From Vicia villosa (lineage: Eukaryota > Streptophyta > Magnoliopsida > Fabales > Fabaceae): 64,000 bases of DNA. Positions within the stretch are counted from its first letter, which is position 1. Each line of letters starts with the position of its first letter. Below are positions 1 through 64,000 of the stretch, piece by piece. Both the position numbers and the translations under genes were made by a program. The notes under the pieces were generated by a model. The model saw only the letters and a program-made list of their open reading frames with translations, had not been told where the DNA came from and searched no databases. Where the stretch lies: contig NW_026705444.1 of NCBI RefSeq assembly GCF_029867415.1, positions 62,001 to 126,000 on the forward strand. The letters run 5' to 3'.

Positions 1-1613
1 TGAGAAAAGGAACTGGCTGCAAACTGTCACTTCTGATGAAGGGACTTACCATTTGCTGACTTTGCTGAGGAATCTTTAAGCAAAACGAACTGTCTTTGTG
101 AAGAAGGCTGCCATTCGTTATCTCAAAGGGAACAAACTGTCTTCTGCTGAAAGAGACTGCCATTTGCCGACCCTATCGAGAAATCCTTAAGCGGAACGAA
201 TTGTCTTCTGCTGAAAGAGACTGCCATTCGTTGACCCATCTTAGGAAAAAGTGAGCAAACTGTATTCTAATGGAGGAGACTGCCATTTCCTGACTTTAAA
301 ATTAGAATTCTTAAACGAACTGTCTTCATGAAGAAGACTGCCATCCGTTATCTCAAAGGGAACAAACTATCTTCTGCTGAAAGAGACTGCCATTTGCCGA
401 CCCTGTCGAGAAATCCTTAAGCGGAACGAACTGTCTTCTGCTGAAAGAGACTGCCATTCGCTGACCCGTCTTAGGAAAAAGTGAGCAAACTGTCTTCTAA
501 TGGAGGAGACCGCCATTTGCTGACTTTAAAATAAGAATTCTTAAACGAACTGTCTTCGTGAAGAAGACTGCCATCCGTTATCTCAAAGGGAACAAACTAT
601 CATCTGCTGAAAGAGACTGCCATTTGCCGACCCTGTCGAGAAATCCTTAAGCGGAACGAACTGTCTTCTGCTGAAAGAGACTGCCATTCGTTGACCCATC
701 TTAGGAAAAAGTGAGAAAACTGTCTTCTAATGGAGGAGACCGCCATTTGCTGACTTTAAAATAAGAATTCTTAAACGAACTGTCTTCGTGAAGAAGACTG
801 CCATCCGTTATCTCAAAGGGAACAAACTGTCTTCTGCTGAAAGAGACTGCCATTTGCCGACCCTGTCGAGAAATCCTTAAGCGGAACGAACTGTCTTCTG
901 CTGAAAGAGACTGCCATTTGTTGACCCGTCTTAGGAAAAAGTGAGCAAACTGTCTTCTAATGGAGGAGACTGCCATTTGCTGACTTTAAAATAAGAATTC
1001 TTAAACGAACTGTCTTCGTGAAGAAGACTGCCATCCGTTATCTCAAAGGGAACAAACTGTCTTCTGCTGAAAGAGACTGCCATTTGCCGACCCTGTCGAG
1101 AAATCCTTAAGCGGAACGAATTGTCTTCTGCTGAAAGAGACTGCCATTCGTTGACCCATCTTAGGAAAAAGTGAGCAAATTGTCTTCTAATGGAGGAGAC
1201 CGCCATTTGCTGACTTTAAAATAAGAATTCTTAAACGAACTGTCTTCGTGAAGAAGACTGCCATCCGTTATCTCAAAGGGAACAAACTGTCTTCTGCTGA
1301 AAGAGACTGCCATTTTCCGACCCTGTCGAGAAATCCTTAAGCGGAACGAACTGTCTTCTGCTGAAAGAGACTGCCATTCGTTGATCCATCTTAGGAAAAA
1401 GTGAGCAAACTGTCTTCTAATGGAGGAGACTGCCATTTGCTGACTTTAAAACAAGAATTCTTAAACGAACTGTCTTCATGAAGAAGACTGCCATCCGTTA
1501 TCTCAAAGGGAACAAACTGTCTTCTGCTGAAAGAGACTGCCATTTGCCGACCCTGTCGAGAAATCCTTAAGCGGAACGAACTGTCTTCTGCTGAAAGAGA
1601 CTACCATTCGTTG
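1..1613. repeat. Tandem array, 230-bp higher-order unit (Ogre 3' UTR array)
   Basis: About seven head-to-tail copies of a 230-bp unit; landmarks such as 'taagaattcttaaacgaac' recur every 230 bases. Each unit holds four related subunits of about 47-64 bp, each with a core like ACTGTCTTC-(N)-GAAGA-GACTGCCAT, so this is a higher-order repeat. Copies differ by only a few substitutions, which points to recent amplification. 230 is not a multiple of three, so the open frames seen across it are not genes. It lies at the left end of a minus-strand Ogre-like element, where the variable 3' UTR is expected. It continues past the left edge of the window. Confidence 0.93.
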
Positions 1614-4208
1614 AGCTTCTTCCTTTTGGAATCAATAAGTTCATAAAGTATGAGAGATCATCACTTGATTTGAAGATAAGATTGATATGTGGAGACGCAC
1701 AAACTTGCTCAAATAAAGAGGCTTCAATTTGTTGTCAACCAAAACATGATGGGGATAACACAAGTTGCTCAAAGTCAAAACCTGCCCCTTGCTTTCAAGC
1801 ACAAATTCCAAAGGAGTGCAATAACATCACTGCCGGAAAATAAATCTTTCGATATCTGATAGGAACATCAATCACAAACAAGTTCTTCATTATAGAGGAA
1901 AGCATAATCCTCAAGAGGTGCAAAATAAATGCCTTCTCAATCTAGGTTTCCCAGCCTAGAGAGGTTCAAAATAGTATTGTAAGAGACCAAAGTTCAACTC
2001 CAAGAACAAGCTGGATAGAAACGGTCAAACAAAGCTTTGCCCCTTGAGGAATAAACTCAACTAGGGATTAATTCCATCCTGACAAATGAGCTGAGGAGGA
2101 ACACTGAAGAAAAATTCTTCCATGAAGAACAAACTCAGTGGGGATTATCAATTTCTGCGAGGAATTTACAGATAATCTTCTTCTTATCAAAAAGGTTGGA
2201 CAACACATCAAGCTCTATTAGGGGGAATCAGAGAAAATTTCTTTGGAGAAAATCACCGTTCCGAACTTGCAGAGGAAACAAGAAGTTAACATCAAAGCAA
2301 ACAAGTTAACATGCGGGGAATTTTAGTTCAAAACTCAACACAAGGTGAGAAAGAAAACCCAACAGTCAACCGTTGTCTCAAAGCTTCTTGGTAGAGAGTG
2401 ACATACTCTGGATTGATCATGGCAACAACCTTTGTACTTCAAGCTAATGAGGTGATCAAGGTAACTTCTGATTCACAACTTGCCCCAGACTACGTGGTCT
2501 ATGAAAGGAAACTACCTCAAAAAGGTTCACAGAGATCCTTGGCGTCATGCAGACTTGGAATAATCTGCCCCAGATCAACAGATTTTGTTTTTGAGATTTG
2601 TCGAATCTCGACGTAACTGCCCCAGATTGACTAAACTTGGCACATTCTCTTACTCGACAAAGTTTTCGAGCTTTGCCCCATGATGGTAATCAAACTTGCA
2701 AAAGCATTATACTGGGAAAACAACATGCCCCTGGCAATGTTTTAGTTTTCTACTGATGATCAGATGTAAACTTCCTGGATGTCAAACAAATGTTTACAAG
2801 CAGAAAAATGTTTATTCTGAGAATGATAATGAAAATGCAACAATTATGTAAGTCTTGAAGTTTTATTGAAAAGATGTCACAAAACCTTGTGAATGAATCA
2901 CTGGTTAAGGAATGACATTGATTTTTGTATGCATATGATACTAACACAAGTTTTCAGCATAACCGATAGGAGTCAGGAACGCTTTCTTGTTTAAGTATGC
3001 TTTCGAAATAAACCCTGCTTCAATTAGGACTTTTGAGGGTTGTAACGTGGCCTGGTTCACGGTTTTCAGAAAAAAAGATTTTTAGGCTCAAAGTTTATTT
3101 AGCCCACCCCATCTTCGTGATGTTCTCCAGTCCTATGTTCAATTAACTTAACACGAGTATTCATCTCTCAAAAGGATTTTGTGCCATTAAGGACCTGATG
3201 AAGCTTTCTTGGAGTAGCAGTCACCCTTTTGTCTTCATTTTTGTATTCACACAGATTTGTTCATTGTTGAGGACTTTTGCTTTGTAGTCCTTTCTCTTCA
3301 CTTTTCACTCTTTTCTCTTTTTTTTTTTATTTATTTCCCTAACTTTTTCCTGGACTAATTCTTTTGAATTGGTCGTCCAGCGGGATGCTCTAACTTTTGC
3401 CTAAGTCACTTGTTTTCAAGTTTTTGACTTAGCGAGCTTTTTTATTTCTTTTTTTTTTCACTTTTTCTTTCATTCTTTTGATTTGAACAAATCGTATGAT
3501 ATTGACTTTGTCTTGACTTGTTGAGAGGGTTGTGACTGCCTCATTTCTTGGCGGATGAAGGATAACCATTGTAGTTTCACATTTTCCAACCTTTTGATGC
3601 GCGGGGAATAACCATTATGGTTTCCCATGATCCATCCTTTGATGTGGATATGACGTGCTTGACCTTTGGATGCACAATCCTTTTTGAAATATGAACACTC
3701 GGTCAAATTAACTGAAGACTACCCTGCCCCAGGTTAAAAATTAGGTTTTTTTCGTTTAGAAAAGAAACTCATACTTCAAGGCTCAAAGGGGTTAACAAGG
3801 GATTATCTTCCTTATATCTCCGGTGTTTGGGAATTTGAAACAATGCCTGTACATCATCAGCAGGGTTTTATTCAAAAGCATACAACCAGAAATTTTGCGT
3901 TTTCAGATCATCATCCTCCCTCCAATCTTTGCATAATCAAGAGTTTGGCAAAAGCAATTGGTATCATAATGCATAAAAACAAATAAACATGAGTGAAACG
4001 AATGAATTACTTCAAGACAAACATTATCATTGTATTAGCATTAACATTCAAAAATAAACAAGTTTCTACATGCAAACAATGCATTGAAAAACAAGAAATA
4101 TTACAAATGGAAATCAATAAGAATACTAAAAACTGAGAAAAACTCTCTCCATATGGGCATATGCTGAACGACACATCTTTTGAACTTCAGGCTACCATCA
4201 ATAGTGAT
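1614..4208 (-). mobile_element. Long non-coding 3' region of a minus-strand Ogre-like element
   Basis: No convincing gene; open frames are short and unlike any family I recognise. Read on the minus strand it follows the gag fragment directly and leads into the tandem array, so it fills the place of pol plus 3' UTR. It carries repeated 'tgccccag' phrases. From about 2957 to 4090 it matches the last kilobase of the window (about 62999-64000) in the same orientation, with small indels and substitutions. That makes both part of one repeat family. No protease, reverse transcriptase or integrase was found. Confidence 0.7.
2957..4090 (-). repeat. Dispersed repeat, copy 1 (matches about 62999-64000)
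   Basis: Shared landmarks, in the same order in both copies, include 'ggagtcagga', 'tatgctttcgaa', 'cttcaattaggactttc/tgagggttgtaacg', 'ggctcaaagtttattta', 'cttcgtgatg', 'taactttt/gcctga', 'accctgccccaggtta', 'ggctcaaaggggtt' and 'caatgcctgtacatc'. The match runs to the edge of the window in copy 2. In copy 1 the gag stop codon follows about 120 bases further on. Confidence 0.85.
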
Positions 4209-4964
4209 TCAATCATGCTTTGGCAAAGAATTGGCTTGAACATCATAACCAACATCTTGGAAAGTCAAAATACCAGCATGAATTAATCTTTGAACTTCAT
4301 TTTTTAGAGGCCAACAATTATCTAAGTCATGTCCAGGAGCATTCTGATGAAAAGCACAAGTGACATTAGCATTGTACCACCAAGGAATCTTCTCGGGAAT
4401 TGGAGGTGGTGACCTTGTCTGAACCAAATTCTTATGAACTAGAGCAGGGAACAATTCTGCGTAAGTCATGGGGATAGGATCAAAATTCCCCTTTTGAGGT
4501 TGATTTTGCTCGTTCGGTGGAGAATCTTGTTGACGAGTACTCTGCTGATATTCTGGGATTGCATGAACTGAATTGGATACAGGAATGACATAGGAAACAT
4601 GCTGATGTTGGTGATGATTGTTTCCTCCCCTGATTCTCTTCTTTGAAAAGTCATTACCAAACTTCTTCACACTACCAGCTGAGTTACCTTCTTCAAACAA
4701 ACATTCCTTTCGGACATCCTTTTCTAGAAGCGCTTTCATATCCACCTCTCTGTGGAAGTCGGCAGGTGTACTGACTACTGTCCCCTTGGGAAAGAACGAG
4801 TTCAGAGTTTCAAGAAAGACCTTTGCCATCCTTTCTTCCATCATAGGAGGATTGACTTGGGCAGCAACTAGAGCCTCAACCAGAGTAGTTAGATGCTTCA
4901 TACCAGCCTTCAGAGTAACCACCTCTTCACGGAGCTCAAGAATCTCTTGTTTGATGCTTTCCAT
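4209..4964 (-). CDS. Reduced Gag of an Ogre-like Ty3/gypsy element
   Basis: A 251-residue open frame with a true ATG at 4964. The first 35 residues are charged and heptad-like, probably a coiled coil. The tail carries a CCHC-like motif C203-x2-H206-x5-H212-x4-C217, followed by a conserved LK-x-VQ-x-LI-x-G-x-L-x-F block, the end typical of Gag proteins of legume Ogre/Tat elements. The middle is low-complexity, rich in Q, N and P, and I see no capsid-like core, so the protein seems internally reduced. It lies about 1.04 kb inside the primer site, on the same strand as the LTR. No pol follows. Whether it is expressed or functional cannot be judged. Confidence 0.75.
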   Translation of the reverse strand: MESIKQEILELREEVVTLKAGMKHLTTLVEALVAAQVNPPMMEERMAKVFLETLNSFFPKGTVVSTPADFHREVDMKALLEKDVRKECLFEEGNSAGSVKKFGNDFSKKRIRGGNNHHQHQHVSYVIPVSNSVHAIPEYQQSTRQQDSPPNEQNQPQKGNFDPIPMTYAELFPALVHKNLVQTRSPPPIPEKIPWWYNANVTCAFHQNAPGHDLDNCWPLKNEVQRLIHAGILTFQDVGYDVQANSLPKHD

Positions 4965-6000
4965 TTCTTCTTAGTAAGAGTGTTGTACTGATGATACCAG
5001 GAGAAAGGAAATAAGGCTCTAGAGAATTTCTTTAGAAAGCAGAACCAAATGCAGAATGATGCATGCAATGCAGATGATTTGTTTTTTTGTTTTTTATTTT
5101 TGAGTTTCAAGGAACTTAAGATATTAACTTGTAAACACTCAACATTGGACTAAAGCTTCGATTAAGTTATCATCAAAATCAATCATCCATTTTGGTGGAT
5201 TAGAGTTTTCACCCCATCAACACCCAAGATCCATTGAGTTTGATGAAACTTATGATGTTTACAAGGAAAGACGTCTAAGTTCCTTGAAAATCAAAAGAAA
5301 AAGAGTTTTCATGGATGCATGAATGCATGGTTTATGCATCAACCACAACCAAGAGCACACAAGGTCACATAAGATCATAGTTCAAAGGTTCGGCGTCACG
5401 AGCATGAAGCCATGGGTCCAACCATCCCAAAAGGTATGATCTAAGGAATTTTGTACCTGCCGATCGGGTTCTACAAAGGTTCCCAGAGTTTTCAATCTTC
5501 TATTGGATATTACCGGCACGCACAATTGCTCATGGGCGCCAATAATATGCCTAAAAAGACCTCGTCTGAGCGTAGTATCGCATGACAACAAGCTCAAATT
5601 GGTACTTGATCTTGTTTCTGCACTACATCCTAAAAAGGCTTAGATGTGTTAAAAGGGTTCTAGGTCATTCAGCTTCTACGGACACTCACTATTGAAAGTA
5701 ATAGCGTTCTTACGATAGCTCGTAACAACATCTACTACCTTCCATGAGGCCTCCACTGATTGGGGTTCCACCATATGACGCTCATGCTAAGGATTGCTCC
5801 TGACATGCGACTATTGGTCTTACCACCTCCTATCTCAAGTTACTCACCAAAGTTCGGGTTAGAACTTTATCTCATCACAGAGGAACCATCGAGCACCAAA
5901 AAAGAAAAAAAAAGAAAGTAAACACACAAAGCACACAACAATATATACAGATAAAAACACACAGATAAACAAAAATAGGCTTAACACACTTAAAACTGGA
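4965..6000 (-). other. Leader between primer site and gag of the Ogre-like element
   Basis: About 1 kb without a convincing gene. Autonomous Ogre elements have an additional ORF upstream of gag; none is visible here. A phrase at 5188-5238 ('catccattttggtggatta', then 'atcaacaccc' and 'agatcca') recurs in the adjoining LTR at 8100-8152. Confidence 0.55.
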
Positions 6001-6018
6001 TCCCCAGTGAAGTCGCCA
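6001..6018 (-). promoter_or_regulatory. Primer binding site of the Ogre-like element
   Basis: The minus strand reads TGGCGACTTCACTGGGGA, six bases inside the LTR end. It starts with TGG, as needed to pair with a tRNA 3' CCA, and resembles the tRNA-Arg-type primer site known for Ogre elements. It fixes the orientation: LTR to the right, gag to the left, both on the minus strand. Confidence 0.8.
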
Positions 6019-7246
6019 TTTTTCTGTAGCGGGGAAATTCTGATATCGAAGCCATGGGATTGACTCGAATCAATATTCCGTTTGAAATCGCCACCGCGCT
6101 TTATTTTTTCAAAGGAAAAGGGAAAAGAACGTAAAACCCAAAGTTTTGTTTTTTTAAAACAAGAAAGAGATCTCAGGTACGGGTGTTGATTATATGAGGG
6201 GAAGGTTTAAAGCACCCCTCATATCTGTGGTACTCCACAGGAACCTTTTTGAAAATCTGTGTCGTGTGTGTGCTAAAAAAGGGTTTGTTTTATTTTTTAA
6301 AATAAGCTCGGCAAAGCGTTAAGCTTTGGGCCTACATACCTCCTCGGTGCAATGGAGAAGTCAGAGCTAATGTAGTTCCGCTTTTTTGGGAAAACATTTT
6401 TAAAAATGAATAAACACTTTATCGTCGTCGGAGAGAAATACTCAGCCATTGATCTTGAGCATGAGAACAAACGAGTTCTTTGCATCGCTAATGAAAGAAG
6501 GGCTCCAACTCGGATAAAATCGACGAGTATGCCACTAGCTCTCTCACGCGGAAAAGATCTCATTATATCAATCAATTTCAAAATCGTGGGGTATAACCAC
6601 TCGTTTTGACGATTAACGGTGTCTAAACTTTGAAGGAAAAGGCCACTAAGGGCAAAAGATTTTTTTAAAGAAAGAGGTTTTGAAAATGATTGCAAACATC
6701 AGAAGGTTTTTGAAAAAGGGAGAAGATTTTGAAAATTTAAGAATGGGAGGAGATGAAGAGGCTATCCTATTGCGTAAAATAAAAGCTAAGGAAAAGAACG
6801 GTCTAACCGAAGTAAGAAGCCAACACTTGACATTGTGAGTCAATGTAGATTTCCCATCCTTTGGACTTATCAATACCAACACATTAACACTTGGGGGATC
6901 CAGATGAACTTATTGTCTTAGCACCACTTTTCATTAAGCACATTAAGATTCTGACGAAAATCGGGCAGAGTAACGGCTGTTTTCAGGTAAAATCCTTATC
7001 TCAATGCCTTGGAATTAACCATCAAGGGCTTTCAAGGAAATACCTGCACATACAAACAGACAACAATCCAATGCCAGACAGACAGAATAACAGCAGAGTA
7101 ATAACAGAATAAGAGTCCAGAGGCACTAGGTCCATAAGTCCGAATCTCCAAAATGCTAGGGATAGTAACCAATAGTCCAAAGAGAGCCTTATGTGTTTTT
7201 TAGATTTTGGTTGTTTATTAGTGTTTTAGCATAAAAGTAAAGTATG

Positions 7247-7400
7247 GTCCAAGTGGACAAAAGGAAAATAGCGGAAGCATAAACATATGTCCAAGTGGAC
7301 AAAGGGAAAATAGCGGAAGCATAAACATATGTCCAAGTGGACAAAGAAAAAATAGCGGAATTATAAACGTCCAAATGGACAAAGAGAAAATGGCGGAATG
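7247..7400. repeat. 42-bp tandem repeat inside the LTR (about 3.6 copies)
   Basis: Units start with GTCCAAGTGGAC at 7247, 7289 and 7331, with a shorter diverged copy at 7369. Each start is a near-perfect dyad (GTCCA/TGGAC). The open frame across it is a by-product of the 42-bp, three-divisible period. Confidence 0.9.
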
Positions 7401-7768
7401 TAAATATGATGAAATGATAAAATAAAGCGATAAAGCGAGAAATATAAAGAGCGGTATAATAAATGGCGGAAATTAAAGTTAGTGGTTAGATGTTAAAGAT
7501 AACCATCTTGAAACTTGTCAAGTATGTTATCAAAGTTAGTAATGAAGATCGATGGTGAGTGAAGGATGAACTCGGATTTAAGGTCAACGGAGACTTATCA
7601 GAAGCTTGATAAAATCATAGCGACTACACGATAAATTTCCATAAGTCATAAATCAACCGCATGCAATTCTCTTCCATATTTGATCTTTTATCGAGTCGGG
7701 ACAAATGTAGGAGAACTCTCCATGTATCAAGATCATCAATCAAAAGAAATAAGAAGGATAAGAAGAAA

Positions 7769-8070
7769 TGATCTAGCCTTTATCAAGAATCCATAGAATT
7801 CTCAAGATATCAAGACTTTCATCGATCAAGAGAAAATAAGATGAAAAAGATAAGAATGGAAACATAAATTGATCTAGTCTTTATCAAGAATCCATAGAAT
7901 TCTCAAGATGTCAAGACTTTCGTCGATCAAAAGAAAATAAGATGAAAAGATAAGAATGAAAACATAAATTGATCTAGTCTTTATCAAGAATCCATAGAAT
8001 TCTCAAGATATTAAGACTTTCATCGATCAAATGAAAAATAAGATGAAAATAAGAATGAAAACATAAAAGA
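7769..8070. repeat. About 100-bp tandem triplication inside the LTR
   Basis: GATCTAG-CTTTATCAAGAATCC starts recur at 7770, 7871 and 7971, a period of 100-101 bp. Copies differ by scattered substitutions and short indels. Confidence 0.9.
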
Positions 8071-8228
8071 TAATCAACTCACACTATCATTAATATCATT
8101 CATCCATTTTGGTGGATTAGGTCATTTCAAACCTATCAACACCCTAGATCCAATGATATTAATGAAGTGGAGGAAGTAGGAAGCCAAAACAAGCATAAAA
8201 AAGGCAAAAAAAACACATTCTGCCAGCA

Positions 8229-8334
8229 GGAAATCGATTTACCTCTGTAGGAAATCGATTTCCTGAGTGCGGAGTTCAAATTTTGAAAAAAAATAAGGTG
8301 GAAATCGATTTCCTACAGAGGGAAATCGATTTCC
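8229..8334. repeat. GAAATCGATTTC palindrome cluster 1 (four copies)
   Basis: Four copies of the palindromic core at about 8229, 8250, 8300 and 8321, arranged as two pairs with 21-bp spacing. In LTR orientation this lies about 1.1-1.25 kb from the LTR start. Confidence 0.9.
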
Positions 8335-9024
8335 TGCACACAGCATTCAAAAAATCAGCATTAGGAGGCATAAAACTTGACTTAAGCAAACATACAAACA
8401 CCTTATGATCACACATCAATTGGAGCACGAATTTTCCATCAATTCACCATCAAATAGGACCAATATAGCATCAAAGATGCATCACACATAAGCACAAAAG
8501 AATCACATTATGATGGATGAATAAAGATGAAGAAAATTACCAAATCTTGAACAAAACTTAGATCTACTTCAAGAATCACCAACACAAATCTTGATCTCTC
8601 AACAATTGAAGAAAAAAGAGTGAAATAGATGGTGGTTTAGCTCAAAGTTTGTGAGGTTCAAGATGTGACTCACAAACTTTATGAAAAAACAAAGAGCTTT
8701 GGTGAATTTGGTAGGGATGAGGAGAGAAATTGCAAGGGGTTTTTTGGCTCTCAAAGCTTGAGAAAATGAGAGAGTAGTGGGCTCTATTTATAGGATGAGA
8801 GCAAGAGTAGTGGTAGTTTGGTCTTTTTGCATTTGGTAATTAACTTGTGTTTAATTGGTGATTAAAGTGGTAATTAAATGATAAAAAGTGGTAAAATGGG
8901 GTTTAAGTGGGTTTAATGAAGAGAATTATTTTGATGAGGTGGAAAATTGGTACAATGATCAAATAAAAAAGGTGCCAAAATGATGTCAAGCTTCCTTCCT
9001 TATATTTTTTGAATTTCGCCTTAA

Positions 9025-9205
9025 GGAAATCGATTTCCCCAGGAGTGAAATCGATTTCACTCTGTTCCAGAAGAGAATTTGGCGCAAAATACACTAGGGA
9101 AATCGATTTACCCAGGAGGGAAATCGATTTCATGCTGTCCAGAATGTGATTTTGTTGAAGATTGCTGCAGGGAAATCGATTTACCCAGTAGGGAAATCGA
9201 TTTCA
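9025..9205. repeat. GAAATCGATTTC palindrome cluster 2 (six copies in three pairs)
   Basis: Copies at about 9025, 9045, 9097, 9118, 9171 and 9190, as three pairs about 19-21 bp apart. The copy at 9045-9060 is a perfect 16-bp palindrome. In LTR orientation they lie 270-450 bp from the LTR start, in the presumed U3. Confidence 0.9.
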
Positions 9206-9472
9206 TCAGTCAAAAATTTGAAAAATGCCTTGTTTATTGCATGTCTTGGCTTGGTACCTACAAAACAAAAGCCTACAAAGAAACAAAGCAATGTTTTTGG
9301 TATTTGGGTTAGTATAATATGCATACAAGGTAAACAATCATTGGTGCTTGATGGTCCCTTTTATTGATGAGGTGAGTGCAACACCATAAACAAAACTTCC
9401 AAGTGAAGCTCTTGATTAGTGATTGGGATATGAATGATATAGGATCTTAGGGTCAAAAATTGGGGTATGACA

Positions 9473-11560
9473 GTTATGAGAGAGGAGGAAATTACAAAGA
9501 AAGAATGCATCTGAAAGCAATAATTTCTCATAAGGCATTTATAGTATTAAAATAAATGTCCTTTTAGGCTGAGATATGTACCAAATGGTATCGGTTGGAA
9601 GATGTGTGCGATGCACAATCATAAACTATCTAAGGATTTGAAAGACCATGACATATTGGACCGTCTAAAATATACTGAAAGACAGATTGAGAATGACATG
9701 ACAAAGTACAATATGGCTCCAAGGTACATAGTTGCTTCTTTGAAAGACAAAGATTGAGAAAACCTCAGGAGTGTTACCCAGGTGTATAAAACTAGAGCTA
9801 CACAATCTGAGCAAGAGAAGTTGATTGTCAGAAATGCAGATGTTGTTGAGTCTTATTCATAGAGAGAAATACATGTGTTGGACTAGAAATAGGGAAGACT
9901 CAAATGTTGCTACATGTGTTGGACTAGAAATAGGGAAGACTCAAATGTTGCTGATATCTTTTAGACACATCCTAATTCAGTGAAGTTGTTGAATATATTT
10001 CATTTGGTGTTGATTTTTTATTGCAAATACAATACAAATAGGTAATGACCACCACTGCTTATTGAAAAATGCAGATTTTGATTTATCAGTTTTTTTATTA
10101 TGTGCATTGTGATCATACAGGTACCGGATACCACTGTTTGAGATTGTTGGTGTTACGTCAACAAAGTTGACATTTTCGGTTGACTTTGCCTATTTGGAAC
10201 GTGAAATGGAGGAGAATTTAAAATGGGCACTCAAAGATTTGTTCTCTTCAAAGAAATTGCTACCGAAGGTTGTGGTGACAAACCGAGAACTTGCGTTGAT
10301 GAATGCCATACAATTTGTGTTCCCAGATTTAACTCATATGTTGTGTTCGTTCCATATTTCAAAAAACTTTAGTATGAAATGTAAAGAGTATGTTAAATCA
10401 GAAAGGCAAGAACATGTTATGGATCCATAAAACAACATCATGTATTCAAATAGAGAAACTGAGTCTGTCGAACACTTCAAGCACTTTGAGACGGTTTTTG
10501 TTGATATTCATTTATTTGTTAAGTATGTGAATGAAACACAGTTGAAACCTTTTAAAGAAAGGTTTGTTGCTGCTTGGAATAACAGAGTCACTCATTTAGG
10601 GAATACAATAACAAACAGGTACACAAAACATTGAAGAGCGTGAGGTCAGTTTTGAAGAAAGTGGTACACAATTGAATTTAGAAGCAGAGTGTGAAGAGTT
10701 GAAGACATATTTCAATACTTTGGATATTGTAGGCCATAGGGTGTTGAAGAACAGGGTTGAGAAACTAACACATCCATTTACATCTTCTATGTGTCCATCG
10801 CCAATGAAGTGCAAGTAAAAAATGGGAGTTAAGAAGAGTAGAAAAAGTCAAGAGAGTGATGTGCGTCATGATTCTAGCTAGCGGGAATATGCTAAGGGCT
10901 CGTAGGGGAGTTAGACTACAAAGAGGTCATGAACAAAACCAACTGGAAGTCAACTATCAAGTATGTCGATTGGAAGTCAACCGTCCACCGAATCTTCAAG
11001 ACATGTTTACATATCCCAGTTTCTTGATTTCTTACATCCATACATTGATGACATTATTGATGTTGATACATGTGAAATTTGTGATTTTCGTGCTATTGCA
11101 TCTTTACTTGGATAGGGCGAAGAGTTGTGCATGGCCTTTGATTCGAACGCAGTTAGATACTCAATTTCATCGACTCACTCAATTGTTTTCTAAATTGTTT
11201 TATGACACGTTAGAAATGTGTTACGAGTAGACCAATTGAATGTGCATGGTATGGATAAATGAAGCATAATTTCTGATATGAATTACCCTATTGTTTCAAG
11301 ATACAATGTCGTATGTCTCCGTTTCCAAAAGACTTAACATCAAATTTTTTTCCTCTTGCCTTAACTCCACACATGTTTACGAGCATGCATAAAATTATTG
11401 TTGTTGATTTTGTCAACAACAATCATTAGGTTCAGGTAAAGTTCAAACCTGATTGCCCATTGCCTCCCATCACTGACCGTTGGAGACAGAATTGTACTGA
11501 AGATGCAAAAGCATGGAAATCAGTATATGCGGGTCGCTTTACGCACTAGGAAGACGAAGT
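9473..11560 (+). pseudogene. Decayed MULE transposase gene with OTU-like protease region
   Basis: A patchwork of frames. From left to right: a basic ERGG-Y segment just after the LTR junction; GWKMCAMHNH and a following L-x2-H...M-x-K...P segment (about 9607-9790); the transposase core (10167-10430) with VVVTNRELALMNAI and LCSFHISKN; further transposase (10440-10640); then a segment matching the OTU-type cysteine protease region that accompanies some legume MULE genes (HPYIDDI, then CDFRAIASLLGYGEE at about 11028-11125, and CPLPP-x4-W at about 11456-11485). Many stops and frameshifts make it dead. The second catalytic aspartate region reads TNRE rather than TDRD. Its 5' part was separated by the Ogre-like insertion at 9472. 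Confidence 0.8.
9871..9952. repeat. 41-bp tandem duplication in the MULE relic
   Basis: A 41-base stretch beginning ACATGTGTTGGACTAG is repeated directly at 9871 and 9912. It adds to the disruption of the old transposase frame. Confidence 0.9.
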
Positions 11561-13649
11561 TAGAAAGTCATCCTTATTTATTTTGTATTCGTATATGTAA
11601 CACATTTTGTGTATGTATATATTTTATTGGGTAGCTTTTTTATCGATTCAGTTATTTGAGAAAAAGTGATAAAAAAATTGGAAAAGGCAATCTGAATGTA
11701 TACAAAAAATTCCATCTTTTCAATTTTTTTGTTGTAAATATCAGAAATTTCAAAATTTCCGATAAGATGGTGCATGTAGCTGAAAATTTTAAATTTCCGA
11801 TGCTATTACATTTGTTCGATAAAATTTGTAAATTTCCGATAACTTACAATATTTTTCAACAATTCTGGTATTTACATGAGAGTATAACAGCAAAAACTCT
11901 ATAAATGGGGTGTCAGATACAACCTGGGGTGGTTAGATAAATTCTCCTTATGAATCAATCAATGCCTTCAACTTTTGTTGCATTTGAGAAATCTCCAATT
12001 TCTAAATTCACCACCATAAATTGATTGTGACTATCACTTTAAATCTGTTCAATCATCTTGAAGCATCCACCACACGAGTTTTCAAACCCTTGATTGAACT
12101 AGCTTCCTCACAACATGAAAAATCTCCACCTAAAACCCTAGAGTTCTCTATCTAGGTGAAGAAATGTTCTTATTCTCTTTCAGCCTCCTCTAGGTATATG
12201 ATTAAACACTTCTCAATCTTACCAATGAAACATCCAAGAACATAGGAACATATCTAAACCTCTGCATAGCAATCACTCTATACTATGGATGCAGAATAGT
12301 TTTCAACTTAACCTCACAAAGAATGAAATTTTAGAGAAAAGTGAATGGTCAATAATGAGAAAATGAATGAAGGTTATATACAAAAGAGATTTTGAAAAAG
12401 TCAATTCAAACTAATTAAAACTTAACTTTTGATTAAGGTGATTTGAAACACTCAGAATGATCCGAATCGACATTTTCACCTAATTTATTTGAATTGCCTA
12501 AAGGTTGATTCGAATTATACCATTCAAAAGCACATTCAAGAACCAAGATTTACTAGGTTATTAGATTCATTATAAACATGATTTGAATATTTACTTTCAA
12601 CCTGATTTAAATCGCCTTTAGGTTGATTCAAATCATATGGAAAGCGAGATATTTCTATAAAACCAAACCAAACAAACCACCTAGAAAACAATGATCACTA
12701 TGGCATATCATGAAGTTGAGCTCCTAACCTAAACTACAAACTTCAAGAATGGAAGAGTATCTGGTGCAGTCAAGGACCATGTCGAAGATGTCATCTAACC
12801 AAGCAAAGAGATTGGACAATAAAGAAACTAATAAATAGACGACGCAGGGTAGACTCAGCCTCACGATCCTAGAGGAGAAAATGAAAACCACCATGCAACA
12901 TCTATCCCTAAACTTCTTATATATTGGCATTTACCATGCAATATTCTCCAAAGCTAAAAGGATGTGGAATGCACTGATTCCATATACCTGCTTTGCCTAG
13001 AGGTGAAATGAAATTATAAGCATCATTGAAGGTTGCGATACCTAAATCAGAATGATGCCAAATTAACTCATCTTTCCTAAGAGTAGAAGGACAAGAAATA
13101 AGACTGATATTGGAGTGAAGAGAGGGCGAGCTAGAAAAGTTCCCGGAAACGACCAAAACCATGATAACTGATCAAGAAGTTCTTAACTGTAGCATGAAGG
13201 TCGCGATGTAAATTTCTGTACTTAAATCATCAACAGAAGTCATCATAAGAAGTACCAAAAATTTTCCTTTGTGTACTTTCATTCTATTTTCCCTAATCAA
13301 TAACTTTGATTTGATATGAAGCTCAATAAAACAAAATGAAAGGGACATAAACCAGATAGTTCTTAACTGTACTTTCAAAGTTTAAAGTGTCTTAACTGTA
13401 CTTTCAAAGTTTAAAGTGTCGTTTGACTTTCAATTTATGTGAAAAAAACGGAGCATTTAAACTGCGTCGAGTAATAGGAGCAGTAAAGTAGCTTCAACAA
13501 AAATGGCCTCGGAACACTACACAGTTTCGATAGTAGTGAAAACAGCCTTAAACAGGGTATGAAGGATCTGAAATCTGGTAGTTTACATGAAATAAAGTCA
13601 ACCCCATAAGGAAATGGGGAAAGACAGAAGCTAGTACTAAGCCATTTAC
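11561..13649. other. Intergenic DNA 3' of XRI1
   Basis: AT-rich, with no open frame I can assign. A phrase like 'tttcaaaatttccgataa' recurs at 11745-11840. Diverged 'gatttgaa...gattcgaatca' phrases occur at 12430-12640. A direct duplication of about 31 bp ('cttaactgtactttcaaag') lies at 13360-13420. The 3' UTR of XRI1 should fall in the last few hundred bases, but its end cannot be placed. Confidence 0.5.
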
Positions 13650-16600
13650 CTAGCCTCTAGTTCTCATAATTGTGATGCTACCTTTTCCCCCTTCAGTGCG
13701 AATCTTTGTCTTTCCAACTACAGGCTTACCGGAAAAAGCCGATTTCGGGTAAACTATAGGATCTTCCTTGATATGCTTTGATTTTGAAGGAGGTGGAGAT
13801 TGTATGCGCTTATTTATTTCATTCAGAGTGACATCTCCATGGACGCTGCAGGGTTTGATGATGGCAAATGGATAGGCCACAGTAGAAGCTAACTTTGTCG
13901 GTGTTTGCATAATAGATTTTCGACCTACATATGTAAATGCAAGTCAGAGTTTTCATATCAAATGTTTTCATACCATTAACTGTTATCTGCTACCAAGTTA
14001 AAAAAGATATGAAGATTAACAAATCAAACCTTTGAAGACAATTTTTCTCGGTGTTTGATGCTGAACCACATTCTGCTCAACTGGTGGTGGTGTTAAGTTG
14101 GAGAGCCCTACAATAGCATACGATGTTTTCAATTAAGTTCAATGTAACCCAGAAGTGTAAAAAAAAAGACAAAACAAACATTAGAAGACAACAGTGAAAC
14201 GCAAACAAAGTAACAAACATTAGAAGACAATAGTGAAACGCAAACAAAGTAACAAACATTAGAAGACAAATAGTGAAACGCAAACAAAGTCTCATTACCA
14301 GTAACATCAGCTTGAACATTATTTGCTGCAGAAAAATTCCTGAAAGAACATAATCATAAGATTGTTTTATATCGGTAAGTATATGCCGTAAATTTGCAGT
14401 GGTTTTTAGAAGCATACGGATTCACAGGACATATTTGCATATCCGTATCTTTGAAGCAATCTGCAAGCCACCTTTCAGCTGACTGTAAATCCTCGTAATT
14501 GGGAGCACAAGCAGTGTCTATTGCATATTACATTTTTGCAATGAACCGAAATAAGCATCCGAATTATTTATCAAAAGTCATTAAGAAAAATACAAGCAGA
14601 ATCTTGTATAAGGAAAACCTGAAACGTCAGATAGCCATTGTGACACTTCCGGAAAAATATCCATATTGGAGTCGCCCGTTCCCTATATGCATAAACACAA
14701 TCATACATTCACACAAAAACCTCCAGAGCAATTGTTAACTCAAACATTACAATGAAATCAATAAATTACTACTACAAACACTTGACAGAAAAATGTTAAA
14801 AAGAATTTGCATTATCATTAAGTGTGACTATCTGCAACTCACGAACATTTGAAGGTATCACAAAAGTGTCAAAATTACGGATCAACTCAAAGCAGGAGGG
14901 AATGAAAGTCACTATAGATGAAAGCTACAAACACTGACATTTAATTCCAAATATGCTGAAGACATTTGTTCATCAGTAAGGGAATGATTCCCGTTCTGAT
15001 TGTTGAACTGCAGCATCCTCCGTCTCTTGGCTTGTGAACAAGTCTCCGAACATTCCACCTCTTCCTTTTGAATATCATTTGATTCTGAAATTCACCACGT
15101 TTAAATTAAAAATTATGAAATTTTATCCAAAAATAATAACAATATATTCAAGTGGAACATATCGATAATAATTAGACAAGATCAAGAAAATTTCCTTCCA
15201 AAGAGACTCACCGCCATTATTGACGTTATATGCAAAATCCCCACAAGCCTTCACAGGGGTTGTTTCATCATCGAGCACGATAGGAAGATCTTCATTTCTA
15301 GGAACTTGATTCCACAGCTCTTGCGAAATGTCTGATCAAACAAATAGGGTTTGTCAAGCATCGTTTATTTAGTGTTATTAACACTAAGCTTACAATCATA
15401 AGTAGAACTTACCAAAATTTGACGACCTTTGGAGACTGTAATCGTCCTGCCTTTGCCAATTCCAAGGAGCCCTAAAAAAGAGACATCGAGAAATTTTACG
15501 TTATGGGTAAAATACTCAAAGACTCGGGTGAGAATACCAAGTTGTTATGAGAAACAAGAAAACGTAGTTACAACTATATCAGATTAAGATTAATTGCTTA
15601 GATTACACTTGTAAATAAAAAAAGGCATGTGAATTCATCTTCTTCCTCCCCTATGAAGCGTATTTTTCTTCCTCTCCACCGTCGCAGTAACTATCATCAA
15701 ATAGGCTATTCCTAAATACCCTCCTAAATGTGTCTTTTTTCAAGGCAGGAACCAAACCCAATGCATTAAGTAACAACAGTCCATTTTTTTGGGGAAATAG
15801 CTCTCAATTTTCAAATGTTTTCGTCAGAATCTTGTCTGTATCTTTGCTATATCTTATCCGTATACACAGGAAGTCAAAAGTGGCGGATTATGTGGCAGAT
15901 TCACATAAACATCTTTATTGTCGATTACCCGATCTTGAAACCTACCTTTCGATTGAAGTTCTTCCACATAGCCTTCAAATGCTGCTCCCTGTCGCAATGA
16001 GTGCGAGGGAGAGCAGCACGCAGACAGTTCATATGAGAGGAACAAATTGAGTTCGGTCACGTGCCTCTTTAAAATAAAAATATAACAATCATAACCGTTA
16101 ATTTTAATCCGACGATTCTAACTACGTGTTCTCATTTCTCACAATAGTCGAGGATCCGCCCCTAATCCCTAATACATTTAAAACGGATCGAAAAGGAAAT
16201 TATGTCATGCAATGCAACAAAGAAAACCGCATAAAAGCCGAAGCTTTAACCAATGTGAATGAATCAAAACAGGTAACTTTCACCCAAATCAAGAATTGTA
16301 GAACACACCATAATCAAAAAATAAACATAAGCTAAACCCTTCGAAGCACAAGGACACCAACACTAACACGTCAACACCAGTAATAATTTGAAGAAAAAAA
16401 AGAATAAATTGAACGTAATCGCAAGTGTCAATATCACACCAGTGTCGGGGTTCAACATTACACACATTTTTTCAGAGGTGTCGGTGCAGTACTACAGAGG
16501 CTAAACCACATGCTTAACCATAACACAAATTACCAAACTAACAGCCATAAAATAGAAAAAGAACAAAACCATCAGATTCTAGTATATTTTTAGGGACGTT

Positions 16601-17038
16601 ACTACTGCAATTAATAAAACAAATAAAACAAATTTCTCAAAATCAACAACAAAATAAAAAAGGATGAAAAAAAACAAACAAAACACCAACACAAGAATCA
16701 CAGTCCTTTCTCTATCCATAAAATTTGACGTAAATTGACCAATTTCAAGCCCAAAATTAAATCCACAAACAGCATAAAAAACAAAATAAAAATCAAAGCA
16801 ATATACACACAAAATAGAGAAGATGAAGATAAAAAAATTAACGTTAGAAAAATAGCTACAAGAAAAATCAAAGAGCAAAATTACCGGAACGGAGAAAGCA
16901 CGAGAAAAACGAAAGTTCCATCGAAAGAGTGTGGTGTGTGTTTGACGAATGTAAGACCCAAATAAAATAAAAATGAAAAACGAAAAGAGAGAAAAGAAAG
17001 GGTAGAGAAAAATACTTGTCTTTGTTGTTATAATCCAT
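13650..17038 (-). CDS. XRI1: XRI1-like DNA-damage-inducible / meiosis protein (nine exons, 301 aa)
   Basis: Spliced by eye on the minus strand: 17016-17038, 15413-15471, 15212-15331, 14939-15084, 14619-14682, 14418-14517, 14299-14339, 14030-14107 and 13650-13924. All introns are GT-AG, phases agree, and the sum is 906 nt with one stop. Family hallmarks are an MDYNN start, DETTPVKACGD (50-59), SQAKRRRMLQF (84-94, a possible nuclear signal), TPRKIVFKGRKS (203-214) and the glycine-rich end GKPVVGKTKIRTEGG (from 276). Arabidopsis XRI1 is known as an ATM-dependent, X-ray-induced gene that interacts with MND1 and is needed for meiosis and pollen; that role is inferred here by homology. Intron 1 is long (1,544 nt). 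The gene looks intact. Exon 5 has a weaker alternative neighbour at 14840-14925, not used because it breaks the frame. Confidence 0.9.
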
Positions 17039-17183
17039 TTGTGGTGCAGAAAATGCGTTGATGATCAGAAATAATAACTGTCGTTACGGAGAAAACTCAA
17101 GAGTGTTTTTGCTGCTACTGCATGAGACGCATATGTGCTGCAAATTATACGCCAACAGAGAAAAACCACCCTTTACCTCTCCA

Positions 17184-17191
17184 CTTTTATA
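17184..17191 (-). promoter_or_regulatory. Candidate TATA box of XRI1
   Basis: The minus strand reads TATAAAAG about 146 bp upstream of the XRI1 start codon, implying a 5' UTR of roughly 115 nt. Position and sequence fit a plant core promoter. The transcription start is not known. Confidence 0.5.
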
Positions 17192-17768
17192 TGTCAATAA
17201 ATAAATATTAAAATAATAAATATTTTTTCTTGGTTTTATTATATAATTTGAACCATTTTTAATATTTAAATTAAAGAGTTTAACTTTCATTTACCGACTG
17301 TGTAAATTTTTTTATGATCATTATCATTTCATCATAATTAATTTTGCGGGCAATTTTACCGTGATTATGATAAAAGTGTCAGGTGTTTTAATTAAATTGT
17401 AACGAAAGCAAGTTTGCACAGTAAAGTTTTAGTCAATATCTCAAATTGTAAGGACTGAGTCTGGATTTTGTTATTGAAATAAGGACTTTTTAGTAAATAT
17501 GTATAATATATTTATAAATTTTGATAACAAATTAAATTGTAAAATTTTGTTTAAATAAAAAATATATTAAATTAAATTATATATAATTTATTTTAATAGT
17601 CATATGCATTATAAATGTTTGTCAATGTAAAATGTTTTTTCAAGAAAATGAGGTATAAACAAATTGTTTGTCAATATCAGAAGTTACTTTTTGTTGTCTA
17701 GATTATTTTTCAATAATAGTCAAAGATTGTATTTTCTAGTTACAATCTATTTTTAAAAAAATTTAATT
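17192..17768. other. Upstream region of XRI1 up to the MULE
   Basis: Strongly AT-rich, no gene. This is all the native upstream DNA XRI1 has before the MULE target duplication at 17769. I looked for CTT-N7-AAG (SOG1-type) sites in the first 400 bp and saw none. Confidence 0.5.
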
Positions 17769-17777
17769 GAAATATAA
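17769..17777. repeat. Left 9-bp target site duplication of the MULE
   Basis: GAAATATAA, identical to 25225-25233. Nine base pairs is the usual Mutator-family duplication length. Confidence 0.95.
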
Positions 17778-18073
17778 GAAAAAAAATCCAAATAACCAAG
17801 TTTAATAAATAATTTACACCAAAAACCATGTTTTTGGCAAAATTACGTATATGACCAGGTTTCAGAGGTGGTCTTCACATAGGAGCCACCTCAGGTGGCG
17901 CCAATGCCTATTTTGCTTGAACTTATGCGCCACCCAGGGTGGCTTCAATGTACATTTTTCTCTTTTAAGCCACCTAGGGTGGCGCCTATGTGTATGATTT
18001 TTTTTTTTGTTTTTTTTAATTGTTTGTATACTATTTTTTTTAATTTTTTTTATTATTTATTTATAAAATTGTT
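17778..18073 (+). repeat. Left terminal inverted repeat of the MULE
   Basis: About 296 bp, starting G-AAAAAAAA-TCCAAATAACC and matching the reverse complement of 24931-25224. It carries three imperfect palindromes built on GCCACC/GGTGGC at about 17885-17902, 17929-17947 and 17970-17988. An AT-rich tail forms its inner third. Confidence 0.95.
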
Positions 18074-18275
18074 TTAACATAAATAAATAAATTATATTTT
18101 GTTTTTTTGATTTTTTAAAAATTGTTTTAACAATTAAATAAATAATGAAACACCACATGTCATTCATTCCAAACATTACAAATACGAGAAATGCAGAAAC
18201 AACATTACAAATACGGTCATACAGTCCAAACATTACAAATACGGAAAAAAAAAATTTTAAAACATGGATATTATG

Positions 18276-19069
18276 CTATTCACGACCCCTCCGACCCGGA
18301 GTCGGACCATGACCCCTCTCACCGCCAGTTCCGCAATCTGGAACTGTTCGAATCCGGTTGGAAGGATCTCGACGACCCACTTCTCCACGACCCCCATATT
18401 CCTTGGTTGTTCTTGTTGTGTCTGGGTAGGTGGTCCTCGGATTAGCCCCTCCATGCGCTCGTTGGACATGTATTCTTGTATGCTGCTGTCAAATAGTCGG
18501 GTCCCCATGCCCTCAAAGATTGGTCTTGGCGGTGGAGTTGCGTCATATGGTCGGTAAAACCCAGCACTTGATTGGCCTTGGAAAAATGGCATTGTTTGTT
18601 GGGGTGTGGTGTAACCATATTGTTGGTGTTGTGAAAATTGGGGTGTGGAGTATCCATGTTGTTGGTACTGTGACGATTGAGTGGTCATTTGCTCGTTCGG
18701 GTCATATTCGTCATCTAGATCCATGTCGGGGCTGGGTTGCCTATTGGAGTTGGAGGGGCCGGCGTCGCCGTGTTGTTGGGTGAAGCCCCATGATTGTTGT
18801 TGGATGGGTTGTCTAGTGGAGGTGGAGGGGCCGACGTCGTAGTGTTATTGGGTGAAGCCCCATGATTGTTGTTGGACAGGTAGCCTAGTGGAGGGGTCGG
18901 CGTCATGGAGTTGTTGGGTGAAGCCCCATGATTGTTGTTGGATGGGTTGACTTTGGTAGGGCGTTGTTGGTGTTGTTTGATATTCTTCATGGTAAGGTTG
19001 TTCGGATGTTTTGTGTTGTCGGCGTTGCTGGCGTTGTTGGCGTTGTTGGGGTGGTTGTTGGGGTGGTTG
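18276..19069 (-). pseudogene. Broken C-terminal tail of the PMD gene
   Basis: The frame of the last PMD exon stays recognisable beyond its stop at 19070-19072. It runs on as glutamine- and proline-rich sequence with three copies of a QQQSWGFTQ motif, meets a second in-frame stop at 18845-18847, then continues through MDLDDEYDPN and Q/Y/P-rich sequence. Near 18400 a frameshift is needed to continue into a short basic end with CGTGG, which is typical of such proteins. This indicates a longer ancestral protein whose tail has decayed by two nonsense changes and one shift. Large overlapping asparagine-rich frames here are shifted readings of the same repeats. Confidence 0.7.
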
Positions 19070-20611
19070 TTATGCGTATTGTTGTTGGTGGGGGTCGTGT
19101 AGGTAGTAGGGGTCGGACACATACATATCGGGGGTTGTGACTGTTCTAAACCAAGCAACGTATTCCGCGGTTGGAAACATGGGGAGTTGGGCAACAGGGA
19201 ATTGTAGCAGACGGCTGCGACGCTGCTTCCACATCTCACAAAATTCAGGTGCGAATGTACGATAATCTGCGTGGTCCCATTGATTGTTAACTCTTTTAAT
19301 ATGCCAGCGACCCAAATCAGTGGGGGGATCCGGGATTGGTTGATGCATGCCAAACTGTAGTCTCACACGGTCAGATTGGTGCATCTCCACGATGTTGAAC
19401 CTTATTATAGGTGTCACTGCAGTCCAAACTTCCCGGTCACTCTCGTTTGGCTCATGGTCTAGCATCAAGTATGGTCTCCAATTAAACTGCGTAGGAGAAA
19501 AAATAACATATTATTAAAAAAGATGATGGATTGTAATACATCTATATGATCATATAAAAGTTTAGTGGTAATACATCTTCAGCTCGGAGGTGATCAATTA
19601 GGTCCCAATACAAAATAACACTCCCCCTCGGATTCTTACTGTAATCCAATTTAGGACCACAGAACCTAAGAAAAAAAGAGCAAACATGTTATTTCAGATT
19701 TTTATGTAAAAGAGAGTTAGCGTTCAAGGGATAGCGTTGAAAAAGACGTACCTTGTTGCATAAGGGAACGTGTAGTTGTTCCTGCCTGCAGGGGATAGCG
19801 TCGGTAGTCTCCACCAACCCCATACTTGTAGGAGGAACGCACATCCATAGAAGGTGCACTTCTCGGCAACCGCGTTCTTACAAAGCGATTGGTATAACAT
19901 CGCCAAAACGGCAGACCCCCAACTATATTTCCTAATCTTGCTAATACTATCAAATTTACTTAAATAAAAAAAGTTGACAGTGTTACCTATCGACTCCGGG
20001 AATAAAAGGTTACCAAACATCAGCATTATATAGACCTTAGTCATTAACCAAACATGCTCCTCGGTAGAGTTGTCCATCAAGATGAGTTCATCATAATAAG
20101 CTCTAAGGGAGGCCAGACTGATACCCTGGCCTCTTGAACCTTGAGTAGGCACAACTAGATCTCTTCCCAACACTCTCTCACACAGTGAATTAGCATGTTG
20201 AACAGATCCATTAACAGCCTTGCCATCAATGGGCAGACCAAGCAACATATAAACATCTTCTAGAGTAACAGTACACTCACCTATTGGAAGATGAAACGTG
20301 TGGGTTTCAGGCCTCCATATCTCTTGTAAGGCAAGGATGAATTTTCTGTCTATGGTGTTGTTGTGCATTTTTATGATATGTCCGAAGCCACATGCTTGTA
20401 GATTCGGAATAATCCTCTCGTCGGGTTCAACATAAGCGTGAGACCGTGTACGGAATCGGTCAACAACCTAAGAACCACAAATAAATCGATTAAACTAGAT
20501 GTCATATACGCATAGATGTTTAGAAATAAATAAGTATGAACTTACAAATGTCGCCAAGTTTGCTCTAGTTCCTTTGTGTGTTTCACCCATGGTAAGAAGT
20601 TGTTGAGCCAT
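19070..20611 (-). CDS. Plant mobile domain (PMD / MAIN-like) protein carried by the MULE
   Basis: Four exons: 20546-20611, 19752-20467, 19575-19665 and 19070-19486, all GT-AG, in phase, 429 residues to the first stop. The PMD core is clear: W73-RPETHTFHLP, GE at 85-86, LEDVYMLLGLPIDG ending at 104, and later exons with YWDLIDHL and FNWRPY. PMD proteins occur as host genes (the MAIN/MAIL family, which act in silencing and genome stability) and as cargo of MULEs and LTR elements. Here it is cargo, divergent from the transposase. The product may be a shortened but stable PMD protein, since the stops fall after the folded domain. Its role in transposition is unknown. Confidence 0.85.
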
Positions 20612-21036
20612 TTTCAAGAACTCTTTAACTTTTCTGCGGATTTGAAAATGCAAAGTGGTTTTTTGAAGAAGAAGAAGATATGTTGGTGAAAAGAAAGTAT
20701 TCTATGAGAGTATTTATAGAGGGGTGGTGGTTGCTGATGTTTAGTGCATGATGGCCAAGTGGTGAGCATGCATGTGATACAGATATCAAAGTGATAAAGA
20801 TGGGTTCACATGCATTCTGTGCTGAATTGTCTAAGCATGCATGCATTAATTGTTTCTGGCAGAATAGACTAGGCCTGCATCCCGTGTTCGGTGCTGAATT
20901 GTCTAAGCATGCATGCATACAGTATTTTGATGCAGGTAGATCACATGCTGGCGGATTAGATTAGGGTTTTGGCAGTGGGGACCGCTAGACAAAATTAGGG
21001 CAAAAAAAAACAAAAAAAAAACTAAAATGCACTAAT

Positions 21037-21099
21037 GCGCCACCCCAGGTGGCGCCATTCTGTTGAATTTTGTACTAATGCGCCACCCCAGGTGGCGCC
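21037..21099. repeat. Two GCGCCACC/GGTGGCGC palindromes in the MULE interior
   Basis: Two identical palindromes with 8-bp arms and a short spacer, 43 bp apart, each preceded by 'actaatgc'. They match the palindromes in both terminal repeats and could be transposase-binding or regulatory sites. Confidence 0.9.
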
Positions 21100-21226
21100 A
21101 ACATGCAACCCTTTTTTTTTTCTTCAAAAATTAGGGTTAGGGTTTTCTATGTTATTTTTTGTATTTTTAGGGTTTAGGGTTTTCTAGCTGTTGTTTTACC
21201 GAAAATAATTAGCATACAGTCTTCGC

Positions 21227-21440
21227 ATGTGATTGTACAGTGTGCACTGCTCAGTATAGTTGTGTCTGGTCAAGTTGGCAAAGCTGCAGTTCACCAGTGT
21301 CAAGCACACCTCAAATCAACTCAGTACGTTTGTGACGATTCAGGCATTCATTTTCCATCAACTTTATTCGTATGTGATTGTACAGTATGCACTGCTCAGT
21401 GTGATGGAGTCTGGTCAAGTCGACTGTGCAGCAGTTCACT
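21227..21440. repeat. 145-bp-spaced direct repeat upstream of the transposase
   Basis: 'atgtgattgtacagt-tgcactgctcagt' occurs at 21227 and 21372, followed in both by 'tctggtcaagt', 'gcagttcac-agtgtca', 'aactca' and 'gtttgtgatgat'-like phrases. It is a diverged tandem duplication of the promoter or 5' leader. Confidence 0.85.
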
Positions 21441-21570
21441 AGTGTCATAATGATCTCAACTCAACACAGTAAGTTTGTGATGATAAAAGCATACCTCTAA
21501 TGTGGAAAATAACACAACTCATTACACATCTCATTTCACAACTGAAATAACACTCTTTACCCACTCAACA

Positions 21571-23961
21571 ATGGCCCCTCCACAATACATTATCAACGCT
21601 CATGTTTTTGGCGAGACATATGACAACGAAGAAGTTGGTTTTCTGTTTAGAAACACCGAGGTTAAACGATTTTGTTTAAGCAGAAAAGAAAATTTCAGTT
21701 ACTTCAAAAGGAGATTAGAGACGAAGCTTGCAATGGGTGGTGTATCCCAGATTTTATACCAATATCGGTTTCTTTGTGGGGACAACCCGGTCAAGTTTAT
21801 CCAAGTTGAGATCAAAGACGATGAAGACATGCAGAATATGTTCGCCAATCATGAGTATTCTGGTTACGACTGCATAGAACTGTATGTTACTCTACCAGAA
21901 GTTGAACCCACACAAATGGTTGAGTCACAAGTCATTGATGCACTTGGAGACGAGCAAGCAGAGGTCGACATTGTAGATGAAGAAGAAGAAGCACCGGAAA
22001 TAGAAGTTGATAACTTGGTCAACGAGGAAAGTGAAGATGAACCGGAAGTTGTTGTACCACGAGATCAAGTGCATATGCCTCCAGCGCACATGAGGAACTT
22101 GAATTTTGATGGGGATGACGAACCATCGACTGATATTTTCTATGATCCATACACTCAAACAGATCAACGGTTAAAAGTAGGAGACAGATTTCGTTCTAAG
22201 GAGGCATGTATCATGGCCATAAAAAGATTTCATATGGCAAACAATGTTGATTTTAGAGTTGATCACGCCAATGTCGAAAGGTACAAAATTTATTGTAGAA
22301 ACAATGATTGTGGATTCAGGTTGCATGCATCATACAGGAAGAGAAGTGATTCATGGGTTATAGGATATATTTCCCATGATCACACATGTGTTAACACAAA
22401 TGTTTCACAAGATCATCGTAAGCTAAGTTATGACATTATTTGTCAAGAAATCTTGCCTCTGGTTGAAAAAGATCCATCGTTAAAGGTGAAAACGATAATC
22501 TCTCATATCGTTGCAACATACAACTACACTCCGTCTTATAGAAAGGCGTGTCTGGCGAAGACCAAAGGGATCGAAGTTGTGTATGGAAATTGGGAGGATT
22601 CGTACAAACGACTCCCACATTTCTTATATGCGCTTCAAATTTATGCTCCTGGATCCGTTACTATTTTAGAGACCCTTCCGGCGCAATCTCCAGACGGAAC
22701 ATCCCTTCAAGGAAATGTGATATTCCACAGGCTCTTCTGGGCTTTCCGCCCATGTGTACAAGGATTTTCATATTGCAAACCAATTCTTCAAATAGATGGA
22801 ACTTGGTTGTACGGAAAATATAAAGGCACCATGTTGATGGTTGTGGCTCAAGACGGAAATAGTAACATCTTTCCTGTTGCTTTCGCTCTTGTGGAAGGAG
22901 AAACTGCTGGAGGTTGGGGTTTCTTTCTCAGAAATCTTCGGACACATGTTGCCCCCCAACCTGGACTTTGCTTGATTTCAGACAGACATGCTGCCATCGA
23001 GAGTGCGTACAACAATCCAGCAAACGGGTGGCAAAACCCAACATCAATGCATGTTTACTGTATTCGACACATTGCACAAAATTTCATGCGGGAGATAAAG
23101 GACAGGGCTCTTCGGAAGACACTTGTCAATGTCGGATATGTGTTGACTCAACCGAAGTTCCAATATTATCGACATGAAATTGTAGCGGAAAATCCAGATG
23201 CAGGCAAATGGTTAGACAATCTTGCTAGAGAGAAATGGACCAGATCATACGACAACGGGAAGCGATGGGGGCACATGACTACGAATCTTGTGGAGTCTAT
23301 GAACGGGGTGTTTAAGGGCATCAGACACCTTCCAATTACTGCCTTGGTGGAAGCAACATACTATAGGATGGCTTCTATTTTCGCAAGAAGAGGTGAGCGT
23401 TGGAATGCAGTTATAGAATCCGGAAAATTATGGAGCGAAACATGCGTCAAATTCATGAAAGAGCAATCTGCCAAAGCCAACAGCCACATTGTGACATCTT
23501 TCGATCGATTCAACCGGACCTTCAGTGTTAAAGAAACGATTGACCATAACGAGGGCCTTCCGAGACAACAATACAGGGTTCTTATAGATGAAGGGTGGTG
23601 CGATTGTGGAAAGTTTCAAGCCTTTCGGATGCCATGCTCTCATGTAATTGCAACATGTTCGTATGCGCATCAAGATCCGTTAGCACTTTTATCTCCCATT
23701 TACAAGGCGGAAACCTTGCTCGGGGTGTACAACAACTCATTTCAAGTGATGGCAAAGGAGGATTATTGGCCTGCTTATGAAGGGGACGTGGTTTGGCATA
23801 ATGATAACATGCGGAGAAAGAAAAGAGGTCGCTCGAACAGCGCCTGGATCACAACCGAGATGGATCATGAGAAAATGGTACGAAAGTGTAGCATATGTCG
23901 TGAAGTCGGGCACAATAAAAATACCTGTCCTAACCGTGGATCAAATTCCACCAACAATTAG
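21571..23961 (+). CDS. MuDR-type MULE transposase (796 aa, intact)
   Basis: Single exon. I start at ATG 21571, in good context (caacaATGGC); the upstream in-frame codons back to 21502 begin with GTG. Order: an N-terminal ubiquitin/PB1-like region (to about 110) ending in an acidic DDEDMQNMF segment; an acidic linker; a zinc-binding DNA-binding domain C242-x4-C247...H269-x-H271; the MULE transposase domain with D409 (QIDGTW), D471 (SDRHA) and C497-x2-H500; the third acidic residue is probably E554 or E575; a SWIM finger C677-x-C679...C689-x-H691; a CCHC knuckle C773-x2-C776-x4-H781-x4-C786 at the end. It cuts and pastes the element. No stops or shifts, so it could be active. Confidence 0.95.
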   Translation: MAPPQYIINAHVFGETYDNEEVGFLFRNTEVKRFCLSRKENFSYFKRRLETKLAMGGVSQILYQYRFLCGDNPVKFIQVEIKDDEDMQNMFANHEYSGYDCIELYVTLPEVEPTQMVESQVIDALGDEQAEVDIVDEEEEAPEIEVDNLVNEESEDEPEVVVPRDQVHMPPAHMRNLNFDGDDEPSTDIFYDPYTQTDQRLKVGDRFRSKEACIMAIKRFHMANNVDFRVDHANVERYKIYCRNNDCGFRLHASYRKRSDSWVIGYISHDHTCVNTNVSQDHRKLSYDIICQEILPLVEKDPSLKVKTIISHIVATYNYTPSYRKACLAKTKGIEVVYGNWEDSYKRLPHFLYALQIYAPGSVTILETLPAQSPDGTSLQGNVIFHRLFWAFRPCVQGFSYCKPILQIDGTWLYGKYKGTMLMVVAQDGNSNIFPVAFALVEGETAGGWGFFLRNLRTHVAPQPGLCLISDRHAAIESAYNNPANGWQNPTSMHVYCIRHIAQNFMREIKDRALRKTLVNVGYVLTQPKFQYYRHEIVAENPDAGKWLDNLAREKWTRSYDNGKRWGHMTTNLVESMNGVFKGIRHLPITALVEATYYRMASIFARRGERWNAVIESGKLWSETCVKFMKEQSAKANSHIVTSFDRFNRTFSVKETIDHNEGLPRQQYRVLIDEGWCDCGKFQAFRMPCSHVIATCSYAHQDPLALLSPIYKAETLLGVYNNSFQVMAKEDYWPAYEGDVVWHNDNMRRKKRGRSNSAWITTEMDHEKMVRKCSICREVGHNKNTCPNRGSNSTNN

Positions 23962-24010
23962 TTGTATGTCATTTGTATTTTGTATCTGTATTTTTATTGA
24001 TAATGTTTTT

Positions 24011-24090
24011 GTATTTGTATTAGTATTTGTATTTGTATTTGTATTTGTATTTGTATTTGTATTTGTATTTGTATTTCTATTGGTTATGTA
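24011..24090. repeat. (GTATTT)n microsatellite after the transposase stop
   Basis: About twelve GTATTT units with few interruptions, 50 bp after the transposase stop codon, probably inside its 3' UTR. Confidence 0.95.
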
Positions 24091-24312
24091 TTTGTATTAA
24101 CCTTTATTAAATCAACTAGTTATGTCTTTGTCTCGTTGTGAAATTGTCTTCATGGCCCATACTGCCACTCTTTATTTTGGACAGTCAAATACGCATGCTT
24201 TCGTCTAGTCCCATCAAGTCAGTCATTGATCAGTGTGTCTACATTTATCATACATGTTAGGTGTGCTTGTAAACAGTACGCAACATCATTACTTTTTTCT
24301 ACCCACTACTAT

Positions 24313-24320
24313 TATAAATT
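24313..24320 (+). promoter_or_regulatory. Candidate TATA box of the third MULE gene
   Basis: TATAAATT 80 bp upstream of the ATG at 24393. Spacing fits a short leader rich in CA, as seen in many plant 5' UTRs. Confidence 0.5.
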
Positions 24321-24392
24321 AGGGGCTCCTATGGTTGAGTTTACACACAGATACACAAACTCCAAATATCAAACAATCACACAAACACAACC

Positions 24393-24776
24393 ATGCCTCG
24401 CCGGACAACCATTAGGCCAGATGGATGTCACCGGACAACAGAGTTGCCGCCCTGGAGATCAACATGGCATGCCGAACCTGAACCGAAGTATCGCAGAAGG
24501 ACCGGACATGTCATATTCTCACCCGTCAAACCTCCCATGCCGGTTATGTTTTGGAATATCTCTTCCGTCAACCAACTCAAGAGGACTCTCGTGAGATTTT
24601 TAGAGGGGGAGTACGAAGCCGACGAACAGATAAGAAGCATCAAGAGGCTTAAAACAAGGGTCGATGCTGTGACTGGAGCAACGATAACTTTCTGGGATAA
24701 CGTGGAATACGACATTGATGTCATTCAAAAGATGCATGGACCTAATGACATTGTTTTAACCGTGGTGATTTCTTAG
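24393..24776 (+). CDS. Small third MULE gene, 127 aa, possible PB1-like protein
   Basis: Uninterrupted frame from a true ATG, preceded by its own TATA-like box and followed about 155 bp later by the right terminal repeat. The N-terminal 35 residues are arginine/proline-rich and basic. The C-terminal 75 run FWNISSVNQLKRTL...DAVTGATITFWDNVEYDIDVIQKM...IVLTVVI. That order (hydrophobic strand, helix, YDID acidic turn, final strand) resembles the N-terminal domain of the transposase (DDEDMQNMF...IELYVTL). I do not recognise the family. Either a diverged copy of that domain serving as a partner, or a chance resemblance; codon-level conservation in other copies would decide. Confidence 0.6.
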   Translation: MPRRTTIRPDGCHRTTELPPWRSTWHAEPEPKYRRRTGHVIFSPVKPPMPVMFWNISSVNQLKRTLVRFLEGEYEADEQIRSIKRLKTRVDAVTGATITFWDNVEYDIDVIQKMHGPNDIVLTVVIS

Positions 24777-24930
24777 ATGTTTTAGTTTGTCTTTTTCTGT
24801 TGGTTATTTTCTATGTACCTTTTAATTAATGAATGAACTACTGTTTTCCGTGAACGCTCGAGTGAGGTGATTCACTGATCTTATCTGTTGCAATTTAATA
24901 TATATATTTTTTTAATACTTTAAAATAATA

Positions 24931-25224
24931 ACAATTTTATAAATAATAAAAAAAAATTTAAAAAAATAGTATAGAAACAATTAAAAAAAAAACAAAAAAA
25001 AAGAACATACACATAGGCGCCACCCAAGGTGGCTTAAAAGAGAAAAATGTACATTGAAGCCACTCTGGGTGGCGCATAGGTTCAAGCAAAATAGGCATTG
25101 GCGCCACCTGAGGTGGCTCCTACGTGGAGACCACCTCTGAAACCTGGTCATATGCGTAATTTTGCCGAAAACATGATTTTTGGTGTAAATTATTTATTAA
25201 ACATGGTTATTTGGATTTTTTTTC
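24931..25224 (-). repeat. Right terminal inverted repeat of the MULE
   Basis: Reverse complement of the left repeat, with the same three palindromes (about 25017-25035, 25058-25076 and 25101-25118) and the same AT-rich inner tail. Confidence 0.95.
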
Positions 25225-25233
25225 GAAATATAA
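25225..25233. repeat. Right 9-bp target site duplication of the MULE
   Basis: GAAATATAA directly after the terminal C of the element, identical to 17769-17777. Confidence 0.95.
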
Positions 25234-27133
<1,900 letters not shown>

Positions 27134-27143
27134 GTGTGTGTGT

Positions 27144-27665
27144 TAGAGATTGGCGTTTTTAATGGCTCTTCGTTGAGTAGAATCTTCCCAACATTTGTTT
27201 ATTACTTGTTATTTTGCGAAGAAAGTTTGGGGAGTGGCGTTGGGAGGTGGTTAGAGATTGACGTTTTTAATGGCTCTTCGTTGAGTAGTAGCTTCTCTTT
27301 TTGGGTAGATTTTTTCATGAAAAAGAAAGTAAGAGAAGGTAAAGAATGTTTAATCTGGTTGGTAGTATGTTGGTGTATATGGATAACAATAAATGTCGTT
27401 GTTTTTAAAAGTGAATCCTGTGATATTTCAGATTTAATTTGGAATATCAAGATTTTAGCTTGGAAATGGTATATGGTAGGTGACATTACTCTCACCAAAA
27501 GTAACTTTTATTCCTTTTGCAAAGATCCTTTGCATTTTCTTGGCTAAGTTTCTTTTGGTTTGTAATACTTCTGGTTTAGGCTTTTTTATGGCCTCCTTTT
27601 GTATCTGGGTTGGAGTACCCCTAGTACTCCTTTTATATATTCTTAGCTTACAAAAAAACTAAAAC
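27144..27665 (+). mobile_element. 3' end of a truncated LINE
   Basis: The frame contains W-x3-CWCIWITINVVVFKSE and a following W-x-W pattern, typical of the C-terminal region of plant LINE ORF2. It ends with 'ggagtacccctagtactcc' and an A-rich tail at 27650, like LINE 3' ends in legumes. A direct repeat of about 38 bp ('ttagagattg-cgtttttaatggc') sits at 27145 and 27252. The rest of ORF2 is missing. Confidence 0.65.
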
Positions 27666-27900
27666 AAATTGTGAATAGGAGTGGAAATAGGTTGGGCTGA
27701 GATGAGCTTTGTCAAACTTGAGCCTACTCTATTAAAATATTTAAAGCTTAAGTCTGACCTGCAGCCAATCATAGGCTAATATATTTTAAGCTTGAGTCTA
27801 ACATTTTCAAATGTCTTGTTGACCTATTAGCCTACATAAAAGTCTATTTTATTTGAACATTTGTAAATAAGAAATTCAATTAAAGTTTGAATAGACTAAC

Positions 27901-27905
27901 AAATT
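27901..27905. repeat. 5-bp target duplication (left) of the copia element
   Basis: AAATT, matched exactly by 38656-38660. Confidence 0.85.
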
Positions 27906-28333
27906 TGTTAAATTATAATTCCTTGTGTCGAAAAGATTTGTTTTCTTTAGAAGTGTAGAAACAGTTTGTTACACACATATTTGTTTTAGATCTTGATAGA
28001 TTTAATTTAGATTTAAAATAGATTTGATTTGATTTAGTTCTAAAATAGATATTCTGGGCTTTGGCTTAGGAAGCAAGCTTATCTAAATATATAAGTAGGG
28101 AGTAACCCTCATTATTTTGTAATCAATAAAAAAAGTTGTATTCACAGAATTTGTAGTTGCAAGTGAATAACAAAGTTTTCCACAGTTTGTGGGTAGAGAG
28201 TTACTCTGCAGAAACCTTAATCTCTTTTCTTCTTTAAATTTCTTTTCTCTTTTCATTGTTATCGTGTGGTGATAACAATCTTGTTCATCAAGATTGATAG
28301 AAATTCATCATAGGTTTTTGTGCATTTCCAACA
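27906..28333 (+). mobile_element. 5' LTR of the copia element (428 bp)
   Basis: Starts TGTTAAATTATAATT, ends TTTCCAACA. 'ataagtagggagtaaccc' at about 28090 probably includes the promoter region. Near the end it has a dyad GTTATCGTGTGGTGATAAC. Confidence 0.92.
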
Positions 28334-28335
28334 TC

Positions 28336-28348
28336 TGGTATCAAGAGC
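28336..28348 (+). promoter_or_regulatory. Primer binding site of the copia element (initiator Met tRNA type)
   Basis: TGGTATCAAGAGC, two bases after the LTR. It matches the common TGGTATCAGAGC site apart from one extra A. Confidence 0.85.
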
Positions 28349-28386
28349 TCCGATTTATTGATCAAGGGAAGAAGAAGAAAATCACG

Positions 28387-29330
28387 ATGGTGGTAAATTA
28401 TGGGAATGGAAATTATTTAGCAAGTCTACCAATTTTAAAAGTAGATAACTATGAGAATTGATGCAAACAGATGAAGGTTTTATTCAGGTGTCAAGATCTT
28501 TGGGATCTTGTAAAGGATGGAGTAGAAGAGCTGGAAGAATACACTTCAGAAGAAGAAAAGAAAGAACATGAATAATTGAAGAAGAATATTTATAAAGCAC
28601 TTTTTATAATTCATCAATGTCTAAGTCCAGATAACTTCGAAAAGATTAGTGATTCTTAATCTACAAAAGAAGCTTGGGAAATTCTTGAAAAATCCTTTGG
28701 TGGCGCGGAGAAGAGGCGAGGTTACAAACTCACAAGAGAACGTATGAATTATTTCAGATGGAAGATAGCAAAAGCATAACTGATTTCTTCACTAGAGTTA
28801 CGAAAGTAGTGAATCAAATCAAGATATGTGGAGAAACGTTAACAATAAGAGTTGTTGTTTCAAAGATCTTGAGGTCTCTGGACCCTAATTTCAACCACGT
28901 GGAGGTATCCAAAGAAGAGTCGAAGGATTTTTCGAAGTTGACAAAAGAAGAGCTTCAAGAGACCCTTGAATCTCACAAACAACGAATGACTGAAAGAGCT
29001 GCAGGCAAGTATAAAAGTGATGCGGTTTTGTAGGCTCACTCGACAAACGAAAAGAAAGACAAAGGAAGCTGGAACGGAAATAAAGGTAGAGGTGGCTAAC
29101 ATAATTCGACTGGTCGAAATCAGCAAGAAGGAAGTTGGTCAAATCGGAGAAAGCTCTCATACCAAGGCAACCAAAGAGGTGGTGCTGCTGGTAGAGGAAG
29201 AGGTGGTGGTCGAAAGCCTGACAAGAGTCACATTCAGTGTTTCAATTGTCACAAGTATGGTCACTATTCTACAAAGTGTCCAGAAAAGAATGAGGATCAA
29301 GAAAGTGATGAAAAGGTTTTCAAAACAAGA
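28387..29330 (+). pseudogene. copia gag remnant
   Basis: Begins ATGGTGG..., with stops early on (for example at 28459 and 28574). A readable gag segment spans 28758-29033 (SITDFFTRVTKVVNQI, then a basic tail), and a zinc knuckle CFNCHKYGHYSTKC is encoded at 29238-29279 in another frame. Not functional. Confidence 0.85.
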
Positions 29331-29380
29331 AGAAGAAGAAGAAGAAGAAGAAGAAGAAGAAGAAGAAGAAGAAGAAGAGA
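29328..29380. repeat. (GAA)n tract inside the copia polyprotein
   Basis: About 17 GAA units just after the zinc knuckle, encoding a glutamate run in one frame. It lies between Gag and protease and is probably a post-insertion expansion. Confidence 0.95.
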
Positions 29381-29409
29381 TGATGTTGATGGTCATAACA
29401 AAAGATGAA

Positions 29410-30834
29410 GATAAAGTCAAGGACCAATGGTACTTAGATTCAGGATGCTCATCAAACATGTCTGGAAGGAATGATTGGTTTGTCAACATAAAGCCCTCAA
29501 TGAAGAACATGGTGAAATTCACAAATTACAATACTCTAGTAGTTGAAGGTATTGGGGACACTCTAATTATGAGGAAAGGTGGAAAAAGGTCAGTAATTTC
29601 CAATGTGTTGTACATACCAGGCATGAAGAGCAACTTGCTCAGCATTGGGCAGTTAGTTGAAAAGAACTACAAAGTGTTGATCAAAGACTAGATGATGAGA
29701 GTCGTCGACGCAGGTGGAAGGTTAATCTTGAAGGCTCATATATCTCAAAGTATAACCTTCTAGATCAAACTCGATGTGATGGAGCACAAGTGCCTTTCAA
29801 CTGCAGCTAGCAGTGATGAATGGATGTGGCCCTATCGACTAGGGCATCTCAAATTCAAAGACATCAGAGACTTGAAAAGAAAGAATATGGTTTCAGGACT
29901 ACTAGAAATCGACACTCCAAGCAAGGTATGTGAGGAATGTGTGAAAGCAAAGCAGCACAAGAATAGCTTCAGCAAGGATGCAGGAAGTAAGTCGAAGGCT
30001 GTTCTCGAAATTATATACTCTGATGTATGTGGTCCTATCCAGATGGAATCGAATGGAGGTAATAAATACTTTGTTATATTCATAGATGATTTCAGTCGAA
30101 AACTATGGACTTACCTGATCAAGAAGAAAAGTGAAGTGACCTAGGTATTTGTCAAGTTTAAATCGATAGTCAAAATACAAAGTGGTCGAAAGCTCAAAGT
30201 TTTGAGAACTGGTGGTGGTGGAGAGTATGTGTCGAAAGACTTCGACATGTTATGTGAGAAGAAGGGATTGTGCATGAGGTGGTGCCACCTTACACTCCAC
30301 AGCATAATGGAGTTGTAGAATGGAAGAATCGAACCATTGTGAATATGGTGAGAAGTATGTTGAAAGGCAAGAATTTACCTAAATAATTTTGGGGTGAAGC
30401 TGTGTCAACCGCCACATATATCTTAAACAGATGTCCGACGAAGAAGCTAGAAGGAATTACTCCAGAAGAATGTTGGTCTAGTATGAAGCCTGGCATGAGT
30501 TATCTGAATGTATTTGGATCTATAGTACATAGACATGTGCCAGATAAGTTGAGAAGAAAACTTAATGACAAGTCGAGTCAGTTGATCCTAATAGGACATC
30601 ATTCGATTGTAGGTTACAAGTTGTTCGACTTAGTGAATGAGAAAGTAGTGATTAGCAGGGACATGATTATAGATGAGCTTAAAGAATGTGATTGGAATGA
30701 AAATTTCAAGAAAGATTCAGTGAGAATCTTACTCGAAGAACCAGAAACTCAAGTCAAAAGAGAAGTTCGACAAGAGGAGGTTAGAGATCAACTATGTACA
30801 AGCAGACCTTAGAGAACAAGACACATGCCTGCAA
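29410..30834 (+). pseudogene. copia protease and integrase remnant
   Basis: Protease hallmark WYLDSGCSSNMSG at about 29431. Integrase zinc-binding part around HLKFKDIRDL and C-x2-C (CEECVKAKQHK, about 29930), then YSDVCGPIQ and FIDDFSRKLW (about 30018-30110). Stops interrupt it at 29689, 29761, 30142 and 30384 among others. The integrase C-terminal part continues to about 30830. Confidence 0.88.
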
Positions 30835-30866
30835 GGTTGTGAGATTGTGTAGTTACATCTAATGAT

Positions 30867-31731
30867 ATGGTCAATAATGAATGTGAGCTAGTATATTATG
30901 CCTTCTATGTAAATGTTGAACCTGTCAATGCAGATGAGGCATTGAAGGATTCGAAGTGGGTGAAAGCTATGAATGGGGAAATAAAATCCATCGAAGACAA
31001 AAATACTTGGTCACTTTCCGAATTGCCTCAAAGAAAAAAGGAAATTGATTTCAAGTGGGTATAAACAGTGAAGATGAGTCCCAAAGGGGAAATAACACGA
31101 CACAAAGTAAGGCTTATGGCAAAAGGATTTCTACAGAAGGAAGGAATGGACTTCGATGATATTTTTGCACTTGTTTCTAGGATCAAAACAATTAGGTTGG
31201 TTGTTGGTCTAGCAGAAATAAACAGCTGGCACATATGTCAGATGGACGTGATGTGTGCATTCTTAAATGGACCCATAGACAAAGAAGTCTATGTTGCACA
31301 ACCAATTGGGTTAGTGAAACATGGCAAAGAGAGAAAGGTGTACAGGCTGCATAAAGCCCTGTATAGACTGAAGCAAGCTCCAAGAGCTTGGAACAAGAAG
31401 ATCGACGATTTCCTAAGAGAGAAGGAATTTCTGAAGTGCATAACTGAACTTGGAGTATATGTAAGAAGAAATAATAGTAAATTGCTTATACTATGTCTCT
31501 ATATGGGTGACTTGTTAATAACAGGTAGCAGCAAGAAAGAGATCGAAGACTTCAAAGGTGATCTCACCAAGGAATTCGAAATGTCAGATATGGGCGACAT
31601 CTCATATTTCCTTGACATCAAATTCTACAAGAGTAGTAGAGGCTTAATGATGCATCAAAGAAGATATGCAAGTGAAATTCTCAAGAGATTTGAGATGGAA
31701 GAATGCAACTCGACTTCAACACCTGCAGAAG
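30867..31731 (+). pseudogene. copia reverse transcriptase remnant, 5' part
   Basis: Recognisable copia RT: VKMSPKGEITRHKVRLMAKGF, QMDVMCAFLNG, LYRLKQAPRAWN. The catalytic YVDD-type box reads YMGD (31500-31511), so the first catalytic aspartate is lost. A stop at 31062 and the nested LTR at 31732 break the frame; RT resumes at 37475. Confidence 0.9.
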
Positions 31732-32499
31732 TGTAACACACACTTTTTCTCCCAAGGTGTCTCCACCCTTCTTTAAGTGGTTATAGTAGAACTTTTAATT
31801 TATCCTAGAGTGTATGGAGGGGAAAAATCTAAGATAAACCTTGGAGGTGGTGTTTTCTTAGGTGTGGGGATATCACCTAAATATAGATCTAGGGTCCGGG
31901 AGGTTGGTTATACAGAGGGAAGATATTAACACCTTAAGTATCCGTAGTACTCTACGGGAGCCCTTTGCTGTTTGTGTCTGGCTTTAAGTTGTTTGCTGCT
32001 TGGTTACTATGAAAGTTTCTCCTTTGTGATAGGAGATAGAATGAATTGAAGAAAGACAGATAAACTGACTGTGTTTTGGTGTTTTGTTTGCTTGCAAAGA
32101 TTCCTTGTGAACCTCATGCCTACACATCCCTAATGGAAATCAGAGTTTTGTAGTTTGGGGAACTAATAGGGAAATGAATTGAATTTGTGTGTGCCTTGTT
32201 CAAAGCTCAAGGTTGAAGCTTGAAATTGATCTCTGTTAAAGAAAAAAGACAAGTTGTCATCTTAACGGAGAGATATCTCTGCTATTCCTCCACAAACATT
32301 TTGAAAGTGACAGAAAGGAGGTTCTTTTCATAATAAGAGATGGACCTTATCTGCTATGCCACTTACATCACCTAAATGGGAAAATTATTTGATGATGATT
32401 GATAATGTTTGTATATTTGAATATGGTGTAATAGAAGAAATGTCCCTTCTGTAGAGATGAATCATGTCTCACATTTGTATGGAAGATCTGAATTTTTGA

Positions 32500-33070
32500 C
32501 TGACTTGTACAAGGCCCAAGCTTGAGGATTTTTGAATCTAACTCTGTTAGAGATGTTTCCACTGGGGATTGTTTTCACCGAAAGCTTTTTATGTGTTATG
32601 TACTAAGCCCAGAATTGAGGTTGACTCAGAGGTGATACTCTATTGAGTGGAGACTCGTGAATTTTGTCTGTTCTGTACTAAGCTTAGAATTTAGGTTGAC
32701 TGAGGAATGAACTTTGAATTATTTCTGTTTTGTATGGAGTCCATGATTGAGGTTGACTCTGAGGGGAGTGAATAATTCTTGTTTAAAGCCCAAGATTAAG
32801 GCTGACTCAACTGGAGAGTACATTTGAAATACTGTATGGCAGTTTATTTTGGTGTCTTGTACAAAGCCCAAGATTGAGGCTGACTCAGTGGGAAAATATA
32901 GTTCTGGATACTATGAATGACTCTACTTTTTGTCTTGGACAAATCCAAGATTGAGGCTAACTCTAGTGGGGAATAATCCAGAGGTTTGAATCCTTTTGAA
33001 TGTTGAGGGAATGTTTTTCTTGTCATGTACAAAGCCCAAGAATGAGGCTGACATAGCTGAGGAAAGATCC
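32500..33070. repeat. Diverged tandem repeat in the nested LTR (about 70-80 bp)
   Basis: 'tgtactaagcccaga/gattgaggttgactc' type phrases recur about seven times (about 32510, 32597, 32675, 32736, 32793, 32857, 32937 and 33027) with irregular spacing. Confidence 0.8.
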
Positions 33071-33119
33071 AAAGGTTTGAATCTTTTGACTATTGGAAGA
33101 TAATGTGGGTGACAGAGAC

Positions 33120-33721
33120 TATAACACCCCACTTTCCAATTTCGAATATAAATAAATTATAAATGCATAAATAATCAGAGTAATACGAGTAGGATGTCAC
33201 ATCTTCTAAAAATCCGTAAAAACATCACTTTATTTAATAAGTTTTCATTAAGGTAAATCTAACACCGCAACGGAATTTAAAACAACTTATTGGTCCTCAT
33301 GGCACTAAGAGGGGAAGGAACCCTCACTACCCTCTCATGCTTAAGTCACCATTTAAATAACCCATTCTCCCCCTTACCTTAGACAGAAGCTTGATTTTCT
33401 TTAACAATGGTGGAGTTCTTCTAACTCTTGCCCTAGCCTCTTCTCTGAATTTCATGTTCTTTTCCAAAGTTCGTTCATCTCCATCTTTCCTCTTAGTTCC
33501 TTATTATTTTTATTAAGACATTACTAATTATTAAATTGCTAATGGACTTAGTACACACCCCATCTACTAATCACACACATAGTCTAATTTAATTAAATCA
33601 CCCTATCATTATATTATAGTTAAATTAACAAATTAATATAATAATGATTAAAATATCAATTTAAGCACCAAATACACCAATAAATACGTAATAAAATAAA
33701 TATCGAAATCGAGGCGTTACA
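33120..33721 (+). mobile_element. 602-bp insertion with TATAACACCCC...GGCGTTACA ends
   Basis: Ends are imperfect inverted repeats (TATAACACCCC against TGTAACGCCTC), flanked by GAGAC and GAGAT, a near-matching 5-bp duplication. No coding frame. It resembles a small LTR or solo LTR; the sequence at 46621 opens similarly (TGTAACACCCC). It is the third level of nesting here. Confidence 0.6.
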
Positions 33722-34429
33722 GAGATTGTCAATGTTCTCATTCCAAGGGGTTGATTCAATATAGAGATTGAGAAACACTTGTGTAATTGGATGTCTAGGT
33801 TGAAGAGCAGAATTTATCACAAGGGTTAGCTAATAGGTGACTAAAGACTTGTCATGTGTTTATAAGAAACCTGATGGATCCTTGTATACAAGCTCAGGAG
33901 GAAGCTGAGGGAAATGCTTATAAGAAGCCCGTGGGTAATTGTATTGTGAGTCCAAAGAAGGTTGATCTAGGGTCCTTGTTGTAGCACAAGAGAAAGCTAT
34001 GTTGGCTTACCTAATTTGGATCTAAGAAAAAGGAGTAAGAGGTTTCACCGGGAATTAATCTTCTTAAGGTGGATATGCCCCTATTGTTGATCTAAGGTTT
34101 CAAGATGTTTCACCGGGAATAATTCATCTTGTGGAAAGAATCTATGTTATTATAATTAGGAGAGGCTTCATCGAGAAGTAATCCTCAATCCTGGTCATAG
34201 TACTATAATATATATACATGTTTATCTATCTTAGGGTTTTTCTCTGGCGGAGATCTTAAGTAGTATATATATACAGTTTAGATTTGACAAAGTATTTAAA
34301 GCAGTAAATCAAAACTATAAAAACTCATTGTATGAAGAGGAGGCCCAATACTGATGTGTGTATAAAGCCTTATTAAACAGTTGAATGTTTTGATGAAAAC
34401 AATGAAGTGTTTTATTGAAAAGAAAAGGA

Positions 34430-34950
34430 AAGGTGTTGGGTCTTATAACTCAAGGAGAGACCCAAAAGATTATTTATTTGTATGAACAAAAGGTGTTAGG
34501 TCTTATACTGTAATAGAGGCCCAAGAATCTGAGATGAGAAAGGAGGGATGTGACTTATGCTCAAGGCAAAGCCAAATGAAATATTTACAGAGAATGGGGC
34601 TTATACTCAGGGAGATGCCCTAAAGATTTGAACTGAAAATAAATTAGAAGTTGATTTGAAAACATTTGAAGTTTGAATTAAAAGTAATTTGATGTTTGGT
34701 TGAGACAAAGAATTTTGAAAAAGAATAAGAGAAATTTGGGGCTTATAACTCAGAGGATAGGCCCAAAGGTCTAAGAGAAGTTTCACCGGAAATAATACTC
34801 CTCTTAGTACCAGAGTTTTGTTTTAAAAAACAGATGAAAAATAGAAGAGAAGGCTTGGGGCTTATAACTCAGAAGAGAGGCCCAAAGGTCTAAGAGCAGT
34901 TTCACCGGGAATAATGCTCCTCTTAGTACCAGATATTTAAAAGGGGATGA
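34430..34950. repeat. Second diverged tandem repeat in the nested LTR (about 117 bp)
   Basis: 'ggggcttataactcaga' followed by 'aggcccaaaggtctaagag-agtttcaccgg' at 34739 and 34856, with more diverged copies at about 34437, 34495 and 34600. Confidence 0.8.
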
Positions 34951-35584
34951 GAAAGTTTGGACAAAAACAAGGTTTTAAAACAGACAAGTATGTACAAAGG
35001 ATTGGGGCCTATACTCAAGGGGATGCCCAACTGTATTTGAAATTGAATTGTATGTATTTGAAAGTTGATAATGAATAATAAAAAAGGATTGTGTCTTACA
35101 CTCTTTAAAAGTCAAGAGGCCCAAATATTTGTTTTGATTGAAAGAAAATTGATTTGAAAAGAAAGAAGAAGGGATTTGTTGAAGGAAAACCCTAATTGAT
35201 TGATTGATCGATACTAAAAATAGTTTGACTTAAAGTGTAAAGACAATTAAATCAAGGTGAACATGGTATGCACATCAAACATTGTTCAAAAACAAAAATA
35301 TTTAATCACCGTGGAGGTTTAAAAATGATTAGATGAGAAAAGAAATAAAAAACTATGGTTTTTATAAGTATTAAAATACTTAAAAATATGCCTTTTTCAA
35401 CTAATTAAAAATACATCAAATAAACATCATTTTTGTGATATTTTTAGATATTCATAAAATACATATATTAAATGAGGATTGTGCAAATGATTAATTAAAA
35501 ATAATTAATTTTGATAGATTAAATAATTATAATTAAGTGAAGTTGTGAAGAAAATGAAAGAAAATAGTGGTAAAAAAAGAAAGG

Positions 35585-35665
35585 TTTGGTCTTGCCAAGG
35601 TTTAAACCCACGCCTTTGTACTGACCATTCAAAACTCTTACCAACTGAGCTACGCGCTTGGGTTG
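35585..35665 (-). other. tRNA-like module in the nested LTR
   Basis: The minus strand has a perfect A-box-like TAGCTCAGTTGG and a B-box-like GGTTTAAACCT at tRNA spacing. No proper acceptor pairing is obvious, so it is a tRNA-derived fragment (SINE-like or pseudo-tRNA), not a tRNA gene. An open frame over it on the plus strand is a by-product. Confidence 0.6.
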
Positions 35666-37474
35666 TCAAACACATGCGTCCAATTAATTATATTTTAAAC
35701 ATGCCCATAAATTCAAAAAAAGGCGCCACCATCATCATCTTTAACCTCAAGCTTTTTGAAATTTAAAATTCCTTACTCTCTCATTTCTCAACAAATGGGA
35801 TGATCCAAACATGGCTTTCACTCAATTTTTAATAAGTAACATGATGATGGTATTTGATTTCATTTATTTTAAGTGTAATTCAAAATTCATACGTATGAAC
35901 CCTAAGAACTCTACAACTGGAATTTAATGTGAAATTGTGTATGTGCATGATATGATGTAATTGGATGAGGGTTAATGATCTACATAGGTGCAGAAACTAA
36001 CTTGTATCTAAAGTTTTCGTTTATGATGCATGAATTAAAGAGTTCAGAGTTTGAAGCTTACCTTCAAAGTGGAAATAGAATTTTGAATTAGAGATGTTCA
36101 ATAAGTTATTTGATGATCTGGACACCTTCACTTGACCCTATGGAGTATGTTTGAATGCATGAAATGATTTGAAACTACCTCGAATGGCCTGCTCAATTCC
36201 ATCTGCAACTTGCTTGAGTGTGATGTGGAACTTTGTGATTCCGATGTTACAGATCATGGATGAGTGTTTGGATAGCTCATATATGATGTGTTTGAGGTGT
36301 GTGAATGCTCATTTTCAAGGGAAGAGTTTTGGTTTGAAGAATTCACTTCTTCACTCCATGGAACTTTTACAAAATGAGCAAAAGGAGAAAATTTGAGGAA
36401 AGCAAGAATTAAAGTTGCTTTGGAGTAAATTTGAATGAGAAAGAGCCTCATATTTATAGGCAATTAGACTGAGATAGCAAGAGAGTGAGGTAGGCATAGT
36501 GAGGTCACTTGGAGAGAAGCTTAGGAGTGAAGAAATGTGAAATATCTTGGAAATGCAATGATGAATTTTTTATTCCAATTGATCCAAGCCCTAGACCTAG
36601 CCCTTGATTTGATTTGATATTGTAGATGATTTCTGATATTTAGAGACATCCCTTTGGAATTGAAGAGAATCCTTTGGTGATTCATCATTTGGTAATCATT
36701 TCAATTTTGTAATCATTACTTTTCACATGGCACTTGAATTCCATGGTACCTTGATATTATTTTGCAAATGGTCCAAAACTTGTACTACTTGCTCTTGGCT
36801 GATGATAAGGTATTAACATGTGCATAGTTGGTGCAATACTTATGCAAAAATTAACCATGGGCAAAAGACTAGTTATGCATAAGACTAGTTCATGAATCCT
36901 TCTTTGAAAGTCCATAACTTCTAGCTCAAGTAAGATCAAAACATGTTCTAAAGATTTTTAGAAAGCTTTTGAGCCATGGGATCTTGTCCTGGTCAAAAGT
37001 CAACTCCCTGAGTGAATTAGGTCAAAAAGCCTAATTATGGGCCAGATGAAATTGGGGGTTGTTGAATTTGAATTGAAGTACATCTTGCATTGGATATTGA
37101 TGTAGGAATCATTTGAAGATTCTTGAGCTTTTTGGATCATACTTTGAAGCTTTATGAGTTTTCCCAAGTGAAAGCCCTGATTTCAGTCCCCAATAAGCTC
37201 AAAACTCTAATCTGGTGACTTTGATGGACTCGAGGTTTGATGCCTTGAGATTGGAGATTATATGTAGATGAGTGAAACATCTCGAGCCCTATGATTGTAT
37301 TGAGGATCATTTATGTCTTTGATTGATCTTTTGCCTAAACTTCATGGCTTGAAACCCTAATTTGAGTACTTGGTGAACAAGGGACTGCTCTGGGTATCTA
37401 CTTTGAGTTGATGGAGTTGTTGAGATGTTTATATGATGTGACATCTCAGGGGGGTCAAAAATTAGGGTATGACA

Positions 37475-38204
37475 AGAACCAAGACTGCAACTGTTGAAAG
37501 ATGAAAATGAAGATGATGTCGACCCAATAAGACTTATTGGGTCATTAAGATACCTTTATCATACAAGGTTTGAATTAGCATACAATGTAGGTATGGTAAG
37601 TAGATTCATGCAGAAACCAAATGTATCACACCTAGCAGTGACGAAGAGGATATTGAGGTATCTAAAAGGAATGCTCAACTATGGCATTTTATTTCATGCA
37701 GCTGATAAATGAAAAGAATGCAAATTAGTGGGATACGCTGATTCAAGTTGGTGTAGTGATGCTGAGGATCGAAAATCTACAGCAGGATATGTGTTTATAC
37801 TAGGTGGTGCACCAGTTGCTTGGAGTTCGAGGAAGGAACCAGTAGTGGCACTATCGTCGTGCAAAGTAGAGTACACAACTGCTTCTCTTTATGCATGTCA
37901 AGCAACATGGATGGTGAACTTGGTCGAGGAAATAACAGGTAAAGATCATGGAGCAATTACCATGAAGATCAATAACATGTCAGCTATCAACCTGGCGAAG
38001 AATCCGATAGCGCGTGGTCAAAGCAAGCACATCACAATGATGTTCCGTTACCTTCGAGAGCAGGTAGCTAAAGGGAAGATCAACTTTGAACACTGCAGAA
38101 CTGAGAATCGGATTGCATATATCATGACAAAGGGAGTGTTGGTCGAAGTGTTCAGAAGACTAAAAGTTATGATGAACATAGATAGCCTAGACACAATGAA
38201 TTAG
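37475..38204 (+). pseudogene. copia RT end and RNase H remnant
   Basis: Resumes with ENEDDVDPIRLIGSLRYL, then RNase H with GYADSSWCSDAEDRKSTAGYVF and LGGAPVAWSSRKEPVVALSSCKVEY. The usual TEAEY is changed to CKVEY, so a catalytic glutamate context is altered. A stop interrupts at 37709. It ends at the TAG at 38202, just before the 3' LTR. Confidence 0.9.
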
Positions 38205-38210
38205 GTGGTG

Positions 38211-38655
38211 TGTTAAATTATAATTACTTGTGTCGAAAAGATTTGTTTTGTTTAGAAGTGTGAAAACAATTTGTAACACACATATTTTGTTTTAGATCTA
38301 GATAAATTTAATTTAGATTTAAAATATATTAGATTTGATTTAATTTCAAAATAGGTATTTTGGGCTTTTATAGTTTTAGGCTTTGGCTTAGGAAGCAAGC
38401 TTATCTAAATCTATAAATAGGGAGTAACCCTCATTATTTTGTAATCAAGAAAAAAGATTGTATTCACAGAATTTTCAATTGCAAATGAATAGCAAAGTTT
38501 TCCACAGTTTGTGGGCAGAGAGTTACTCTACAGAAACCCTAATATATTTTCTTCTTTAAATTTCTTTTCTCTTTTCATTGTTATCGTGTGGTGATAACAA
38601 TCTTGTTCATCAAGATTGATAGAAATTCATCATAGGTTTTGGTGGATTTCCATCA
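38211..38655 (+). mobile_element. 3' LTR of the copia element (445 bp)
   Basis: Same start and end as the 5' LTR with scattered substitutions and about 15 extra bases near 38363. Preceded by a short purine tract (AGGTGGTG). Confidence 0.92.
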
Positions 38656-40559
38656 AAATTCATAGATCAACGAGTCTAAATTCTTATTTGCATTGACTTA
38701 TTCAAGTTTATCTATTAACATAAATTTTATGATATTATTTGTTTGAAAGAACTTATGAAAATAACTTTTGATATTTTTATAAAGTTTCTTCAACTTATTT
38801 TCCTAAGATTTTCAAATAATTAAGCATAATTTTTTGTATTTTAATTAAAAATATAAATTCAATATAATAATAATTATAAATTATTTGTATTTATTTAAAT
38901 AGAACGATCAGATAGGCTTAAAAGACTATTTTATCGCATGTGACCTAACCTTTTTAATTAAATAAACTTAAAGAAAAGTCTAAATATTTTCTATTTAAAA
39001 GAAATCTAGCCTAACCTACATCTACGTAGATTAGGCCGTAGGCCCATATTATTATTCTAACATATTTTCATCCTTAATTATAAAACAAACTAAATATATT
39101 TAAGAGTAATGCTAACGAATATCTCAAAAATCCTCTTTAGAAATACTAAATACTAGTATTTAAAAAAACCAACTATTTCATTTTTCAATGTAGATTTAAA
39201 AAAACCAACTATTTCATTTTTCAATGTAGTAATATATGTGTTTTTAAGAACCCTTACTGATCTAAACAATTAAAAAGTACCCCAAAACACTGGTTAGCCA
39301 TTCCCTATATTTAAATTACAAATTTGTAATACTCCCTATATGATTTGCTGCAAAGATTGATAGTAATGCGGGTCTGCCCCGGGGTTGTTGGAGAACATAC
39401 ATATTGAAAGAGTTTTTGTCCCTTTTACATAAGAGACTTGTCCCTTTACATATCATATATACTAATAAATTAGTTGTTTGTATTTTTCTTGTAACTTTTT
39501 TAAGAAAACGACAACAGCATTTTCTTTATATTTTATCATAAGTTTATAAAAGAAATACTAAAAACTAAATTTAAGTACGTACTGGTACTTTTTATAAAGG
39601 CAAATTTTTATAAAGGCAAATAAATAATGAAGAAGGGAAGGTGAGAAGAGATAAGGCGCTCCACGAGAAGTTGACTGCATAAGATACGTCAGAGCATGCT
39701 TTAATATATGGGACCCAATTTACACCTTTTAAACATAAATTCCCCGAATCTAGTTTTACAAGTACTGCGACTAAAGCTAATTTTTCCAGCTAAGATTTAA
39801 AGCTATATACATTTTTATTTTTTAAATAAATACATTGAATATTAGTCTGTTAAATAAATCATAGAATTATGTGTCAATAAAAAACAGAGTTTTCTTGAAA
39901 GAAAGAGAGAGCATATATTTTTGTCGTCAATTTAAAGGGAAAGTAAAATTTTCAGCTATCAATAAAAAAAAAAAACATTAAACTTTCATATTTGATTTCT
40001 ATTTTGAATAAAAGACTCAAATTTCTTTGACCTCAAATCAAGTTTACATTAAAGGATGAAGTAAAAAAAAAGTAGAATAAATTTCATGTTCTTCAGTTTT
40101 TTGGATTGGTGTTTGTGTTTTTCTGGGATGGTGTTCGTGTTGTTTTTAGTACGTGTTCAATGTTTCTTTGGATATATTGGGTTTTTTTTTAAAATTATTT
40201 AAATTTTTAGTTAATTTGATTTTGTCGGTTTTATTTAGTTTTTAATTTTAATTATTTTATTTTATTAATTATAATATTCATTAATAATTAAATATCAATT
40301 TGTTTAGTGCCATGTCATCATATTTATGCCACGTTTTAAAAAAGATGGACAACTCAACCTTTTTTGAATAAAAAATATCTGTGAGGACCAAAATTGTTTA
40401 AAAATTAAATAGGAGACTGATTTCGCGAGTTTGGTAAAATATAGGGACAAAAACTGTAATTTAGCCTAATTAAAAACATAATTTATAATTACTTAATAAG
40501 TAATCAATAATAATAAAAAATTATTTTTAAAATTCCTATATAATATTCTGATATTCAAA
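38656..40559. other. AT-rich intergenic DNA
   Basis: No gene or clear element. A direct duplication of about 42 bp ('aaaaaaaccaactatttcattttt') lies at about 39160-39230. Starts with the AAATT target duplication. Confidence 0.6.
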
Positions 40560-41843
40560 TTCCTAATAACCTCTGAAGAGCTCGAGTGTGTGACTTAGTC
40601 GATCATCATGGAGAATGGAAGTTTGATATTTTGCATAATTGGCTTCCCGCGCATATGATTGACAAGCTCCGCTCTTGTGTGCCTCCGTGCGAGAGAGATA
40701 TCTCTGACGTGTTTTATTTTGCAGGTACTGGAGACGGTAATTTTTCAGTTCGCGAAATGTTTCGAGAAGTTGAAGGTTATAACGACACAATCATTGATGA
40801 TGAGTGGAAGCCAATTTGGAGGTTGGCGGTTCCAGAGAGATATCGCAGCTTTCTATGGTTGCTTAAACATGAAAGGTTGCTAACCAACATCAGCAAAAGC
40901 AAAAAAGGTTTGGGAGACGCGGAATGTCATTCTTGTAGTGTTGTTTGTGAAGACACACTGCATGCATTGCGTGATTGTTACAAAATTAATCACATATGGA
41001 GAAACCTGGTTCCTAGTAACATTATGGAAGTGTTATTCTCTGTGGGTCTTAAAGACTGGATCACTATAAATCTCAAATATTGTGATTCTTGAAATGAGAA
41101 TTGGAAGAGTGTGTGGGCCATTGCGTGTCATACTTTGTAGGAGTGGCGTAACAAGGAAAATCACATCGAAGATTTTGAACGCCCTTATGAGCCTATAATG
41201 CATATTCTAAGGAGAAAAAACGAATATGCTAAAGCTCAGCTTCTTTATTAAGCTTTGGAGGGAGATCGAAGAAAAAAGGTAGATGTTCGTTGGCAACCTC
41301 CAGTGATGAGTATGGTAAAGCTTAATACTGATGGTGCTAGTAAAAGTAACGGGATGGCAGGTTGTGGTGGTCTTGTTAGAGATCATATGGGTGCATGGAA
41401 AGTTAGATTCTCTAAATTCCTTGGCGAGTGTAGTTCTTTACTTGCGGAGTTTTGGGGTGTGTTCGAAGGCTTTAAGTTAACTAAAACTCTTGGATTGAGA
41501 AGGGTGGAAGTTAATGTGGATTCGACAATTGTAGTAAAGGCTATTGAAGAAGATATGATTCGTCAAATAGAGTGTGTTGCTATTTTGCAAAATATCAAGA
41601 AGCTTATTTATGATCATTAAGTGGTAATAATTTCTCATTCCTATAGAGATACAAATATAAGTGTGGATATGCTAGCTAATCATGGTTGTATGACAAAGAT
41701 CTCCTATACTTTTGATCAACCGCCGCAGTTTTTGAAATCCTTCCTGGAGGATGATGCTTTAGGAATTTTAGGCTCTCTTGAGCTTTCTTTGTAGTTTGTT
41801 TTTTTCTTTTGGGCTTCGGCCCTCCATTCTACCAAAAAAAAAA
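40560..41843 (+). mobile_element. 5'-truncated LINE: zf-RVT and RNase H region
   Basis: Frame 40586-41092 has the zinc-binding end of plant LINE ORF2 (C-x2-C...H...C: CHSCSVVCEDTLHALRDC). Frame 41255-41620 has a plant-type RNase H with KLNTDGASK, LLAEFWGV and VNVDST, and SVDMLANHG after a stop. Frames are interrupted by stops at 41090, 41138, 41249 and 41618. It ends with 'cttcggccctccattctacc' and a short A tail at 41834. A dead copy. Confidence 0.85.
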
Positions 41844-43109
41844 CTTAAAATTATCAATTATAAATTAATTTTTCTATTATATTAATTTTTTTTCTTCTAA
41901 TGTATAAAATATTTCTTTTAAACTTAACTTTAATTATTTAATTTATATCTAACATTTTGTTTAACACTATTATCCTAAATAATTTTAAAAATCAATTTTA
42001 CATTTTCTTATTTTATAATTATAATTATTTATTGTTTTCGTTAATATCTATTTTCCTTATTATTTTCATAAATATAGCTTAATTAACATTTAACATATGA
42101 TAATCTATATATTAGATGTATTAAATTGAATAATATTTTGTTGACAACATAATTTAATTTTTTATCCAAATCATATAAAAATATTTTAAAATGCTATATC
42201 ATGTTTTTAGTCTTATTTCAACCATTATTTTACCATTACTAAATTTTATTTACTCAAGAAAAAAATCAATAACTCATAAAACGACCCTTAAAATCTAAGG
42301 TTGGAAAATTAAATTTTTAACAATATTATTGCAAATAAAGTTAAAAATTATTATTTAATTTCTCTCTTTTATAATTATACATTAATTAGTATTATATTTA
42401 TTTATTCTTTTAATCAATATGCATTTAAATTGATTTTTTTATGTTAAATAAAAACACTATTTAAAATGATTTAATAAGTATATAGTAAATATAATAAAAA
42501 TAATATGTAATAAAAACTCATTTTCATAATTCCTACATGATAAATGTAAGGTACAATAAACATTTATACAACCATTTCTCTCTTATACTAATATTTTTCT
42601 TCTAAAGTATAAAATATTTCTTTTACACTAAATGTTATTTATTTTTTCAACAATTTTTTAGCACTATTATCTCGAATAAATTTAAAATCTATTTATATAT
42701 TTTTCCTATTTTATAATCATAATAATTTATTAATGTCATAAATATGAACTTAAACTAATATATTTAATACATAATTCATGATAGATTTATAGTAACATTA
42801 AAAATATTTATTTACTTAAAATTAAAACATAATCAACGTTTACTCAAAACTTCTCAAACTTTTAAAAATACAAAATTCAAAAATTCAAAATTCATGATTT
42901 ATCTTTTTTAAAAATTTAAACTTTAATATATAAATTATAAATAAAATATTTAAAATCTTCTACAAACTTAAATCATATACGCGCAACACGCGGGTCATAA
43001 ACTAATTTAATATTATTTTACTCTATTCTTTTTCACTCTTAATTCTTCATAATTAATAAAACATTCTCATAACATAGCATAAAATCTAACTCATTCTTAT
43101 TTCTTCATA
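41844..43109. other. Very AT-rich intergenic DNA
   Basis: No coding frame. Two related segments ('tataaaatatttctttta', 'attttataat-ataat-attta') occur near 41900-42040 and 42605-42730, suggesting an old duplication of a few hundred bases. Confidence 0.5.
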
Positions 43110-43389
43110 CTACGTCCGTCACAAATAATAAGACGTTTTGAGCATTTCACACGAATTAAGAAATACAATTATTATTTTATGAAAAAGTGAAATGATATAT
43201 AACTTTACATAAATGTCCTTCTTAAATTACATTGGAAAGCAAAATTAAAAAAATATAAAACAGGAAGAGTAATAAATGATATAGGGTATATTGGAAAAAA
43301 TTGTGTTAATGTTGCATTGAAATTGTAAAGTGACTTATAATTTGAGAAATTTTTTCTTCAAAGCATCTTATAATTTGAGACGGAGGGAG
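43110..43389. mobile_element. Stowaway-type MITE (280 bp)
   Basis: Inverted ends CTACGTCCGTCACAAATAATAAG and, at the other end reversed, CTCCCTCCGTCTCAAATTATAAG, flanked by TA on both sides. No coding capacity. This fits the Tc1/mariner Stowaway class. Confidence 0.85.
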
Positions 43390-43407
43390 TAATTAATAAA
43401 CCAAAAT

Positions 43408-44105
43408 TCACAACTTGAATGGCTCCAAAGAACAAGTTCCGTAAAGGCCTTTAGCATATTGATCTGCAAAACACTCTTTTACATGAACATCTCTATAGAC
43501 CAGTGGATTTTCTTCTGAGAGCAATTCCTTTATAGGACCATAAATCTTGGATTCTCCTTCAAATGTGTTCAAAGAATTCATAATAAAGCCATCGGCTGAA
43601 ATTCGTGGTTCTTTCTTTTGTGATGACACTCAGTCAAAATGCCTGTAAACCTGCTGTTAACACCTGCCATTTGTGAGAAGTTGCAGGAGTATAATATAAA
43701 TTATTAAAATTATTAACACATATTTTCTGTAATTACTTATTTTTAATCTAAAGTGATTATTTCAAGCCAGAAAATACAGTTCATTACAATTACCTACAGA
43801 AGATCTCCTATGTTTGCGACCAGTGCTCCATGCAATGGAGGAACATCAATCCACTTTTCCTGATGAAGAACTTGAAGGCCACAACTTGGTCTTGTAGAAA
43901 CAACATGATGAAGTTAGTATGAGTGTGACTGGACGTCCCCATTTTTTCCGAACATGGTGGATAATAATGACGAAGGGAAAACAATCCTTTACCAAAATTC
44001 ATATCTTTGAGGAGAGAATGATTAAGTCCTAATGCCTCTGACAATAGTTCAAGGATAGTGAAACCTATATCTCTTATTTTATGAGAGTATTCAACCATAA
44101 TATCT
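43408..44105 (-). pseudogene. 2-oxoglutarate dioxygenase (ACC-oxidase-homolog type) relic, exons 2 and 3
   Basis: Exon 2 (43794 to about 44105) encodes YSHKIRDIGFTILELLSEA, then GKGLFSLRHYYPPC and [14 protein letters not shown]; a frameshift follows, then [15 protein letters not shown] and [11 protein letters not shown] ending in a stop where Q is usual. Exon 3 (43408 to about 43640) encodes [19 protein letters not shown] and [13 protein letters not shown]. The first iron-binding HxD pair reads HTH, the second histidine region is degraded, and the R-x-S motif (RIS) remains. Clearly dead. The matching exon 1 piece lies at 45784-46007 on the opposite strand. Confidence 0.85.
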
Positions 44106-44206
44106 ATGCAAATATGAATCGGCCCGTTAGTAAAAGTAAATCAAATGGAAAAAAGAATCTAAATTAATCTATTGGTGGTATTTTTTCATTACGTTTTTAT
44201 TTTTTA

Positions 44207-44410
44207 GGGTTAAATGCAATTCACCCCCCTGCCATTAGGGCGTGTTTTTAGTTTTTAGGGTTAAATGCAATTCACCCCCCTGCCATTAGGGCGTGTTTTT
44301 AGTTTTTAGGGTTAAATGCAATTCACCCCCCTGCCATTAGGGCGTGTTTTTAGTTTTTAGGGTTAAATGCAATTCACCCCTGCGTGTTTTTTTAGATTCC
44401 ATTTCACAGA
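44207..44410. repeat. 51-bp tandem repeat (four copies)
   Basis: Units start GGGTTAAATGCAATTCACCC at 44207, 44258, 44309 and 44360; the first three are essentially identical and the last is shortened. Confidence 0.97.
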
Positions 44411-44437
44411 TTCCCCTCTTATTAATTTTAGATGCTC

Positions 44438-44505
44438 GAACCCAAAACCACCCACATTAATTAACAAGTGCTTACCACTAGGCCACTTTGTCAATGGTGT
44501 TAATT
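44438..44505 (-). other. tRNA-like module, minus
   Basis: The minus strand has A-box-like TGGCCTAGTGGTAAG and B-box-like GGGTTCGAGCA, about 35 bases apart. tRNA-derived, not a tRNA gene. Confidence 0.55.
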
Positions 44506-45413
44506 TATGAAAGTGAAAGATATATATTATATATTAAGTATTATATTAAGATATATATTATAGTTAATGTCCATTACATATTTTTAGTATATATTATAGT
44601 TAATGTATATATATAAAATGTTAATATGTGAATAGGAATTTAAAAATTAATATTGCTCAGGTTTTTTAGAAATTACTCAGTTTTTTTAGAAATTTATAAA
44701 TTTAAAACATTAGTATTTATATAAAAAAAAATAAAAAACGTTAATATTTGTTAGAAATTTATAAAGCAATATTGCTCAATAATTTTATAATTAACATTTT
44801 TTTTATTAATTATAATATTTTACAATAATTTTATAATTAGCGTTTTTTTGTAATAATATACTAACTATATATAATATAGTTTTTTTTATAATTAAAGTTT
44901 TTTATATAATTACCGTTTTTTTATAATTAACATTTTTTTTGTAATAATATACTAACAGCATATTTTGTTTATTTTGTAATAATATACTAACAGCATTTTT
45001 TTTGTATTAACATTTTAATTAACATATTTTTTTAATAATATACTAACAGCATATTTTATTATTTTTATTAACGTTTTATACTAACGTTTTATTAACATTT
45101 TATACTAACGTTATACTAACATTTTTTATTAACATTTTATTATTTTTATTATTTTTATTAACGTTTTATACTAACATTATACTAACATTTTTTATTAACG
45201 TTTTGTACTAACGTTTTATTAATAATATACTAACAGCATATATAATGTATTATATAATTAAATACTATACAGTTTATTAACAATTTTTTAAAAGTATATA
45301 TAATTAAATATAAATCTATTATTAATGTTTTTAAAAGTAAATAATAAATGCTAATTAAAAAACGCTAATAAACATTTTTAAGTAGCTAATAAGTAAGAAT
45401 AGTTTCAACAAAA

Positions 45414-45482
45414 TGTTGTGGTGCAGTTGGTTGATATATTGCTTGTTAACATAACAGTTGTGAGTTCGAATCTTGGAAGAGA
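45414..45482 (+). other. tRNA-like module, plus
   Basis: A-box-like TGGTGCAGTTGG and B-box-like GAGTTCGAATCTT at tRNA spacing. It faces the module at 44438. Confidence 0.55.
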
Positions 45483-45783
45483 CAAAAATTTTAGCGGTTT
45501 TTAGCTTAATAAACATAGCATGCAAGTCCAGTCAGCCAGATTCTTCACGCACAGTCAGCCAAACAAGGAACTTATTTTATAAGGGGCGGATTACAAAAAA
45601 AAAACTTCAGGGGGCAAAACCGAATCTCGCCCTATAGAGTGATGTTACACATTCAAATTATGTTAGTTGCTTATAAATACATGTAGCTCTTTCCAAACAA
45701 TTCTTCATTCCACACCCATTATTCTCCACTTTGAAATTATCTTTTCCACCATTCCTTCATTCTACATATATGAAATTATCACT

Positions 45784-46007
45784 ATGATTGATGGTATTCG
45801 CATATTTTATGAATAAGATGATGATATAATTCACAAATTTTATGACCTAAGCTGATATATGAAAGGAGTATTATTCACGTGATTTAAAAAAAAAAAGATA
45901 TTTCTTCAATGGTACGTTGTTTAGTGGCCAAACTGTTAAATGGAGAGATACTTTCAGTTTTTCTGTTGCTCCTGATCCTTTCACACCAAAACAAATACCA
46001 CCAATAT
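45784..46007 (+). pseudogene. 2-oxoglutarate dioxygenase relic, 3' part of exon 1, inverted
   Basis: Reads MIDGIRIFYEQ(stop)DD..HKFYDLS, then after a shift YFFNGTLFSGQTVKWRDTF and APDPFTPKQIPPI, a stop, and AG|GTAATG, a good splice donor. This is the piece that precedes intron 1 in ACC-oxidase-homolog genes, exactly complementary to exons 2-3 found on the other strand at 43408-44105. Several stops and one frameshift. Suggests one gene split and inverted within intron 1. Confidence 0.75.
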
Positions 46008-46620
46008 GAAGGTAATGAAAATAACAAATTATTTTAGATTTTTTCGAGTTGATTTATTTTTACTAATGTGTCGATTCATATTCGCATAGATATTTCCGTT
46101 GTATACTCTAAAAAAATAAGAGACCTAGGTTTTGTATGTTTAAGAGTGCGCCTGGGTGAATTAGGACTTTGAAAATTTATCCAGTTTTAGAAACAAGTTG
46201 TTATTTTTTTGGTTTGCTGTAAGAGTTTAGAAATGTGTTACTTTTCTTTTCTGGTTTATGATTTGTGATGAAAGCGGTAAAAGCAAAAAAGTAAAGAACA
46301 CGACCATATATCCTGGTTCACAATCCGAGAGTACTCCAGTCCCCTTTCAACACGAAAGAAATTTCACTATTGTTAAATATTTGTACAAGCCTAAACCCAA
46401 GACTTCTCCTACAATCTTCTAACAACAAAACCACCAAGAACAATTCTTTTGGAATAATCAAGTTGAAATGAGAACAATCCTCTCACTTTCAAGTTCTTGC
46501 TTCCAACAATCCTGGACAACAAGGAATAGAAAACCAAGTAATCTTAATTCCAACAATTCTGGAAAACAAGATATGAATACAACAAGATTTTTAAGAGTAC
46601 GAAATTTGTAGAATAATTAT
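46008..46620. other. Intergenic DNA
   Basis: Begins with what may be leftover intron of the dioxygenase relic. 'aacaatcctggacaacaag' and 'aacaattctggaaaacaag' form a diverged direct repeat near 46505-46570. No gene. Confidence 0.4.
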
Positions 46621-48375
46621 TGTAACACCCCAAATCTACCCGGTAGATTATAATACAAAAATCAGAATATTTAAAAACTTTTCAACATATTCAGGGTATC
46701 ACATTTCAACATAAACTTCAACTTGTATTTCACTGAACATAGATACATAGCATTCGAATGACAATTGATAACTTACTTCATTCTAATAAACAAAAAAACA
46801 ACTTCTTTTATTAATAACGCAGCGAAACTCGCAACTTTTAACTTAGAATTCATTTAACAATATTTATTCAACTAACACCAAATTCAAATTATAATTATTA
46901 AACTACAGTAATAAAAACATAGGAACCACAACATAAACATCCCCCCGAGTGCTATGTATCAGAGCAACACACCAACTTGGACTCGATGAAGCTACTGAAT
47001 CTTCATCACTGCATATCACCTGCACGTTACCAACATAGGGGTAACATTCAAACATAAGGGTGAGATATCTTACAATATAAAGGTGCATAATAAATAATAT
47101 AGGAGATATAGATCATACATAATTTCACCACTTCATACAACAACTATACAACAGGTAACAAACAGACTTAAATCAACACAACTTGTTAACATCAACAACA
47201 TTAAATCAACCATCAACATAAAAACCACAACAACAACTTAATTACAACAACAACTTAACACCAACAACAACTTAATAATAACAGTAACTTCTTAACAACA
47301 ACAACTTAATACATACAACATCAAAATATCACAACTTAATGGCAACCTCAAACAACATACAACTCTAGATGTGACTCAACTATGCATATGCATGTGGTAC
47401 CATTGGAGCAGAAATCCTCACTTAAAAATCCACCAGGTTATCGAGGCGTCAACAAGGCATAAGCCTTCAACTTATTTTTCCAATCCAGGCCAACGTGGAG
47501 AGCATTAGCTCCATCTTAAAATTGCCAATCCAGGCCAACTTAATAATGCTATGCTATGCATGCGAAAACAACCACAACACCAACTTAATAAACACAACAC
47601 AACAACGACAAAATGCAACAACTTAATCAACATTGGTCACAATACTGGCAACTGCAAAACAACTTAACAACGTTGGTCATAGGACCTGCAACTTAATCAA
47701 CGCATCAACAACAACTTATAACAACAACAACTCAATTCAATCAACATTGGCCATAGGGCCTACAACAACAATAAATTCAACAACAACATACAACTTATCA
47801 ACATTGGCCATAGGGCCTACAACAACAATAAATTCAACAACAACAAACAACTTATCGACATTGGCCATAGGGCTTACAATGTTATCTCGCCAACAATTGG
47901 ATGCAATTTAACTAAATTCATCATATTAATCAGCAAACATCATAGTACACAAGACAAGTAACGACATGACACGGTTAATTCAACTACTTAATAAAAGCAT
48001 ATTTATTGTTAATTCATCACAAGCCATTATTATCAGTTCATACAGATCGAATTCGTACAACCAATTGCATCAAGCATACAACATCCTTATCAACTCATAC
48101 AGATCGAATATGTACCACAAGTATAATTTTTATTAAATATTTTTATATTGGTTCCCAATTCATTTTTATAATATAGGAATTTATTTTAGCTTTCCAACGG
48201 TCCAAACAACGCGACAAACTTGAGGTTTTTAAGAAAATTCAGTACAAATCAATGGAACCCGGTTCCCCTATTCAAAAACAGAATTTTTACGCCACAAAAG
48301 GTCTAGGAACCCGGTTTCTCCAAACTGGAAACTGGTTCCCACTGTAGCAGTTTCAAAAAAACTCTGTTTTAGGCT
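46621..48375 (+). mobile_element. LTR-like segment opening TGTAACACCCC
   Basis: Starts TGTAACACCCCAAATC, as LTRs of a Ty3/gypsy group do, and resembles the start of the insertion at 33120. CAA/AAC-rich throughout 47140-47940. No coding frame. The right end joins an Ogre integrase fragment without a clear terminal CA, so it is probably truncated. Confidence 0.5.
47630..47890. repeat. Tandem repeat with 'ACATTGGCCATAGGGC' (about 66 bp)
   Basis: 'ttggccatagggcctacaac' and its surroundings recur at 47744, 47803 and 47861, with more diverged copies at about 47633 and 47671. An open frame on the plus strand simply follows the repeat. Confidence 0.85.
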
Positions 48376-48383
48376 GCTACGAG

Positions 48384-48830
48384 TTTAACCCTTCAACTAG
48401 AGCAACTCCTTTCTTCCTTGTATATGGCATGGAGGCAGTCCTCCCCATAGAGTTCGAGATCCCATCAATGAGAGTCTTGGTGGAGGCAAAATTAACAGAA
48501 GCTGAGTGGTGTCAAAACAGATTCGATGAGTTGAACTTAATCGAAGAAAAGCGCATGAAAACTTTATGCCACAGATAGCTATATCAACAAAGAATGAAGA
48601 AAGCTTTCGACAAAAAGGTCCGACCTCGCACAATCAAAGAAGGCGACCTTGTGCTAAAAAAGATTCAATCTTTTCTCACATATTCAAGGGGAAAATGGAC
48701 TCCGAATTATGACGGCCCATACGTGGTCAAGAGAGCTTTCTCGGAAGGTGCCTTAATACTCACGACTATAGATGGAGAAGAATTCACCCGTCCTGTAAAC
48801 GTCGATGCATTCAAGAAGTACTTCGCCTAA
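48384..48830 (+). pseudogene. Ogre integrase C-terminal fragment
   Basis: One frame from FNPSTRATPFFLVYGMEAVLP through FDELNLIEEKR, a TAG at 48576, then MKKAFDKKVRPRTIKEGDLVLKK and WTPNYDGPYVVKRAF to a TAA at 48828. This is the last part of the Ogre/Tat integrase. Everything upstream is lost, replaced by the LTR-like segment. Followed by the 3' UTR and LTR of the same element. Confidence 0.88.
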
Positions 48831-50289
48831 ATAATCAAAAGAACAACTCGCTAAGTTGAAAACTCGCAAAGAGCGACTTAGGAAAAAAAGAACGTCTCGA
48901 TGGATCGAAAACCCGAAAGGGCGATTCAGGAAAAAGTTAGAGACATAAAAATAATAAATCAATCTTGGTAGATTTAAAACCCGAAAGGGATAATCTACGT
49001 AAAAGTTGGGAATATATGGCAAGTAACTGTGTTCAGGACAAACTTGATCATACAGAAAACCCATAGCGGAGTATTCATCATCAGTAGGTCATCTTCTATG
49101 AAGCACGAATACAACGCAACTCAAAGTGGAAGAAAAATATAACGGTCGTCACGCTTCAACGTAGTCCTTTTCCCGAAAATTACCAATTTCTAACTTTGTA
49201 AATACTCCATGAAATCAATCTTTTCGCTGATTACCATTTCATATAAATAACAATTCGAGCTTTATGCCCACTTCTTTGCAATCGAGTCTTATTCAGTTTC
49301 TTAAAATTGCATTTTTTAAGTCTGATAGCCATTTTTCTTGAAACAAACATTTTCAAAATAAAATGAATTTACTTGCAAAATAAAGGTGAAACTTCTCTCT
49401 AAGGTTTACAAACAATAAAAAGAATTCCAATAGTTGCTCTGAAAATGGTCGAGACTCTGGGAAAAAAATTTCTCCCACAAGGTCGTTTTGCGAACATCTC
49501 CTGATGACAGATCTTCACTTCAAATCATTTCACTCCACTTCAAACAGAGGACAACCGACAACCAGGTATCCCTAACAGAGTGCAATCTATACTTTTCAAG
49601 AAGAAGACATCTTTTGATCAACAAAAAAAAACTCAGATCGTATCACAGGATTTCACATCCGCGATAATTCTCTTCACATTCACTTTACATTTCATAATCA
49701 TCATAACATTCATGCATGCGTCACGCATATACCATATGTTTGCATGGTCAACATAGTCTATTTAGGTTTTGATCATACCATTCCCAAGCAAGAGATTCTT
49801 CCAGCAGCAGACAAGCGTTACCCTTGTCAAAGAAGCTTCATAAAAAATCCCAGCGAGTTACTGCTGTCAGCAAATCTTCCGCAAAGATCCCTAGCTAACT
49901 CTAGGCGATAATTTAAAAGACAAATCTCATATCTACCACATCTCTTCCCTCACAAGTCCCCGACGGAGTTGTCACGAAATTCATATACAACAAACAAACG
50001 ACAGTACAAGTCAAAACTGCTTGTTTTCAGCTATAAAATTTCAGCCAATTCAACATGGCATAATCAAGCGTCATCAACTAAGATAACAATTTTATCATGA
50101 CTAGCAATCAACAAATCTCCCTAGAAGAGTAGTCTGTCCATTTGCAAGCTGATCAACTCCATTCTTACACGGCTCCTCAGAGAGTCCGTGTACATCAAAC
50201 AAATGGCAATCTCGGTCGAGAAGTTTGTTTGATCCCAGAATCCACGCATCACCATCCGTGTCATTAAATGTTACTTCCAACAGTATTGT

Positions 50290-50560
50290 TGCATTCACAT
50301 ATTATTTCCCCAGCGGATTCCATGCTAAGTTGATGAATGGAATTCTTCTGCAAAGACAGTTCATCCACTTCCCCCAAGCAAATTCTTCAGCAGAATCAAA
50401 GAACGACAGTTTTCCACAAAAACAGTTCATCTACCAGAAAACTCTCCACGGAGCCAACAAATAGCAGTCTTCTACGAAGACAGTTCGTCCACCGGGTAAT
50501 TCCCCCCAGAGTCAATGAACAACAGTTTTCCGCCGAAGATAGTTCATCCACTTTCAAACA
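50290..50560 (+). repeat. Four to five diverged monomers resembling the 1-1613 array
   Basis: Monomers of about 55-70 bp carrying 'AA-GACAGTTC-TCCAC'. The copy at 50467-50490 reads GCAGTCTTCTACGAAGACAG, nearly the same as the reverse complement of the core in the 230-bp array. In element orientation both are on the same strand. Confidence 0.75.
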
Positions 50561-51074
50561 TAGTCATTAGCTCCTCAAAAGGACACATAATCATATATCA
50601 TTTCTTCAGAAACACAAATTTTGAAGGGAAACATGATAAGGTTTTCATCCACCATCAGATGGCATCTCTCCAACAGATCCTGGCGAGAAGTTTGGTGAAG
50701 AATCAAACCTTTGGAGATTTTCTCTTTATCTGAGATATTGTCCAAAATGACAACTGAGACTAGTTTCACGATCAGAAATTCGAAATGAGGGGAGGTTACT
50801 TACCTTTTTCTAAGCAACATCACTTAGTCAAAGAAAATGGACAGTGCATTCTACATTTCCATCCGTTTACCAGAGTTCACATGACACATTCCAAAGGAGT
50901 TTGCTTCCTTATCCCCCGAAGAATGCGACAACGGGATCAAGTCATGCACGAGCATCTCGTCATAACCGCGACATCTCAGGAACGCCCAAAATTCAGGCAT
51001 TCTTCAGTATTTAACTCTCTTCCACTCATCAGAGACTAAGATGTCAATCTTCCTCCCTCCGGATGGAAGAAACT

Positions 51075-51086
51075 TAAATAGGGGCA
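51075..51086 (+). promoter_or_regulatory. Polypurine tract of the plus-strand Ogre element
   Basis: AAATAGGGGCA directly before the LTR start. The same tract appears, reversed, at 56725-56737 and in diverged form at 61207-61219. Confidence 0.7.
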
Positions 51087-51088
51087 TC

Positions 51089-51822
51089 TGTCATACCCTA
51101 ATTTTGACCCCCCCTAAGATGTCACATCATCTAGGATCTCCCAGTCATATCAATATAGATACCCAGAGCAATCACCTATTCACTAGGTATTCTATTAGGG
51201 TTTTCAGTCTATGAGATTCAGGAAAAGGATCAATCAATGGTCAACATGATCCTCCACAAAATCATAGAGGTCAAGATGTTTCATCCTTATCAACATGATC
51301 TCCAACCTCAAGGCATTGAACCTCCAGTTCATCAATGCAACCAGATTAGGGTTTTGAGATCCTCGGAGACTGTAATCAAGATTTCACCTGGGAAGAGCTT
51401 CAAGCTTCAAAACATGGTTCACACATCTCAAATGCCTTCACATGCTCTTATCATCAATGTCTAAAGTAAAATATACTTCCATTCAAGATCCACAGTCATC
51501 AATTTCATCAGGTCCACAATTAGGGTTTCTCTACTGCTTTGAGGCTCTAATCTTAACTCAAGCTTGTTTCAATTGGTCTCCTCATCAATCATGGTTTGTG
51601 GAGTTCAGGTTCTAATTCATTGACCATTATAAACTTCTTTCTTATCAAGCCACAAGAATCATTCTTCATCCAAATTCATCAAGAACAAAGATTAGGGTTT
51701 ATTTCCCTACACAAGGTGAAAATGAGAGTTTGATCTATGCATGAGGAATGGAGAGCTCATTTTCTTGCAACACAAGATATAGCTATGGGTTTTCATACCA
51801 TAAGTCATTTGGTCAGGAACTT
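51089..51822 (+). mobile_element. 3' LTR of the plus-strand Ogre element, cut by element A
   Basis: Opens TGTCATACCCTAATTTTGACC. Its first 400 bp match the start of the nested LTR at 37474 (minus), so both belong to one subfamily. It stops at the TG/CA border of another LTR at 51823; the remaining part must lie beyond the later insertions, outside the window. Confidence 0.82.
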
Positions 51823-54800
51823 TGTTACACGTTGTCGCACTCTCGCGAAAAATGAACAGAGTCGCCACCAATATATTTATCCCATAAGGGAAAGGAATAT
51901 CAGAAATCCTAGCAAAGGAAGGAACAAGGTCTTGCGACCAGAGAATAAGGCACGGGAGTCGGTTACGCAAGGGGAAGGTATTAGCACCCCTCGCGCCCAT
52001 CGTACTCGATGGTATCCACCTATGTTTGTTTCTATCTAAAGGGTGTGTACTATGTCTATGTCTACATGCGAATGAATGCAAAAAGAAATACGGGGAAAAG
52101 AAGGATTATTTACAAATGTGCTCGTTCAAGCCCCGCGACTTGATGCCTACGTATCCTTTTCAGGAATCAGAGCGCCGTAGTTCGGCTCCATTGTTTTGTT
52201 TGTTTTTGTGTTTTTTAGTTGGGAGGCGTTAACGCTCGCGCTCTTGCATAAGGGATCGCCTAGGATGCAATAGAGCGGAGATAACAATGCCCTTAAGAAA
52301 GGAGAGAAGAGAGAGAGTTTGAGTGTTTCGAGGAAATCCCTTAAGCAAGGGAAACTCGAGTTACTCTTTGGTTGGTGTTTTTTAGAAGTTGGGAACTTAC
52401 GCCTGAATGGGACCCTTAAGCAAGGGAGATCCAAGCACTCGAACATTCCCTTAAGCAAGGGATGTTTCAAGCTTCCATTCCCTTTTTAAGAATTTTCACT
52501 TTGATTATTAGTGTTTTTTAGTGTTTTCTTTGTATTTTTTTAAAGGGATTTTATTTGAATATTTTTAGATGTTTTAGGTTGTAAAAGAAAAAAGAAACTA
52601 GCCTAAGTATGAAGGGAATTTCTACCTAATGTTATCATGGTTTCTACCTAAGGTTAGGAATAAAAGACACATGAAAAATAAAGCAAAAAGTGGAGTATAT
52701 GAAAATAGCATAAGAGCATGAAAAAGAACGAGTAGACAATATAGTAAAAGTGGACTAAAAAATACTACTATTTTTATATGGTTTTTATGAAGGAAATTGA
52801 ATTCCAATTAACCAAAAAAGAATTAAAAAGATAGCCTAAACTAATATTTTTATTGATCATTTTCTATGTCAAAAATTAGCACTAAGGTCTAAAATTAGAA
52901 GAAAATTAGTATTATTATACCTAAAAGAGATTGGTAAAAATCTAATTAAAAGGACCTAAAATTCTAGCAATTAAAAGAAATAGAAACAAGGAGGTGTGAA
53001 TTGAATCATATGGTGGTGAATAGGAAAGGCGCTGGGCCCAGGGTGTTGGCCCAACAGGTTTTTTGTTACACAACCTTTTTTGAAAGAAATCCATGGGCCA
53101 GGGGTGTATGACCAACATGATGGTGCAATAAGCAGAATGGGCGCAAGGCCCAGCCAGGCCAAGGCCCAGGGGAATTCTTTATCCATTTTCGGATTTTATT
53201 GACAAACAAAATAAAATAAAAAAAACAAATAACAATGAAAAGAAAGAAGTTTGGGAATTAGGGTTACCTGCAATGCGCCGATTCAACTCAACATTCCCCT
53301 TCTCTCGAACGCACTCAGGCGACGACGGCCGAACCTCTTCTCCGATAGACAAATTTACGGAGCCACCATGACGAACACAACTCCGATGAGGCTCTCGTTC
53401 TCTTATCCTAATCTCTTCCGGTTTCGAGCAATGGTGGAGCGACCAAGTCGTCTTCTCCGACGGCACCTTTCGACTTTGCGCGTGATTTGTTGCGTCCTCT
53501 CTCCCCTCTTTCGATTAGCTTTTGTTGTTGAAGATGTGAGAGCCCCTGATATCGTTGTAACCTTGGTTAATACGCAGATTCAAGCACAGGTTTGTTCTCT
53601 CTTTCTTCTGATTGCCTCTTCTTCTTCTCGAAATCTTGCTCTTCTCCTTCTTCTTTGTTTTTTCTTCTCTTCTTTTTTGTAATTTCTGTGCTAAGATGTT
53701 AGTTCTGGCGGAGGATTGAGTTATTGTGAGGTCAAGCTCAAGCACATTGAAGCTATGAGGATGAGCTTCGATGGCTTCCGAGAGTTGAGCGGATCGTGAG
53801 GTGAGGGATGAAGTTGCAGAGAGCGTATGGTGTGTGTGGAGATCGAGTGTGAACAAGAATGGTGGATAGAAGGATGATGAAGATGAATGGAGTGCGATGA
53901 AGGAGATGATTCAGAGAGTGTGAATTGGTGGAAGAAGATTGTTACTGAATGAATTGGGGAGAGAGAGTGAAGATGAATGGTAGTGGTATGAAGGTGGAGA
54001 AAGTGGCGTGGAGAGTGATGAAGAAGATGATTGAGAGATGAAGATGATGATGAGTGAAGTGTGAGAATGGCGTGTAGTGTGAATTATGGAGGGAAGGGAG
54101 ATTATATAGAGATTGAGAGTGAGAGATTCAGTTAGAGATTGAGAGTGATTGAGGGCCCTAGGATCTGAGATTCGGTTATGGATTGAAGGGTGAGGATCTG
54201 GCGGTTAGAAGTTTGTTACTTCTGTTTCAAGTTAGTTATACTCTGTTTTTCAGTTTGTTATTTTTCTGTTTAGTAGTTGAAAAAGGTTAGTTACAGCAGG
54301 TGAATTAGTTACTGTTAGTTAAAAAACAGTTAGATGGAGTTTGTTAGATAGGAGATTGGAGGGTTTTGATTGAGAGGTTTTGGGAGTTAGTTATATGGGT
54401 ATGGATGGGTGAGTTAGATTCTGTTAGGAGTTTGGAGAGTTAGTATATTAAGTTGTTAGAAACTGTTAGAGGAAGTTAGGGACAGTTGAGTTGAGTTAGT
54501 TATGAGAATGAGGGCTGGTTAAAATTCTGTTATAAGTGGTTGCAAGTGATTCTGTTAGAGTAATGTATGAACCGTCAGTGTAGTGATTGAATGGTAATGT
54601 ATGCTAATGTCTTGTCTTCTTTTTTCTGATTTATTATTGGAACTAACTCGTATATACTTGAATAAGCTGCAGTGTTCGGTTTGGATTTTTAACCAATCTG
54701 GTGCGAGTTCAATACCAATGGAGAATTTGAATTTATGCGCTTCAGCCATGAGGAACAAAATTTCCGCAACTACCACCTGACTCTGAACTGTGTTGCTGCT

Positions 54801-56722
54801 GTAACTCGTAGGCCCTCTTCGAATTACCTTTTTTCTTTAAATGAACTTGGTCAATGCACATGTAGTTGATGCGAACCGAGCATGCTACACTTAGAACACT
54901 GTTTTGAGATTTATGAACATGAATGCCTTTCTTTTTTTTTGAATTATGCTGGAATTTAGTAGGGTATGCAGGGACTGTTTTGAATGAAAGATTGATTTGA
55001 ATGGGGCTATTAGAAGTGCTGAGTTATGAGTTTGTATGTATGCTTATGGGCTGGTTTGATGTGCAGGTTTGGCAGCTGATTTTGGATGTGTTGCAAGTCA
55101 GTATAGGCTTTTCTTTGTGGTAAATTATGCAGGATGGAGGATAAGCTCGACGCGGCGTGACTTAGAAGTCCGGACTGTCGAAGCATGGAGAGCAAAGAAA
55201 GGCTTGAAGAACCGGTTTTCAAAGTGCAGTCGTTTTGAGTATGCTTTATGTGATAACACTGTAGGTGGTTTGGATTTTATGTTTGAATCTGAAACTAGTT
55301 AGTGAGTGTCATGAATGATATTTTGAACTGTAGGTCTTTTTCTCTTCTTCTTGTGATGCTGAATGGATGCAAGGCTGTTTTGTATCGATTTAATATGAAT
55401 CATGCTGGGGCTGAATTGGTGATTTGATATAGTACTGAACTGATTTCAATATCTGAAGGACTGAATGTGTATGTATGTACAGGTTATATGGTAATTGTTA
55501 AGTGATGATGATGAATAAGTTAAAACCCTCGCATTTGTGTATGCGTTTGCCATAACTGTTAACAGCTACATGACTCGAACCGCTTAGCATAACACGTTTG
55601 ATTTTGTGTCAATGGTGATGTGAATGAAGGTTTATGTGAATGTGTATATGAATAAGATGAACTGAATGTGGTGATTATGTCGATGTTTGATTGATTTATG
55701 GCTATATATGGATCTATTTATGGTAAATGCTAACGATTTGTCTTGATTGGTATGCTGACTGGGTTTTTTTGTGTTTGATGCAGGGCTGATGGAATAATGG
55801 CAGCATGGTACAAATGGGAACAAAGTCTCAAAGGTGAAGAGGAATTGAAGATTAGCATGGGGAATGGGTTTTAGGACATCAATTGAAGTCTTGGTCAGAG
55901 GTCAAATGGTTAAAGGGTAGGTGTTGACTTTGGTCAACTATTTGACCAGAAAGTCAATAGTTGACTAAAGTCAACCATAGGTCAAAAAATGTGAATTCTT
56001 GTAATGTTGTATTGTAATGGAAATTGGACTTTTGTAATTGACCTTTGAAAAATGTAATGTACTCTTTCAAGTAAATATGAATTTTCTTCTTTCCTCTCCA
56101 ATGTTTTTTATTTGAATTTTCGATCCTTCTTCAATTTGCATCTTTGACAATGATTCATGTTGTTCTAAGATTCCATTTTTCACACTTTGCGCTTTAATAC
56201 CCAAACAACATCAAACCCATAACTTGCAACAAAGATGAGGCCCTTTAATCACGACTTGTAGCACTATCCACTTAGATGCATCGAGTGAATGACTTTTAAT
56301 GGAAACACTTTGAATGAACCAATGCTTGTTGGCATAATTAATTTGTCCAAAAGAATCACTGCTCTCCACCATGATACCATGAAGATCATCACACCATAAA
56401 GATCATCACGCACAGGGAAGTAAACCCCCACCTTTGTTCTTGACGAAACCAGATGAAGAAGTAGCCTTTGTAGCTTGATGAGAAAGAAGTCCACGGTGCC
56501 CATATTTCAAAACCTTGACCCCACAGTCCCCTACTCAAAGAAGAACCAAAGGAATCAAGCTTGAGTGAAGTAGAAGCTCTAATTTCCAAGATCCTTGATC
56601 CCATGTCGAATTTATTGATTAATGATGCATGATGTGTTAATGACCTAATGGAGAGTATGCAAAGGAAATGCAAAGCCTAGCCAGACAAAAGTAAAGGGGT
56701 AGGACAAATTTGGGGTATGACA
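51823..56722 (-). mobile_element. 3' LTR of minus-strand Ogre-like element A (4,900 bp)
   Basis: The minus strand opens TGTCATACCCCAAATTTGTCC at 56722 and ends CGTGTAACA at 51823. The polypurine tract just to the right shows it is the 3' LTR. The conserved block (AGGGGAAGG..TTAGCACCCC...GTACTC) is at 51968-52012, with 'gagtcgccacc' at 51860. Short repeats of 'cccttaagcaaggga' occur at 52338, 52409 and 52446. Open frames at 53250-53860 are unassigned and I do not call them genes. Confidence 0.82.
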
Positions 56723-57019
56723 GCTGCCCCTATTTAACCATCTTAAACCTGAAGGTGAGATTGACGTTAGCCTTTCGAACATTCGAGGTAGAAGAAGATT
56801 AAATACCAAGACCAGAAATTTGTCCTGAAAAGACGGTGCAAGTGTTATCCTCATGTTTTGATATCTGCTGGGGAAAGAGAAACTTTTTTTTTTATGATGG
56901 AGGGATTTATGGTAAGCAATGGTTGGATGGTGATAGCTTGTAACGTAGCCAAGGTGCCAATATAAGGTTCTCAATGGAAATGATTGTTGTATGAAACTGT
57001 GATTGGAAAATACGGGTTT
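56723..57019 (-). other. Polypurine tract and start of the 3' UTR of element A
   Basis: The minus strand reads ...AAATAGGGGCAGC directly before the LTR. The rest is non-coding. Confidence 0.65.
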
Positions 57020-57810
57020 GATGGAAAGGTAGGACCTACGATCCATGACTCGAAACTAGGGTAAGGTCAACGGACCTACGACCCATAAGAATTGAAAAGG
57101 ATGAGGATAAGGTCGACGGACCTACGATCCATGACTCGAAACTAGGGTAAGGTCAACGGACCTACGACCCACAAGAATTGAAAAAAGATAAGGATAAGGT
57201 CGGCGGACCTACGATCCATGACTCAAAACTAGGGTAAGGTCAACGGACCTACGACCCACAAGAATTGAAAAAGATGAGGATAAGGTCGACGGACCTACGA
57301 TCCATGACTCGAAACTAGGGTAAGGTCAACGGACCTACGACCCACAAGAATTGAAAAGGATGAGGATAAGGTCGACGGATCTACGATCCATGACTCGAAA
57401 CTAGGGTAAGGTCAACGGACCTACGACCCACAAGAATTGAAAAAGATGAGGATAAGGTCGACCGACCTACGATCCATGACTCGAAACTAGGGTAAGGTCA
57501 ACGGACCTACGACCAACAAGAATTGAAAAGGATGAGGATAAGGTCGACGGACCTACGATCCATGACTCGAAACTAGGGTAAGGTCAACGGACCTACGACC
57601 CACAAGAATTGAAAAAGATGAGGATAAGGTCGACGGACCTACGATCCACAAGAATGAAAAGATGAGGATAAGGTCAACGGACCTACGATCCACAAGAAAT
57701 GAAAAAGATGAGGATAAGGTCAACGGACCTACAATTCACAAGAATTGAAAAAGATGAGGATAAGGTCAACGGACCTACGATCCACAAGAATTGAAAAAGA
57801 TGAGGATAAG
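57020..57810. repeat. Tandem array, about 86-bp unit, in the 3' UTR of element A
   Basis: About seven copies of an 86-bp unit made of two related halves (GGATAAGGTCGACGGACC... and GGGTAAGGTCAACGGACC...), followed by three to four copies of a 45-bp single unit at the right end (57650-57800). Copies are nearly identical. Interrupted at 57811 by the LTR of element B. Confidence 0.95.
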
Positions 57811-60800
57811 TGTAATACGGTGAACTGACTTTTTATTAATCGAAATGTCGCGGTAAGCAAGAGTCGCCACCGACTTTTATTTTATCCAAACATTATTCGG
57901 AAAGGCAAAAAGAAACAGAAAAAACCTTTTAAGAAATCTAAGTTCGGGGGGTAATTTATGCAAAGGGAAGGTGTAAGGCACCCTTTGCATCCATGGTTTT
58001 CCATGGGCTCTTAATTGCTTTGCTTGCTCGTTTGTTTTTTTAGAAAAAAAAATAGATGAAAGAAAAAAAAGTGGACTTTAGCTCGTAAATGAGCGTAGCC
58101 AGTTTTCGAAGAATTGTGAGAAAAAATATTAAAGATGAGCATTGCAAGGCAATTAGGGGCAATTACCTTAAACTCAAATGATAGGTCTCTTTTTAGCCTT
58201 TCAGAATGAAAGGGTCTATCCTTGCCATAAGAGGGCAGGAAGCCTTTCGTTTGGAGGTTGAAGGGTCGTCGAAGCATCCTTTGCCATAAGACTGTCCCAT
58301 GCCATAGAAGGGCAGGTAATCTAAGGCAAGGATCAGAATAAGCCATTTTTCGTTAGGCAACCAGAAGATACCTCAGCCTTTCTTCGTAGGCAACTTCCGA
58401 GGGTCGAGGTCATATTTGTGTATCGAAGGCAGCATCATTTAGGGTCGTATGACCTTTTAATTATCGAGGCAACAGGCTGGGGTATCCTCGTATTCGAGGG
58501 ACATGGCCTATTCTGCAAAAAACACGAGGCAACAGGCAACAAGGCAACAGAGAGGGTTACCCCAAAGGGTGCGTGTGCAACAATCACGTGATTATGTTCA
58601 GATATTTATCTTTTAATTAGTTATTCTAATTCAGTTTAAGGCTTGCACTCCCTAAGATTACTAACCACACAATAATATAAAGCAATAAAGGGGGCGGGAA
58701 ATTGTAACCAGCGGATCCCTTATCAGGGTTTGACACAAGTAATAATAATAAAAGGCATAAAATAAAATGAGGTTTAGGTTACCAACAACGTAACTTTGGC
58801 AATTGATAAACCCTGAAAAGGAAAAAGACAAGACAGAAAACATATAGTGCGTGCATTATCAAATTCGAGGGCAAACCTCATTAACTACAAAAGAAAATAG
58901 GGTAATAAATTAAAAATAGAATAGGGAGAAGGTACTTAGCTTGGCATTTGCCTGACAGGGTTGAGGGCAAGGGTTTGCCAGAAGCATCGACTCTGACCAT
59001 TAGGAATGAGCAAAGAAACAAATAAGGCGTGAGTGTATTATCAGATTCGAGGGCAAAGGGATTAACCCTAAAAATAAAGAATAAATAAATATAAAAATAA
59101 TAGTTAAAAAAGTGAGGGTACTTAGCTTTGTATTTGATCTGATAGGGTTGCTTGGGCGCCTTTAGGGTTGACCCTGAAAAGGCAAGGCAGAAAGAGATGA
59201 ATGCAGAACAAATCCTAACATCAAAATAATCTCGATATAATTTAAATTAAATCAGAATTAAATTACTTAACTTCGAGGTTTGTTGAAGGCGCGCGCTCGG
59301 GACAAATCATGTTGCTAACCCTGATAAAGTATAGAAGAGGAAAACAAATCAGTGTATTATCAATCCTGGTTGAGATTCAAATAGAGTGTAATGATGAATT
59401 GATTTAATTAATTATTGGTCTTGCGACCTAATTAATTAAGTCGAGACAGGAAAATTAAATCGAGTGTAAAAATAATTTTTAGGAATTTTTCGGAATTAAA
59501 ATAATGTATATTTGAATTTTTGAGAATATTTGATAATATACAATTTAAATAATATATATGTATATATATGAATTTAATACATATTAAAATTAAATTATTA
59601 ATTATAGATTATTAATTATAAATGAAGAAGGAAAAAAAATTTGAATATAAATATATTATAATTTCATAAAAAGAATTTAAAACAAATGTATATATAAAAA
59701 TAAAGAATTGTGTAATTGAAAATAAATAAAAATTATAAAAATCTTAGCTTGTAATCGTGTGTGGCAGCGCGCGTGGGAGCATGGTACACCTGCGTTGCTT
59801 GGAGCGTTAGATCTGGGGATCTGATGATCGTGTGGTTCGAGCGTGAGGGTGCATCGAGATTTTGATGGATGTGAACGCACTGGATTTGTGAGAAAACTAT
59901 GATATAGAACTTTAACAACGAAAAACAATCCCCCAGGGATCGAACCCGCGTGTTGAGGGATGAAGATACTGAAGGCAGACACTCCACCACTTAACCACTG
60001 TTATTTGCTGATATGAATGATCCTCTTATTAATATATATTGGAATAAAACGCGATAAAAAAATTGAAACAAAGAAGGATTGCGCCTCCTTTGCCTTTCTT
60101 CTTCAACGAGTTTCCTGGGCTTGGCTTCTTCACGCGATACACACAAACCTTCACCCCTGTAAAATCAATACTCAACAGAACAAATGCTAAATCAAGAATA
60201 AGGATATGGATTAACAAAAAATCGACCATTGAATCCAATGATTCCATCAGTTTTGGCTAATTTTCATTCTAACCTGATATCCCCAAATCAAAGATCCAGA
60301 ACCCTAGCAATGGTGAACCATTCAAACACGCACCAAATTCAAATTAACCATCCAGAATACTTATAAACATCATTCTAAACACAAACACATGACCAAATTC
60401 AATTTGTGATGCATGTATGACAAAAATCAGAATTGGAAAATTTGTTCAAACCGTGATCGGTAATGGTGCAATTCGATAGGCACTCGATGACTTGTGGCGG
60501 TCCAGAGTACTTCAGAGAAGGTCGAGAGTTTGATCTTGATGCTCGGAGCGACTCGAATTGGCCTCTGATTTTGCCTGCTGTGTCACTTTTTTCACGGTTT
60601 TGTGAAGCTTCTTCTTAAGGTTCTGGCTGCAAAAAAAGTTTTTTGTTTCTTAAACCTTGTGAATGTATTCTATATTTATAGTACAAGCCATTAGGTTAAG
60701 AATCATAGTTCAAATCTTTGTAATTTTAACCATGAAGATTTGATTTAGAGCCAATGTCCAAACTTGCTGTTTTTGATTTAGATTTTGTTTGGAAATAAGT

Positions 60801-61204
60801 CTCATACGATCAAAGGTCACCTAAATCTTAACCCATATATTTTAAATAACTTATTTCATAATTTATTTAATTTGTCTTTGATTTTCTATGAATAAAAAAA
60901 ATCAAAAATAAATTAATAAATAGGAAATAAAATTATCATGAAGCATGAATAAATTTAGAAGGCCCATATGAGGTCATATGTATGTTTAGTCTTTAAACTT
61001 CAGGCCCAATGGTATAAATTTTTTAAGTTTAGTCCATATTTTCCTCATGCATTTTCTTCAAAGTTTTTGATTAAATTGATTGATTTTATTTTTATTTTTA
61101 AAATGAATAAAAATTCATATAAAATCAAATAATCATCAGTAATTTGTGGTATTGATTTGAATTTGAATAGGAGAAAATGTGTGGGCAAATTTTGGGGTAT
61201 GACA
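57811..61204 (-). mobile_element. 3' LTR of minus-strand Ogre-like element B (3,394 bp)
   Basis: The minus strand opens TGTCATACCCCAAAATTTGC at 61204 and ends CGTATTACA at 57811. The conserved block is at 57960-58010, preceded by 'gagtcgccaccgac'. 'gattcgagggcaaa' phrases repeat at 58862, 59043 and nearby. It landed inside the tandem array of element A. Confidence 0.85.
59930..60000 (-). other. tRNA-like module in the LTR of element B
   Basis: The minus strand has TGGTTAAGTGG (A-box-like) and GGTTCGATCCC (B-box-like), with a variable-loop-like insert between. It looks like a Leu/Ser-type tRNA fragment, but pairing of the ends is not convincing, so not called as a tRNA gene. Confidence 0.55.
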
Positions 61205-61560
61205 GCTGCCCCTGTTCAATTTTCTTAAACCTAAAGATGTAGAGTGGTTAGTATGCCAGTCGGAATCTGAGGGTAAAAGAGGATTGAACACTAGAATGCC
61301 CAGAAATTTGCCCTCGCTGAAGTAGGGTCTTTTGTCGGAGATGGGCTTCAAGATGCCATCCGGCTTGATAGACCTGAGAATTAGAATACGTCGTAGTTAG
61401 ACCGTATCTGAAGAATATACTTAGAATGAGTCGTACGTTAGACTGAATCCACTGGGAAGTATTTGTTGGAGATTGATCGTGTCAGCACCGTTCGTAGTAA
61501 CTGAATTAGATCTTGGATTGTTTCTGAATTGTGTCTTGAATGAGTGTCAAAAGATGGGAG
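61205..61560 (-). other. Polypurine tract and proximal 3' UTR of element B
   Basis: The minus strand reads ...GAACAGGGGCAGC directly before the LTR start. No gene. Confidence 0.65.
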
Positions 61561-62130
61561 TTATAAGAATGTTTCAGAGGTCTGGGGGTCATGCTTCCAG
61601 AATGTTCATCTGATTGGAATTTTCAGAATGTCCGGGGTTCGAGCTTCCGGAATGTATATCTGATAAGAATGTTTCAGAGGTCTGGGGGTCATGCTTCCAG
61701 AATGTTCATCTGATTGGAATTTTCAGAATGTCCGGGGTTCGAGCTTCCGGAATGTATATCTGATAAGAATGTTTCAGAGGTCTGGGGGTCATGCTTCCAG
61801 AATGTTCATCTGATTGGAATTTTCAGAATGTCCGGGGTTCGAGCTTCCGGAATGTATATCTGATAAGAATGTTTCAGAGGTCTGGGGGTCATGCTTCCAG
61901 AATGTTCATCTGATTGGAATTTTCAGAATGTCCGGGGTTCGAGCTTCCGGAATGTATATCTGATAAGAATGTTTCAGAAGTCTGGGGGTCACACTTCCAG
62001 AATGTGCATCTGTTTGGAATTTTCAGAATGTCCGGGGTTCGAGCTTCCGGAATGTATATCTGATAAGAATGTTTCAGAGGTCTGGGGGTCATGCTTCCAG
62101 AATGTTCATCTGATTGGAATGATTTGTTGA
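61561..62130. repeat. Tandem array, 100-bp unit, in the 3' UTR of element B
   Basis: About 5.6 copies of a 100-bp unit starting TGATAAGAATGTTTCAGAGG; starts at 61661, 61761, 61861, 61961 and 62061. Each unit has two related halves (AGAATGTTTCAGAGGTCTGG... and GGAATTTTCAGAATGTCCGG...). Most copies are identical; the one from about 61970 has several changes. Open frames follow the repeat and are not genes. Confidence 0.96.
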
Positions 62131-64000
62131 CTTACCTGAAAGACAAAGTTAGCAGCATGCAATGCCATGATGCATGTATTTATGTGACAAGTCTCTCAAA
62201 ATAAATGAAAAACTTGTATGTTATGTATGAATTTATTATGAGGTAATGTATGCAATGTATGACTATGTTTATGATATGTGAACATGATTTATGTTGTCTT
62301 GGTTGGGAAAATAAATCTCTATGTCTTTGTGATTTTGATGTCTAATCTTGCTTTGGAGATGCTCGGCTGGGAATTCATAATTTTTGCTTGGGGATGACCA
62401 GTAACTTGATGGACCCTGATTGGTGACAAAAGTATTTGGAAGAGAGCAAAGTGTTGGAGAACCAGCAGTGTTGAAGATGTAAACTCTGTTGGGGAGTCAT
62501 GTCTTTGTCGGGACGAAAGTATTTGAAGATGATTACTCTGTGGGGGTGTGCGAATTGCCCCCAGTATTATTTGCGCAGGTTTGCCCCAGTTAATAGGAAC
62601 TTTGGAAAGATTCGCCTCGCGAGGACTCTATGAGATGTGCACTATGGGCGACATCCCCCTAGTAATCATAATCTTAGGACGACGCCCCTGACTATTTTTG
62701 CTTTTGAGAGATTCTTGGAATCTTGACTTGATTGCCCCAGATTGATTGGGCAAAACGTACCATGCCCCTTGTCTGTGTAGGAGACATTGCCTTTTTTGGA
62801 GTAATCTTTGTTGGTTTGGATAACTTTTAGTCATTAGTTGTACCCTGTGCAAATTCTTTCTGTTGCTAACATTTGAAATTATGTAGCAGAATATGTTTAA
62901 TAATACATTCATGAGATGCAACGCATACAATGTCTTGAGTTTTGAATAAACATTTGTAAAAACATGATATTTGTGACGTTTGTAAAAATGAAATATCAAC
63001 TCGGCATTTGTGGTAACCTTAAGGAGTCAGGATACCTTTTTGGTAACAGTATGCTTTCGAACTAACCATGCTTCAATTAGGACTTTCAAGGGTTGTAACG
63101 CGGCTTGGTTCACGTTTTAAGAAACAAAGGATAAAGGCTCAAAGTTTATTTATACCCACCCCTCTTCGTGATGATCTTCAGTCCTAAACTCAGTTTATTC
63201 GGCTTATGCATTCAGGTTCCAAGAGACTTTTGGATTTGCACCTTTGATAATGATGATGGTTCACAAGCAGAGAGAACTTTTGAGATGGCAGTCACTTCTT
63301 CCTTTTGGTAGTCACAACTTTGAGTTGTTCCAGAATTTATTGACTTCTTTTTTTCATCTTTTTGATATCCCTAACTTTTGCCTGAACTGTCTCTTTTGAG
63401 CTTGCAGTCAGCGGGACGCCTTGATTTTTGCCTAAGTCAATTTTTGATTTTTTGACTTAGCAGGCTTTTCTTTGTATATATGTTTTTTTTATTTTTTTCC
63501 TTTTTGCAAGATATTGACTGCCTTGTTTGATGATTGATGAACCATCATTGTCTTTTGATTGACATCTCCAACACTTCTTTGATATGCGTGGTTGAACGTT
63601 TATGATTGAAAACCTTTGTTGAAAAGTGTGCTGAATGATTCTCTTAAAATAGAATGCACAGCCAGATAAACTGAGAACTACCCTGCCCCAGGTTATGATC
63701 AAGGGTTTTAATTAGCACAAGAAAGAAACTTCTACTTCTTAGGCTCAAAGGGGTTGACGAGGGATTAACATCCTTATATCTCCACTGTTTAGGAATTGAA
63801 ACAATGCCTGTACATCGTCAACATAGTCCGTTCAAAAGCATACTGTATAAGGTTGCGGTATTGTTTTCGTCATCCTCCCTCAAAAGGTATACAACTTTAG
63901 CAGGAGTTGAATATCACAAAACATATGCAAAGTAAAGACATAATTTAAAATGAGTGATAGCGAAATAAATTACTCAAGACAAACATATGCAATGCACTGA
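62131..64000 (-). mobile_element. 3' region of element B, matches the left-end element
   Basis: Non-coding. Carries 'gccccagtt', 'gccccagatt' phrases like 2500-2720, and from about 62999 to the window end matches 2957-4090. By analogy a reduced gag should begin to appear just beyond position 64000 on the minus strand. Confidence 0.7.
62999..64000 (-). repeat. Dispersed repeat, copy 2 (matches 2957-4090)
   Basis: See copy 1 for landmarks. The final bases ('tactcaagacaaacat', 'tgcaatgcactga') correspond to 4010-4090, roughly 120 bases short of the gag stop codon in copy 1. Confidence 0.85.

Follow-up and report, generated by a model that had tools for sequence, protein, structure and literature searches.

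MULEs that carry a plant mobile domain (PMD) have been reported in grasses and Amborella (Ikeda et al., 2017; PMC5418596), where the PMD is described as fused to the transposase; the element of Vicia villosa analysed here likewise unites a MULE transposase and a PMD within one element, but its PMD is encoded by a separate, divergent, spliced gene, its host is a legume, and a third gene and palindrome arrays accompany it. VANDAL21/Hiun of Arabidopsis, which encodes VANA, VANB and VANC, is also described as a three-gene MULE with short repeated noncoding motifs that vary by family (PMC5735166, PMC6446971). In those accounts, VANDALs have absent or short degenerate terminal inverted repeats (TIRs), a trait that the vetch element does not share, having TIRs of 314 bp in which palindromes recur at regular spacing, and a PMD gene besides; this criterion is not absolute, since TIRs are reported in some related Brassicaceae elements (PMC6446971). 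MuDR of maize (mudrA, mudrB), according to the same source, has TIRs and, as here, a transposase with a further gene, whose role is called unclear (PMC6446971). In MUSTANG-B genes a PB1 domain precedes the MuDR, MULE and SWIM domains (PMC3435246), the order also seen in the vetch transposase, where PB1 is a predicted fold only; MUSTANG-B is described as domesticated, its PB1 encoded by a separate short 5' exon, whereas in the vetch sequence, a mobile element, the PB1-like region shares one exon with the other domains. None of the titles and passages found in the open-access literature describes a legume MULE with a separate PMD gene and a third gene, although one may be recorded elsewhere, for instance in Repbase; measured against the fusions known from grasses and Amborella, the vetch arrangement appears new.

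The window, a stretch of 64,000 nucleotides of the V. villosa genome, contains at 17778-25224 a bounded TIR-type MULE that is one of many copies in this genome. As the original prediction had it, the 9-bp target duplication is perfect, with GAAATATAA on both sides (17769-17777 and 25225-25233; 9/9 identical); MuDR also makes 9-bp duplications. The inverted repeats, put at about 295 bp in that prediction, were recovered at this length and beyond: the left TIR (17778-18091, plus strand, 314 nt) is 87% complementary, ungapped, to the right TIR (24911-25224, minus strand), and the match rises to 94% over the first 296 bp of the right one. TIRs of this length place the element in the TIR type of the MULE superfamily. 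The left TIR has at least 41 matches in its own genome, itself included, at least 40 others being 85-94% identical.

A genome search for copies sharing these ends revealed four more full-length copies (L039, L040, L041, L044) at other sites, with the same ends and the same gene order, which we group with the window copy as family A; because both recur elsewhere in the genome, the element is not a chance arrangement. Perfect 9-bp duplications, within the 8-11 bp typical of the superfamily, flank three of the four (L039, L040 and L044; 4/5 with the window included) as well as the family C copy L045 (9/9), and that of L041 matches at 4/9 positions in the program's register and at 9/10 when the flanks are compared by eye over 10 bp. 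Diverged families with transposases 53-82% identical also carry the gene set: family D (L046) retains PMD, transposase and third gene at 82, 76 and 58% identity, and family C (L045) at about 69, 54 and 55%, with the third gene sitting between PMD and transposase. Among the best 150 third-gene matches, 75 had an opposite-strand PMD match upstream within 15 kb (69 of the 75 within 5 kb) and for the other 75 none of the 150 scored PMD matches was a partner; third-gene and PMD neighbours in any other arrangement amounted to one pair, with about 0.08 expected. Transposase similarity was present in the covered flanks of 27/30 third-gene loci, the window's own included. For 40 TIR matches, the genes found within 9 kb were PMD and third gene in 21, third gene only in 6, PMD only in 10 and neither in 3 (the two ends of an element count as separate matches; 53 of 150 and 28 of 150 matches typed, narrowed by eye).

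The transposase gene (21571-23958, plus strand) is an intact open frame encoding the 796 residues that had been predicted, with PF10551, PF03108 and PF04434 above cut-off (PF10551, the MULE transposase domain: 63.5 bits; cut-off 27.6). Its layout runs from a predicted PB1 fold (about residues 1-110) through the MuDR DNA-binding domain, the DDE core and SWIM to a zinc knuckle; in a 16-row alignment D409 and D471 are invariant and E575 is nearly so, and we take this acidic triad to be the catalytic residues. That the N-terminus forms a PB1 fold is a prediction from its modelled structure (pLDDT 89.8), for which the best Foldseek match was the PB1 domain of NBR1 (E 1.9e-4; the sole match below 0.001), ranks 1-9 all being PB1; the Pfam PB1 family PF00564 scored 17.5 bits, under its cut-off of 23.6. 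Upstream of the gene lies a pair of 126-nt direct repeats that are 79% similar (21222-21492), within the intergenic region (20612-21570) that separates it from the divergent PMD gene. In just 1/5 family-A copies read, that of the window, is the transposase unbroken, which gives no sign of recent activity in family A; outside family A the frame is open in L045 but interrupted in L042 and L046. A tree built from 26 selected transposases placed the window copy and family C within a 5-row clade (100/100) nested in a 14-row set (96/92), and the 12 of these 14 rows that were traced all belong to Vicia, Lathyrus or pea.

A divergent PMD gene had also been claimed, and one is present on the minus strand (19070-20611; 429 aa up to the first stop), PF10536 (plant mobile domain) exceeding its cut-off of 34.9 bits twice, with 159 bits in the exon 2 frame and 48.8 bits in the exon 4 frame; mudrB of MuDR, unlike this gene, is not known to be a PMD gene. 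The predicted splice model was picked by hand on canonical splice sites and has four exons, at 20611-20546, 20467-19752, 19665-19575 and 19486-19070. Beyond the stop at 19070-19072 the exon 4 frame continues to about 18257 as the relic of a glutamine-rich C-terminal tail (18257-19069), with a second in-frame stop within it. Open frames of 300 aa in L041 and 374 aa in L044 cover this tail, and a similar one is found in pea (P0128); the tail of the window copy is most likely truncated. Because of these two stops, the description of the locus as a structurally complete three-gene element was too strong, holding for its ends, target duplications, transposase and third gene but failing at the PMD tail. 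The idea of a distinct three-gene lineage is supported, since the gene set recurs and the clade is well supported, with the reservations that the PMD tail is broken here and that the association of PMD with MULEs is already in print (PMC5418596, PMC8616336). The five best PMD matches belong to clusters of 17, 1, 1, 1 and 89 sequences, so the nearest PMD relatives are partly, not wholly, many-copy.

The small third gene of the original prediction corresponds to a 127-aa frame (24393-24776, plus strand) that is conserved across MULE families and is found in the other copies; a Pfam search gave the protein no family above cut-off. It is stop-free in 142 of the best 150 matches, a ranking that favours unbroken copies. 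Between families the third gene is, judging from substitution patterns, under constraint (omega 0.20-0.56; 7 between-family pairs among 5 sequences), and its cassette has been swapped among families. Within family A, with pN/pS of 0.478 over 276 pairs and 13/24/29 variable columns by codon position, constraint at that depth appears weak at best. The shared ends and order of the copies, the retention of the set in families C and D and these omega values together indicate that the extra two genes, PMD and third, are genuine parts of the element; neither an absence of other copies nor an origin of these genes as flanking host DNA was borne out.

Palindromes of 15 bp (GCCA-N7-TGGC), spaced 40-44 bp, occupy both TIRs and the space between PMD and transposase: three in the left TIR (17885-17983; starts 17885, 17929, 17969; spacing 44 and 40), two in the intergenic region (21039-21096; starts 21039, 21082; spacing 43) and three in the right TIR (25019-25117; starts 25019, 25059, 25103; spacing 40 and 44). 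The 56,553 window bases outside the element contain none. All 5/5 family-A copies carry them (8, 8, 7, 8 and 8), as do family D (5) and family C (10), against means of 0.04-0.10 after shuffling in blocks of two bases. The family C array has the outer half-sites of family A with a different interior and lies mostly just inside its TIRs; in family B such an array is lacking (0 palindromes in L042; 1 in L043, in a right part resembling family A). Palindromes at both ends and between two genes suggest a self-recognition system.

At the level of sequence, then, we describe a bounded element with its own duplications at different sites, a conserved gene set, a third gene constrained between families, and palindrome arrays. 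Very probably the window contains one of many copies of a V. villosa TIR-type MULE whose normal set is transposase, PMD protein and small third protein. The transposase would cut and paste the element and would bind the palindromes, about four helical turns apart, perhaps multimerising on them through its PB1-like N-terminus; one protein would thereby both mark the ends and control the region between the divergent genes. The PMD and small proteins may, less surely, protect the element from silencing, and since its PMD tail is truncated, the window copy may depend on other copies for PMD function.

The small protein could be a diverged stand-alone PB1 domain pairing with that of the transposase, a possibility towards which we tilt slightly less than away. 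In family C a neighbour of the third gene encodes a protein of 107 aa that hhalign links to the PB1 region of the transposase (94.9%; score 46.6, reached by 0/240 controls), and the strand-helix order of the third-protein model can be read as PB1-like; that model is poor (pLDDT 53.5) and has no structural match of note, however, and the third protein itself scored just 23.7 against the 107-aa protein (reached by 2/120 shuffles and 0/120 unrelated segments) and its profile only 0.7-1.4% against the PB1 region, or 3.0% once the 107-aa protein was added. More doubtful is that the window copy is a dead relic, its transposase frame open by luck and its movement owed to other copies. The two stops in the PMD tail and the transposase broken in 4/5 family-A copies speak for it, as does the third gene, where pN exceeds pS in 15/23 comparisons with other copies, a pattern consistent with relaxed constraint on this copy; the transposase, the PMD domain exons and the third gene are nevertheless all open, and the target duplication is perfect. 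We consider it unlikely that the arrays are VANC-like targets of an anti-silencing PMD or third protein rather than transposase sites. VANC binds motifs repeated in the noncoding stretches of VANDAL elements; the arrays too occupy noncoding DNA, including that next to the PMD gene, and between families A and C their interior changes around constant half-sites much as VANC target motifs are described to vary by family (PMC5735166), while MAIN/MAIL1 PMD proteins act in silencing of transposable elements, a counter-silencing use by such elements having been proposed (PMC5418596, PMC8616336), but the arrays of families A and D also lie inside TIRs, where a transposase would bind, and the Pfam search found no known DNA-binding domain in the third protein. 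Decidedly speculative is a broader scheme in which legume PMD-MULEs independently built a VANC-like self-recognition, the interior of the regularly spaced palindromes at both ends and next to the PMD gene co-evolving with a complex in which the transposase joins the PMD protein and one or more small PB1-like proteins; each family would thereby unsilence and mobilise its own kind only, while third-gene cassettes are traded. That the PMD and third genes are host-gene fragments captured Pack-MULE style, without a role in the element, is highly improbable: such capture is on record (PMC5418596, PMC8616336) and PMD genes exist as host genes too, but the conserved gene set largely refutes it, with order and orientation kept in half of the best 150 third-gene matches, recurrence across diverged families, between-family constraint and some, not all, of the nearest PMD relatives being many-copy.

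PMD genes are related to the host silencing factors MAIN and MAIL1, and what such genes do in transposons is an open question. The families of this lineage differ in their proteins and in a readable DNA motif, and therefore direct tests can be made both of counter-silencing by PMD proteins and of which protein recognises the motif. The lineage also provides an example of a small transposon gene, assigned to no Pfam family, which is both conserved across families and passed from one to another.

The original prediction of a bounded, three-gene MULE was borne out. MULEs move by cut and paste, have long terminal inverted repeats, encode a DDE transposase and leave duplications of 8-11 bp (PMC6446971, excerpted text); the vetch element, at positions 17778-25224 (7447 bp), is flanked on both sides by GAAATATAA, a perfect 9-bp target duplication, with 314-bp terminal inverted repeats that are 87% alike ungapped (94% over the first 296 bp). 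The transposase is unbroken over 796 aa, with PF10551, PF03108 and PF04434 all above the Pfam cut-off; its zinc knuckle falls below the cut-off, yet the C-C-H-C positions are nearly invariant (16 rows). Divergent from it, on the minus strand, lies a PMD (plant mobile domain) gene with a four-exon model, and downstream on the transposase strand is the third gene, a 127-aa open frame. About 21 copies of ATTTGT (23971-24098) begin just past the transposase stop codon. Structural completeness, also claimed, held for the PMD domain exons, which contain no stop, but not for the glutamine-rich tail, into which the exon-4 frame continues beyond its stop and which carries one further in-frame stop. The tail resembles that of a pea PMD homologue, P0128 (cluster of 89; 45% over 51 residues, E 0.002), the similarity falling past the second stop, and it is spanned by open frames in L041 and L044, two full copies at other sites.

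The best protein matches came from Vicia villosa. Searches of the vetch's own genome (2.03 Gb, 1888 contigs; the window is C521:62001-126000) gave copy counts that are lower bounds: at least 41 matches to the left inverted repeat, itself included (best 40 of 671 candidates scored); at least 150 to the third protein (best 150 of 2266 candidates), 142 of these 150 without a stop; and at least 150 to PMD exon 2 (best 150 of 12658 candidates scored). Half of the scored third-gene matches (75/150) have a PMD match upstream on the opposite strand within 15 kb, 69 of them within 5 kb. Only one pair of neighbours showed any other arrangement, with approximately 0.08 expected by chance. The remaining 75 have no partner among the best 150 PMD matches scored, which may be a ranking effect or real PMD loss. 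One copy, L006, lacks window positions 19198-21215.

Ten stretches (L039-L048) were fetched for copy comparison. Four of them (L039, L040, L041 and L044) belong with the window in family A, sharing long blocks of 92.5-95.7% identity; all three genes are kept in the same order. The window, L039, L040 and L044 each have a perfect target duplication, with different letters at each site; that of L041 matches at 4/9 in the program's register and at 9/10 when a 10-bp register is picked out by eye. All five copies have an open third gene, and of the five only the window has an unbroken transposase.

More divergent families were also found. Family D (L046; transposase 82%, PMD mostly 76%, third gene 58% identical to the window) has the same gene order and a broken transposase frame, and was compared without delimited ends. 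In family C, an 8854-bp element with duplication ACGACATGC (L045 extended by L047), the transposase is 69% identical and open over 798 aa, the PMD 53-55% and the third gene 55%; here the third gene sits between PMD and transposase, and a second small gene encodes 107 aa. L045 also holds a near-palindrome of about 520 bp (85%; reverse-complement 6227-6746), perhaps a nested hairpin element, with the 107-aa gene on one side of it and the transposase on the other. L048 is a second C copy at a different site, 99.8% identical over the 3.9 kb preceding a 5-kb stretch of N; no right end was found for this copy. Family C seems to have spread recently, because nine of the best 150 PMD matches, that of L045 included, have one common score. 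Family B (L042, L043) is distant in transposase (53-58%; a short stretch at 79%) and PMD (41-54%), and its third gene is 91-92% identical to the window's, within a block of 94.6-94.7% nucleotide identity (window 24150-24953 in L042, 24150-25058 in L043). These sequences are best read as a third-gene cassette exchanged between MULE families.

Eight GCCACC-N3-GGTGGC-like palindromes (17885, 17929, 17969, 21039, 21082, 25019, 25059 and 25103) were found in the window at two or fewer mismatches, against 0.10 expected, and no others. The looser 15-bp pattern GCCA-N7-TGGC occurs 8, 8, 7, 8 and 8 times in the five A copies, 5 times in D, 10 times in C, and 0 (L042) or 1 (L043) times in B, with means of 0.03-0.10 after shuffling of two-base blocks; the pattern was devised after seeing C, and the C counts are independent only through this control. 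Within an array, neighbouring palindromes stand 40-44 bp apart in families A and D, and 40, 42, 42, 44, 43, 50 and 32 bp apart in C. Terminal palindromes lie within the inverted repeats in A and D; in C, 6 of 7 lie just internal to the alignment-defined 129-bp repeats. The internal array of C separates PMD from its divergent neighbour, which in this family is the third gene. Palindrome interiors are A+T-rich in C and G+C-rich in A, with identical outer half-sites.

Third-gene omega between families was 0.20-0.56 (7 pairs, 5 sequences); within family A it was 0.65 (window vs L031), 0.65 (window vs L023) and 0.06 (L031 vs L023). Over 276 pairs (24 distinct copies) pN/pS was 0.478, with 13/24/29 variable columns at codon positions 1/2/3, and pN exceeded pS in 15 of 23 comparisons of the window's gene with other copies. 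These ratios indicate that the third gene is under constraint in the lineage, and that the window's own copy may be relaxed. The transposase N-terminus is predicted to adopt a PB1 fold. The second small protein of C, of 107 aa, is related to this region (score 46.6, against at most 21.6 among 240 controls) and is only weakly tied to the third protein (2/240 controls score as well); its frame (L045, reverse-complement 5380-5703) has no match in the window or the other loci among L001-L046.

Elsewhere in the window, 282-nt direct repeats that are 93% alike and separated by 10.3 kb (28052-38655) enclose fragments of Ty1/copia type at 29017-31736 (Pol_BBD, gag_pre-integrs, SH3_retrovirus, RVT_2). 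This may be a copia element that took an insertion somewhere from about 31.7 to 37.7 kb. Domains zf-RVT and RVT_3/RNase H, in two frames at 40586-41620, are perhaps a decayed LINE-type fragment. Satellite-like tandem arrays occupy 83-1614 (230-bp unit), 57032-57810 (86 bp) and 61563-62120 (100 bp), and 37157-37411 pairs with 51145-51399 as an inverted repeat (255 nt, 73% complementary, 13.7 kb apart).

A DNA helical turn is 10.5 bp, and about four turns between palindromes would place them on one DNA face. The palindromes may be dimer sites, and the predicted PB1 N-terminus could multimerise the transposase. Being common to the ends and the PMD-adjacent region, the palindromes may couple transposition with expression. 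PMD in MULEs is already known: several grasses and Amborella have it, described as a fusion (PMC5418596, excerpted text). Three-gene MULEs are likewise already known, VANDAL21 of Arabidopsis being an example. What appears new, not having been found in searches of an open-access library, is a legume MULE lineage whose PMD gene is separate and accompanied by a conserved third gene and palindrome arrays. Because of MAIN/MAIL1 (PMC5418596, PMC8616336) and the VANC precedent (PMC5735166), as given in the excerpted sources, we hypothesize that the PMD and third proteins of this lineage would counter silencing.
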